A DNA stretch of 64,000 nt. Origin: Mugil cephalus. Its lineage: Eukaryota > Chordata > Actinopteri > Mugiliformes > Mugilidae. The notes beneath the pieces are model-generated. The model was not told the origin of the DNA, searched no databases, and worked only from the letters and a program-made list of their open reading frames with translations. The position numbers and the translations under genes were made by a program. How positions within the stretch are numbered: position 1 is the stretch's first letter; every line of letters starts with the position of its first letter. This document shows, piece after piece, positions 1 through 64,000 of the stretch. The stretch spans positions 33,138,690 to 33,202,689 of the forward strand of contig NC_061771.1 in the NCBI RefSeq assembly GCF_022458985.1. The letters are read 5' to 3'.

Positions 1-2106
1 TAGCTTAGATTTCCTCACTAAAAGCACTGAAGTCAGCGATTACCTGCGAGACCTGAAACTTGCCAAGTTGAGTCCGGCCACGATCCTCAACTACATAAAG
101 AGCATGATCCAGTTTGTGCAGTATGTGAAGACCTTTCTTCACGTTGGTGAAGAAAGACCGTTGCAGTCAGTACCTTCTGACTGCAACGGTCAGAAGGTAC
201 TGACTGTTGCAAGGAAGGAGACACTCAATACCATGGAACTCTTAAATCGCTTCATTTCACCGAGTGAGGATGCGGTAACACATTTGCGCTATTACTGTGA
301 GGCCATAATGATCTTGGGGCACTTCCAGAGACCAGGAGCAGTGGAAGGAATGACAGTAAGTACTTTTCCCCTTAAAACAAGGCTCAGCCAGAATCTAGTA
401 ACAACAGTGTTACTCTAAAATCTGTTCACACCTTGCAGCAATCTCAGACATGCACCGTCCCCCGCAGCCACGCACAGAGACATGCTCACATTAAAGTGAA
501 GCCAGAGAGGAGTGTTTACTTTACAAGGATCTTGTCCACATGGGAAGATTTCTGTTGGTCTTAATCATTGGTGATAATGAGAGAATAAAGGGCACCCTCT
601 GCTTATTCTTTTGTTTTATATGAATGGCTGTGTATTATGTGTGTGCATTTAAAGCCAGGAGTCCATTGTTCTTACACAATATAGTCTCTTGATTCTTGAT
701 GTCTGTAATTCACACCTTGTCTTCTGTGTTTTCCAGACAGCAGACTGGTTGGAAAGGAAGGATTCTGATGGCAGAGTCTGTGTTGGTGTCAGCAGGCACA
801 AGACGACCACGATGCAAATAGCTACATTTGCCCTGACTGGGGAGGAGGAGGCAGTAAGTTCTCCAACAGGCTGAAATGGCTCATCATGTGTTACAGCGAC
901 ACATTTAGCAACTCCGGACATTAACTTCATTCATATTCTGTCTCCACAGATATTTCAGGCATATTTTGAACATATCCGCGCAAAGTCCGTCGACCCAGAA
1001 GTAGACGAGGACGGCAGATTTTTCCTGTCCAAATGGGGCCGGCCCATTGCAAGTGCCACCAATGTTGTGGCTCGTCTGCACGAGTAGAAAGTAACAACAG
1101 GAGGCCATGCATATGCTGTGTGTACTGTGCAGATCAAGAGGGTTGGGGAGAGAAAGAGAAACTGAAATCATTCAGTGCAGAGAGTGGATGTGTCATCTGA
1201 GATTTCTGCTCCATTGCAGCTACAAATGTGAGAATGTGACGAGTCGGGAGATCAGGAGGGTTGTAGAAACGGAGGCGGCCAACACCTTCACAGAGGAGCA
1301 GCAGTCTGGTGTGGCCCACTACATGGCCCATTCAACCTCCGTTGCAAAGCAACATTATCGGATGAGGACACTTCACGAGACTGTTGTCACTAGCAACCTG
1401 CTGCAGAGCTTAAGAGGGTATGCACAGTGGTCTGAAACACACAACATTGAGTCATTATTTGCCTTACAGAGGTCTGACCTGATTGTCAGTGGTTAACCTT
1501 GAAACCTTTTTAATCTTGCAGATCTTCTCCTGAGGATTCAACTGACGGGAGGGCTGGTCAGTCACAGAAGAGAGGCAGAGAGTGATTCGGAAGAGAAAGA
1601 AACAGAACATGACGGCGTTTCTCTCCAAATTCCCAGTAACATTGAATGGGCAGCCTCCCTGCAAGCGGATCAGAGTCAGTGCTGGGTTCAGTGAAGGCAG
1701 GGAGCTGTATGACAAGTGGAGGGTTATGCAGCGTGGCATGCGGGAGGAGCATCTCTTGTGTAAGTGTAAATACGTAGACAGTCAATGATTAGGTCGGGTA
1801 TACATGACATCTACAGCTCACAAGTGTGAAACTTTAATGTGAATGTTCTCTCCTCTGTTACAGCCGTGTTTGTGAGACGAGCACCCACGGTTCAGACTGT
1901 GGCAAGGCGCATCGAGAAGGAGGGCTGGAGTGGCACGGCTTATGAACCACTCAAAGAAAAGGTTCAATGCAAAGCGCCGTCGCTGCACCATCCTCCTCCT
2001 GGCCAGCAAGGACATCGAAGTGGGTGAGGAGATCCGCTTCGACTACGGCGTGTGGAGGCAGTCATTCTCAGGGGAAGGTCTGCACCTGGAATGGCTGGAT
2101 TCTTGA
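1..2106 (+). pseudogene. YR-SET fusion gene, copy A (5'-truncated, SET half deleted)
   Basis: Plus-strand copy of a multi-exon gene joining a Crypton-like tyrosine recombinase to a SET domain. The 5' end lies outside the window. Visible parts are a fused exon 3/4 (1-355) ending in the first catalytic-Arg motif QRPGAVEGMT, exon 5 (737-853) with the SRHKT lysine hairpin, exon 6 (950-about 1086) with FFLSKWGRPI, exon 7 (1220-1417) with TSREIRR, MAHS and KQHYRM, exon 8 (1522-1759), part of exon 9 (from 1864) and the tail of the SET exon with NHS and FDYG motifs. Acceptors and donors are mostly consensus, but the exon 6 donor is mutated compared with copy C. An internal deletion near 1938 fuses exon 9 to the middle of the SET exon and removes the first half of the SET domain. 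The stop codon is at 2104-2106. It is a clear relic of the family that copy C shows best. Confidence 0.8.
157..206. repeat. Nested inverted repeats at a deletion scar in copy A
   Basis: An 18-bp perfect inverted repeat pairs 164-181 with 189-206. A second 13-bp pair (157-169 with 178-190) is nested with it. Comparison with copies C and D shows that this is the point where the end of exon 3, the following intron and the start of exon 4 are missing. The inverted filler is built from exon 4 sequence, so it looks like a snap-back or template-switch repair product. The reading frame happens to stay open across it. Confidence 0.75.
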
Positions 2107-2540
2107 TCCAGCACCAGACATCTCTTGTTGATCAAGACGGATCTGCTCTTAAGGCATTTTTAGGGGGAACAAATGTAATATAAAGATGTTTTTCTTCTTT
2201 CTGCCAGTGCTGACAAGAAGATGTAGGAGAGGTGGAACGAGGGGTATGTAAAAAGTATGTAAAGACCGATACGTTACAGACGTAACGTACTATAGCCAAG
2301 ATGCACATGGCTGCTGTTAGCTAACAACGCAGCAACACAACGGATATTTAATGCAACTTATAACGTTACGTTAAAACCCTCGTTATTTTTACGCTCTGAA
2401 TGCGCCGGCCTGTTCGAAACTTGGCTCGGGAACCGGAACCGGCGCAGAGCGCTGCCGGTGTGAAAGTCCTATGAGTGAACTCCCAGTGAGACCTGATGCC
2501 AAACGCATGGCTGAGAAAATATTTGTAATATATTTTATTA
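2107..2540. other. Flank between YR-SET copies A and F, no gene seen
   Basis: Similarity to copies B and C stops a few bases after the SET stop codon. The stretch holds an ACGTTACG-rich part and a GC-rich stretch near 2400-2460 with repeated GGAACCGG-like words, reminiscent of dispersed fish DNA-transposon sequence. I see no coding signal. Confidence 0.4.
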
Positions 2541-3046
2541 ATATTACCATTCATAAAATACTGAGTCACTTTGACAATATGCAGAGCTGACGACAAGCAC
2601 ATGTATCCTGCTGCACTGATGTGACACCAGAGAGGAGGATTTACTTGGATCTTGTCCACATGGGAAGATTTCTGTTGGTCATAACAATTAAAATGAGAGA
2701 ATAAAGGGCGCTTTGTGTTTATTCTTTTGTTTTTTATTATTTGTAGTAAGTGTAGTAAAAACGGGAGGCCACTGTGCAGATCAAGGGGGTTAGGGGTTAA
2801 TGACGTATACTGAGCCTTGCATTCAATAAATAGATATGATTAAGAGAAAATGAAATCATTCAGTGCTGAGAGTGAATGGATTTGTGCTCCTTTGCAGCTT
2901 TGGAACTGGAGACGGCCAACCCTTTCTGAAGGGAGCAGGAGCAGCAGACTGGTGTGGCTCAGTACATGGCCAACACAGAGACATGTTTTGATCTCTGTGT
3001 TAAAGGCATTTTCAGGGGGGACAGACTGCAGCTGGAATCTCATGTA
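2541..3046 (+). pseudogene. YR-SET remnant F (5' flank, exon 7 piece, SET tail)
   Basis: About 2541-2690 matches, in plus orientation, the 5' flank seen upstream of copies B, C and D (minus-strand positions near 17880, 34200 and 40090). A splice-acceptor-like TTTGCAG at 2891-2897 is followed by a shortened, degenerate recombinase exon 7. That piece then joins a short sequence resembling the end of the SET exon (about 3010-3046). It is therefore a head-to-tail neighbour of copy A reduced by deletions. A near-identical start lies at 19993-20290 (remnant E). No intact reading frame remains. Confidence 0.55.
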
Positions 3047-3049
3047 ACT

Positions 3050-3400
3050 CCAGTTTAGAGAGAGGGAGGTCCTCTGTCCCCTCCACCAGTCCACCAATGT
3101 CTTTGTATGCATGTCTGCTGTCCAAGAGAGGGTGCAGTGAGCACTGATTCCTCAGGGCATGTGTTGGGCTTATCTTTGTTGGCCTTGTCCAGGTCGTTCT
3201 GTAAGTTTTGTCCCCTACACCACTCTCATCAATAGGAATCTTCACGATTTCACTGCAGATGGGGCTCTGTATATCCTAAACCTCTCTCTGTTTTGGGAGC
3301 TCCCCTGTCCCCTCCACCAGTCCACCAGTGAGTGTCTTTGTATGTATGTCTGCTGTCCAAGAGAGGGTGCAGTGAGCACTGAATCCACACTGATTTGCTT
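3050..3400. repeat. Degenerate tandem repeat, period about 236 bp (short array)
   Basis: The word GTGCAGTGAGCACTGA recurs at about 3132 and 3368, and the surrounding sequence repeats with it (CCACCAGTCCACCA, CTCATCAATAGGAATC). The same unit is expanded at 20700-22330. On the minus strand parts of the unit translate openly (VKIPIDESGVG and similar), but I do not recognise a protein family. Confidence 0.7.
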
Positions 3401-3797
3401 CGTTGTTTAAACATGGCCTGGCCTGTTACACGTGGAAAATGCAGTAACTAGATAAGCATGTGGGACTTTTTTCAGTCAGCTTGGCTCAACATAAAGACTA
3501 GATATTAGGTGACCTGGTGGCCATGGCTCTCTATGAAGCTCTGTAATTGTCTCTTTTTGTGGTTTTACGAGGGTTTACTTGTATGTGCAACAAAGCTACT
3601 GTAAGTAATTTGCTTGTGGCCTATTAAAGTATGTCGAGGTCTAATGTCTGTTACCTGTGTATTATTTAAAAGCATGCAGTCTGTGTGTGTGTGATCAGAG
3701 AGAGAGAGAATTCCGCACACATGCCTCTGCAGTGACATGTCACTGAACAGTGGAAATAAAACGGGGAACTCAAACACATTCAAAAAATAAAAGACAA
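3401..3797. other. Duplicated non-coding block (matches 22331-22733)
   Basis: Close copy of 22331-22733, including a short GT run and an adjacent AG run. The match breaks at 3797, where an L1 has inserted, and resumes at 10096. No gene is visible. Confidence 0.75.
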
Positions 3798-4286
3798 ACA
3801 TCACCCCCTGGCTCTACTGACGGATAAGTATTAAGAAAAATAAGCCATGTATATTATAAAGGTGTACATTTGTGTGTATATATAAATACTTAAAACCTCA
3901 CAAAACCTCAATGTATGTCACTCCTCTTACCTTCTCACTCACCTTATACATCCCCCCCCTGCTATTCTTCTTTCTTCTCCTTCTGTCCATGTCTCCCTGC
4001 CCTCCACACTTACCTCCACCCACCCCTTCACCCCTCCACATATCTCCGACACTATAATTTCCTTTCTCGTGGTGCTAATGTTATTAAGTTAACAATCCAT
4101 TTTCCAGGAGCTGATGCTATTGTTATGTCTGTATGACATTGTTTGTACCAGGTATAATCAAGTATTCCAACACTCACCTCCTGATTTCTCTCCATTGTCT
4201 GTACATCCTTTCATGCTGACAGCAGCAGACGACCCCGTAAAGACGTACAAAATCCTCTACCAACACAACATACAAAGAAGGACTGA

Positions 4287-7200
4287 ATGCTCTCAATCTC
4301 AATGTTGCAGTTAACTGTTGTCTCTTGGAATGTGCATGGTATTCGCTCGCAGGCAAAAAAAATTAAAATTATGGATTATATCTCCAAATTACAAGCCAAT
4401 ATCTTACTCATTCAAGAAACTCACCTACAAGATTCAGAAAAAAAATCTCTTATAGATCCAAATTTTAACCAAGTTTTCTCTTCCTGTTTCAATAGTAGAC
4501 AAAGAGGAGTCTCGATTTTGGTCCATAAGAGACTCATTTTTACCTTAAACAAATTGATAACAGACACAGAAGGTCGATACATCATCATTCATTCAATTAT
4601 ACACTATTGCAAACATTTATGCCCCGAATAACGATGATCCGGCCTTCTTTCACAAAGTCTTTTCACAATTATCTGACATAGCCGTCACACCCATTACAAT
4701 CATTGGAGGGGACTTTAACACAGTCCTGAATCCCTCTCCAGATCGGTCCAATAACTCGACACACATAAAAAAAAATCACAATCAGCCAAAGTCCTCAAAG
4801 AATACATGGATGAGTTTGGACTTGGCGATGGTTGGAGAATCAAAAACCCGACAAAGAGGGAATACACTTTCTTTTCCCCAGTACACCACTCCTTTTCTAG
4901 AATTGACTTTTTTCTGACAAATAATTCTTTTGTACAAAGAATCAACACCAGTATACACCCTGTCATAATCAGTGATCATGCACCGGTGTCCCTCCACCTT
5001 CAAATAGAACCCTCCCTAAAACCATCACCCACATGGCGCCTCAACACCTCATTACTGAGAGACCCTGAATTTGACTCATTAATAAGGAAGGAATGGAAGG
5101 AGTTTTTGGAAATAAATGACTCCAAATTTATCCCCATCTCTGATTGGGGAAACAAGGAACGCCGTAATCAGAGGCAAAATTATATCTTACTCCTCTTACA
5201 AGAAAAAACAGGATCAACAAGCAGAAAAAAACATCAAGGATAAGATTAAAGAAATAACAGAACAATACCCCACAAACCCAAATGAACAATTATGGACCCA
5301 ACTACAAAATGCAAAACTACAATTAGAAAATATCTTGACCTAAAAAACAGAATTCGTACTTCAACAACTTGGATACCAAAATTTTGAGCATAGCAATAAA
5401 TCAGGCAAATTTATTTTGCGAATCAACTCCAACGCAACAGAGACAAATCTCTGATAAGTGCAATTCAGGACTCAAGTGGCAAGCACAGGAAATTAATCAT
5501 ATCTTTTACAGCTTCTATGAAAAATTATATTCAACAACTACCAACCCGAATCCTGACGACATTCAGGCCTTCCTCAAAAAACTCAATCTACCCCAACTGA
5601 CGGCAGAACAAAGAAACATACTGGATTCGCCACTGACCATGGAAGAACTATTAACAGCTTTAGAAAACATGCCTACGGGCAAAGCTCCTGGGCCGGATGG
5701 TGTCCCTGCCGAATTTATGAAACAGTTCTGGTCAGATCTGGCCCCATTGTTCCTAAGGACTGTTACAGAAATCAAAAACACAGGTTGCATAATATCCCAA
5801 ATGAACACTGCTGCAATTAAATTATTTTTAAAACCAGATAAAGACCCAACACTCCCTTCCAGCTATCATTGATTAATACAGATATCAAAATTATTTCCAA
5901 AGCACTAGCATCTTGACTAGAGAAAGTAATTTCATCAACAATTCTCAATGACCAAACAGGTTTCATCAAAGGCCGACAATCTACAAATAACGTTAGACGG
6001 CTCCTTAACCTGATCAGCATGTCCCAGCGTAGAAATACAGAAGCCATTGTTTTATCACTGGACGCTGAGAAAGCCTTTGTTAAAGTTAACTGGGCTTTCC
6101 TCTTTGCCACGCTTCAAAATTTTGGCTTTGAAGAGTCATTTATCCACTGGGTTGCTGCACTGTATAACACACCTAAGGCCACAGTCACCACCAATGGTTT
6201 CACATCACAAAGCTTCACCTTACAGAGGGGAACCAGACAAGGATGCCCCCTGTCTCCCCTACTGTTTGCTATATTTATTGAACCGCTCGCATCAGCAATA
6301 CGTCAGAACTCCAGTATCCAGGGTATCCACTCATCCATCTCTGAACACAAGATCAATCTATATGCTGACGATGTTTTACTTTACTTGCAAAAACCTCAGA
6401 GATCATTACAGGAAGCTTATAATTGTATTTCAAAATTTTCAGCCCTCTCTGACTACTCAATCAACTGGTCCAAATCAACAATACTACCAATAACTGACAA
6501 AGCATGGGATCCTACAGACCATGAACCCCAACTGCCCTTTTCCGTAGGAAATATCAAATACTTGGGCATAAACATCTCACCTAAATTGTCAGAGTTAGTC
6601 CAACTGAACTTGGATCCACTCCTGGATAAAATCTGTGATGACCTGAAGCGCTGGACCAATCTTCCTATCTCTCTGATGGGACGCATAGCAACAGTTAAAA
6701 TGAAAATTTTGCCACAAATTAATTACTTATTTTCCATGATCCCATTCAAACCCACAGCAAAATGGTTCCAGAACCTAGATTCTGCAGTCACCAAATTTTA
6801 CTCAAAAAACAAACAGACAAAAATTAGCCTCACCACCCTTCAAAAAAATAAATCAGAAGGAGGACTTGATGCACCGAACTTTACAAACTACTACCTGGCA
6901 AATCAGCTACAATACATCACCAAATGGATAAACCCAGAGGCAGATTAAAATTCGTGGTTAGAAATAGAACAGGCCGACTGCCACAACATATGCATTTCGG
7001 ACCTGCCCTTCATTACAATCACCCTTAAGCGTCATAACTGCTTCCAAAACCCCATTATTGCTGCCACCCTGTCGGCTGGGTGGAAGAGTCTAGAGACCAC
7101 AGGATCCCTGCTGGAACCCTGTGGGTTCTCCCCAATTTGGCACAACCCTGACTTTGTGAATAACAAAGTCCCTCTTCACCTCAGCACTTGGAAGCATAAA

Positions 7201-7938
7201 GGAATAACCCATCTCCATCACCTCTTCCAGGGGAACTTACTTATGAATCACACAGCTTTATTTGATACGTTTAAAAACCCTCGTAAAACCCTCTCTTTAA
7301 TATATAAGCTACTATCAACCACACATTTAATACATGTACCAATATCAAAATGGGAAGCCGATCTTTCCCTGTCTACAGACTTTGATTTCTGGACTCAGAT
7401 CTGACAAAATATATTTAAAATGACAAAAAACTCGAATTTACAGCTGATCCAGTTTAAAGTACTCCACAGATCACACACAACTCAATAAAAGATGTATAGA
7501 ATGGGCTTCTCCCAATCCGACAAATATACGCAATGCACCCAAAACTATTCAGATTCTTATTTCCACGCTCTCTGGCTCTGTTCTCCGGTACAGCACTTCT
7601 GGTCACTAGTAACACAGAAACTTGCCTTAATTTTGGACTGCAGAATCCCATTAACCCCTAACTTGTGCCTCATTGGTGACCTGGAAACAATCAGTCTTCC
7701 TCACCATCTATCACAATCTGTCTTTGTAGCTCTCACCATCGCCAAGAAAACAATCCTTATGAACTGGAAGAACAAACAGTCACTAAACATTTCCCAGTGG
7801 TTGAACCTTCTTTCCGATTATATATCATTGGAGAAAATATCTGCTACCCGAAAAAATCAGTTGACTCTGTTTGCCAAAAAATGGTCTGTATTCTGCAACT
7901 CCCTCAACCTTAATTTACATCTTGACTTTGCCTGCTAG
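4287..7938 (+). pseudogene. L1 ORF2 (endonuclease-reverse transcriptase), frameshifted
   Basis: Encodes the L1 replication protein in pieces. The apurinic-like endonuclease begins at 4287 (VVSWNVHGIRS, IQETHL), continues in other frames through GGDFN (about 4708) and ends around SRIDFF and SDHAPVSL (4900-4990). The reverse transcriptase starts near 5600 (GKAPGPDGVPAEF) and continues from 6019, with the RQGCPLSPLLF motif and the YADD catalytic box at about 6360. The C-terminal region (7492-7938) has a Cys/His cluster of the ALWLCSP type and ends at the stop at 7936-7938. Frame breaks occur near 4630, 4800, 5200, 5345 and 5872-6018, and there are further stops near 6948 and 7404. It cannot encode a working protein. 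The L1-clade call rests on motif style and the 3' structure. Confidence 0.85.
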
Positions 7939-10072
7939 CTTTTGCCACTTCTGTTCCACTTACTGTAATGCTATAATAATATTTCTCTAACAGTGATGAC
8001 TGTCGTTATGGAAAAGATTTTATTGCCCTCTTCATCCAGGTTCACTAAGGAGGATCCCTGGACCACAATACCTTGAGCATACATTAGGGGTGCCCTACTC
8101 CTTCTCACCCCTGGGTTGACTTCCCACCCTGAGCGGTTTACCCGGCTGGCCTCCCTCTCCCCCACGGCGGGGTGGCGCTTGAGACTTGCCTGGGGTTCCG
8201 TGTGGCTTCGGCGCTTGCTCACTTTCCTGGGGTCATGGTGTATCGGTGGCCGACTCTCCCTGGATCTCCTGGTGGGCCTTGGCGGTCTGGGCTGGCGGGC
8301 TCCCTGTCCCCTCCTCTCCCTCCCCTCTGCGGCGCCCTCCTCCCTTCGCCCGGCTCCTCCTCCGGCACCTCCTCCCTTCCTCGGGGTCTGGTCGGGGGAC
8401 TTCCTGAGTCCTGGGGGCCCTCGCCCCATCTGTGGATCCCATGGGCTGCTGTTGCGCCTCGGCCTTGCTGCCAGAGACTTGGCCCTCACTTGCCTGCCTC
8501 CTAAATTGCACTCACCTCACACTCCACCATACACTATGTCGCCCATTACAACCAAGGCTAGGTACACCACACACACCCATCCCAAGTTTTTAATGCACCT
8601 CACCTAAGGGGTCCACCCAGGATCGGTCAGGGTCAGGGCAGGCTACAGGACAGTAGTGTGCTGCAGTCCTCTGACCCACCTGACCCTCCTGTTTGCCCCC
8701 TGTCTTAATGCACCACACCACATCCAGGGTCACAGGGTCACGGTGTAGGGGCTTGCTTCCTCATCAGGGACTGAGGAAGCACAGTAATAGGGACACTGTC
8801 ACTTTTCATTATCCCTTGGCACGGCTTGGGGGGCCTGGTCCTCCGCTAGCAGGGGCATGTTGGGCGGGCGGTCTGTGGCCCCACGGCGGTTGGTAGGGGT
8901 ACCTACCTAGGTTCTCTGGTGTCCTCTTGGCCTGGCTTTGTCTCCCGGTGCTGCGTGGCGACGGGTTCGTGGCAGCTCCCTTGGGTACCCGGTTGTTCCG
9001 GTATGGACTGGTTCGGGTGGTGGCTTGGTGCTTCCCCTCTCCCTTTGATGGGGGGCTGGGGTCTCTCCCTGGCGGGTGGGGGTTCCCTCTTCCTGTGGTC
9101 TCCCTGGCCTGGGTGCGCCAGGGGCATGGGGCCGGCACCTTGGCCCCCCTGCTCAGATGACCCGTCCCTGGTTGGGCGCTGGGCCGGTGCCCGTCTGCGG
9201 GGGCTTTGCTGGGCTCCTGGGGTAGTCCTCTCGGCTGGAGAGGTGTCCATGGCTGCCCTGCGGGCGGGGGGTGAGGTCTTTGGGGAGGGTGTTGGTGGCG
9301 GTGGGTGGACGGGCTGCGGTGGCTGCTCTGGCCTGCACCGACTTGTGCTTGCTTGGTCGGTCTGGGGGTGTTGGTCGTCGCTCGCCATCTGCACTGGGGT
9401 GTGGCTTGCCCCGTGGCTAATGTGGTTCTCTGGTCCTGTCACCCATGCGCCCCACACTGGGGTGGAGGTTCTCGGGCGCTGGGGCTTCTGACCTGGCTCT
9501 GGGCCCTGGTAATGGTACTCACTCATATTTAGGGAATGCCTACATGCATGTGTGTTGTCATCTGCCAGCCCGTGCAGGATCACATCAAGAAAAATTGATG
9601 AGTCCCGACGATTAAGGGCTGGATTATTGTTTTCACTCTATCACTACGTGCCCTATGGCAGACTTCTCTCCTTCCATTGAGACACCCTTACCCCCCCTGG
9701 ACTCTCTCATCTCTCCAGAAATGACTGTACCCAGTCATACTTGAGTGAGGTGACTTGGGAAGCACAGAACCCTACACTCCACTAGTTCCTACTAGCACCA
9801 CATGCATCTCCTCCACTGTCCATCCTTCTACATCTTTTCTGTCCTTTGTTCTCCCCCTCTATTCACTGAGGTGTAGCACTGCCCTCCCTGCCACACAAGG
9901 TCACTACACTCAATAAAGATCAACAGGAGGCTAAAGATCAATCTCAGGGAGGCTGGTGATGGTCACACTCATGCACTGAAGTAATAAAGCTTTCAGCTGC
10001 AAGAATATAACTGCATCAACCTCATATAATGTTGACACCCTGTGGTGTTCAACTATGCAGACAAATGCAGAC
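7939..10072 (+). other. GC-rich 3' region of the L1
   Basis: About 2.1 kb between the ORF2 stop and the A-tail. From about 8100 to 9500 it is strongly G/C- and T-rich with runs of G on the plus strand, giving long accidental ORFs on both strands with low-complexity Pro/Arg/Gly composition. The last 500 bp are ordinary and include AATAAA-type words near 9912 and 9984. Because the whole stretch lies inside the target-site duplication, I read it as the L1 3' UTR and not as a separate gene. Confidence 0.7.
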
Positions 10073-11291
10073 AAAAAAAAAAAAAAAAAAGACAAGATCA
10101 CAGTAGCATGATATCCTTCTGTTTAATGTACACTGAATATACACTACACTATACAAGGGAAAAGGGGAGGGAAAAGACAAATGAAAAATAAAATAAATAA
10201 AAACTTTACTCATATAATAACAAAAGCAACCATTCAAGATGGTATGCTTTTCTTCCTAAAAGTATGTTGTTAAGGCAGTATTCATGACTCGTGAGCCTAT
10301 AGCTCGGGCTCTTTCACAGAGACACCTGCTGCTATATTTGAACAGATATTAGGTCACAGGTTTAGTGCAAGCAAGGCAGGAGGCGTAATTGGAGTTCTAG
10401 CAATTCACTGTATATTTTGCAGCACTCAGGCCAAGTCCCCCCTGGTAGTCCTGGGGAGAGGCAGGAGGGGCGTTTATCGCCTACACTAAACTATAAACTA
10501 AATTCACTAGCTCTTTGACAACACTTATTGGAAGATATCTGTTTTTTTTTTTTTTTTTTTTGTTTTTTTGCGCAACGGGACACGCCATGCTCTGTAAGTA
10601 CTTGCACATGAGAAAAAGTTTGGTCTGCAATAAAATAGAACTATATCTGTGCTTACATATCTCCACAATATACATTTTGTACAGTGATTGATGTATTTTG
10701 TACAGCAGTTCCTCCACAGCTAATCTGAGAGGTATTTAAACAGCCAGTAAATAAAAATGAAATTTTGCCACATAAACATTGTACACATTAATTCATTGTA
10801 AATCTAAGAGGCAGAAGTCAGGTTGAAAAGTCAGTGTCACTCTTCAAGAATATAGGGACCTTGTGGACCATTTAATTTAACCATACCAAATGAAGAAATA
10901 TTCATGAAGAATATATGTCTGTGTCTTTGTAGGATACAGCGAGAGACGAGGCCCTAGAATGAACTGTTGGTTTTGCTGACAGTTGTCAGTGAAGATAGTC
11001 CTCATGAGGGTCAGAGTTCAGTAAACCTCCAGCCCATCTCCACTGCCATCATTCTGGAGGGAGGTATCATCATGGATCATATTAAAAACTTACCTCAGGC
11101 AGTTTGTCTGTTATTCGGGCTTACATAGGCTTACACAGGTAATAACAGCTAAATAGATAAGAAATGGGAGAGAGGGAGAAAAGAAGGACAAGGACCCATT
11201 CAAGGAAATTGGTTTGTTTAATTTAAGTGAACTAAAAAAAAAAAGGAAAGAGTGAGTAGCAAGTAGTAGGTATTTAGTAATTCTAAGTAGG

Positions 11292-11384
11292 GTGTGCCTA
11301 GGCTAACTTATCCTATGAATAGAGCTCCCATGGACAATAGCCTTGTTAGAGCTCTATTCATAGGATAAGTTAGCCTAGGCACAC
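11292..11384. repeat. Near-perfect hairpin, 36-bp arms, MITE-like
   Basis: The left arm 11292-11327 is the reverse complement of the right arm 11349-11384, with a 21-bp loop. The arms contain CCTAGGCTAACTTATCC and its complement. The block 2 copy at 24962-25053 has several arm mismatches. It could be a miniature foldback element or a palindrome from a larger inverted duplication. I see no target duplication that I trust. Confidence 0.8.
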
Positions 11385-11509
11385 AGTTCCCCCCATTCAA
11401 GGACAGGTAAGTACCATTATATCATTATGGTAATTAGTGACCCCAGTTTCTGGTCAAGCAAGATTCGGTAGGTGTTACCCACAGAGTTTATTCCTATTTA
11501 AACCTCAAT

Positions 11510-11650
11510 TTCCCACTAGTTTATCAGAACTGAAGAAGCTACTCGGATGAAACGTCTTCAAGAAATTCTACATGTCCAGCTGACCTTATTCAACGCTTTT
11601 TTGGATTAAAATGACCTGGATGACTTAGAACCTTCACAGACAATGTCAGT
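11510..11650. repeat. Dispersed teleost repeat containing GAAACGTCTTCAAG
   Basis: The segment around CTGAAGAAGCTACTCGGATG and GAAACGTCTTCAAG recurs at about 25195-25300. It resembles a sequence I recall as common at retroelement ends in fish genomes. Family assignment from memory is uncertain. Confidence 0.4.
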
Positions 11651-11740
11651 GAGGATAGTTTATTGTATTATTGGTGGAGTTATTACATTACTGGGTTTTA
11701 TCACACTTTCAATCAAGTTAAGTGCAAATTTTATTACATT

Positions 11741-13758
11741 TTCAGGTGTGAGCGACCGAGCTGCAAAACATGAGGAGTCGCAGGTGGATTTTGAAAAATA
11801 AGGGCTTTATTTACCCAACAAATGAGAAACAAATTACAAAAACAAATAATTAATTCCAGGCCTATAGAACAGGTCAAACAAACAAAACTAAACTCAAGCT
11901 ATGATACCAAAGTATCCTGGCAAACCAACGACCTTAACAAACCTCATCGGACTGAACAAACAAATAGTGGCTGATCAGGCCAAGTACACAAAAGAGGGAA
12001 CATCATAACACTAACGCAATAGCTAACAACAAAAGAAACAACACAGGACAGCTAATTTACCAGTTAAATAAACTTTAGTTTAAACCAAACTCAAACTATT
12101 CAAATAACCAAATTTAACCCGATGAAATACACCAAACTAGTGAAACTAAATAGCCCCAGTCCCCCCTGCTGAAGCAGGCTCTTGGTTTGGCCTTATTGGC
12201 ACTTCCTGTATTTAAACAGACCCAGCCAGACGCGCCCCCCAGCAGCAGAAGCAAGGAACCCCTGGCACCGGTAAAACAGAAAAATGGATGAGAACAACTT
12301 AATAAATAATAGTTCATGAAGGTAAATATGTTTTAAAAATGGTTGATTATAACATGTTAAAAAACTTTTCTTTCAAGAGTCAGAGATAAAAAGGGCGTAG
12401 TTTAAAAATCTAATCATTTTGGTTGTCAGAAAGTCAAGAGACCACGTTTGTTGTGAAGTAGTGCAGCATCTTTTATTCTCTCATCTTTGTATGTGACATC
12501 ATCCGATCCAGTCCGCACGTGTTTCAGGTGGGAGGAGCTTAGAGTCACCGAAGTGCGCAACAGGTTCGCACCAGTAGAGGCTGCGTTTTTCCTGGCGTCC
12601 GAGCAGGAAAGTCAGCGGAACAAACTTCCAAGACTGACGGCGAGTCGTCATGTGGTGGATGTTGGTGAACTCTGGAAGCTGCCAGAGGTAAATTCATGTG
12701 TTTTAAGGTGCTAGGTGCTGTTGTTTATTTTTAATGTGTAAAACCGAGTTGAATCGCTAATTGCTGCTAGCCTTTAGCTTAGCCTCCTCGTACGCGTCCA
12801 CTCTGTTTATTCTGCATTGCAGCTAGCAATTGCTAATTTCTGTAAGAAATACTGTGGGTTTTTCGCCATGAAATAGACTGTATCTTAGTTACTAAACCTA
12901 ATTGTGTGATTCAGGATATTTGTCATAAGAGGGAGAGAGTGAGGACCGGGAGAGAAACTAGCTGTTGTACTTGAGCGTGGTTCATCGCACGTGTTCCTGC
13001 TCGCGCCATTCCCGTGCCGCTGACGCGCCATCTTGCCATTTGCCTCCTTCACCCCCATCGCCATCTGACTGTGAGGGTTCGTGAGTACACTTACATTGTG
13101 CACCTTTTTGTTTCTACTGGTTAACGCCAGTGAAGCGGCCATTTGTTTCCGGCCTCACGAGCATCGACTGGACCTGAAACGGTTTTATTTAGGTTAAGAT
13201 AAAAAGCCCGGTGTGAATGTGTGTGTGGGCTGGTGGACATTGAGTTTGCTGGTCGTTGTGACGAGATTCTATTTGGGTTCATCCGAGATCATTTGGGAGT
13301 TAAAGGTACCAGAGGATTATTTGAGAGTTTTGAATAGTATAAGGTCAACAGTGAACAAGTTACAATTTTATGAATGTAATAAATTTTCCTTTTGAACTTA
13401 ACATTCTGTGTGGTAATTACCAAAGTGATATTTTAGTTAAAATAAACAGATTAACAGAACTTTTATGTTAAAGGGGAAGTACAACCTTTGTATTTACTTC
13501 ATAGAATTTATTGGAGGCACCGCCAAGTTATTTTATATCATTATCACATGTAGCTCTAGACGAACTCAGGCCCTGTCCCACTTTACTGCAACACCCCCTT
13601 TTATTTGTCTGTTTTAACTGGCTACATGGGACTTGGGTTACATAAATATGTTTTGAGTCCCTGTTTTATTTTGATGGATCACAGATCTACAGAGATCACT
13701 GGTCAGAAAAACAGGCCTCCAACTGCGCAGGTTGATGAGCCCATATCAACATATGTAG
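11741..13758. other. Unassigned duplicated sequence, possible minus-strand LTR end
   Basis: Matches about 25420-27404. At 11747 it begins TGTGAGCGACCGAG. Read on the minus strand this would be an LTR-like end preceded by an AATAAA signal, so an old LTR is possible, but I could not find a matching second LTR. The part from 12430 to 12690 has a promoter or first-exon flavour with a splice-donor-like AGAGGTAAAT near 12686. A TTGGAGGCACCGCC word near 13513 could be a primer-binding-site remnant. No protein homology was recognised. Confidence 0.35.
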
Positions 13759-14162
13759 TGTGACGACCCCTGTCGTGGGCGTCTGAATTGTGAAAATGAC
13801 GTATGGTGGGTGTGTCTCACTACCTGTGTTTCCCTGAGGTTGCCATGGAGCCCGATTGACACCTGATGTGGAGCACCTGGACCCGGTGTTCTGCAGCTAC
13901 TTAAGCCTCTGATGGTCTCACTCTCTTCTCTTCTTCCTGCTCCGACCCAACTCACAGCCAGCGTCTATGCTTTTGTTTTTCATTACAACACTCGCACACA
14001 TTACATATACCCAGGCATCCACATCCTCACTACTGATTCCACTGATTTTCACATCCCACCGGTTTAACCCGTTATGTTTTGGGTATTCGATTATTTTCTG
14101 TGAAATAAAGTACTGGTAAATTCGCTCCCGCTCTTGTCCCTCCCATGTGCTTTGTTGTAACA
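13759..14162 (+). repeat. 5' LTR of Gmr1-like retroelement, copy 1
   Basis: Starts TGTGACGACCCC and ends GTAACA, 404 bp, with an AATAAA signal near 14105. It is followed immediately by AATGGGGACTCGTCGG, a primer-binding-site-like leader start. The same 404-bp unit occurs at 27405-27808, next to the same internal sequence. Confidence 0.7.
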
Positions 14163-15150
14163 AATGGGGACTCGTCGGCGTCTCGGTTACGTTACCTTTT
14201 TTGAGTTTTGTTACGGAGTAGCAAGAGGTCCTTTGCTCACCTGTCAGGGTTAGGTGACATGCTGTGGAGGCGCATTTCTGGAGGTTCCCGTTAGGCTTTA
14301 CGGCACTTTCTCCTTTGGGATTGTGTCCGTTTGTTTTTTTTTTTTCATAGTGTTGTGGGGAGCAGCTAGTGTTGGTTGCGCAAGCAACCATCTTGGGGGC
14401 ACTCCGTGGGATTGCTTGTGGTGGTCCCGCTGGTTTTGTGCTTAATCGACCCGCTGCAGAACCGCATGAAGACCAGGGTTGAGTTTAGTCAGATTCTGGG
14501 TTAGGCAGTCAGGGGAACGCTCTGGGGGGCATTGTTTGCTCATTTGTGCATCCAGCAGTGTCGATCCAGCTCTAAGGTGAATACGGATAGTTTGTTAGCT
14601 TTTTACGAAGCACCTTGTGCAGTGTTTTTGGAGTGTGCAGTTCCCAAGTTTTAAGGACTGCACGTGATGAAAGTGGTCACCTTGGCGTGTAAAAAATCTG
14701 TCGGTGCTCAAACATTTTTTCTGGCCACGGGCCAAGAAAGATGTAGCTGCCTATATTAAGACGTGTCATGTGTGCCAGCTCACGGGGAAACCCAACCAGC
14801 GCTTAAATCCAGCACCATTGCAGCCCATCTCTGTTGTGAGTGAACCGTTCGAATACCTGATTATAGACTGTGTGGGGCCTTTGTCTAGTGCTAAGTCGGG
14901 TTGTAAGTATCCGTTGACTGTAATGTGTCAGTGTACTCGTTACCCAGCTGCTTATCCGCTTCGTTCCATCACCACCAAAGCGGAAGTTAAAGCAGTAGCA
15001 CAGTTTATTTCAGTGTTCGGAATACCCAAGGTCAGGGTGATCGGGGGTCGAATTTTACTTTGCATGTGTTTGCTAAAGTGTTAAGAACGCTGGGAGTGAG
15101 CCACAATCGGTCCACTCCGTATCATGCGCAAAGTCAGGGTGCGTTAGAAC
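14163..15150 (+). pseudogene. Gmr1-like leader, gag stub and integrase fragment, copy 1
   Basis: The leader is followed by a short gag-like N-terminus (about 14586-14650), then directly by an integrase, so most of gag and protease is deleted. Integrase (14704-15140) shows a CHVC zinc-binding half-site, a first acidic residue in LIIDCVGPL, a second in DRGSNF and a third (Glu) near 15146. The last two are read after a one-base frameshift at about 15040. The integrase should catalyse cDNA joining, but this copy is broken. Copy 2 (27405-29690) shares the same frameshift and continues into reverse transcriptase, which shows the Gmr1-type gene order. The sequence stops at the YR-SET 3' flank near 15150. 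Confidence 0.75.
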
Positions 15151-15159
15151 GAGAAAGAC

Positions 15160-18140
15160 GGACACACAGGGGTTAACATGATGTACAGCAGTAACAGCAC
15201 AGACTTGAAGTCTGAACGTGACTAGTAACGGAAAACAAATGATATAAATGCCTCACCACTGTACAGTGCTGGATCAAGAATCCAGCCATTCCAGGTCCAG
15301 TCCTTCCCCTGCGAATGACTGCCTGCAAGGATGGTGCCTGTTTCTCCTTGGGGAAGCTTTAGCTTGCAGCGACGGGGCTTTGCATTGAACCTTTTCTTTG
15401 AGTGGTTCATGAGCCGTCCCACTGTCTCCATGTGCGGATGACACTCACAGGGGAACGTCTTGGCGTCCACGCAGAGCTCTTGAAAGAAGAAAAGGTAGCC
15501 CATCTCGTTGTCCATGCTCTGCATCATTCTTTTCCCCTCTGCCCTTCGTGATTAACCTGCAATGGTAATCGCAGATTACAGAGCCCTTTGCAAAGCGCTT
15601 AGTGGCAACAACTCCTGTGGGCAAAGGGAGGTGAGATTAATGAGGCTGTTCACGATATGATTGTATTTGTGTTAGGCTTTGACTGTGCTCACAAGACATT
15701 TGCACATACCTTTCCCCCTTAGGCTCACCAAACTCCTTGATGGTCAGACCTGACCACTTCTGAATGGTGACCTTCTTCATGATGCTTGGGTCATTTTCCA
15801 CCTGTGTCTGAGTGGGTGGACGCCACTTGGACACTACCAGCTGTGCTTGGGGAGTGTTGCCACTCCAGCCCTCCTTCTCGATGCGCCTTGCCACAGTCTG
15901 AACCGTGGGTGCTCGTCTGACAAACACGGCTGTAACAGAGGAGAGAACATTCACATTAAAGTTTTACACTTGTGAGCTGTAGATGTCATGTATACCCGAC
16001 CTAATCATTGACTGTCTACGTATTTACACTTACACAAGAGATGCTCCTCCCGCATGCCACGCTGCATAACCCTCCACTTGTCATGCAGCTCCCTGCCTTC
16101 ACTGAACCCAGCACTGACTCTGATCCGCTTGCAGGGGGATGGTGCATGTCTGAGATTGCTGCAAGGTGTGAACAGATTTTAGAGTAACAATGTTGTTACT
16201 AGATTCTGGCTGAGCCTTGTTTTAAGGGGAAAAGTACTTACTGTCATTCCTTCCACTGCTCCCGGTCTCTGGAAGTGTCCCAAGATCATTATGGCATCAC
16301 AGTAATAACGCAAATGTGTTACCGCGTCCTCACTCGGTGAAATGAAGCGATTTAAGAGTTCCATGGTATTAAGCGCGTCCTTCCTTCCAGCAGCCAGTAC
16401 CTTCTGACACTCCTTGATGATCTTCTTATATAACCTCAGTGTAGAGCAGACTGATGAGTATCAGTGACACAAGAGAACTCGTAAAAGGAGACAAAGAGTA
16501 GGCAGATTAACAACTGACCTGGTTTTACATATGGCCTTACTGTTTTCCTTGGCCACTGACTTTCTCATGACGCAGAGGTAGTCGATGTAGGTCTGGCGCT
16601 TCCTGTGGATGTCTAGATCCTTCGCAGCAACGTGAAGAAAGGTCTTCGCATACTGCACAAACCGGATCATGTTCTTTATGTAGTTGAGGATCGTGGCCGG
16701 ACTCAACTTGGCAAGTTTCAGGTCGCGCAGGTAATCGCTGACTTCAGTGCTTTTAGTGAGGAAATCTAAGCTAACTTCATCCCCTTCAGGCTGGATGTAT
16801 CTCAGCATCCTGGAGACATTGTCCACCTGTCATGAAAGATGAAGAGAAGCGTGAAATGATGCAAGAAAGCAGAGCCATGTGTGCTGAACTCTCTCTGACA
16901 CAGAGTGCATCTTTTTAAATAATATCCAGTGGTCTAGTAAGTCTCGTCTTATCTCTCTCCCTCACTCACACATACTGTGGAGCTACAGAAGAGCATAGAT
17001 TCAGGGTTATCTCTTACCTCCTGTTGGCAGTTTGGCACATTTAAGACGTTGATCAAATGCCTCTTGAACCCCATCAGCTTTTTACAATCGACTGGGAACT
17101 TCTGGTAGAGGCCCCTTGTCTGCATGTTCATCCGCACACAATTCTGGGAGAACTGAGGTGGATTTCTGAAAGAACAAAGCAACATTAGTTTCAAATCTGC
17201 AGACTGAAGCTGATCACTGTTTGAACTGGTGTGTGTCACACCGATGCGATGAACTTACCTTTGCCATGGTGGGTCATGTGAGCCAGCATCATCCTCGTGG
17301 GAATCAGTGGACCCCTCTTCACCAGTGCTTGAAGGCTCTACAGCACTGGCAGGTTCCTCCGTGGCAGCTGCACTCGCTGGTGGCATTTGGATGGGCTCCA
17401 AGTCTGCTGGGTTGGGGGCGTTGGCCACGAAAAAAACCCTGGTGTGAAGATCCTCCAGCAGAGCCAGTCTTGTTGCTCTGTCTGGGGAGCACTTGCACAT
17501 GGTATTGTAGTCCCAGTTTCGACCACCGCGTGTCCACGCCTTCATAGAGTCCTTGGCCCTCTTCAGCTCTGCCTGCCTCTCTTCATGAGTGCTGTTCTTC
17601 ATGCAGACCCGGGAAAGGTGGAGCGTTCCCCGGCCAACCAGTCTGCTGTCTGAAAAACACAGCAAGACAAGGATTGAATTACAGACATCAAGAGTCAAGG
17701 GACTATATTGTGTAAACACAATGGAATCCTGGTTTAAAATGCACACACATAATACACACAAACATTCATATAGAACAAATTCAAAAGTAAACAAATAAGC
17801 AGAGGGTGCCTTTATCCTCATTATCACCAGTGATTGAGACCAACAGAAATCTTCCCATGTGGACAAGATCCTTCTAAAGTAAATCCTCCTCCTCTGGTGT
17901 CACATCAGTGCAGCAGGATACATGCGCTTGTTGTTAGCTCAGCATATTGTCAAAGTGACTCAGTATTTCATTAATATTGTAGAAGCAATGTATTTGGCAT
18001 CCATTGCGCCATCCCTCTGCGGCATGTTTGAATAAAGCACCGTAAGTAGATGTACTACTGTGTTGTGTGTGTGTGTGTGTAATTGATTTAGTAGCTTTGA
18101 TTAGTGTGCACATTGTTTGCTGTTGTCCTAAAGGTTGGGT
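15160..18140 (-). pseudogene. YR-SET fusion gene, copy B (recombinase core and SET active site deleted)
   Basis: Minus-strand copy. It has exon 1 (about 17648-17259, charged N-terminal region), exon 2 (about 17166-17020), exon 3 (16826-16519, YR core-binding-like helices), exon 4 (to about 16240, QRPGAVEGMT), the 3' part of exon 8 (about 16140-16030), exon 9 (about 15949-15710) and the SET exon (about 15620-15290). A deletion near 16141 joins intron 4 to the middle of exon 8 and removes exons 5-7, which carry the K, second R, H and Y catalytic positions. In the SET exon a deletion of roughly 60 bp near 15328 removes the EEIRFDYG segment, and there is an additional frame disturbance. About 250-500 bp of 5' flank shared with copies C and D is included. 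The copy is inactive for both domains. Confidence 0.75.
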
Positions 18141-18179
18141 CAATTAAACTGAGTTGAACATTGGGCTGGAGGTTGGCTG

Positions 18180-18775
18180 AGTGTTGGCTGGTGGTCACGG
18201 TGACTGGAGCCATTTTCCCCAGTCAGGCTTTAGCGGCGTTGCTCCTTTGGGCTTCGCTGTTTTTTTTTTTTGTTTTTTTTTGTCTTTTCTCTCTCCAGTA
18301 GTGCTGCGGTGAAAGTGGTTAGAGCTCTGTCTCAGGAGCATGGCCGTGGTTATAGGTTTGTTGCCAGTTAATGGTAGCTTTCCCATGCCAGCGGTCTCCA
18401 GTGCATAAATACCCATCACAAGTACCCTCATGAAGACTAGGGCTGCGTGAGTTCAGTCAGTTTTGGAACGGTAGTTTAGTTAGAGGGGATTGTGTGCTCT
18501 GTTTGTGGTCCTGTTGGGCTTTGTGTTGTGTTCACCTTGCTGTCACTCACTCTGTGTCTTGCGTGTTTAAGAAGTAACAGCAGTTTTTCTTTTTTTTTTT
18601 TCTTCTCCTAAAAGACGTGCCACGGCTGAATGTTTTAGGGCCTGTCTGAGGTGCTTTTGGAGAGGTGCACAAAGGAGCAGGAAAAAAAACCTTGATCACT
18701 ATGAGGTTGACATTTCTTATAAAAAACTAAAGGACAACATAAAAGGCATTTTGAAGAAACCGACTAGACGACAGT
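18180..18775 (+). pseudogene. Gmr1-like leader and gag N-terminal stub
   Basis: Leader-type sequence comparable in style and order to 14163-14700: CTCCTTTGGG, poly-T, ATGAAGACTAGGG. It is followed by a gag-like segment at about 18650-18770 that translates as LERCTKEQ and, in another frame, DHYEVDIS. A frameshift separates the two parts. Related copies lie at 34500-34920 and 40400-40985. The L2 LINE that follows appears inserted into this gag. Family assignment is by resemblance to Gmr1 gag N-termini and is tentative. Confidence 0.45.
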
Positions 18776-18789
18776 GAAGTGAACTTTCC

Positions 18790-19985
18790 ACCTGTGTCAT
18801 GTCTCACTTTAACTGTCTAGATCTGACAGAACTTGACAATGTTGTTGGTCAGCTCAGGTCCTCTACCTACTGCCTGGATCCTCTCCCAACTGCATTTTTC
18901 AAAACTGTCTTTAACTCCCTAGCACCAGAGGTTCTACATATCATTAACTGGTCTCTTCAGTCAGGTATATTTCCCACGTCACTAAAAACAGCTGTCATCA
19001 AACCACTCCTGAAGAACAATCTGGATCAATGTGTCATTGCAAATTACAGGCCCATCTCCAACTTACCATTTCTTAGCAAAATACTTGAAAAAACAGTTTA
19101 CATTCAGCTCAAGAATTATTTGGCATCAAATAGCCTTTTAGACACTTGTCAGTCTGGTTTTCGTCCCCACCATAGCACAGAAACGGCACTTATTAAAGTT
19201 TTAAATGATCTACGTATAAACACAGACTCCAAAAATCCCTCGATTCTTGTTCTACTTGAGCTTAGCTCTGCGTTTGACACCGTTGACCACAAAATCTTAC
19301 AGGAAAGGCTTGAAAGGTGGGTTGGCTTGTCTGACCCAGTTCTAAATTGGTTCAGAACCTACCTTTATGATCGGTAGTGTTATGTCTCCATTGGTGAATT
19401 CAACTCAAACTAAATGAACGTTACATGTGGGGTACCTCAAGGGTCAATTCTTGGACCACTGCTGTTCAAGTTCTACATGCTTCCACTCATGTCATACACA
19501 AACATAATCTTAGTTACTAGTCCTAGTTAGTAATGCTTTATTCACTGGACTCCCGAATTCAAGTATTCAGAGGTTACAACTAATTCAAAATGCAGCTACA
19601 TGTATTCTGACTGGAACCAAAAAATATCAACACATCACACCCGTTCTTAAATCTTTGCACTGGTTACCTGTTAGAACAAGAATCAGTTTCAAAATACTGC
19701 TCCTGGTTTATAAAGCACTACATGGTCTAGCAACCTCGGTACATCACAGATATGCTCATCACTTACACCCCAGCAAGAACACTTCGGTCAACAGGCAGTG
19801 GCCATTTACTCATCCCTCGCACCAGATCCAAAGAAGGGGAGGCAGCTTTCAGTGGATATGCCCCACAAACATGGAACACCTTGCCTGACGCAGTTAGACA
19901 TTTACATCAGTAGCCATCTTTAAACACAGATTAAAAACCTTCTTTTTTCAACAGCATTCTGCTGAGCTGTGTGTGTGTGAGTTTA
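18790..19985 (+). mobile_element. L2-clade LINE fragment (RT and C-terminus), copy 1
   Basis: The reverse transcriptase part (18799-19377) shows [32 protein letters not shown] and SSAFDTVDH. A stop interrupts at 19375-19377, followed by GVPQGSILGPLLF in degraded form. The block with the YADD box is missing. A C-terminal piece (19540-19900) has LHWLPVRTRI and FKILLLVYKAL. It is 5'-truncated and internally deleted. The same rearranged L2 occurs at 41000-42352 and, cut short, at 34930-35675, so the three copies travelled with the surrounding duplication. Confidence 0.8.
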
Positions 19986-19992
19986 AGTGTGT

Positions 19993-20526
19993 ATGTGCTC
20001 TTAACATTTAAAATGAGAGAATAAAGGGCACTTTGTGTTTATTCTTTTGTTTTTTATTTGTAGTAAGTGTAGTAACAACAGGAGGCCACTGTGCAGATCG
20101 GGAGGGTTAGGGGTTAATGACGTATACTGAGCCTTGCATTCAATAAATAGATATGATTAAGAGAAAATGAAATCATTCAGTGCTGAGAGTGAATGGATTT
20201 GTGCTCCTTTGCAGCTTTGGAACTGGAGACGGCCAACCCTTTCTGAAGGGAGCAGGAGCAGCAGACTGGTGTGGCTCACTACACGGCCCATTCAGCCTCC
20301 GTTGCAAAGCAGCATTACCGGATGAGGACGCGCCAGGAGACCGGTGTCACTGGGAACGTGCTGCAGAGCTTTAGAAGGTATGCATGGTGGTCTGATACAC
20401 AGAGAAAGTCCTGTGTTCTCACTGCGGCGTCTCCCTTCTAAACCAATGCCTCTCTCTCTTTCAATGCAGCTCAAAGAGATTTTCGTCGAAGCCCTCAGCG
20501 AGCTCTTGATCATTGAGGAGCAGTAA
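19993..20526 (+). pseudogene. YR-SET remnant E (recombinase exon 7 and a small downstream exon)
   Basis: Upstream sequence matches 2690-2890. After a TTTGCAG acceptor (to about 20214), exon 7 is shortened by loss of the TSREIRR part and carries a stop, but keeps the nucleophile region (VAKQHYRM at about 20300-20325). It ends at a donor near 20379. A possible next exon (about 20470-20526) after TTTCAATGCAG ends in a stop and is not seen in the other copies. I cannot say whether that small exon is real. Confidence 0.5.
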
Positions 20527-20699
20527 ACACATTGGTCTTCAAACCTCAGACTTTCGTTCTTGGGCAATGAAAACATCTGAATTTTCAGTCCTTCAGTCCG
20601 ACTTGTGGGACCCTCCAGGGATGCTTCCAGGACTGTCCAGGGACATTCAGGATAAGCCAGACAAAACAATTTCCCTGCATTGTTGGGCCCAGCCACACA

Positions 20700-22330
20700 T
20701 TTAGTTCCAATTTCCGATTCCGCACAGAGATCAAAAGGGATCTCTGTGGAATCGGTGTGGAATCAGTGCTCACTGCGCCCTCTATCAGACAGCAGCGGAC
20801 ACATTGGTGGACTGGTGGAGGGGACAGGTGACTTCCCTCTCTCTAAACTGGAGTTACATGTGCAGTGAGCACTGATTCCTCAGGGCATGTGTTGGGCTTA
20901 TCTTTGTTGGCCTTGTCCAGGTCGTTCTGTAAGTTTTGTTCCCTACACCACTCTCATCAATAGGAATCTTCACAATTTCACTGCAGATGGGGCTGTGTAT
21001 ATCCTAAACCTCTCTCTGTTTTGAAAGCTCCCCTGTCCCCTCCACCAGTCCACCAATGTCTCTGGATGGGTTGTTATTTTTCACCTCCAAGAGGCTAGCT
21101 TTGTCTGTGGTGGCGGTTGAGTATGGGAGCTGGAGCTGAAGGAGGTGGCCCCTCAGGGCATGTGGTGGACTTATCCTTGTTCGCCTTGTCCAGGTCGTTC
21201 TGTGAGTTTTGTCCCCTACACCACTCTCATCAATAGGAATCTTCACGATTTCACTGCAGATGGGGCTCTGTTTATCCTAAACCTCTCTCTGTTTTGAGAG
21301 CTCCCCTGTCCCCTCCACCAGTCCACCAATGTCTTTGTTTGTATGTCTGCTGTCCAAGAGAAGGTGCAGTGAGCACTGATTCCTCAGGGCATGTGGTGGA
21401 CTTATCCTTGTTGGCCGCGTTCAGGTCACCTGGCAGAGGCCCTACACCTCTCTCATCAATAGGAATCTTCACACTGCCACAGCTGATCAGGCTCTGTATA
21501 TCCTGAACCTCTCCCTCTGACACTTGGGAGGAGTGTGTTAATAGAGGGTGCAGTGAGCACTGATTGCACACCATTTGTTTATACAGGACCTGGCCCGGTC
21601 CCCGTATTCCTGCAGTCCACCACACACCTGACCGTGGAAAAAAAGGAGAAAGACAATATTAAAAAAAATTCACGTGGAAAAGGCAGTAACTAGATAAGCG
21701 TGTGGGACTGTAATAAAAAAGAAGTGGTGAGTTTATCTTTGTTGGCCTCATTCAGGTCATTCAGGTCTCCTGGCAGAGGCCCTAGGCCTTTGTGGCCTGC
21801 ACCTCTCTCATCAATAGGAATCTTCACAATTTCACTCCTCCTCCAAACTCCTCTGTCACCTTGGAGGAGTCTTCAAATCCCTGTGAAAATAAAAACTAGG
21901 TACATATGAACAATTTGCAAATGAAACAGTGGTGCAGTTAACGGTTAACCCACACTGCATTGAAGTGGTGCAGTTAACAGTTAACTCACATTGCATTAAA
22001 GCACTTAATTTAATAACAGTTAATATTTACAAGGTATCAAAAATAAAATACTAAAATTCGTACTATTTGCTGATGCCACAAATATTTTTGTTCAGGCGGG
22101 ATTTTCGGGGGGACAGACAGGCCTTGTCCAGGTGGTTCTGTAAGTTCTGTCCCCTACACCACTCTCATCAATAGGAATCTTCACGATTTCACTGCAGATG
22201 GGGCTCTGTATATCCTAAACCTCTCTCTGTTTTGGGAGCTCCCCTGTTCCCTCCACCAGTCCACCAATGTCTTTGTATGTATGTCTGCTGTCTCAGAGAG
22301 GGTGCAGTGAGCACTGATTCCTCACTGATA
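20700..22330. repeat. Expanded degenerate tandem array, unit about 230-360 bp
   Basis: CTCATCAATAGGAATCTTCAC recurs near 20956, 21226, 21454, 21808 and 22167, and CCACCAGTCCACCA near 21046, 21318 and 22255. Units vary in length through internal gains and losses. The array corresponds to the two-unit array at 3050-3400. On the minus strand, unit parts translate as VKIPIDERGVG and NAANKDKSTTCPE, which may be relics of a coding exon of unknown family. Confidence 0.7.
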
Positions 22331-23557
22331 TGCTTTGTTGTTTAAACATGGCCTGGCCTGTTACACGTGGAAAATGCAGTAACTAAATAAGCATGTGGGA
22401 CTTTTTTCAGTCAGCTTGGCTCAACATAAAGACTAGATATTAGGTGACCTGGTGGCCATGGCTCTCTATGAAGCTCTGTAACTGTCTCTTTTTGTGGTTT
22501 TACGAGGGTTTACTTGTATGTGCAACAAAGCTACTGTAAGTAATTTGCTTTGTGGACTATTAAAGTATGTCGAGGTCTAATGTCTGTTACCTGTGTATTA
22601 TTTAAAAACATGCAGTCTGTGTGTGTGTGATCAGAGAGAGAGAGAATTCCGCACACATGCCTCTGCAGTGACATGTCACTGAACAGTGGAAATAAAACGG
22701 GGAACTCAAACACATTCAAAAAATAAAAGACAAGATCACAGTAGCATGATGTCCTTCTGTTTAATAAAAATATTACACTTGGAAAGAGCAGTAACTAGAT
22801 AAGCATGTAAGACTTTACTCATATAACAACAAAAGCAACCATTCAAGATGGCGTGCTTTTCTTCCTAAAAGTAGGTTGTTACGGCAGTATTCATGACTCG
22901 TGAGCCTATAGCTCGGGCTCTTTCACAGAGACACCTGCTGCTATATTTGAACAGATATTAGGACACAGGTTTAGTGCAAGCAAGGCAGGAGGCGTAATTG
23001 GAGTTCTAGCAATACACCGTATATTTTGCAGCACTCAGGCCAAGTCCCCCCTGGTAGTTCTGGGGAGAGGCAAGAGGGGCATTTATCGCCTACACTAAAC
23101 TATAAACTAAATTCACTAGCTTATTGACAACACTAATTGGAAGATATCTGGTTTTTTTTTTTTTTTTTTTTTGCGTAACGGGACACGCCATGCTCTGTAA
23201 GTACTAAGTACTAAAAAAAATTTGGTCTGCAATAAAATAGAACTATATCTGTGCTAATATATCTCCACAATATACATTTTGTACAGTGATGTATTTTGTA
23301 CAGCAATTCCTCCACAGCTAATCTGAGAGGTATTTAAACAGCCAGTAAATAAAAATGAAATTTGCCACATAAACATTGTACACATTAATTCATTGTAAAT
23401 CTAAGGGGCAGAAGTCCAGGTTGAAAAGTCAGTGTCAGTCTTCAAGAATATAGGGACCTTGTGGACCATTTAATTTAATCCTACCAAATGAAGAAATATT
23501 CATGAAGAATATGTGTCTGTGTCTTTGTAGGATACAGCAAGAGACGAGGCCCTAGAA
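22331..23557. other. Segmental-duplication block 2 with unoccupied L1 site
   Basis: Corresponds to 3401-3797 plus 10096-10955. The L1 target is unoccupied at about 22725-22740. A poly-T run lies near 23152-23172. No gene is seen. Confidence 0.75.
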
Positions 23558-24618
23558 CAGGCATGTCAAACATACGGCCCGCGGGCCGGACCCGGCCCGT
23601 TGGGTCATTTAATCCGGCCCGGCATAAATTTCTGAGTATGTCAAAAAAAGAAGCGAGTCTCTAGCTAATTTCTATTAAAAGTTGTGATTTTTTAAAATAA
23701 ATACAAACCAAATGCTCCCTCCGGCCGCTAGAGGGCAGTAAATGTGTAAAAGCGCTCACGTCAAGCATGCGGCACTGACACGAGTTAGTCACAGGAAATA
23801 AACATTCGCAACGTGATGTGTCCAAGTAAAAAAAACCGGCAATCTTGCTTCACCATTCACCACTACTAAACAAGTTATCGGTCAAAACACCCTTCCCAAA
23901 ATGGCACTGTCAAAAAAAAGAAGAGTGGACACGGAGTGCAGAGTTTTCCAGGAGAAATGGACCGAGAAGTATTTATTCACAGAAGTGAATGCAAAACCAG
24001 TGTGCTTGGTATGTAATCAGCAAGTTGCAGTGTTCAAAGAGTTTAATATTCGGCGCCACTCATCATAAAGACAAGTATGTCATGTTAAAGACAATTAATA
24101 TTGTGCAGTATATTCTCAGCTTCAGTAGGCCCAGCCTAGTAGTTTGATCTGATGTAGTCTAATCCTATTGCCCATGCACTGCTATAACTTTTTTATTTAT
24201 TTATTTGTTTTATTTTATATTTATTTTTTCATTTATTTCAGAGCAGTATGACAATTAAGGCGAAAATATTTTTTTATAGCTCCCACTTGAGTTTGTTTAG
24301 TGTGGTGAGTTGGTTCAGGTGTAAAACTGCATTCACTCAACTGTTAAAATAAACCAGTTGTTAACACATTCACGGCCAAACATGAAAAATCATTTTTTTC
24401 CCATTGTTTTTGAATAAATGTGTTGTGCTTAGAAAAGATCCCTTGTCATCCGTGATTATAATATGTAGGGTAGGCTACAAATGTAGGCTGAATGATAAAG
24501 CATAGTACTGAAAAACAAAGCTAAATATTTGGAGTTGACATTCTTTTACTGATCCGGCCCACCTGAGAACAGAAAGTCTGGATCCGGCCCCAGAGCCAAA
24601 CTGAGTTTGACATGCCTG
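23558..24618 (+). mobile_element. hAT (Charlie-like) element with 8-bp target duplication
   Basis: The terminal inverted repeats begin CAGGCATGTCAAAC and end GTTTGACATGCCTG. They are flanked by an identical 8-bp CCCTAGAA at 23550-23557 and 24619-24626, which is the hAT signature. The corresponding site in block 1 (near 10950) is unoccupied. At 23901-24065 it keeps a transposase N-terminus (KRRVDTECRVF, KPVCLVC) like the BED-type zinc finger of GTF2IRD2/Charlie-related transposases, ended by stops. The rest of the transposase is deleted, so it is non-autonomous. Confidence 0.9.
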
Positions 24619-24626
24619 CCCTAGAA

Positions 24627-27404
24627 TGCACTGTTGGTTTTGCTGACAGTTGTCAGTGAAGATAGTCCTCATGAAGGTCAGAGTTCAGTAAACCTCCAGC
24701 TCATCTCCACTGCCATTGTTCTGGAGGGAGGTATCATCATGGATCATATTAAAAACTTATCTCAGGCAGTTTGTCTGTTATTTGGGCTTACATAGGCTTA
24801 CACAGGTAATAACAGCTAAATAGATAAGAAATGGGAGAGAGGGAGAAAAGAAGGACAAGGACACATTCAAGGAAATTGGTTTGTTTAATTTAAGTGAACT
24901 TAAAAAAAAAAAAAAAAAAGAGTGAGTAGCGAGTAGTCGGTATTTCGTAATTCTAAGTAGGGTGTACCTAGGCTAAGTTATCCTATGAATTGAGCTCCCA
25001 TGGACAATAGCCTTGTTAGAGCTCTATTCATAGGATAAGTAGCTTAGGCACACAGTTCCCCCCATTCAAGGACAGGTAAGTACCATTATATCATTATGGT
25101 AATTAGTGACCCCAGTTTCTGGTCAAGCAAGTTTCGGGTGGGTATTACCCACAGAGTTTATTCCTATTTAAACCTCATTTTCCCACTAGTTTATCAGAAC
25201 TGAAGAAGCTACTCGGATGAAACGTCTTCAAGAAATTCTACAAGTCCAGCTGACCTTATTCAACGCTTTTTTGGATTAAAATGACCTGGATGACCTGGAT
25301 GAGAACCTTCACAGACAATATCAGTGAGGATATTTTATTGCATCATTGGTGAAGTTATTACGTTACTGGGTTTTATCACATTTTCAATCAAGTTAACTGC
25401 AAATTTTATTACATTTTCAGGTGTGAGCGACCGAGCTGCAAGACATGAGGAGTCGCAGGTGGATTTTGAAAAATAAGGGCTTTATTTACCCAACAAATGA
25501 GAAACAAATTACAAAAACAAATAATTAATTCCAGGCCTATAGAACAGGTCAAACAAACAAAACTAAACTCAGGCTATGATACCGAAGTATCTTGGCAAAC
25601 CGACGACCTTAACAAACCTCATCTGACTGAACAAACAAATAGTGGCTGATCAGGCCAAGTACACAAAAGAGGGAACATCATAACACTAACACAATAACTA
25701 ACAACAAAAGAAACAACGCAGGACAGCTAATTTACCAGTTAAATAAACTTCAGTTTAAACCAAACTCAAACTATTCAAATAACCAAATTTAACCAAACTA
25801 GTGAAACTAAATAACCCCAGTCCCCCCTGCTGAAGCAGGCTCTTGGTTTGGCCTTATTGGCACTTCCTGTATTTAAACAGACCCAGCCAGATACCCCCCA
25901 GCAGCAGAAGCAAGGAACCCCTAGCACCGGTAAAACAGAAAAATGGATTAGAACAACTTAATAAATAATAGTTCATGAAGGTAAATATGTTTTTAAAAAA
26001 TGGTTGATTATAACATGTTAAAAACTGTACTTTCAAGAGTCAGAGATAAAAAGGGTGTAGTTTAAAAATCTAATCATTTTGGTTGTCAGAAAGTCAAGAG
26101 ACCACGTTTGTTGTGAAGTAGTGCAGCATCTTTTATTCTCTCATCTTTGTATGTGACATCATCCGATCCATCCGCACGTGTTTCAGGTGGGAGGAGCTTA
26201 GAGTCACCGAAGTGCGCAACAGGTTCGCACCAGCAGAGGCTGCGTTTTTCCTGGCGTCCGAGCGGGAAAGTCAGCGGAACAAACTTCCAAGACTGACGGC
26301 GAGTCGTCATGCGGTGGATGTGGGTGAACCCTGGAAGCTGCCAGAGGTAAATTCATGTGTTTAAGGTGCTAGGTGCTGTTGTTTATTTTTATTGTATAAA
26401 AACCCGAGCTGAATCGCTAATTGCTGCTAGCCTTTAGCTTAGCCTCCTCGTAGGCTTCCACTCTGTTTATTCTGCATTGCAGCTAGCAATTGCTAATTTA
26501 TGTACGAAAAACTGTGGGGTTTTCGCCATGAAACAGCCTGTAGCTTAGTTACTAAGCGTAGCTGTGTGATTCCGAAAATTTGCCATAAGAGGGAGAGAGT
26601 GAAGACCGGGAGAGAAACTAGCTGTTGTACTTGAGCGTGATTCATCGCACGTGTTCCTGCTCGCGCCATCTTGCCATCGCCTCCTTCCCCCCATCGCCAT
26701 CTCTGACTGTGAGGGTTCGTGAGTACACTTACATTGTGCACCTTTTTGTTTCTACTGGTTAACGCCAGTGAAGCAGCCATTTGTTTCCGGCCTCACGAGC
26801 ATCGACTGGACCTGAAACGGTTTTATTTAGGTTAAGATAAAAAAAGCCCGGTGTGAATGTGTGTGTGGGCTGGTGGACATTGAGTTTGCTGGTCGTTGTG
26901 ACTAGATTCTATTTGGGTTCATCCGAGATCATTTGGGAGTTAAAGGTACCAGAGGATTATTTGAGAGTTTTGAATAGTATAAGGTCAACAGTGAACAAGT
27001 TACAATTTTATGAATGTAATAAATTTTCCTTTTGAACTTAACATTCTGTGTGGTAATTACCAAAGTGATATTTTAGTTAAAATAAACAGATTAACAGAAC
27101 TTTTATGTTAAAGGGGAAGTACAACCTTTGTGTTTACTTCTTAGAATTTATTGGAGGCACCGCCAAGTTATTTTATATCATTATCACAGTTATCACATGT
27201 AGCTCCAGACGAACTCAGGCCCTGTCCCACTTTTCTACAACACCCTCTTTTATTTGTCTTAACTAGCTACATGGGACTTGGGTTACATAAATATGTTTTG
27301 AGTTCCCTGTTTTATTTTGATGGATCTCAGATCTACAGAGATCACTGGTCAGAAAAACAGGCCTCCATCTGCACAGGTTGATGAGCCCATATCAACATAT
27401 GTAG
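24627..27404. other. Segmental-duplication block 2, remainder
   Basis: Matches 10956-13758, including the hairpin (24962-25053, with arm mismatches) and the dispersed repeat (25195-25300). There are minor indels, for example near 26680 where block 1 has extra sequence. No convincing gene is present. Confidence 0.7.
24962..25053. repeat. Hairpin, block 2 copy
   Basis: Diverged counterpart of 11292-11384. The left arm differs from the right-arm complement at several positions, for example GTACCTAGGCTAAG, and one base is lost in the right arm. Confidence 0.7.
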
Positions 27405-27808
27405 TGTGACGACCCCTGTCGTGGGCGTCTGAATTGTTAAAATGACGTATGGTGGGTGTGTCTCACTACCTGTGTTTCCCTGAGGTTGCCATGGAACCCG
27501 ATTGACACCTGATGTGGAGCACCTGGACCCGGTGTTCTGTAGCTACTTAAGCCTCTGATGGTCTCACTCTCTTCTCTTCTTCCTGCTCCGGCCCAACTCA
27601 CAGCCAGCGTCTATGCTTTTGTTTTTCATTACAACACTCGCACACATTACATATACCCAGGCATCCACATCCTCACTACTGATTCCACTGATTTTCACAT
27701 CCCACCTGTTTAACCCGTTATGTTTTGGGTATTCAATTATTTTCTGTGAAATAAAGTACTGGTAAATTCGCTCCAGCTCTTGTCCCTCCCATGTGCTTTG
27801 TTGTAACA
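27405..27808 (+). repeat. 5' LTR of Gmr1-like retroelement, copy 2
   Basis: 404-bp LTR, TGTGACGACCCC to GTAACA, with the same leader following as in copy 1. No matching 3' LTR is seen downstream. Confidence 0.7.
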
Positions 27809-29690
27809 AATGGGGACTCGTCGGCGTCTCGGTTACGTTACCTTTTTTGAGTTTTGTTACGGAGTAGCAAGAGGTCTTTTGCTCACCTGTCAGGGTTAGG
27901 TGACATGCTGTGGAAGCGCATTTCTGGAGGTTCCCGTTAGGCTTTACGGCACTTTCTCCTTTGGGATTGTGTCCGTTTGTTTTTTTTTTTTTCATAGTGT
28001 TGTGGGGAGCAGCTAGTGTTGGTTGCGCAAGCAACCATCTTGGGGGCACTCCGTGGGATTGCTTGTGGTGGTCCCGCTGGTTTTGTGCTTAATCGGCCCG
28101 CTGCAGAACCGCATGAAGACCAGGGTTGAGTTTAGCCAGATTCTGGGTTAGGCAGTTAGGGGAACGCTCTGGGGGGCATTGTTTGCTCATTTGTGCATCC
28201 AGCAGTGTCGATCCGGCTCTAAGGTGAATACGGATAGTTTGTAAGCTTTTTACGAAGCGCCTTGTGCAGTGTTTTTGGAGTGTGCAGTTCCCAAGTTTTG
28301 AGGACTGCACGTGATGAAAGTGGTCACCTTGGCGTGTAAAAAATCTGTCGGTGCTCAAACATTTTTTCTGGCCACGGAGCAAGAAAGATGTAGCTGCCTA
28401 TATTAAGACGTGTCATGTGTGCCAGCTGATGAGGAAACCCAACCAGCGCTTAAATCCAGCACCATTGCAGCCCATCTCTGTTGTGAGTGAACCGTTCGAA
28501 TACCTGATTATAGACTGTGTGGGGCCTTTGTCTAGTGCTAAGTCGGGTTGTAAGTATCCGTTGACTGTAATGTGTCAGTGTACTCGTTACCCAGCTGCTT
28601 ATCCGCTTCGTTCCATCACCACCAAAGCGGAAGTTAAAGCAGTAGCACAGTTTATTTCAGTGTTCGGAATACCCAAGGTCAGAGTGATCGGGGGTCGAAT
28701 TTTACTTTGCATGTGTTTGCTAAAGTGTTAAGAACGCTGGGAGTGAGCCACAATCGGTCCACTCCGTATCGTGGGCAAAGTCAGGGTGCGTTAGAGTGAT
28801 TCCATCAGACGCTGAAAGGCTCAGGTGAAAATGAAAGCCCGGTATGACCAGGGTACGGTGCGCCATGAATATAGTCCTGGGGACCAGGTCCTCGCGCTGA
28901 CACCGCTGGTCACGTCGCCATTTCAGGCTAAATTTATTAGCCCGTATACTGTGTCTGAAAAAGTTTCTGATGTTGACAATCGTGTCGCTACACCAGGTCG
29001 AAGGAAGTCGTCTCTGCTATATCATGTGAACCTGCTGAAGCCGTATTACCAGCGGTGAGTGCGTTAAAAAAGTGACATGGGTCCAGCGCTCGCCGTGGAC
29101 GCCTGTGGTGTGGTGCAGGAGAAAGACGGCGTTCCTGAGCCTGATGATGGTCTGTTGAGTGGTAGGTTAAAGAATTGAGTCTTTGTGTAATCTGCATTCC
29201 CGGTTGTTACACCTGACCGAAGAGCAGCGTGTCGAGTTGTTGGAGCTAATCGGTAGATTTCCACAGCTGTTTGGGGATGTTCAATCGCGCACATCTTGGA
29301 TTGAGCACATAGATATGAGATATTGATGTGGGCGAGGCGCAGCCGATCAGACAGCGGTTTTACCGCACGAGTCCTAAAAACCTTGAACACTGACATAGAT
29401 TACATGTTAAACTGGTATTGCCATTCCATCTGCATCAAGCTGGGCGTCTCCTTATGTGTTGGTGCCGAAATTAGATCAGACTCTGCGGTTTTGCACAGAC
29501 ATGAGGAAGGTTAATTCTGTCACTAAATCTGATTCATTCCCGTTGCCACGCATGGAAGATTGTCAAAACTCCAAACCAGAGACTGGTCAGATGGTCTCTC
29601 TTTTTACGGGGTCATGATTTAGACATACGCCACATTAAAGGGCAAGATAATATCCTGGCAGACGCTTTGTCGAGGGCGCCTCTGCCTTAG
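27809..29690 (+). pseudogene. Gmr1-like retroelement interior: integrase before RT and RNase H
   Basis: Order on the plus strand: leader, gag stub (about 28230-28300), integrase zinc finger and core (28351-28800, same one-base shift as copy 1), integrase C-terminal region (28825-29058, ends LLYHVNLLKPYYQR), then a reverse transcriptase N-terminus (about 29210-29560: LTEEQRVELLELI, RQRFYR, SFPLPRMED). It closes with an RNase H tail (29580-29690: IRHIKGQDNILADALSRAP). Integrase ahead of RT is the unusual order known from Gmr1 elements. Gag-protease and most of RT are deleted, with several frameshifts and stops. It is non-functional. Confidence 0.75.
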
Positions 29691-30186
29691 AGGGCTAGGT
29701 TGGAGTGGGTCTTGTGTAACTGTGTTCATGTAATATTTGTACTCTGCTCTTGCTTTGTCTCCTCTTCAGCCTTACTCTTAAATTACTTCTCAGGTACCAG
29801 AGTTGCCGAGGACGTTTGTGGAGGGTGACAAGCAGGTCAGGTTTCATTATTGGATTGTTGACACTGTCACATGATCCACAGCTGTAAATTGATTTTGTAA
29901 TATTTTGAGGGTATTTTTTTGAGGATTGAGGATTTTGTTGTAACCCCTGAGCTGGGTTGTAACAGTAGTTTGGAGCTCCACCAGTGGGAAACACTGAACT
30001 CCAGTCCAGAGGCACTCACAAGAAGTTGGAGGGGAGAGAGACACTGGTTAGAAGGGAGACCCCACAGTGAGTATACAGGATTTTCTCTCGGTTGTGGTTC
30101 AGTCTCCCCTCTGTTCAGATCACAGTCTGCTGGTCAAAATGGATCTGTGTGTTTACTGCCATGTCGTGGGTGTTCAGAGGGGAGAT
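29691..30186 (+). other. 3' remainder of the Gmr1-like element, no gene
   Basis: Follows the RNase H stop. No LTR of the TGTGACGACCCC type was found before the YR-SET 3' flank begins at about 30187, so the retroelement is 3'-truncated here or interrupted. Confidence 0.45.
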
Positions 30187-30304
30187 AGAGGGACACACAG
30201 GGGTTAACATGATGTACAGCAGTAACAGCACAGACTTGATGTCTGAACGTGACTAGTAACAGAAAACAAATGATATAAATGCCTCACCACTGTACAGTGC
30301 TGGT

Positions 30305-30702
30305 TCAAGAATCCAGCCATTCCAGGTCCAGTCCTTCCCCTGAGAATGACTGCCTGCACACGCCGTAGTCGAAGCGGATCTCCTCACCCACTTCCATGTC
30401 CCTGCTGGCCAGGAGGAGGATGGTGTTGGTTTCTCCTTGGGGTAGCTTTAGCTTGCAGCGACGGGGCTTTGCATTGAACCTTTTCTTTGAGTGGTTCATG
30501 AGCCGTCCCATTGTCTCCATGTGCGGATGACACTCACAGGGGAACGTCTGGGCATCCACGTAGAGCTCTTGAAAGAAGAAAAGGTAGCCCATCTCGTTGT
30601 CCATGCTATGGATCATTCTTTTCCCCTCTGCCTTCGTGATTACCCTGCCATGGTATTTGCAGATTACGGAGCCCTTTGAAAAGCGCTTGGTGGCAACAAC
30701 TC
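30305..30702 (-). CDS. Open SET-domain exon of YR-SET copy C (KMT5A-like)
   Basis: Terminal exon of copy C, open from the acceptor (CCCACAG before 30702) to the stop at 30305. It reads as a compact SET lysine-methyltransferase domain: N-terminal GVVATKRFSKGSVICKYHG, a Tyr-rich FFF segment, GRLMNHS (cofactor-binding NHS), ILLLASRDMEVGEE and FDYG with the catalytic Tyr. Arrangement and length are close to the C-terminus of KMT5A (SETD8), which methylates histone H4 Lys20 as a monomer. Pre-SET and post-SET zinc clusters are absent, also as in KMT5A. Activity and substrate are inference. Copies A and B each lack one half of this domain, so C is the only full version in the window. Confidence 0.75.
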
Positions 30703-31474
30703 CTGTGGGCAAAGGGAGGTGAGATTAATGAGGCTGTTCACGATATGATTGTATTTGTGTTAGGCTTTGACTGTGCTCACAAGACATTTGCACATACCTT
30801 TCCCCTTTGGCTCACCAAAAGCCTTGATGGCCAGACCTGACCACTTCTGAATGGTGACCTTCTTCATGATGCTTGGGTCACTTTCCACCTGTGTCTGAGT
30901 GGGTGGACACCACTTGGACACTACCAGCTGTGCTTGGGGAGTGTTTCCACTCCAGCCCTCCTTCTCGATGCGCCTTGCCACAGTCTGAACCGTGGGTGCT
31001 CGTCTCACAAACACGGCTGTAACAGAGGAGAGAACATTCACATTAAAGTTGCACACTTGTGAGCTGTAGATGTCATGTATACCCGACCTAATCATTGAGT
31101 GTCTACGTATTTACACTTACACAAGAGATGCTCCTCCCGCATGCCACGCTGCATAACCCTCCACTTGTCATACAGCTCCCTGCCTTCACTGAACCCAGCA
31201 CTGACTCTGATCCGCTTGCAGGGAGGCTGCCCATTCAATGTTACTGGGAATTTGGAGAGAAACGCCGTCATGTTCTGTTTCTTTCTCTTCCGAATCAGTC
31301 TCTTCCTCTCTGCCTCTCTTCTGTGACTGACCAGCCCTCCCGTCAGTTGAATCCTCAGAAGATCTGCAAGATTAAAAAGGTTTTAAGGTTAACCACTAAC
31401 CACTGACAATCAGATCAGACCTCTGTAAGGCAAATAATGACTCAATGTTGTGTGTATCAGACCACCGTGCATAC

Positions 31475-32743
31475 CCTCTTAAGCTCTGCAGCAGGTTGCT
31501 AGTGACAACAGTCTTGTGAAGTGTCCTCATCCGATAATGTTGCTTTGCAACGGAGGTTGAATGGGCCATGTAGTGCGCCACACCAGACTGCTGCTCCTCT
31601 GTGAAGGTGTTGGCCGCCTCCGTTTCTACAACCCTCCTGATCTCCCGACTCGTCACATTCTCACATTTGTAGCTGGAATGGGGCAGAAATCTCAGATTAC
31701 ACATCCACTCTCTGCACTGAATGATTTCATTTTCTCTTTCTCTCCCCAACCCTCTTGATCTGCACAGTACACACAGCATATGCATGGCCTCCTGTTGTTA
31801 CTTACTATTCGTGCAGACGAGCCACATCATTGGTGGCACTTGCAATGGGCCGGCCCCATTTGGACAGGAAAAATCTGCCTTCATTCTCTACTTCTGGGTC
31901 GACGGACTTTGCGCGGATATGTTCAAAATATGCCTGAAATATCTGTGGAGACAGAATATGAATGAAGTTAATGTCTGTGGAGTTGCTAAATGTGTCGCTG
32001 TAACACATGGTGAGCCATTTCAGCCTGTTGGAGAACTTACTGCCTCCTCCTCCCCAGTCAGGGCAAATGTAGCTATTTGCATCGTGGTCGTCTTGTGCCT
32101 GCTGGCACCAACACAGACTCTGCCATCAGAATTCTTCCTTTCCAACCAGTCTGCTGTCTGGAAAACACAGAAGACGAGGTGTGAATTACAGACATCAAGA
32201 ATCAAGAGACTATATTGTGTAAGAACAATGGACTCCTGGCTTTAAATGCGCACGCATAATACACAGCCATTCTAATAAAACAAAAGAATAAGCAGAGGGT
32301 GCCCTTTATTCTCTCATTATCACCAATGATTAAGACCAACAGAAATCTTCCCATGTGGACAAGATCCTTGTAAAGTAAACACTCCTCTCTGGCTTCACTT
32401 TAATGTGAGCATGGCTCTGTCTGTGGCTGCGGGGGACGGTGCATGTCTGAGATTGCTGCAAGGTGTGAACAGATTTTAGAGTAACACTGTTACTAGATTC
32501 TGTCTGAGCCTTGTTTTAAGGGGAAAAGTACTTACTGTCATTCCTTCCACTGCTCCTGGTCTCTGGAAGTGTCCCAAGATCATTATGGCCTCACAGTAAT
32601 AGCGCAAATGTGTTACCGCATCCTCACTCGGTGAAATGAAGCGATTTAAGAGTTCCATAGTATTGAGCGTCTCCTTCCTTCCAGCAGCCAGTACCTTCTG
32701 ACTGTCCTTGATGCTCTTATGCCCCCCCATGAAGTACTTATAC
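31475..32743 (-). pseudogene. Tyrosine-recombinase catalytic exons 4-7 of copy C
   Basis: Four exons that together carry Crypton-type YR landmarks. Exon 4 has QRPGAVEGMT (first Arg). Exon 5 has VSRHKTTT (lysine hairpin). Exon 6 has FFLSKWGRPI and VARLHE. Exon 7 has TSREIRR (second Arg), VAHYMAHS (His) and VAKQHYRM (Tyr nucleophile). Phases agree across 4-5, 5-6 and 6-7. In known Cryptons this domain cuts and joins DNA through a 3'-phosphotyrosine without target duplications. The four exons themselves look open, but the copy as a whole is broken elsewhere, so this is annotated as part of a pseudogene. Confidence 0.75.
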
Positions 32744-34499
32744 CTTGAATAAAACACAAGACCACAATGAGGAGCAGCACTACATGTTTCTGTATCACAT
32801 AACCTCAGTGTAGAGCAGACTGATGAGTATCAGTGACACAAGAGAACTCGTAAAAGGAGACAAAGAGTAGGCAGATTAACAACTGACCTGGTTTGACATA
32901 TGGCCTTACTGTTTTCCTTGGCCACTGACTTTCTCGTGACACAGAGGTAGTCGATGTAGGTCTGGCACTTCCTGTGGAAGTCTGGGTCCTTCACACCAAC
33001 GTGAAGAAAGGTCTTCGCATACTGCACAAACCGGATCATGTTCTTTATGTAGTTGAGGATCGTGGCCGGACTCAACTTGGCAAGTTTCAGGTCTCGCAGG
33101 TAATCGCTGACTTCAGTGCTTTTAGTGAGGATACTAAGCTAACTTCATCCCCTTCAGGCTGGATGTATCTCAGCATCCTGGAGACATTGTCCACCTGTCA
33201 TGAAAGATGAAGAGAAGCGTGAAATGATGCAAGAAAGCAGAGCCATGTGTGCTGAACTCTCTCTGACACAGAGTGCATCTTTTTAAATAATATCCAGTGG
33301 TCTAGTAAGTCTCGTCTTATCTCTCTCACTCACTCACACATACTATGGAGCTTCAGAAGAGCATAGATTCAGGGTTATCTCTTACCTCCTGTTGGCAGTT
33401 TGGCACATTCAAGACGTTGATCAAATGCCTCTTGAACCCCATCAGCATTTTACAATGGACTGGGAACTTCTGGTAGAGGCCCCTTGTCTGCATGTTCATC
33501 CGCACACAATTCTGGGAGAACTGAGGTGGATTTCTGAAAGAACAAAGCAGCTTTAGTTTCAAATCTGCAGACTGCAACCTTGGTGAAACTCAAGCTGATC
33601 ACTGTTTGAACTGGTGTGTGTCACACCGATGCGATGAACTTACCTTTGCCATGGTGGGTCATGTGAGCCAGCATCATCATCGTGGGAATCAGTGGACCCC
33701 TCTTCACCAGTGCTTGAAGGCTCTACAGCACTGGCAGGTTCCTCCGTGGCAGCTGCACTCGCTGGTGTAAAGGTCCTCCAGCAGAGCCAGCCTTGTTGCT
33801 CTGTCTGGGTAGCGCTTCCACATGGTGTTGTAGTCCCAGTTTCGGCCACCGCGTGTCCACGCCTTCATAGAGTCCTTGGCCCTCTGCAGCTCTGTCTGCC
33901 TCTCTTCATGAGTGCTGTCCTTCATGCAGACCCGTAAAGGTGGAGCGTTCCCTGGCCAACCAGTCTGCTGTCTGAAAAACACAGAAAGACAAGGTGTGAA
34001 TTACAGACATCAAGAATCAAGAGACTATATTGTGTAAACACAATGGACTCCTAGTTTAAAATGCACACACATAATACACACAAACATTCATATAGAACAA
34101 ATTCAAAAGTAAACAAACAGAGGGTGCCTTTATCCTCTCATTATCACCAATGATTAAGACCAACAGAAATCTTCCCATGTGGACAAGATCCTTCTAAAGT
34201 AAATCCTCCTCTCTGGTGTCACATCAGTGCAGCAGGATACATGCGCTTGTTGTTAGCCCAGCATATTGTCAAAGTGACTCAGTATTTTATTAATATTGTA
34301 GAAGCAATGTATTTGGCATCCATTGTGCCATCCCTCTGCGGTATTTGAATAAAGCACCGTAAGTAGATGTACTACTGTGTTGTGTGTGTGCGTGCAATTG
34401 ATTTAGTAGCTTTGATTCGTGTGCACATTGTTTGCTGTTGTCCTAAAGGTTGGGTCAATTAAACCGAGTTGAACATTGGGCTGGAGGTTGGCTGAGTGT

Positions 34500-35675
34500 T
34501 GGCTGGTGGTCACGGTGACTGTTGGAGCCATTTTCCCCAGTCAGGCTTTAGTGGCGTTGCTCCTTTGGGCTTCGCTGGGTTTTTTTTTTTTTTCTTTTCT
34601 CTCTCCAGTAGTGCTGTGGTGAAATTGGTTAGAGCTCTGTCTAGTTAGAGGGGATTGTGTGCTCTGTTTGTGGTCCTGTTGGGCTTTGTGTTGTGTTCAA
34701 GAGGTAACAGTAGTTTGTCTTTTCTTTTCTTTCTTTTTTTTTTTCTTCTCCTAAAAGAAGTGCCACGGCTGAATGTTTTAGGGCCTGTCTGAGGTGCTTT
34801 TGGAGAGGTGCACAAAGGAGCAGGAAAAAAAAACCTTGATCACTATGAGGTTGACATTTCTGACAAGACTAAAGGACAACATAAAAGGCATTTTGAAGAA
34901 ACCGATCAGACGACAGTGAAGTGAACTTTCCACCTGTGTCATGTCTCACTTTAACTGTCTAGATCTGACAGAACTTGACAATATTGTTGGTCACCAACCT
35001 GCTGCCTGGATCCTCTCCCAACTGCATTTTTCAAAACTGTCTTTAACTCCCAAGCATCAGAGGTTCTACATGTCATTAACTGGTCTCTTCAGTCGGGTAT
35101 ATTTCCCACGTCACTAAAAACAGCTGTCATCAAACCACTCCTGAAGAAGAACAATCTGGATCAATGTGTCATTGCAAATTATAGGCCCATCTCCAACTTA
35201 CCATTTCTTAGCAAAATACTTGAAAAAACAGTTTACATTCAGCTCAAGAATTATCTGGCATCAAATAGCCTTTTAGACACTTGTCAGTCTGGTTTTCGTC
35301 CCCACCATAGCACAGAAATGGCACTTATTAAAGTTATAAATGATCTACGTACAAACACAGACTCCAAAAAACTCTCGATTCTTGTTCTACTTGATCTTAG
35401 CTCTGCGTTTGACACCGTTGACCACAAAATCTTACAGGAAAGGCTTGAAAGGTGGGTTGGCTTGTCTGACCCAGTTCTAAATTGGTTCAGAACCTACCTT
35501 TATGATCGGCAGTTTTATGTCTCCATTGGTGAATTCAATTCGAACAAAGTGAACTTTATATGTGGGGTACCTCAAGGGTCAATTCTTGGACCACTGCTGT
35601 TCAGTCTCTACATGCTTCCACTCTCTCATGTCATACGCAAACATAATCTTAGTTACTAGTCCTAGTTAGTAATGG
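34500..35675 (+). mobile_element. Gmr1-like gag stub with L2 fragment, copy 2 (3' end removed by hAT)
   Basis: 34500-34920 repeats the leader and gag stub of 18180-18775, with a deletion near 34640. 34930-35675 is the L2 RT fragment (FDTVDHKILQ, GVPQGSILGPLLF), here without the stop present at 19375. It ends abruptly at 35675, where the hAT terminus begins. The C-terminal half present in the other two copies is missing. Confidence 0.75.
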
Positions 35676-35937
35676 TAGTGATGGGACGATGATACCTCAA
35701 GGAGTGTATTGACACACTAAACAAACTGTGTCGGTCACCCAACAGCGACCCCTGCAGTAGTTATAAAATCATTGCAGGTCAAGAAATTCCTTGTTCGTGT
35801 AAATGCTAAAACTGAGTTGGTATGTAAAATATAGCAAATTAGAGTAAAAATTCAGAGTTACAATTTTTTAACTTATGTGCACATTTGTCAACTTAACTGT
35901 TAAATCTCATGAAATAAAAGACAAAAAAGTGATTTGT

Positions 35938-38345
35938 TCATGAATTTTTATTGAGAAACAAAAGTTTTTGGAGTGTCTTTGCTCCAAGGCGATTTCTCCT
36001 CTTACACACCAGCTCCCCAGCCTTGGAAAATACTCTTTCGCATGGTACAGACGATGATGGTGAGCAGAGAGTTTTAAGTGCAAGTTGATGAAGATTTGGG
36101 TATATTTTCTGGTTCCATTTCCAATATTGCAAAGGATCTTGGTTTCTGTGTGTGTTTGTTTCTGCCAGGTAGCGTTGGACTTCAATAATGGAGTCAGCTG
36201 TTGCGTTCCTCGTCCTCTGGGTCTCTGCAACCTCCATATCTAGAGTCTTCCAGAGATTGTGCCCTAAAAAAATAGTTAATCATTACTTTATTATCACATG
36301 ATGTATCATATCACAAAGTGCCACAGAAATGTATTTTCATACCTGAACTGGGTTCTGACCCATGTGAAGAGCTAGGCTCTTCTTCTCTTGGGTCAGGCTC
36401 TTGGCTCCTCATTTCTTCTGCACATTCTGACTGCAGTCTCTTCACCGCTTCACTTGCCTTTTGCTGACTAACAAATCCATTCTTCTTAAATCTGGGATCT
36501 AACAGAGTTGCCAGAGTCATCACACTAAGAGATTCCATGCCGCAAATAGCGTCAGTTAGCCGCTTCCTCAGGTTTTCAGCCAGTTGCTGAGCAGCTGTTT
36601 TTGTCACTGTTGTGGCCTGACGTTGAAGCTCAATGTGGAGCATTCTCATCATGGGAATGACCTTCGACCCAGAGACCCTTTTTTCCTCAGACAGTTCTCT
36701 TGTAGCTTGGTCAAAAGGAGCAAGAACCCTGAGCATCTCTTCAATGATCTGACATTCTTCTGGAGTCAGTGGAGTGATGTCAGGTTTTAATGAGGCCAGT
36801 GACACCCAGACTGCCTCCTTCTGCTCAGTCATCCTTTCAAACATTTGGTAGGTACTGTTCCATCGTGTTGGCACCTCGTTTATTAATTTATGGCCCGGTG
36901 TTCCCAGCTGTTGCTGTATTTGAGTGAGCTTCTCTTTAGCAGTCACGCTCGATCGAAAGTATGTCACAATGTGTCGTGTTTTGTTGCGTATTTGTTATTG
37001 TTGGTATTTGATCACATGATTTTCTCACAATTAAATTCAGGGAATGGGCTATACAAATGGTATGCCGTATTTGCAGCATTCGAGCACATGCAGTCATGTT
37101 TGCTGCTGCATCAGTGACAAGACACCTGACCTTTCCTGCTATGCCCCACTCCTCCATGAGGCTCCTTTTAACCGTGGCAATGTTTTCTGCAGTGTGTTTC
37201 TGAGGAAAATGCTGCACTGCCAAGACTGATGAATGGAGTTCATGGCTTTCTTTGTCCACATAGTGTCCAGTAACAGCTAGATATGCCTCCATATTCATAG
37301 ACGTCCACATATCAGCTGTTAAAGTAACAGCAACGGCACTCTGGAGGTCCTTTTTGGTTTTCTCCTTTTCCTCCTCATATCTCTGGCTCACCAAGTCCTT
37401 GATGGTCTGAAAATAACCATACAAATACTGTTACACCAATAAAATATAGTTATATAGTTAGTACAAACATATAATAAAAATTCTAAAACATACCTTCCTG
37501 CTTGGTAGAGCATACGAGGGTACAATAAGCTTCAGGAGCTCCCTGAATCCCTCATTTTCAACAAAGCTGAGTGGCTGACAGTCTTTGATGATCATATTGA
37601 CCACTGCCTCATCCACTGCTTGCTTGTTAGGAACTGCAAGCCAAAAGGAACTATCTTGTCAAAAGCTTAATAAAAGGACTGTAATTTTTACAAACAATAT
37701 CAAATAGACATAAGACGACATGGTGGTGTAGTGGTTAGCACTGTCGCCTCACAGCAAGAGGGTTGGAGGTTCGATACTAGGCCTGGAGCCTGTCTGTTTG
37801 CATGCATGTTTTTTTTTTTTTTTTTTTTAGCACAATTTTTAGAGAGAATTTCAACATACCTGGGGTACTCTCACGAGTATCTGCCAATTCTTCATTGCCA
37901 TGCCGAGCTCTATAATGCCTCAGCATTGATGAAGTGCTCTTATTGATATAAGATAGCTCTGTGGAGCAGAGCCGACACTTCACCTACAATAACATAAAAA
38001 GTTAATTTATCTGAAAACAATTCAAACCTCTTACCAAAACATTGCATTCACTTGTTAAAAAAAATAGACACCCTATCTCATGATAACGAGATCAGGATCT
38101 CGTAATTACATGATAACATGAATAAAGCAGCTGTAAGGCTCTTTAACTGACTATCATATGTATCACAGGTCATTCACTTGATGAACTGATAAAGTGAGTG
38201 CAATGCGCCACCGTAAAAATAGTATATAAAGGAGAAAAAGATTTACCTTGTTTGGCGTCACAAGATCAAAATTATTCCACACCGGGGAAAACTTCCTAGG
38301 ACGATCCATGATCAAGCAAAACTCCATCCGACAAACCCACGACAT
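35938..38345 (-). pseudogene. hAT transposase (ZBED-like), one frameshift
   Basis: Exons in plus coordinates: 38345-38247, 37983-37860, 37633-37494, 37406-36343 and 36263-35938, all with consensus borders. The first two give a BED zinc finger (FSPVWNNFDL, CRLCSTEL, HYRARH). The central exon has the RNase H-like core with TADMWTS and LVTDAAANM (acidic positions), CIAHSLNLIV, and LATLLDPRFK further on. The last exon is the hAT dimerisation region with SSSVPCERVFSKAG, which holds the catalytic Glu. A frameshift lies near 36985, between the CIAHSLN and RWNSTYQMF segments. It is otherwise well preserved, so the insertion is comparatively young. Confidence 0.85.
37721..37830 (+). repeat. tRNA-like SINE or tail repeat inside a hAT intron
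   Basis: Begins GTGGTGTAGTGGTTAGCACT, resembling a polymerase III A-box, followed by GGTTCGATACTAGGCC as a B-box-like word, and ends in a T run at 37810-37828. The same type of sequence is widespread in teleost genomes. It lies in the second intron of the hAT transposase. Confidence 0.65.
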
Positions 38346-38518
38346 GTTGATACAGTTCGTCTCCTTATAAACACACTTTGGCGCGGCACATCCAAACGAT
38401 ACAGTTCCTGTATCGGTCACGTGATTCTTTCTTAAAGCAATACACGCACCGATACGAGGTTTCCCTCTTGAGCTCTCGGCACAGTGCTGATGCACCAGTG
38501 TCGCTCGGCCCATCACTA

Positions 38519-40350
38519 CTTCTGACACTCCTCGATGCTCTTATGCCCCCCCATGAAGTACTTATACCTGGAATAAAACACAAGACCACAATGAGGAGCA
38601 GCACTACATGTTTCTGTATCACATAACCTCAGTGTAGAGCAGACTGATGAGTATCAGTGACACAAGAGAACTCGTAAAAGGAGACAAAGAGTAGGCAGAT
38701 TAACAACTGACCTGGTTTTACATATGGCCTCACTGTTTTCCTTGGCCACTGACTTTCTCGTGACACAGAGGTAGTCGATGTAGGTCTGGCACTTCCTGTG
38801 GAAGTCTGGATCCTTCACACCAACGTGAAGAAAGGTCTTCGCATACTGCACAAACCGGATCATGTTCTTTATGTAGTTGATGATCGTGGCCAGACTCAAC
38901 TTGACAAGTTTCAGGTCGCGCAGGTAATCGCTGACTTCAGTGCTTTTAGTGAGGAAATCTAAGCTAACTTCATCCCCTTCAGGCTGGATGTATCTCAGCA
39001 TCCTGGAGACATTGTCCACCTGTCATGAAAGATGAAGAGAAGCGTGAAATGATGCAAGAAAGCAGAGCCATGTGTGCTGAACTCTCTGACACAGAGTGCA
39101 TCTTTTTAAATAATATCCAGTGGTCTAGTAAGTCTCGTCTTATCTCTCCCTCACTCACACATACTGTGGAGCTACAGAAGAGCATAGATTCAGGGTTATC
39201 TCTTACCTCCTGTTGGCAGTTTGGCACATTTAAGACGTTGATCAAATGCCTCTTGAACCCCATCAGCATTTTACAATGGACTGGGAACTTCTGGTAGAGG
39301 CCCCTTGTCTGCATGTTCATCCGCACACAATTCTGGGAGAACTGAGGTGGATTTCTGAAAGAACAAAGCAGCTTTAGTTTCAAATCTGCAGACTGCAACC
39401 TTGGTGAAACTCAAGCTGATCACTGTTTGAACTGGTGTGTGTCACACCGATGCGATGAACTTACCTTTGCCATGGTGGGTCATGTGAGCCAGCATCATCC
39501 TCGTGGGAATCAGTGGACCCCTCTTCACCAGTGCTTGAAGGCTCTACAGCACTGGCAGGTTCCTCCGTGGCAGCTGCACTCGCTGGTGGCATTTGGATGG
39601 GCTCCAAGTCTGCTGGGTTGGGGGCGTTGGCCATGAAAAAAACCCTGGTGTGAAGGTCCTCCAGCAGAGCCAGTCTTGTTGCTCTGTCTGGGGAGCGCCT
39701 GCACATGGTGTTGTAGTCCCAGTTTCGACCACCGCGTGTCCACGCCTTCATAGAGTCCTTGGCCCTCTGCAGCTCTGTCTGCCTCTCTTCATGAGTGCTG
39801 TTCTTCATGCAGACCCGGGAAAGGTGGAGCGTTCCCCGGCCAACCAGTCTGCTGTCTGAAAAACGCAGAAAGACAAGGTGTGAATTACAGACATCAAGAA
39901 TCAAGAGACTATATTGTGTAAACACAATGGACTCCTGGTTTAAAATGCACACACATAATACACACAAACATTCATATAGAACAAATTCAAAAGTAAACAA
40001 ACAGAGGGTGCCTTTATTCTCTCATTATCACCAGTGATTAAGACCAACAGAAATCTTCCCATGTGGACAAGATCCTTCTAAAGTAAATCCTCCTCTCTGG
40101 TGTCACATCAGTGCAGCAGGATACATGCGCTTGTTGTTAGCTCAGCATATTGTCAAAGTGACTCAGTATTTTATTAATATTGTAGAAGCAATGTATTTGG
40201 CATCCATTGCGCCATCCCTCTGCGGTATTTGAATAAAGCACCGTAAGTAGATGTACTACTGTGTTGTGTGTGTGTGTGTAATTGATTTAGTAGCTTTGAT
40301 TAGTGTGCACATTGTTTGCTGTTGTCCTAAAGGTTGGGTCAATTAAACTG
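38519..40350 (-). pseudogene. YR-SET fusion gene, copy D (5' exons intact, truncated by hAT)
   Basis: Exon 1 (39855-39465), exon 2 (39354-39207), exon 3 (39019-38712) and the start of exon 4 (38567-38519) are present with consensus splice sites, and the frame is continuous across all four. The likely start is the Met at 39808-39806 (MKNSTHEERQ). The N-terminal region is charged, with TRGGRNWDYNTM and an acidic Ser/Glu stretch before PPWQR. Exon 3 has FLTKSTEVSDYLRDL and helices typical of a YR core-binding domain. The rest of the gene is removed at the hAT border. About 500 bp of 5' flank shared with B and C is included. This copy best shows the N-terminal half. Confidence 0.75.
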
Positions 40351-40399
40351 AGTTGAACATTGGGCTGGAGGTTGGCTGAGTGTTGGCTGGTGGTCACGG

Positions 40400-40985
40400 T
40401 GACTGAGCTATTTTCCCCAGTCAGGCTTTAGCGGCGTTGCTCCTTTGGGCTTCGCTGGTTTTTTTTTGTTTTTTTTTTTTTGTCTTTTCTCTCTCCAGTA
40501 GTGCTGCGGTGAAAGTGGTTAGAGCTCTGTCTCAGGAGCATGGCCGTGGTTATAGGTTTGTTGCCAGTTAATGGTCGCTTTCCCATGCCAGCGGTCTCCA
40601 GTGCATAAATACCCATCACAAGTACCCTCATGAAGACTAGGGCTGCGTGAGTTCAGTCAGTTTTGGAACGGTAGTTTAGTTAGAGGGGATTGTGTGCTCT
40701 GTTTGTGGTCCTGTTGGGCTTTGTGTTGTGTTCACCTTGCTGTCACTCACTTTGTGTCTTGCGTGTTTAAGAAGTAACAGCAGTTTTTTTTCTTTTCTTC
40801 TTCTTCTGCTAAAAGACGTGCCACGGCTGAATGTTTTAGGGCCTGTCTGAGGTGCTTTTGGAGAGGTGCACAAAGGAGCAGGAAAAAAAAAACCTTGATC
40901 ACTATGAGGTTGAAATTTCTGATAAAAGACTAAAGGACAACATAAAAGGCATTTTGAAGAAACCGACCAGACGACAGTGAAGTGA
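40400..40985 (+). pseudogene. Gmr1-like leader and gag N-terminal stub, copy 3
   Basis: Counterpart of 18180-18775. It has a poly-T tract near 40460-40481, ATGAAGACTAGGG near 40631, and a gag-like segment around 40850-40975 (RLKDNIKGILKKP). The L2 begins immediately after. Confidence 0.45.
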
Positions 40986-40989
40986 ACTT

Positions 40990-42352
40990 TCCACCTGTGT
41001 CATGTCTCACTTTAACTGTCTAGATCTGACAGAACTTGACAATATTGTTGGTCACCAACCTGCTGCCTGGATCCTCTCCCAACTGCATTTTTCAAAACTG
41101 TCTTTAACTCCCAAGCATCAGAGGTTCTACATGTCATTAACTGGTCTCTTCAGTCAGGTATATTTCCCACGTCACTAAAAACAGCTGTCATCAAACCACT
41201 CCTGAAGAACAACAATCTGGATCAATGTGTCATTGCAAATTACAGGCCCATCTCCAACTTACCATTTCTTAGCAAAATACTTGAAAAAACAGTTTACATT
41301 CAGCTCAAGAATTATCTGGCATCAAATAGCCTTTTAGACACTTGTCAGTCTGGTTTTCGTCCCCACCATAGCACAGAAATGGCACTTATTAAAGTTATAA
41401 ATGATCTACGTACAAACACAGACTCCAAAAAACTCTCGATTCTTGTTCTACTTGATCTTAGCTCTGCGTTTGACACCGTTGACCACAAAATCTTACAGGA
41501 AAGGCTTGAAAGGTGGGTTGGCTTGTCTGACCCAGTTCTAAATTGGTTCAGAACCTACCTTTATGATCGGTAGTGTTATGTCTCCATTGGTGAATTCAAC
41601 TCAAACAAAATGAACATTACATGTGGGGTACCTCAAGGGTCAATTCTTGGACCACTGCTGTTCAATCTCTACATGCTTCCACTCATGTCATACGCAAACA
41701 TAATCTTAGTTACTAGTCCTAGTTAGTAATGGTTTATTCACTGGACTCCCGAATTCAAGTATTCAGAGGTTACAACTAATTCAAAATGCAGCTGCACGTA
41801 TTCTGACTGGAACCAAAAAATATCAACACATCACACCCGTTCTTAAATCTTTGCACTGGTTACCTGTTAGAACAAGAATGAGTTTGAAAATACTGCTCCT
41901 GGTTTATAAAGCACTACATGGTCTAGCAACCTCAGTACATCACAGATATGCTCATCACTTGCACCCCAGCAAGAACACTTCAGTCAACAGGCAGTGGCCA
42001 TTTACTCATCCCTCGCACCAGATCCAAAGAAGGGGAGGTAGCTTTTAGTGAATATGCCCCACAAACATGGAGCACCTTGCCTGACGCAGTTAGACATTTA
42101 CATCAGTAGCCATCTTTAAACACAGATTAAAAACCTTCTTTTTCCAACAGCGTTCTGCTGAGCTGTGTGTGTGAGTTTAAGTGTGTATGTGGTGACATAT
42201 ATATGATTGTTTACTTGCACTTTTACGTTTCAATTGATTCCAAACTGATTTTTATGTAACTGTTTGTATTGTAACTATGTTTACCTCTTGTAAAGCACAT
42301 TGAGTCTGCCTTGTGCATGAAATGCGCTTTATAAATAAAATTGAATTGAACG
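40990..42352 (+). mobile_element. L2-clade LINE fragment, copy 3 (complete 3' end)
   Basis: RT part with TETALIKV-like, FDTVDHK and a stop at 41571-41573. GVPQGSILGPLLF follows, then the same deletion of the YADD block as in copy 1, then the C-terminal part (41851-42048) and a 3' tail with ATAAATAAAATTGAATTG at about 42333-42350. That tail is typical of fish L2 elements. Copies 1 and 3 share the premature stop, while copy 2 lacks it. Confidence 0.8.
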
Positions 42353-42501
42353 AGGTCTTTACTGTGTGTGTTTTCCTCTGACGTTGATGGCAGACTTTTC
42401 TTACTTTAGTTTGAGTTGGAGACCACCGGTAGTCCTGTTTGGCGTCATGTTTGAGGTTATACCTGTGTTTTTTTTATTTAATTAGTGGGGAAAGCGCAGG
42501 G

Positions 42502-42740
42502 TGTGACGGCCCATGGCGTGGCTGACTCTCTGTTTCCCTCTTTTGTTTCTTTTGGCCGGTGTCTCCATCGCGTTTTGGTTTAACTTTATGGGGTAACCTT
42601 CCTTTTTTCTTTTCTTCCTCAGTGCGAATCTTTCAATAAAGTTTTTCTTCTTTTGCAACCTTTCCAATCCTTGTGTGGCGTCCTTATGTGTTGTGGTGTC
42701 ATTGAGCCTAAGTGTTACTTTAATTTCATGAGGCCGTAAC
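42502..42740 (+). repeat. LTR of a second Gmr1-like element
   Basis: Starts TGTGACGGCCCATGG after a purine-rich GGGGAAAGCGCAGGG, has AATAAAG near 42635 and ends GGCCGTAAC. It is followed by a TTTTTGGGGGCTCGTCC leader start that resembles a primer-binding site. About 239 bp. Both a purine tract before it and a leader after it are visible, so it could be a 3' LTR, a 5' LTR, or the LTR between two tandem elements. Confidence 0.55.
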
Positions 42741-43235
42741 CTTTTTGGGGGCTCGTCCACTTCTAATGCGCTCTGGAGGTTGATCATTTGTTACGCTGCT
42801 GATGTTGTGGTGTTGTACCACAGATCAGTGTTATCTATAGGGAAGATGCAGACAGGCTGGTGTGATGCAAACTGTGTCTGGATTTACATTATGCGATTGA
42901 CACTTTCTTTTGTTGCCTGCTGTGTCTTTTGAGCGTGATTAGGCTCCTAGGCTGAAAAACAGTGCACTCTTGTTTGTACCTCCCAACAGTTTGGGATAGT
43001 GTCTGGTGCACTTTCTTTCTCTGGTTGCTGTTCTCCCAAGTATAGTCTGAGTGTTTGGGTGTGTGAGTACACTCGCGTGGATGCTGCATCTTAGCTGGAG
43101 TTTGCTTGTTGTTGTCTGTGTGACAAGCAACACGGTCCTCTCGCTCTCCAGTTCATTCTGATGACTTTCACATAAATCTGTGTTTTCGTTCAGTCCCTCC
43201 ATTGAACTTTTTGAGCGCATCACCACCGCATTGAA

Positions 43236-43550
43236 ATGGCCGAAGGGAATTTGCTTTTACAGTGTGTTCATGGGGCAACGTTTAGGACGCGTATGCATCG
43301 TTGCCATCACAAGCCAGCCTTGATTATGATGACGTGTGTTGCTGTGCTAAGGGCTCGCGAGCTTGCGTCTGAGGCGAATCATCAGAGATTCCATAAGCTT
43401 AAAAAGACACTGTTGCATATGTTGAGTTTGACCGAGAGAAGGAGGCTTTATTTCATCACTAGTGTCAGTCTTAGGCGCATGGTTTTGATAAATCTGCGGG
43501 ACAATGATTATTTATTGGGGTATTCACATGCATCAGAGGACTATGATTAA
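43236..43550 (+). other. Unidentified ORF downstream of the LTR (104 aa)
   Basis: Open frame from ATG at 43236 to the stop at 43548-43550, about 500 bp after the LTR and therefore where gag or a first ORF would begin. Composition is basic with many Leu/Arg (RRRLYFITS, RELASEANHQ). I do not recognise the family. It could be the truncated first ORF of the LTR element or chance. Confidence 0.3.
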
Positions 43551-43555
43551 TAGCT

Positions 43556-44110
43556 GGAATCTTGTGGGCTAGGGACAAACTACTGAAAAGAGAATATTAA
43601 AGTTATTGGCAATTGCCTGTGGGTCAGTGATAAAACCCCCGTCAACCTTAAATTCACTGGTTACTGGCTTGCTTTTGTTTTTTGTTAAGGATACAATTAA
43701 TTTTTTTCCAGAGAAGGGTTATGTCACTGTCAGTAATGCTTTTTAGCTCCTCTGATTATGAATTCATTTGTTTCTGTTTATTTTTTTTTATTCAGTGTGT
43801 GATGGGGTTAGGGAGACGCAGGGTGTCATGGAAAACAGAAATCAAAAGCCTGAGAGAGATATTCTGAAAACGATGTGAAGGCCTTTTGTGGCTCTACAGA
43901 CTGAAGGATTTCAGTCCATGTATACTTGCCAACCATTCATTAGAATTTTGCTCCATTTGTTTCATTGACTGTTCTCTTAAATTTGTGATATAGAGGGTAA
44001 ACTGCTTAGTACGAGTACATGGTATCAACTAAATCCTTAATCAATTAGTTTCATAATTCACAATATTAAGTCTATAGACACATGCAATAACAGTCTGACG
44101 GGCTTCAATA
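43556..44110 (-). mobile_element. LINE fragment (endonuclease-to-RT linker), minus strand
   Basis: On the minus strand, pieces in changing frames read FTSFSEYLSQAFDFCFP (about 43890-43830) and FKVDGGFITDPQAIANNFN (about 43655-43590). These are typical of the linker between endonuclease and RT in CR1/L2-related LINEs. There are many breaks. Confidence 0.5.
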
Positions 44111-44139
44111 ATCAGAGCCTCAGCAGATGAGGTAAAACA

Positions 44140-45290
44140 TTTTTCACTTTTTATCAGGTGATATATGGTAGTAGTTTAAATGCTTGTGAATATCGTGTGA
44201 ACCTGAGATAATGATCACTGAGGTCAAAGGTGACGTATGGTAACATTCTTCTAATCCTGGGGTCATATTGTCTTTACCTTCTTTGTGTATTACTTCAGTT
44301 GCTTCTCTCCAAGACGGTGCCAGTGTCCAGACTGTAGAGCATGGTGATATGCTTTTAGTAGAAGGGGGACAATATTTCTTTAAAGCTTTTATAGAATGCG
44401 TTAATGTAGCCATCGGGTCCTGGCCTTTTATTATTTTTCAGTCATGCAATAGTCTCTTTAATCTCCCACTCCTCAGTGGGTTCCTCCATGTCCTTGGCCA
44501 TTGTCTCTGATAACTCAGTTAATTTTATATTTTCCAAGAAGGATGTTGGGGCGTTACCATCAGAGCAGGTGTCAGTACTTGCACACAATGATTTATAGAA
44601 TCCAGCGAAACGTTCAGCTATTGCATCCGGTTTGATGGCCGCTGCTTTCTCAGTCTAAATGCTAATAGTCGACTAGCTCCATTACCATGCTCATAATACT
44701 TCTGATGGGTAAACCTTAGATTGCCTTCAATTTTCTCAGTGACCAGACGATTCCCTTCATACATCTCAAAGATTAGTTGAGAGTGTAGGATTTGAGCTTT
44801 GCTTATGTTGCTCCAGTTTTATAGTCATTTGTTCTAGTTCCTGTTGTCTAGTCTCCCTCTTCTTCTTTCTGGCACTTGCAGAAGAAATAATACGACCCCT
44901 AAGGTAAGCTTTTGCACAGTCCCATAATATAAGTGGTGATATTTCTGGGGAGATGTTGGTATCCAGATAAAAAAATAAGTTCTGTTGTGATAAGGTTGAT
45001 ATACTCTCTATCATTAAGGAGAGATGCATTTAACCTCCATTGTTTAGGTGTTGACTTATGTCCTATGTTCCATGAAAGTTCAATAGGTCAATGGTCAGAA
45101 ATTGTCATTGGTAAAATCTTCTAGTCAGCTATTCTTTATAGTTCAGCCTTTGGGGTAAAAAACAAAAAAGAGTCAATTCTAGAATAGGATGCATGCCTAA
45201 GCTTAATGCCGAATAAAATGTAAAGTCTCTACAGTTGGGCTATTTGCTGTCTGCTCCCAGATTTCTTAAATGGAAAAACTACAATAGAGG
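44140..45290 (-). mobile_element. L1-clade LINE fragment, minus strand
   Basis: From the right-hand end: end of the endonuclease (SYSRIDSFLFF near 45185-45150, TISDH near 45100), the linker (LILWDCAKAYLRGRIIS near 44930-44880, then a Lys/Glu-rich helix), an RT start (RPGPDGY near 44425) and WREATEVIHKEGKD near 44320-44280. Frameshifts and stops are frequent. It abuts the plus-strand L2 at about 45290. Confidence 0.65.
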
Positions 45291-48200
45291 AGTTATTCAT
45301 AGGAACCTTATCCAAATCAACACAAATTCACTAGTACAACAGAGCAATAAGAAAATTAAATGTGGTCTTTTGAATGTCAGGTCTTTCTCATCCAAATCTC
45401 TTTTAGTGACCGTTTTGATAACTGATCATCAGATTGATCTATTTAGTTTGACTGACACGTGGCTGCAGGATGATGAGTGTGTCAGTTTAAATGAGTCCAC
45501 GCCACCCAGTCATAGTAACTATCACATTCCTGGAGGCACAGGCCGAGGAGGAGGAGTGGCAGCAATCTTCCACTCTGATTTATGTATTAATCCTAGACCT
45601 AAGCAAAGCTTTAATTCATTTGAAAGCCTCACTCTTAGTCTTGCTCATCCAGACTGGAAAACACAAAAAACAATTCTTTGTTGTGGTGTGTCGCCCACCT
45701 GCTCCTTACTCGGAATTTTTAGCTGAATTCTCTGAGTTTCTATGTGATTTAGTGCTTAGAACAGATAAAGTCATTATAGTAGGTGACTTTAACATCCATG
45801 CTGATGTTGGCAGTGACGCTCTTAGCTCTTCATTTATGTCATTATTAGACTCAATTGGCTTTTCTCAGAATGTAAATGGTTCAACTCACTATTTCAATCA
45901 CACCTTAGATCTTGTACTAACTTATGGCATAGAAACTGAAGGTCTAACCGTATATTCTCACAACCCTCTATTGTCTGATCATTTTCTTGTAACGTTTGAA
46001 TTTACTATAAGTAATTACACAGAAATTGGAAAGACATTTCGTTATGGTAGACACTTATCTGATGATGCTGTGACTAGATATAAGGAATTAATACCTTCAG
46101 TATTTACCTCAGTGCCTTATGTCAGTGATGTGGATGTCAGCAACCACAATCTAACTTGATCACAAATAGATTATTTTGTTGACAGCACGACAGCATCGCT
46201 TAGTACAACTCTAAATCTAGTTGCTCCTCTTAAAAAGAAGGTGGTTAATGGAAGGAGGGCAGCTCCATGGTATAATTCACAGTTGCGTAGTTCAAAGCAG
46301 GCAGTTCAAAGCTGGAAAGAATTTGGCATTCCATTAGTTCTGAAGAAGCTCACATAGCCTGGAAAGATAGTTTAACAATTTATAAAAAAAACTCTCCGTA
46401 AGATTAGGACAGCGTATTATTCTTCATTAATAGAAGAAAACAACAACAACCCCAGATTTCTTTTCAGCTGTAGTCAGGCTGACAAAGAGTCACAGCTCTG
46501 TTGAGCATCTATTCCTTCAGCCCTCAGTAGTAATGACTTCATGAGCTTCTTCACTGATAAAATTGTTGGCATTAGAGATAAAATTCATAGCACCCTTCCA
46601 TCTGTCAAAGATGTAAGTACAGTGGCATTAGAAACCTCTGTAGGACCGAGCCAATATTGGGGTTCTTTTTCTCTAATTGATCTTCCTGAGCTCACTTCAG
46701 TTATTACAGCATCTAAACCATCAACTTGTCTTCTAGATCCCATCCCAACTAAGTTGCTCCAGGAGGTTTTTCCATGAATTAATACCTCCATATTAAATCA
46801 GATAAACTTATCTTTATTAACAGGATATGTGCCCCAGTCTTTTAAAACTGCTGTAATTAAACCATTACTTAAAAAACCCACTCTTGACCCAGATGTTTTA
46901 GCCAACTATAGGCCAATTTCCAACCTTCCCTTTGATTTCTAAAGTTTTGGAAAGGGTTGTTGTCAATCAGTTGCTTGATCATTTAAACAGGAATAGTTTG
47001 TTTGAAGAGTTTCAGTCAGGTTTTAGAGCTCATCATAGCACAGAAACAGCTCTGGTTAAAGTTACCAATGATCTCCTCATGGCTTCAGATAATGGACTTG
47101 TCTCTATACTTATCCTGCTAGATCTCAGTGCTGCATTTGACACTATTGATCACAGTATTCTTCTACAGAGACTTGAAAGTGTGATCAATATTACAGGAAC
47201 TGCACTAGACTGGTTTGAATCATGTCTGTCAGACAGATTCCAGTTTGTCCATGTAAACAACAACTCTTCTATATATACCAAAGTAAGCTATGGAGTTCCT
47301 CAGGGTTCTGTGCTAGGACCAGTATTATTCACATTATACATGCTTCTTTTAGGCAATATTATTAGAAAGCACGGCATAAACTTCCATTGCTACGCAGATG
47401 ATACCCAGCTTATCCAGGAAACCAGATGAAACTAATCCGCTGGTTAAACTCCAAGCACCTTAAAGACATAAAGGCTTGGATGACCTGTAACTTTCTACTT
47501 TTAAACTCAGACAAAACTGAAGTTATCGTATTTGGTTCTAAACATGTCAGAGATTCATTATCTAATCACCTGCTTTTGTTGGATGGCGTTACCTTGGCCT
47601 CCAGTACTACTGTGAAAAACCTTGGTGTTATATTTGAACAGGATATGTCCTTTAATTCTCACATAAAGCAGGTGACCAGGACTGCTTTCTTTCACCTTCG
47701 TAATATCATCCAAATGAGGAGCATCCTTTCTCAGAGTGATGCGGAAAAACTAGTTCATGCATTTATGTCTTCCAGGCTGAATTAATGTAACTTGTTACTG
47801 TCTGGCTGTCCAAGTAGCTCTTTAAAAAGCCTCCAACTGATTCAAAACGCTGCAGCAAGAGCACTGACAGGAATTAGCAAGAGAGATCATATTACTCCAG
47901 TATTGGCTTCTCTTCATTGGCTCCCTTTAAAATCTAGAATTGAATTTAAAATCCTCCTCCTTACATACAAGGCCCTGAAAGGTCTAGCTCCATCATATAT
48001 GAAAAACCTCATAGAACCATACTGTCCCAACAGATCACTACGATCTCTAAGTGCAGGTCTGCTTGTGGTTCCTAGAGGTTCTAAAAGTAGAATGGGAGGT
48101 AGAGCCTTCAGCTATCAGGCTCCTCTCCTATGGAACCAGCTCCCAGTTTGGGTTCGGGAGGCAGACACAGTCTCTACGTTTAAGGTCAGGACTAAGACTT

Positions 48201-48490
48201 TCCTTTTTGACAAAGCTTATAGCTAGGGCTGGACTTAACCGTCCCTTAGTTATGCTGCTATAGGCCTAGGCTGCAGGGGGACGATGCACTGAGGACATGT
48301 CCTCTCCTCTCCCCTCCATCTTCTTGTGAGGGTCTCTGGTCTGGAGTGCTGAATATCTGACCTGTGGAGTTCTCAGCTACATCTGCTGCCGTGGCCTCAT
48401 CATCCAGCCCAGTCTTCATGGTCTGGAGTCTGTGTATCAGACCTGTGGAGCTCCATAAACTACATCTGTCATTCAAAGTCTTTTAAACCC
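45291..48490 (+). mobile_element. L2-clade LINE, nearly full-length ORF2, degenerate
   Basis: The endonuclease starts near 45361 ([12 protein letters not shown]), has TDTWL, a frameshift near 45690, VGDFNIHAD (about 45780) and LLSDHFLVTFE (about 45970). RT covers 46700-47429: [55 protein letters not shown] and [10 protein letters not shown] (about 47380-47410). A C-terminal part with LHWLPLKSRIEFKILLLTYKAL runs to the stop at 48226. Stops or shifts lie near 46159, 46776, 46935, 47429 and 47785. The 3' UTR with CTGCAGGGGGACGATG runs to about 48490. It is much more complete than the L2 fragments linked to YR-SET and belongs to a different subfamily. Confidence 0.85.
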
Positions 48491-48703
48491 ACTTTCTTCC
48501 ACATTCTTATGCTCAGTTTGAACTTCAGCAAGTTGTCTTAATCACCTCTACCTGAGTAAATGCATTGAATTGCAGCCATTTGATTGGCTGATTAGCTATG
48601 TTTTGCTAACAAGCAATTGAACAAGTCTAGGGTTAAAGCATAAAGGCATGAAATAATCTTTCAAATGATGTCACATACCTGATATTTAGTTTGTCTGTTT
48701 CAG

Positions 48704-49298
48704 GTATGCAACACCAGGCATGTTCAGTCTGGCTGTGAGGATCCCATATCATGGGAACCTCAACCAGAACCTTAAGGAGGTTTTTACCAGTGATCCTGGG
48801 AACAACGTGACGAATACGATCAACAATGATGAGGTGTACTCCGGCAAAAGGGTGGTTGCTGCAAAAGCTAGGCCTTCTGATCATGCAGAGTCACGGGTCG
48901 TGGACCACTTGGACGATTTGTTCGAGCAGCGTAATGATAACGATAAGGATTTGTTGCTTTTCTATGTTTATGCCTCCCCATGTGTTGAAAAATGTACAAA
49001 TGAGAACAATCCTGGATGCATCCTGAAACGTATTGAAGGCATCCGTAAATGGAAAAATTATGCTTTTGTGTTTTCAACAATATTCAAACCCCGCACTGGT
49101 CCATGCAACACGCCCATAGAGCGAAGCAGAGCCCTTGAGAGGCTCGGTCGCTCAGTCGGTCTCAACAATATATTCAGATGTGATCAGAACGGTTGCACAT
49201 GCTGCTCCGCTGGGACCGAAGTTGCTGACTCCTGTGTTTCAGATCCCACCAACACCAATACTTTTCACGTTGAGGGCACCATGCGCAAGACAAAGTAG
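48704..49298 (+). CDS. Secreted deaminase-like gene 1, catalytic exon (SNAD-like)
   Basis: Exon after the acceptor TGTCTGTTTCAG (ends 48703), open to the stop at 49296-49298. It begins YATPGMFSLAVRIP. It then carries SDHAESRVVDHL, giving the His and Glu of a cytidine-deaminase HAE motif, and YASPCVEKC, giving the two further zinc-ligand Cys as PC-x3-C. Both sit in the order and spacing of AID/APOBEC-like deaminases. A later FKPRTG and a Cys-rich CDQNGCTCC tail suggest disulphides, fitting a secreted protein. I liken it to the secreted AID/APOBEC-like deaminases (SNADs) described in ray-finned fish. No signal-peptide exon is seen upstream, where L2 sequence lies. The starting phase fits the exon 1 donors at 51608, 55253 and 62458. 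Activity and substrate are unknown. Confidence 0.65.
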
Positions 49299-50030
49299 AT
49301 GAGTTCTTGGGACTGCTGTGATTGAGGTCTGGAAAGGAAACTGATCCTAGGTCACCCAAACCACAGACCCAGGGCTGAAACATCTGTTAAAATATCATTT
49401 TTTTCAGCTATACATTGTGTTTGCTGAAAAGTAGGAACTGCCACTATGCCACACACAGAAATCTCCAGTTGTCTGTGTCTTGTGGTTTTGTGTTTTTCTC
49501 CATTTTTGAATCACAGCTCAGAACTGCTCCTGTTTAGAGCCATGGTCTTATTTTACATCAACCTCTAAGCGTCTTATACAGGGGCGTGACAAATCGTCTG
49601 CATATTACGCCTTGGGAATGAGAACGGGCAACAACAACAGAGGCTCGTGGGTAGTGTAGGCTTTTATTTTTGCTATTGAAAACATCCGTATAAAGATTAT
49701 TTCCCAGAATCAAAGGAGTACAAATTAAAAGTGAACATGAGGCTACTTTTTCGTTGAATTAGCAGTAACACTCGGATGTGTTTGTGTTGACAAATGTAGA
49801 CGATGTCATTCAAAAAAATGCTTAAAATAGTGAGAAAAACACTTATTACTCATTATTGTAGTGAATGGAGGACTGGAGGCCTCTGCTTTAAGCTTCTCTT
49901 ATCGCCGCGGGTGAATTTGTTTTGTCTATTTGTAAATCAAACAACCTCTTGTGCTCTGTCACAGTCGCATGTTAATTGGTGATACATGTTTATTATAGAT
50001 GTAGCACCACCTTGTGGCCAATTTCAGAAA
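49299..50030. other. 3' flank of deaminase gene 1, nothing recognised
   Basis: AT-rich sequence. No ORF or repeat that I can name. Confidence 0.4.
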
Positions 50031-50031
50031 C

Positions 50032-50690
50032 AGAATCAGAATTACTTTATTGATCCCAGGGGGAAATTACTTTTTGCTGCAGTAGCAGCTTCAATGTAGG
50101 CAATAAGAATAAGTAAGAGAATGTAAAAATATAAGATATATGTATATGTGTATATGTATGTGTATGTATATATGTGTGTGTGTGTGTGTGTTTGTATGTA
50201 TATATTTGTATGTATATATGTGTGTGTGTATATATATGTATATATGTGTGTGTACAAGAGTTGTTGTTCTATAATAGCAGCACATTCTTGCCCATGACAA
50301 TATATGAGGAAATATGGAAACATGTACAAGTATAAGAAACTAAAGTGAACATGAGTTATTGCTCTTTATCAGTATAAATGTGTTTGTAGGTGTGAGTTGT
50401 GAGGAGTTGTACAGGTTGATGGAATGATTTCCCTCAGCCTGCTGCCCCAGGACACAACACTGGCCCCACAGACTCATACAACATCCTGACCATAGTCCTG
50501 CTGAACCGCCTCAGAACATAGAGGCGACTCTGGCCCTTCCTGTAGGGGGCGTCAGTGTTCTTCCCCCAGTCCAGTCTATTATCAGTGTGAACCCCCAGAT
50601 ACTTATAATCCTCCAATATGTCCACATTGACCCCTGGATGGAAACAGGGTCAGCGGCGCCTTGGTCCTCCTCAGGTCCTCCTCAGGTCCC
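50032..50690 (-). mobile_element. LINE 3' end (RT C-terminus and tail), minus strand
   Basis: On the minus strand, 50625-50434 encodes an RT C-terminal motif (DYKYLGVHTDNRLDW, KGQSRLYVLRRF). The tail at 50080-50032 reads TCAATAAAGTAATTCTGATT, a 3' end common to a widespread teleost LINE. It is broken by stops and contains a TATG/TGTG microsatellite. I did not settle the clade. Confidence 0.6.
50137..50255. repeat. Microsatellite (TATG, TG, TA repeats)
   Basis: Alternating TGTATATG and (TG)n blocks, about 120 bp, within the 3' part of the LINE tail. Confidence 0.85.
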
Positions 50691-51499
50691 ATTGAGGTCC
50701 ACATAGTTCTAAAGAAACTAATGAACAAAGTCAGCAAATAAAGTCATCTGTAGTATCTGTGGCGTTAAACAGCAGTTGGAGCTTTTTTTTTTTTTTTTTG
50801 TTGAACAGGATTATATACGACTTACTAATAAAAATAACCTTTGGAGTTGACAAATACACATATATAGGTATAATGTAGAAAGTAGCATATTTCCAGACTA
50901 TAGAGGCCTCGGGATCATCCCACCAACTCACAGCTGAAGAACCTGGTCCCTCCAGAAGGCCAGTCTTTTCTTAGGGGTCCACGTTCTGAAAGGGGGCCGA
51001 AGCTTTTAAATCAACAAACCATGAATTCATAAATGAAGTTGCCTGGATTCTTTGAATGCTGCTATGTCTCAGGATATAGGTCACACCCATATGCTCTGCT
51101 GCACATTTTCTGCATTTTTCTTCCTTTGATGACATTTCACTCTTGCACTAGTTTACACTTAGAAGGAAACAGACGTCGTTCTCCAACATAGCAGGTGAAA
51201 GAGTTTCACTAGATTTTTGTTTTTAATTTTAAAATGTCTATTCGTTGAATAATTGATGACCTGGAAAACATGATTGAATAAAGGATTCATAATAGTAGAA
51301 AATACTGCTCTCAATAATTACCTTGAACACAGTGTGTTAAATTTGTGTTGCTCTGATGCAACTGTGGCTGCAAACAGGGATAAACGGATATGAGGCCATG
51401 GCCTCATGGAACAGTTCAGCTTAAAGAGGCGATGATACTGAGACCTATGAGGAAGTCATTTAATCCTCCACTCCTATGCTGTTGGTTAGAAACTCTCAG
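50691..51499. other. Intergenic, no gene
   Basis: Contains a T run at about 50785-50800. The last part should include the promoter and 5' UTR of deaminase gene 2, but I see no distinct TATA box that I would defend. Confidence 0.35.
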
Positions 51500-54135
51500 A
51501 TGGCTGGTCTGCGCTGGATGGTTGTAACAGTGACTCTGTTGATCCTCTCTGGGACCAGTTCAGCTGCTGTGGACCAGAAGCAGAAACAATAGAAGAAATT
51601 CTGAACAAGTGAGTCAACTTTCTGGTTCCGTGTCTGATAGTAAAATACTGTATGGCAGGGAAACATGAGTAAACTGAGTTGGACTCTGTGGAGTAGTTAC
51701 CATCTACAGTAAATGCTGCTCAGTGTGGAGGCGTATACAGGTGTACTGGCAAAAGACAAGTAATGAACTGCAGGAAAGATCGTTTACCACCCAGAAGAAG
51801 GAAAATAATAAAAGGCCTCATCAGCTGAAGCGTGTGCAGGCGTAGCATTTCCCTGTTGTCAGACAACATTTTCCAACCCGGAGATGTTCAAGTCAATCTG
51901 TGCATTATTTAGAGCCAACACTGATGAGAAGTAGCTCATTCAGCTTTTTTAGCAGCAGTCTGAAGAGCAGCTAATATTCCTCTCAAATCAATCACATCGA
52001 AACTTTATTCATTCATACAAAATACAACACAAAGTGTTTGACACAAAATAAAAACAAAGAATATTACCACAAATAATAAAAACCCACTTCTTCCAACCCC
52101 GCATGTACAGTAGACCCCGCACACAAACACACAGCAAAGTAGGAATATATAGGAATAAAAGGAATAAAAGCCAAGATCAGTCTTGAGCCTTTATTTTAAA
52201 AATATCAACAGTGTCTGCAGGTCTGATGTTCTCTGGCAGGCTGTTCCATAAATGAGGGCTGTAGTGGCTGAATGCAGCCTCCCCGTGGGTTATAGTTTTA
52301 ACTTTAGGGATGATTCATAGGCCAGTGCCAGAGGACCTCAGGGTCCGCGGGGGTGACAGGGTAAAAGTAGGTTAAAATCTACTAAAAGAATCTTAACATC
52401 CATCCTGAAGCGCACATGGAGTCAGTGCAGTGATATTAAAACCAGTGTGATGTGCTCCCGCCCTCTGGTCCTCATCAGCACACGAGCAGCTGAATTCTGT
52501 AACAGCTGCAGACCAGAGATGGTCTTTCTGGGAGGACCAGAGAGCAGAGCGTTAAATAATCCAGACGACAGGAGCACCTCCGTGTTAGCCTGAGAGAGAA
52601 ACCGTCTGTTCCATCTTTTGTTTCCTGTTCCTTGGTTTCCTGTTTATTGTACCTCCTTGTGTTTTCCTTTGATCGCTGATTGGTTTCTCATTGTGGCTCC
52701 GCCCTCATTAGTTTCACCTATGTCTCTTCATCCCTCTGCCCATGTGTGTATACATGGCTCTGAAATATAGAAATATAATTTGTATTGTTTCCTTTGGCAG
52801 GTATAGACCAAGCTATGTGGACCAAAGCAGACCAAGGTCAGTTTGATCAGTTTATACTTCCATCATTATTACTTATTATATGTGCAGTAAATGTTCATTT
52901 ACACCATACACCTGTGTGTATTGTGCAGTTACCAGTCACTGAGAAGTTAAAATATGGTGGACTATTCCAGGGTATTTGTCCTACTGGATGCTAACACTGT
53001 AAAACATTACAGCCCCATTAAGTTATGTGAATGTCTTAGTTCCCTTTATCTCCAATAGTCATGATGAGCTTTTGGTATTATATTGATTCAGGTTCATCAG
53101 GGTTTCAACAATTAAACTAAAATTAAAATGATCCTTTGACTGGACTTGGTGTTTATTTAGCTCATGTCTTCAGTTTTTGAGTTGGATAAAGTAATGGGGA
53201 GGAGGAGGACGATGTGATGAGAATACTGAGAAACAGAGGCTGCTGCCATTTAGACATCTTTTAGATGAACAGAACTATTACTATAAAACCATAATACCTT
53301 TGAAACAAAGCTCTATAAAAAGATTAAACCACGGGATTACAAGACCAGTCAAACCATTGGCACCATAATCGTAATGAGTGGGTGGATTTTAGCATTTTAT
53401 CTACTACCAGAAAGGAATTGTAAAGGGGCTATTTTTGGTGAACCAAACATTAATGTCCTCCTCTGTGGACGGCATTAAGTGAGGTCTTTGTTCCATGCCA
53501 ACACCGACCTTTGAACATCTTGTCAATATATCTGAAAATAAATGAACAAACAAGTTGTGAGTTGAATCTACCTGGTGTTGAGGTAAACTTTAAAACATTA
53601 ATCATCAAGATGGGTAGTCTAAATTTAAACTATTTAGAAACGTTAGTTTGTTTGACATGAATATAGTAAAGTTGTTTAGTTCGTTCCATGGATAATGTGA
53701 CTTAGGAAGTGGTTTTAACTCATTGTAGAGTTAAAACGCAACCAAGAGGATTTGTCGGTTTTCTATGTCCTTGCATCACCATGTTCTAATAGATGTACAA
53801 GTGAAAAGAGTCAGTGGAGCATTCTGGGAAGCATTAGACAGGTCATGATGTGGAGGAATGATGCTGTGGTTTTCTCTGATGTATTCAAGCCTCGTGATGG
53901 TTCAGACATTCCCGAGGAAGAACGTCGTAGAGCACTCGTAGGGCTTGGGGAAGACATCGGTCTTAGCAACATATTCCGATGCAATAAACAAAGCCGCAAT
54001 GAAATGCGGTGCACAAGCTGCTCCACTGGTGGTCACGTTACACGTCGTTGTCTCACAGATGGAAATCAACATTTACAATCTTGTCCCAGTTACAATTTGC
54101 CCTGTACTTCACTCATGGGTACATCCAAGCCCTAG
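51500..54135 (+). pseudogene. Secreted deaminase-like gene 2 (frameshifted signal exon, HAE half missing)
   Basis: Exon 1 (51500-51608) encodes a hydrophobic leader (MAGLRWMVVTVTLL, then SGTSSAA). It then shifts frame by one base near 51576, so the expected end, which matches the other exon 1 copies, is out of frame. The donor is GTGAGT. A possible 36-bp exon at 52801-52836 lies between TTTGGCAG and GTCAGT. The catalytic exon (about 53729-54135) has VLASPCSNRC (PC-x3-C), VVFSDVFKPRDG and NIFRCN like gene 1, but no HAE segment was found upstream. A minus-strand LINE lies in intron 1. It is probably a pseudogene. An alternative is a gene with an unrecognised HAE exon, but the exon 1 frameshift argues against that. 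Confidence 0.6.
51990..52615 (-). mobile_element. LINE 3' fragment (Rex1/L2-like), minus strand
   Basis: The minus strand reads GLFNALLSGPP, then LQLLQNSAARVLMRTR and REHITLVLISLH, the conserved C-terminal RT region of L2/Rex1-type LINEs, with stops. It lies in intron 1 of deaminase gene 2. Confidence 0.6.
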
Positions 54136-55146
54136 AACACAAAAGCTGCTGAATGTTTTTTCTCCTCACAAAATGACCCAAGGTTTAGCAGTGCAGACAC
54201 TAGTAGGGTTACAGGGGATGCGAAGAATGAACCAGTTTCAAACTCATGTGTGGAGGACATCATAACGCATGCCTCAGTGAAGTTTATTTGTTTATCTATC
54301 GTTGTCCCACAAGAAAATAACTGGGAAAATATCTTGCAATGAGGCTATCTACCACTAATTACCACTAAAATGAAAAACACTGATGCTTATCTTGGCTGTT
54401 TGTGTCTGTGTGTTGCCCCATAATAATAATATATTATAATCTTCAGTTTCTTTTGTTTCTTTGTGTGTGTGCGTACCACTCAAACCACCCACTGCCTATA
54501 TTCATGTCATCCATTATTGTTACTACACTAATACCTTATTAATTGATCGCTTTCCTGTCATGCCATATATACAGTGTCTTATTATACACTACTGTTTGTA
54601 CCATATCCAGGTTTTATAAATGTTTATAAATGTCAGTTGTTTCATTCCTGCCTTGTCACTCTTTGTGTTGTTTGTGTTGAATAAAAATAAAGAGTGAGGA
54701 GTCTCTATATTAAACACAAAACAGGGCTCAGGAGTCTTTTAAAATGAGAGATTTGTAGCTTGATTAGCACAGGAGCAGGTCTGCCAGCCATTCATTCATT
54801 CCCCCAGAGGGTTACCTCCCCAATTCAGTGGTAAAATTTAGAAGATCGATGTTTGTCTTTGTCAACTTGTTCAGGTCCTACTCTGCCCCCGTGACAGCTG
54901 GGATAGGCTGTTACAATGGATGGATGGATGGATGTTCATCCAGGAGACATATTATCATCAGTTGTTTAGAAATGCTCTAAATGACAAACTGCAATAACTT
55001 TTTTAAATCAAGTACAAAAAGATGCAATTTTAAATAGCTCATGTAAGCAAAACATGATGTGATATGTACAATGGGTTGTGTAATCAGAGATATCAGTATC
55101 TAGTTACAGATTTGGAACTTTACCGTTAAACTGAATTTGCACACAG
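54136..55146. other. Intergenic with a dispersed-repeat scrap
   Basis: Holds GTGACAGCTGGGATAGGCTG followed by a (GGAT)n run near 54890-54935, a common fish repeat end also seen at 60290. No gene is present. Confidence 0.5.
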
Positions 55147-55950
55147 ATGGTTGGCCTGTGGCTGATTGTGGTGGCGTTCCTTCTGTCTCCTGCAGATCTG
55201 GCTGCTCAGGATCAGAACAAAGTTGAAGAAACTATAAAATGCATTAGGAACATGTCAGTCTCTGCAGTGATGTGATTCTTGTGTACTGCCCTTCACTCAT
55301 GTCGTCCAACAAAAGGTTGTAAATGTGATGGCGACGTTGGTGGAACTGCATGACTGTCCAGCAGTTTACTTGGAAATGTGTGATGACTTGCAAACAAAGG
55401 AAGTAATTAGTTTGTCAAGAACAATTTTCTTTGTCTTTCCAGGATATGTACTACATGTTCCTACAAACTGTGTTAATATCAGCAGCCAAATAATGGTAGT
55501 AGTGGCAGCTTGTTGACAAATCTTCCCATCACCCACCGATAACATTTGCTCTGTATCCTGTGTCCTGCCCAGGTCCAGTCCATCTGGTCCTGGGCTCTCT
55601 GGCTGTGGGCGTCCCAGGTGGGGTCCTTCATAACATACGTCAAGTGTTTCAGGAAAACCCTAAAGAAAACAGTCACTAAGACGAGCTTCAGCCGAAGTTA
55701 CACAACCCGCAAGGTTGTGCAAAGATAAACAGTGGCTACGACATCAGAGACAGAGAAAGTGGAGTGAATGTGTATTTGTGTTTGAAAAAGTGTTCAAACC
55801 CAGAAATACCAGCGGCATTGACAAGTAACAATTTATTGGGGCAACATCTGGAATGGGGCAAGAAAATATATTTCGTTGTTCCAGACGAGGGAGTGTTTCT
55901 CAGACATGGAAGAGTTGACGAGCAGTGTGTTGATTACAATGCATATTAAT
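55147..55950 (+). pseudogene. Secreted deaminase-like gene 3, decayed
   Basis: Exon 1 (55147-55253) is intact: a hydrophobic leader MVGLWLIVVAFLLSPADLAA followed by a charged stretch ending CIRNM, then the donor GTCAGT. Downstream, about 55575-55725 resembles the start of the gene 1 catalytic exon (SLAVGVP, IRQVF), and about 55735-55870 resembles its RKW, FVFEKVFKPR and NIFRC segments. These lie in different frames with several stops, and no HAE or PC-x3-C motif survives. It is a clear paralogue relic, which keeps the array spacing regular. Confidence 0.6.
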
Positions 55951-56337
55951 CTAGTAGCACAAAGAATCTGTGTTATCTGTTCTTCTTCACATGCTCCACC
56001 AATCACACAACTCACTGGGGCTAATTTGTGCTCAGTCACATAAATGCTCTTCTATCTAATAATTGAGAACTAAAGCTTTGTATAATTTTTATTCAGCTGA
56101 TATAGTGACATACTGTTGCATGTGTTCAATTAAACCTTGAGTGTACATCTCACTGATGCACCCACAAATATGACTTATAATTAAGGATTCTATTTTCATA
56201 ATGATCCGTTTTTGATGTATTTAATATTCAAGGCAAGGACACGTGTGGTGTTTCCTTTTACTTTAAGGATACACACAAGTTTCCCCTGTCATCCAAGTGT
56301 GAGTGTGAATGGTTGTTTGTTTAGCCCTGAGATAGAC
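55951..56337. other. Intergenic; ends in a dispersed fish repeat at the gypsy insertion site
   Basis: The last about 65 bp (GTGAATGGTTGTTTG, then AGCCCTGAGATAGAC) belong to a repeat that continues on the other side of the gypsy element at 60252. Confidence 0.6.
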
Positions 56338-56902
56338 TGTCACACCGTGGTGAGGGTGTCTTGTCTTGGGTTTGTTTTGTCCTGTCATTTCCTGTTTTAT
56401 TTTGAAAAGTAATTCTCCTCTCGTTTCAGGTCACTTGCCCTTCCTCATGTGTCTCTGTCTGATTGTCCTAAGTGTTTCCACCTGTCCCCTATTTCCCTCC
56501 ATGGGTTTAAGTAATCTGTGTTCCCCTTGTCTTGTGCCAGTGTTATCGTCCTCAACCTGCACCCATGCCTTGTTTCATGTCTTCAACCATAGAAGTTTTC
56601 AAGTAAGCCTGTTATTCCTCTCGAAGAGAGAGTTTTTGTTTGTTAATTCTTTCCTTAGTTAGATCCTTAGTCCTGAGGTTTTCCTCCATTCGGAGTGTTT
56701 TTTTTTTTTTTTATTTGTTTCTTTGATTTGACTTTTCCTCCTTCTGGAGAGTTTTTCGTTTTCAGTAGTCAAATTAGCGTCTAGGTTTTTTTTTATAGCC
56801 ATTTGTTTGTCCCTCGGTGAGGGATCTCTGAAGAATCCAATAAAAGCTTTTGTCATTTCTTATCTCTGCATTCTGAGTCCTGCTTTGAGTCTCGGCCTGA
56901 CA
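56338..56902 (+). repeat. 5' LTR of the gypsy element (565 bp)
   Basis: Contains AATAAAAGC near 56838 and a T run near 56699-56712. It is 31 bp longer than the 3' LTR, mostly through small insertions such as around 56675. Confidence 0.9.
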
Positions 56903-57021
56903 GTACACTCTGGCCAGTATGGACTCAGCAGAGACTGACCAGATAACGGCCCCCTCCAGTCACGGCAGTTGCTCCTGTTCAGACGGTACCCATTGCCGGA
57001 ACAGGGATCAGGCTGGCACCC

Positions 57022-59017
57022 CCGGAGCGCTTTTCCGGAGAACCAGGATCTTGTAAGGCTTTTCTCATAGACTGTGCCATTCATTTTGAACATTCCCCCC
57101 TTGCATTTACCACAGATCGGTCGAAGATCGCCTTCATGATGTGTCACCTGACCGGAAGAGCGAGAGCATGGGCCACAGCGGAATGGGAGCGTGACTCTCC
57201 ACTGTGCCACTCGCTTCCACAGTTTCAAACCGCTCTTCAGAAGACTTTTGATCCGGTGTCAACGGACAGAGAGAAAGCTAGGGAATTGAGCGGGTTGAAG
57301 CAGGGAAACGACTCGGTATGCGACTACGCCATCCGCTTCCGCACCCTGGCAACGGAGAGCGGATGGAACTCCACAGCCTTCTATGATGCTTTCTTGGATG
57401 GACTGTCTGTTCCCATACGGAAGCTACTGGTGCCCTTGGACCTGCCTGCGGACCTGGATTCCCTCATCGCCCTAGTCATCCGGACAGATAACCGGATCCA
57501 ACAACTCCATCGGCATCTGAAGGGCCGACCATCGTTGGAGAGGTACCGACAACCACTGGTTCGGGGTGGGCAGGAAGCCCGGGGCCCGACTCCCGAACGT
57601 CCTTCTCCCTTACCCACGGCAGGAGAGGCTGAACCCATGCAGTTGGGCCGGACCCAGCTCACCCAGGCGGAACGACAACGTCGTCTCAAGGAGGGGCGTT
57701 GCTTCTACTGCGGAGAATCTGGACATCGCGTGGTCGCCTGCCCAGTCAAGGCAGCTCGGGGAGTGAGCAAGTTCTCAACATCAGGTTCTCCTTCACACAG
57801 TTTGACCGCCATAAAGGTAAAACACAACACCACAGTCATGGAGATGAACGTTTTAATTGACTCAGGGGCTGATGAGAGTTTAATGGACTGGGGATTAGCC
57901 AAGAAACTGGGATTGAAAACTGAGGCTATCTCACAACCCATCCTGGCAAGGGCCTTAAATGGGAACGCTCTGTTCACTGTAGCCCACGTCACAGAACCCA
58001 TAGCCATTACCATAGATAATCACAGCGAATTAATGAACTTTTATCTGTTTAATTCACCGACATGCACCCTGGTACTGGGGCATCCATGGCTCACTCGCCA
58101 CAACCCCCATATAGACTGGCCTACGGGCAAGATCTTGGGATGGGGGGAGCTTTGTGAGAAAGAGTGTCTGCGGGACAAGACTCAGGAGAAGGTTACCACT
58201 GTCATAAATTCCGTTTCTGCTCACCCTGTCACAGACTCCCAGTACCCCGATTTGACTTCGGTACCCACCTGTTACCACCACCTCAAGGAGGTTTTTAATA
58301 AAATCAAGGCCACGTCACTTCCACCTCATCGACCATATGACTGCGCCATCGACCTCATCCCCGGGTCCACCATTCCCAAGGGGCGGCTGTACTCTGTGTC
58401 AGGGCCCGAGCGGCAGGCCATGAAAGACTACATAGAGTCATCTCTGAAGGCGGGACTCATTCGTCCATCTTCATCACCTGCTGGAGCTGGTTTTTTCTTT
58501 GTAAACAAGAAAGATGGGACCTTAAGACCATGTATTGACTACAGCCCCTTCAATGACATTACTATCAAGAACCGCTACCCCTTGCAACCTCATGTCATCT
58601 GTGTTTGATCAACTACAACAGGCCAAGATATTTACAAAATTAGACCTTCGAAATGCATACCATCTGGTCAGGATCAGGGAGGGGGACGAATGGAAAACGG
58701 GGTTCAACACCCCTAGCGGTCATTATGAATATAAGGTTATGCCGTTCGGGCTCACTCATGCTCCTGCTGTGTTTCAGGCCATGATTAATGACGTGCTAAG
58801 GGACTTCCTTGACCATTTTGTGTATGTTTACCTTGACGACATTCTCATCTACTCACCTGACCTGGACACTCATAAAAAACATGTAGCAGCTGTATTACAG
58901 AGACTATTAAATCACAAACTTTACGTCAAAGCTGAAAAGAGCGAGTTTCACGCCGATACCGTCTCCTTCCTGGGCTTCATCGTAGCCCCTGGAAGGGTGC
59001 AGATGGATCCAGCTTAA
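57022..59017 (+). pseudogene. gypsy gag-protease-RT, frameshifted
   Basis: The frame is open from 57022 to 58608. Gag lacks most of its N-terminus: an upstream ATG at 56919 is in another frame. The capsid-like part is followed by the knuckle [15 protein letters not shown] (about 57700-57745), the protease [10 protein letters not shown] (about 57860), and the RT start [19 protein letters not shown] (about 58450-58505). A one-base shift near 58585 moves RT to the next frame, where [25 protein letters not shown] and the catalytic YLDD (about 58830) follow, ending at a stop at 59015-59017. It does not make a functional product. Confidence 0.85.
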
Positions 59018-59144
59018 GTTAGCGCTGTGGTCAATTGGCCCACTCCTGATAGCCGCAAAAAAGTTCAGCAATTCCTTGTTTTTGCTAACTTTTACAGGCG
59101 GTTCATCAGAGGCTTCAGCGCAATAGCGGCTCCTCCCCACCACA

Positions 59145-59621
59145 GTCCTCACTTTGGTGGATAGATTCTCTAAAATGGTCAGATTTATTGCCCTGCCTAA
59201 ACTGCCTTCAGCCAAGGAAACGGCTGAAATTATGATTGACCATGTTTTCAAGATTCACGGGTTTCCGAAGGACATCGTCTTGGACCGGGGGCCCCAGTTC
59301 GTGTCACGGTTCTGGAGGGAATTTTGCCGGCTCATCGGAGCTAAGGCCAGTCTGACCTCGGGCTACCACCCGGAGGCTAACGGCCAGACCGAACGCCTTA
59401 ACCAGCAGTTGGAAACCGGCCTCCGTTGTCTAGTGTCCCAGAACTCCTCAACATGGAGCAAACGCCTGGTCTGGGTTGAGTACGCCCACAACTCCCTGCC
59501 TACGTCTGCCACAGGTTTTTCGCCCTTCAAGTGTGTTTATGGTTATGAACCTCCTGTGTTCGCTGCCCAGGAGCTTGAAGTCATGGTCCCATCCGCCCAC
59601 GCCATGATCCGCCGCTGCTGA
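59145..59621 (+). pseudogene. gypsy integrase core fragment
   Basis: After a deletion junction near 59135 the frame resumes inside the integrase core. It has VDRFSKM (first acidic residue), LDRGPQF (second) and [13 protein letters not shown] (Glu). The open frame ends at 59621. A short remnant near 59622-59700 resembles the very end of the element's coding region, so the chromodomain is largely missing. Confidence 0.85.
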
Positions 59622-59717
59622 TGCATCTGGGCTGCTGCACGGCAGGTGCTTATCTGCCACCGCGACCATCCTGAACAGCCTGGACCGTCTGGTAGCCGGT
59701 CCTAAGAGGGGGGGTTC

Positions 59718-60251
59718 TGTCACACCGTGGTGAGGGTGTCTTGTCTTGGGTTTGTTTTGTCCTGTCATTTCCTGTTTTATTTTGAAAAGTAATTCTCCTC
59801 TCGTTTCAGGTCACTTGCCCTTCCTCATGTGTCTCTGTCTGATTGCCCTAAGTGTTTCCACCTGTCCCCTATTTCCCTCCATGTGTTTAAGTAGTCTGTG
59901 TTCCCCTTGTCGTGTGCCAGTGTTATCGTTCTCAACCTGCACCCGAGCCTTGTTTCATGTCTTCAACCATAGTTTTCAAGTAAGCCTGTTATTCCTCTCG
60001 TAGAGAGAGTTTTTGTTAATTCTTTCCTTAGTTAGTTTTTTTTTTTTAGTTTTTGATTTGTTTCTTTGAGTTTACCTCCTTCTGGAGAGTTTTTCGTTTT
60101 CAGTGGTCAAATTAGCGTCTAGGTTTTTTTTTTTTTTTTTAAATAGCCATTTGTTTGTCCCTCGGTGAGGGATCTCTGAAGAATCCAATAAAAGCCTTTT
60201 GTCATTTCTTATCTCTGCATTCTGAGTCCTGCTTTGAGTCTCGGCCTGACA
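59718..60251 (+). repeat. 3' LTR of the gypsy element (534 bp)
   Basis: Matches 56338-56902 with scattered substitutions and indels, including a longer T run near 60126-60140. Divergence between the two LTRs would date the insertion. Confidence 0.9.
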
Positions 60252-60345
60252 TAGACTGGGGACCTGCCCAGGCCGGACCCCCCTCTCGCCTGCTGACAGC
60301 TGGGATGGACCCCCCCCTCCAACGACCCTGTGAGGACAGGAGGTA
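60252..60345. repeat. Dispersed fish repeat, right half
   Basis: TAGACTGGGGACCTGCCCAGG followed by TGACAGCTGGGATGGA continues the repeat interrupted by the gypsy insertion at 56337. Confidence 0.6.
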
Positions 60346-60533
60346 GTAGAACATGAGATATACACAATGTGTGGAGTCACACTGTAAAAGGAAGTTGTTG
60401 CTTTAGTTAAATCCATTTTGTGCTACTCTCTGCAGACGGTGTAATGTTGAAGCCTCATCAAAACCAGAAGAATACTGACAATACTGTCAATTAATATAAA
60501 TTGTGAGATCAGAAAAACACACCTGTCTGAAAC

Positions 60534-60767
60534 ATGAAACTGAGTGACAAGTCAGCGTGTGAGGGATGTGGGATGGTCACACGGTCACAGCTGCACTTCT
60601 TATTTTCTGATATTACTGAGGGCAACAGTTTCGTCAGCGTACGGGGCAGAAGGACTGGCACAGAGAGTGGATATGTAAAGGTCCTGGTGTCTTACAACAT
60701 GTGTGACATGTGGTATTTCACTGGTATAACCACAAAGTCTAAACATGTTTTTCAGTGCACCAGCTGA
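60534..60767 (+). other. Unassigned ORF (77 aa)
   Basis: Open frame with several Cys (SACEGCGMV, YNMCDMWY, FQCTS) between the gypsy element and gene 4. It lacks deaminase motifs. It could be an unrecognised exon or chance. No support beyond its openness. Confidence 0.2.
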
Positions 60768-61087
60768 AACCCACTGAGAGGACGGGAAAAGACAGAGAAG
60801 TAGTTACTGCACTGGAGACTGGAAATCTGTGAATGTTATCAGTCATTTCTTTAGTCATTTTAAAAGGACAAACAGTCCTTCACTTGTTGGACTGATGGTG
60901 TCTGGGTGTAAACACACGTCACCACATTAGCAGACGGAGGTCGACACGTGTCACAAACCGGGTCAGTTATTATATTATTAGAAAATGATTTTAACATGAA
61001 AAGAATGAAGTCACAATTAACTAGTAGAAGGTATTTAAACTTAAATAAAGCAAATGTTTGCATGAAAGGTAACTAAGAGTCCCCCCC

Positions 61088-61124
<37 letters not shown>

Positions 61125-62348
61125 CCACAGAGAAACAAGGCCGCCACAGTGTGTTATATTTCTCTGCTATATGTCACGGAGATCAGCCTGAAACCAGATG
61201 GTAGCAGATACAAGGTCACAGGAACATGGATCAGCACTTTTTCATTTTGGTCATGCAGCTGGTTTTGAAAATAAATGCATTCCCTGTTTAAAAGATACCG
61301 TTTTCTTCCTTTTATGGTTTTTCCTGTCATTTGCAGACATGGAGACTAACATCATGGTGCTGGATGAGCCATAACATGAGCAGATCCCAGACTCATGTCA
61401 CTACGTTTCTATGAATGGTGTTTGTACACAGACACATTCAAAGACAGTTGTCTCTAGTCTCCAACACAAACGGCACTAACACAACATGTGTGGAGACATT
61501 CACAGTGTTAATACAGAGTGGACTCTCCAGGTTGGTGTGGATGCTGACGTTGGTCAGGACTTTGACAGGTTCTGGTTTGTCCAGGTTCTGAGACAGTGTA
61601 AGTCTTCAGAGAACTGTGACATGTGTTAACTTTGGTTTGCGTAATTTTATTCCGTTCACATGAGCTAAATGAAAAGAGGAAGGTGTCACACACCAAGCAG
61701 AAGTCTTCGTCTTATCTGTACCTCTTAATGACTCAACAAACACACACAACTCATTGTGGCTTAAGCAGCAGACACTGGTGTGATCCAACAAACATGCACA
61801 CATCATACTTCTTATTTCTGTGTCAGTAACATGTAGATATTTTAAGAAACTTAGCAGGAAGTTAAAAGCGACTTGCAGTGTCCCCGTCCTTCCACACAGG
61901 CCCTGAAAGGCCCCATCATGTCATGTCTCATTGTACCATATCATCCCAAAACGTCACTATGATCACAAAGTTAACCCCCACCCCCCCCACACACAACCAC
62001 CTATGGGTTAGTCATGATATATAACAACACACCCTTGAGACTGCAGCAGCATCTTTTCACACACGGCCAACAGAACCAGAGGCGTGCACAGCTTCACATC
62101 GTTCTCCTCAGAAGGTACAGTTTCACTCCTCAGACAAAACAGCAAGAGTTTATCATGATTCATTAAACTATTCATCACCTCGTTTAACAGTTTCTCCTTA
62201 AATTCTAATTCTATGAAGCCCATCGTTAAAATGATGTTTTTCTTCTCATATTTGAAAAGCTACAAGATCATATGTTTTAAATTCCTGCATGGCAGTTGAC
62301 TGAATCAATTCTGATTGAACCACTTTGTTTTAACCCTGCTCTGCATAG
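60768..62348. other. Intergenic upstream of deaminase gene 4
   Basis: Holds a C run and a (CA)n microsatellite at about 61090-61120. No gene is recognised. The promoter of gene 4 should lie in the last few hundred bases. Confidence 0.4.
61090..61120. repeat. (CA)n microsatellite
   Basis: About 15 CA units after a C9 run. Confidence 0.95.
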
Positions 62349-62458
62349 ATGGCCGGCCTGTACTGGATGATGCTGACCTTCTTCCTGGCTGCTCCAAACA
62401 GCTCGGCTGCTCTAGACCCTGCTTGGCTTGCCCAGATTGTAGAGGGCATCAGGAACGA
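62349..62458 (+). CDS. Secreted deaminase-like gene 4, signal-peptide exon
   Basis: ATG at 62349. The leader MAGLYWMMLTFFLAAPNSSA has a short N-region, a hydrophobic core and a small-residue cleavage site. A charged start of the mature protein ends IRNE. The exon ends two bases into a codon before a consensus GTAAGT at 62459, the same phase as the exons at 51500 and 55147. Joined in that phase, it matches the start of the catalytic exon of gene 1. The frame is intact. The rest of the gene is either beyond the window, past the Tc1 element, or lost. This exon and gene 1 are the only unbroken pieces of the family here. Confidence 0.6.
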
Positions 62459-62473
62459 GTAAGTCCTCTTTTA

Positions 62474-64000
<1,527 letters not shown>

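Follow-up and report, generated by a model that had tools for sequence, protein, structure and literature searches.

The analysed window is a stretch of 64,000 nucleotides of the Mugil cephalus genome. On its minus strand, between positions 33925 and 30305, lie ten exons with GT-AG introns, here called copy C, in which a domain resembling a tyrosine recombinase (YR) comes first and a KMT5A-type SET domain with its own stop codon comes after it; partial copies A, B and D lie elsewhere in the window. Exon 1 (33644..33925, counted from the first ATG) ends in the donor GTAAGT, and exon 2 (33386..33533) is entered in phase 2 and left in phase 0. Exon 3 (32888..33194) encodes the predicted core-binding (SAM-like) region of the YR, with weak SAM-like/XerA matches. 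YR box I (FQRPGAVEGMT) with the catalytic Arg lies in exon 4 (32536..32743), the presumed beta-hairpin Lys (SRHKT) in exon 5 (32041..32157) and further YR sequence (FFLSKWGRPIASATN) in exon 6 (31806..31942). Exon 7 (31475..31672) carries box II, with TSREIRR, MAHS and the presumed nucleophile Tyr in QHYRM, and ends in phase 2 at the donor GG/GTATGC. Exon 8 (31121..31363) contains the bridge FLSKFPV, and its main acceptor is out of frame with exon 7. Exon 9 (30798..31016) contains PTVQTVARRIEKEGW and the start of the SET domain (KGKG), which exon 10 (30305..30702) completes with NHS, FDYG and the stop codon. The YR and SET motifs quoted in the first-pass annotation of this DNA were thus found where it had placed them, on the minus strand and in exons bounded by GT-AG introns. 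Its description of copy C as a gene was not confirmed, since copy C does not read through: a deletion of 62 bp, seen against copies B and D, shifts the frame in exon 1, and exon 3 has lost 1 bp by comparison with A, B and D.

Other copies and their decay

Copy A (1..2114, plus strand) is cut by the start of the window. It comprises exons 5-8 and parts of four others: some of exons 3 and 4, the 5′ portion of exon 9, whose 3′ portion is missing, and the 3′ portion of exon 10, which lacks its 5′ half. The donor of its exon 6 has changed from GT to GA, and its exon 8 has an 8-bp deletion relative to C. Copy B (15264..17611, minus strand) retains exons 1-3, the 3′ part of exon 4, the 3′ end of exon 8, and exons 9 and 10, with exons 5-7 absent; exons 9 and 10 each have 1 bp more than in C, and a 58-bp deletion in exon 10 removes FDYG, so that SET is broken. 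Copy D (38519..39817, minus strand) retains exons 1-3 and the beginning of exon 4 and nothing else of the gene; SET is missing. An older, diverged copy, fragment X (19996..20387, plus strand), contains the exon 6 donor, intron 6 and the second half of exon 7, with an in-frame stop; it is 86% identical in DNA to exon 7 over 134 bp and has the same exon 7 donor site. A second piece of it (2676..2971, plus strand) is 95% identical to 19996-20288. The damage is greater in A, B and D than in C, and none of the copies in the window is intact.

B and D are segmental duplicates of C with common flanks (92-98%), and A is a partial inverted copy relative to C (96%). The homology between A and C stops about 9 bp past the stop codon, the other end of A being cut by the window; the other breakpoints of A, B and D fall within the gene. 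Divergence at exon versus non-exon sites was 3.5 and 4.1% versus 2.8 and 2.5% between C and B (two blocks), 2.5% versus 1.9% between C and D, and 1.8% versus 2.7% between C and A. Exons thus diverge about as fast as introns, and the decay is near neutral; dN/dS in pairwise comparisons of the four copies (six pairs) ranged from 0.49 to 1.68 (codons with gaps or stops excluded). The values obtained against fragment X (dN/dS 0.80 and 0.83) were set aside, since homology there does not extend to the 5′ half of exon 7. The first-pass annotation had argued from the same order in A and B that the pairing of YR and SET is not a chance neighbour effect. This argument fails: B lacks exons 5-7 and has a broken SET, A is partial, and both are DNA duplicates, so that the recurrence of the order is not independent evidence. 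Conservation of the bridge between copies was likewise rejected as a sign of function: the copies arose by recent DNA duplication, and their introns are conserved to about the same degree.

The SET and recombinase-like domains

The SET exon of copy C is open up to its stop codon. In a comparison restricted to solved structures, 16 PDB sequences matched it with E of 1e-3 or less; 14 of them are KMT5A/SETD8, with a best E of 3.5e-15, and the remaining two match at E 1.2e-4 and 1.6e-4. The previously proposed KMT5A-like SET domain with NHS and FDYG is therefore confirmed. Copy C and KMT5A/SETD8/PR-Set7, the H4K20 monomethyltransferase, have in common the GKG start, NHS, DYG and a C-terminal SET with the stop shortly after; the SET of copy C, however, is diverged and has YR exons in front of it.

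It also differs at one residue. In KMT5A, Tyr at the Tyr334 position underlies monomethyl specificity, and the Y334F substitution has a dimethylating effect. Copies A and C both read FDYG, whose Phe lines up with the Phe of the mutant 3f9w (Y334F) and with the Tyr of 5teg; both copies thus have Phe where Tyr334 would be expected. Tyr334 of human KMT5A appears as the position mutated in 3F9W in a table of PMC3529403. Phe at this position suggests di- rather than only mono-methylation.

The five YR residues of copy C follow the recombinase order and spacing, with 30 residues from R to K, 75 from K to R, 25 from R to H and 9 from H to Y. The tightest motif pattern occurred in none of 3000 residue shuffles, a looser one in 16 of 3000 and the loosest in 415 of 3000; the patterns were written after the sequence was seen, and the tight one is therefore biased. 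A profile of nine YR proteins matched the YR part at E 0.004 (single target), a score equalled or exceeded by 96 of the 4369 shuffles that were scored (5000 made). In a MAFFT alignment the R, H and Y of the YR part fell under XerD R148, H270 and Y279, while the Lys and second Arg were out of register and are placed by spacing only. hhalign against the nine YRs gave only P 0.077 and placed the stretch around R148, and what follows it, in register with XerD. With the catalytic positions numbered as in XerD and Cre, all nine YRs have R, H, R, H/W and Y in common, and eight of the nine have Lys in the column of the XerD Lys. The His of HxxR is replaced by Arg (REIR) in A and C, the two copies that retain this part.

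No curated recombinase profile (Pfam, PHROGs, NCBIfam) matched the YR part significantly, and the PDB sequences yielded no recombinase match to it. The best NCBIfam match was an unrelated secretion-inhibitor family (0.0024, far below the cut-off); weak, non-significant SAM-like matches sit at the expected position of the core-binding domain. The AlphaFold model of exon 3 alone (pLDDT 55) gave 11 PDB matches, all with E above 3 and none a recombinase by title, which were discarded; that of exon 7 alone (pLDDT 85) matched nothing in the PDB at E up to 10. Order and spacing of the motifs, together with a partly matching register to XerD and Cre, support a tyrosine recombinase, though no curated profile reaches significance. 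These null searches, together with the frequency of the loosest pattern in shuffles, would fit a chance motif resemblance in an unrelated helical domain preceding a KMT5A-like SET. We consider this very improbable in view of the five residues with their order and spacing, the hhalign register around R148 and after, and the R, H and Y aligned by MAFFT.

Contigs of viruses and prokaryotes scanned with the YR and SET parts held no relative, a result of little meaning for a fish gene. As a lead only, unnamed fish proteins described as 'SET domain-containing' and 'Tyr recombinase domain-containing' presumably share the PANTHER family PTHR33480; a full-text literature search for that accession found no paper. 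SNAD1 is not known outside fish.

The junction between YR and SET

The reading frame is preserved at eight of the nine junctions of copy C. With the best sites, the exception is exon 7-8, the join of YR and SET, and with the best sites the frame is lost there in copy A as well. Weaker acceptors in exon 8 of copy C restore the frame, those of CAG type lying at 31326 and 31320; in copy A the GTATGC donor can be paired in frame only with three acceptors, all of GAG type. Codon usage in the 5′ part of exon 8 scored slightly higher for the FLSKFPV frame (0.14 versus 0.04 and -0.07).

This sole out-of-frame junction would be expected if a YR gene (exons 1-7) and a KMT5A-like gene (exons 8-10, starting at an ATG in exon 8, MTAFLSKFPV...) lay head to tail and were duplicated together. 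Indeed, that in-frame ATG precedes the SET part, and the copies holding both parts come from one block. However, the 111-bp interval between exons 7 and 8 resembles the other introns and is bounded by GTATGC, a good donor, and TTTTTAATCTTGCAG, a good acceptor; the exon 7 donor is retained in the older fragment X, and the codons that precede the ATG give a mild preference for the exon 8 frame. Moreover, the 5′ part of exon 8 is GA-rich and differs between A and C by 3-bp and 8-bp indels, so that a frameshift by decay is equally likely. Two neighbouring genes thus appear to us rather unlikely. Fusion of YR and SET in one protein is likely, but the loss of frame with the best sites at the junction that links them leaves it unproven.

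Discussion

We favour the explanation, with a probability of roughly 0.55, that the copies are decayed remains (pseudogenes) of one multi-exon fish gene family whose ancestor was probably a YR-SET protein. The ancestral protein probably had an N-terminal tyrosine-recombinase fold, a linker encoded by exons 8 and 9, and a C-terminal SET of the KMT5A type. The copies in the window multiplied mainly through duplication of large DNA blocks, not through transposition of the gene. In the ancestor, the YR fold may have bound DNA, possibly cutting and rejoining it; binding would have brought SET to that chromatin, where it may have acted as a histone lysine methyltransferase, on H4K20 by analogy with KMT5A. 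A more specific proposal is that, in an element or a domesticated gene of fish, a YR retaining R, K, R, H and Y and a KMT5A-derived methyltransferase with a natural switch of the Y334F type formed one protein that marked chromatin where it recombined; we regard this as improbable.

An alternative is a mobile YR element, as in the 'Crypton-like' label of the first-pass annotation, with SET as cargo that writes chromatin at the insertion site. The residues R, K, R, H and Y are present, the A-C homology ends just past the stop codon, as it might at the end of an element, and YR elements with a DNA methyltransferase of their own exist according to PMC5890265. These, the SymbioDIRS-Dnmt3 retrotransposons, resemble copy C in that a YR-encoding element has its own epigenetic writer; however, that writer is a DNA cytosine methyltransferase in the Pol polyprotein, the YR is in a separate ORF and a reverse transcriptase is present. 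DIRS/Ngaro retrotransposons would have a reverse transcriptase in the same element, but none was found in the joined protein or in the eight minus-strand ORFs scanned from 30305 to 34000. The nearest reverse transcriptase in the window (34979-35659) is on the strand opposite to copy C.

Cryptons and the DUF3504 genes (KCTD1, ZMYM2-4, QRICH1, KIAA1958) would be alike to copy C in being eukaryotic tyrosine recombinases or their derivatives. DUF3504 derives from the Crypton YR, and many domesticated Crypton-derived genes are transcriptional regulators, as stated in PMC3212892. By the account in section 8 of the same paper, animal Cryptons have no domain C-terminal to the YR, whereas in copy C the SET exons come after it on the same strand. 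In addition, the joined protein gave no match to PF12012 (DUF3504) at E up to 10, although HMMER filters drop most matches above 0.1, and copy C has nine introns. Beyond a eukaryotic-looking YR the Crypton label is thus unsupported, and we rejected it for lack of a DUF3504 match and of a C-terminal domain in animal Cryptons. The flanks common to B, C and D and the breakpoints inside the gene likewise argue against a mobile element, which we hold to be quite improbable.

If the favoured gene family is real, YR before SET would be an unusual pairing. SETMAR, a fusion of SET and a mariner transposase, is similar in joining a SET methyltransferase to a transposon enzyme; its DDE transposase, however, lies behind SET, whereas the YR of copy C lies in front. 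The scanned exons of copy C contained no transposase domain, and the SETMAR SET is a much weaker match to copy C (3bo5, E 1.6e-4 versus 3.5e-15). Should the locus represent two neighbouring genes, it would be an ordinary tandem pseudogene cluster. Intact relatives, if they exist, would combine a recombinase with a histone lysine methyltransferase as a second kind of SETMAR-like chimera, a direct test case of whether mobile-element enzymes write chromatin where they are bound. A specific biochemical prediction, dimethylation, follows from the natural Phe in place of Tyr334.

The two parts of copy C

Copy C, one of four decayed copies (A–D) of a multi-exon gene, runs on the minus strand as ten exons from 33925 to 30305, with GT-AG ends at all nine introns (9/9). 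On reading the sequence, we placed the tyrosine recombinase (YR) motifs quoted in the first-pass annotation in exons 4–7 of this strand, with GT-AG introns between the exons. The SET domain lies in exons 9–10, which are open up to a stop at 30305.

The SET domain is indeed KMT5A-like, as had been claimed. Pfam SET was matched by exon 10 of copy C alone (E 3.4e-13), and KMT5A/SETD8 accounted for 14 of the 16 PDB sequence matches of the SET query at E up to 1e-3 (best, 3.5e-15; the remaining two, 1.2e-4 and 1.6e-4). The first SET residues, KGKG, are encoded by exon 9; the joined protein matched the SET profile from position 1, and exon 10 alone from position 3. NHS and DYG are retained, and a Phe occupies the position of KMT5A Tyr334: its FDYG aligns with FDYG in 3f9w and YDYG in 5teg. 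Substitution of this residue in KMT5A (Y334F) reportedly leads to a gain of dimethylation. A table in PMC3529403 assigns 3F9W–3F9Z to the Y334F mutant and gives a dimethyl-lysine peptide for one of these structures.

The upstream part (exons 3–7) likely has a YR fold. The order and spacing of its motifs, and the register of R, H and Y with XerD, favour the proposed tyrosine recombinase, although no significant recombinase profile was found for it in Pfam, NCBIfam or PHROGs. The catalytic residues read as Arg (FQRPGAVEG), Lys (RHKT), Arg (REIRR), His (MAHS) and Tyr (QHYRM), spaced by 30, 75, 25 and 9; the HxxR His is replaced by Arg in copies A and C, the only two retaining that part. In Pfam, the exon 3 ORF matched two SAM-like families non-significantly, an N-terminal one at 0.023 and a second at 0.028; with the joined protein the N-terminal family scored 0.12. 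NCBIfam gave archaeal XerA (0.033), a secretion-inhibitor family (0.0024) and a sigma factor (0.077), all far under cut-offs, PHROGs a single family of unknown function (0.1), and PDB sequences zero matches at E up to 10. A custom profile, built from an alignment of nine known recombinases from named records, matched the fish sequence as a single target at E 0.004; 96 of 4369 scored shuffles (5000 made) did equally well or better. With hhalign against the same nine (P 0.077), XerD 116–223 was aligned, R148 falling on the Arg of the fish sequence. In the MAFFT alignment, XerD R148, H270 and Y279 share columns with R, H and Y of the fish sequence, its Lys and second Arg being out of register.

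Decay and duplication of the copies

The earlier description of copy C as a gene is not confirmed, as it bears two frameshifting deletions: one of 62 bp in exon 1, judged against B and D, and one of 1 bp in exon 3, judged against A, B and D. The others are also broken. In copy A (1–2114, plus strand), exon 9 is missing its 3′ part and exon 10 its 5′ half, the exon 6 donor is altered from GT to GA, and exon 8 has an 8-bp deletion relative to C. Copy B (15264–17611, minus strand) is without exons 5–7, carries a 58-bp deletion across FDYG, and has one extra base pair relative to C in each of exons 9 and 10; copy D (38519–39817, minus strand) ends within exon 4. Exons diverge by 3.5 and 4.1% between C and B (rest, 2.8 and 2.5%), by 2.5% between C and D (rest, 1.9%) and, in block 186–1933 only, by 1.8% between C and A (rest, 2.7%). 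The six pairs among the copies gave dN/dS of 0.49 to 1.68, from few changes and with codons containing gaps or stops omitted. This range, and the about equal divergence of exons and the rest, indicate that the copies decay near-neutrally.

The same order in copies A and B had been offered as proof of fusion. B, C and D, however, sit in duplicated blocks with common flanks (up to 3.6 kb at 92–98%), and A repeats C in inverted orientation (96.5% over 1.8 kb). One block in which YR adjoined SET would give the same pattern whether or not they formed one gene, so A and B are no proof. Fragment X, an older diverged piece (19996–20387, with a second piece at 2676–2971, both plus strand), retains sequence of intron 6 and the donor of exon 7 (86% identity), which indicates that the gene family predates the duplications seen now and was copied at the DNA level, introns included.

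The common flanks include a repeated 4.2-kb block (10951–15148 and 24618–28795, 95.5% identity), adjoining copy B directly and lying ~1.4 kb from copy C; it contains an integrase zinc-binding match at 28318–28731 and its twin at 14671–15084. Homology of copy A to B and C ends ~9 bp past the SET stop (2105–2125 versus 30287–30297), a point that may mark the end of an element or a breakpoint that arose by chance. In copy C, 32142–32398 (intron 4 and the start of exon 5) has a second copy immediately upstream of exon 1 (33956–34222, 87%), and the upstream unit is present in B and D too; the acceptor region preceding exon 1 seems to come from that of exon 5.

The junction between YR and SET

With the best sites, phase is kept at eight of the nine junctions (1-2, 2-3, 3-4, 4-5, 5-6, 6-7, 8-9 and 9-10, taking exon 1 from B and D and exon 3 on each side of its break), in favour of the proposed fusion, but the exception, 7-8, is the YR-to-SET join itself: exon 7 leaves two bases, and exon 8, the bridge between the parts, needs one in its FLSKFPV frame. 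Among enumerated donor/acceptor pairs, seven weaker acceptors in copy C are in frame with the GTATGC donor, including two of the CAG type (31326 and 31320), as are three GAG-type acceptors in copy A; the latter leave the odds of one protein versus two genes unchanged. The mismatch may itself be a product of decay, since a 3-bp and an 8-bp indel separate A from C in the GA-rich 5′ part of exon 8. Codon usage upstream of the exon 8 ATG slightly favours the FLSKFPV frame. We put a single ancestral YR-SET protein at roughly 55%; that YR and SET are two neighbouring genes seems to us rather unlikely. The parts are real and their order interesting; the locus is broken, and the YR-SET join is beyond proof from the window.

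SETMAR is a precedent for this kind of protein. Passages of PMC5890265 describe another, YR retrotransposons with a DNA methyltransferase. No YR-SET protein was recognised among the matches listed from open-licence full-text literature (titles and abstract starts; most subscription papers fall outside this scope); in excerpts of the reviews PMC9406493 and PMC10380595, 'Crypton' and 'SET domain' occur in unrelated passages.

Other elements in the window

By its content (SNAD1 deaminases; Tc1, Gypsy, LINE and hAT remains), the DNA looks like that of a ray-finned fish; SNAD1 deaminases are known from fish. On the plus strand, downstream of the YR-SET array, lie two gene pieces for secreted AID/APOBEC-like deaminases of the SNAD1 type (Pfam PF18744), at 48690–49298 (E 2.5e-22) and 53719–54135 (E 8.2e-11). 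At 8077–9637 both strands have long open frames that overlap, which probably reflect composition, not genes. At 62790–63863 (plus strand) lies a long Tc1/Sleeping-Beauty-type transposase frame, open but for one in-frame stop between its HTH and DDE parts.
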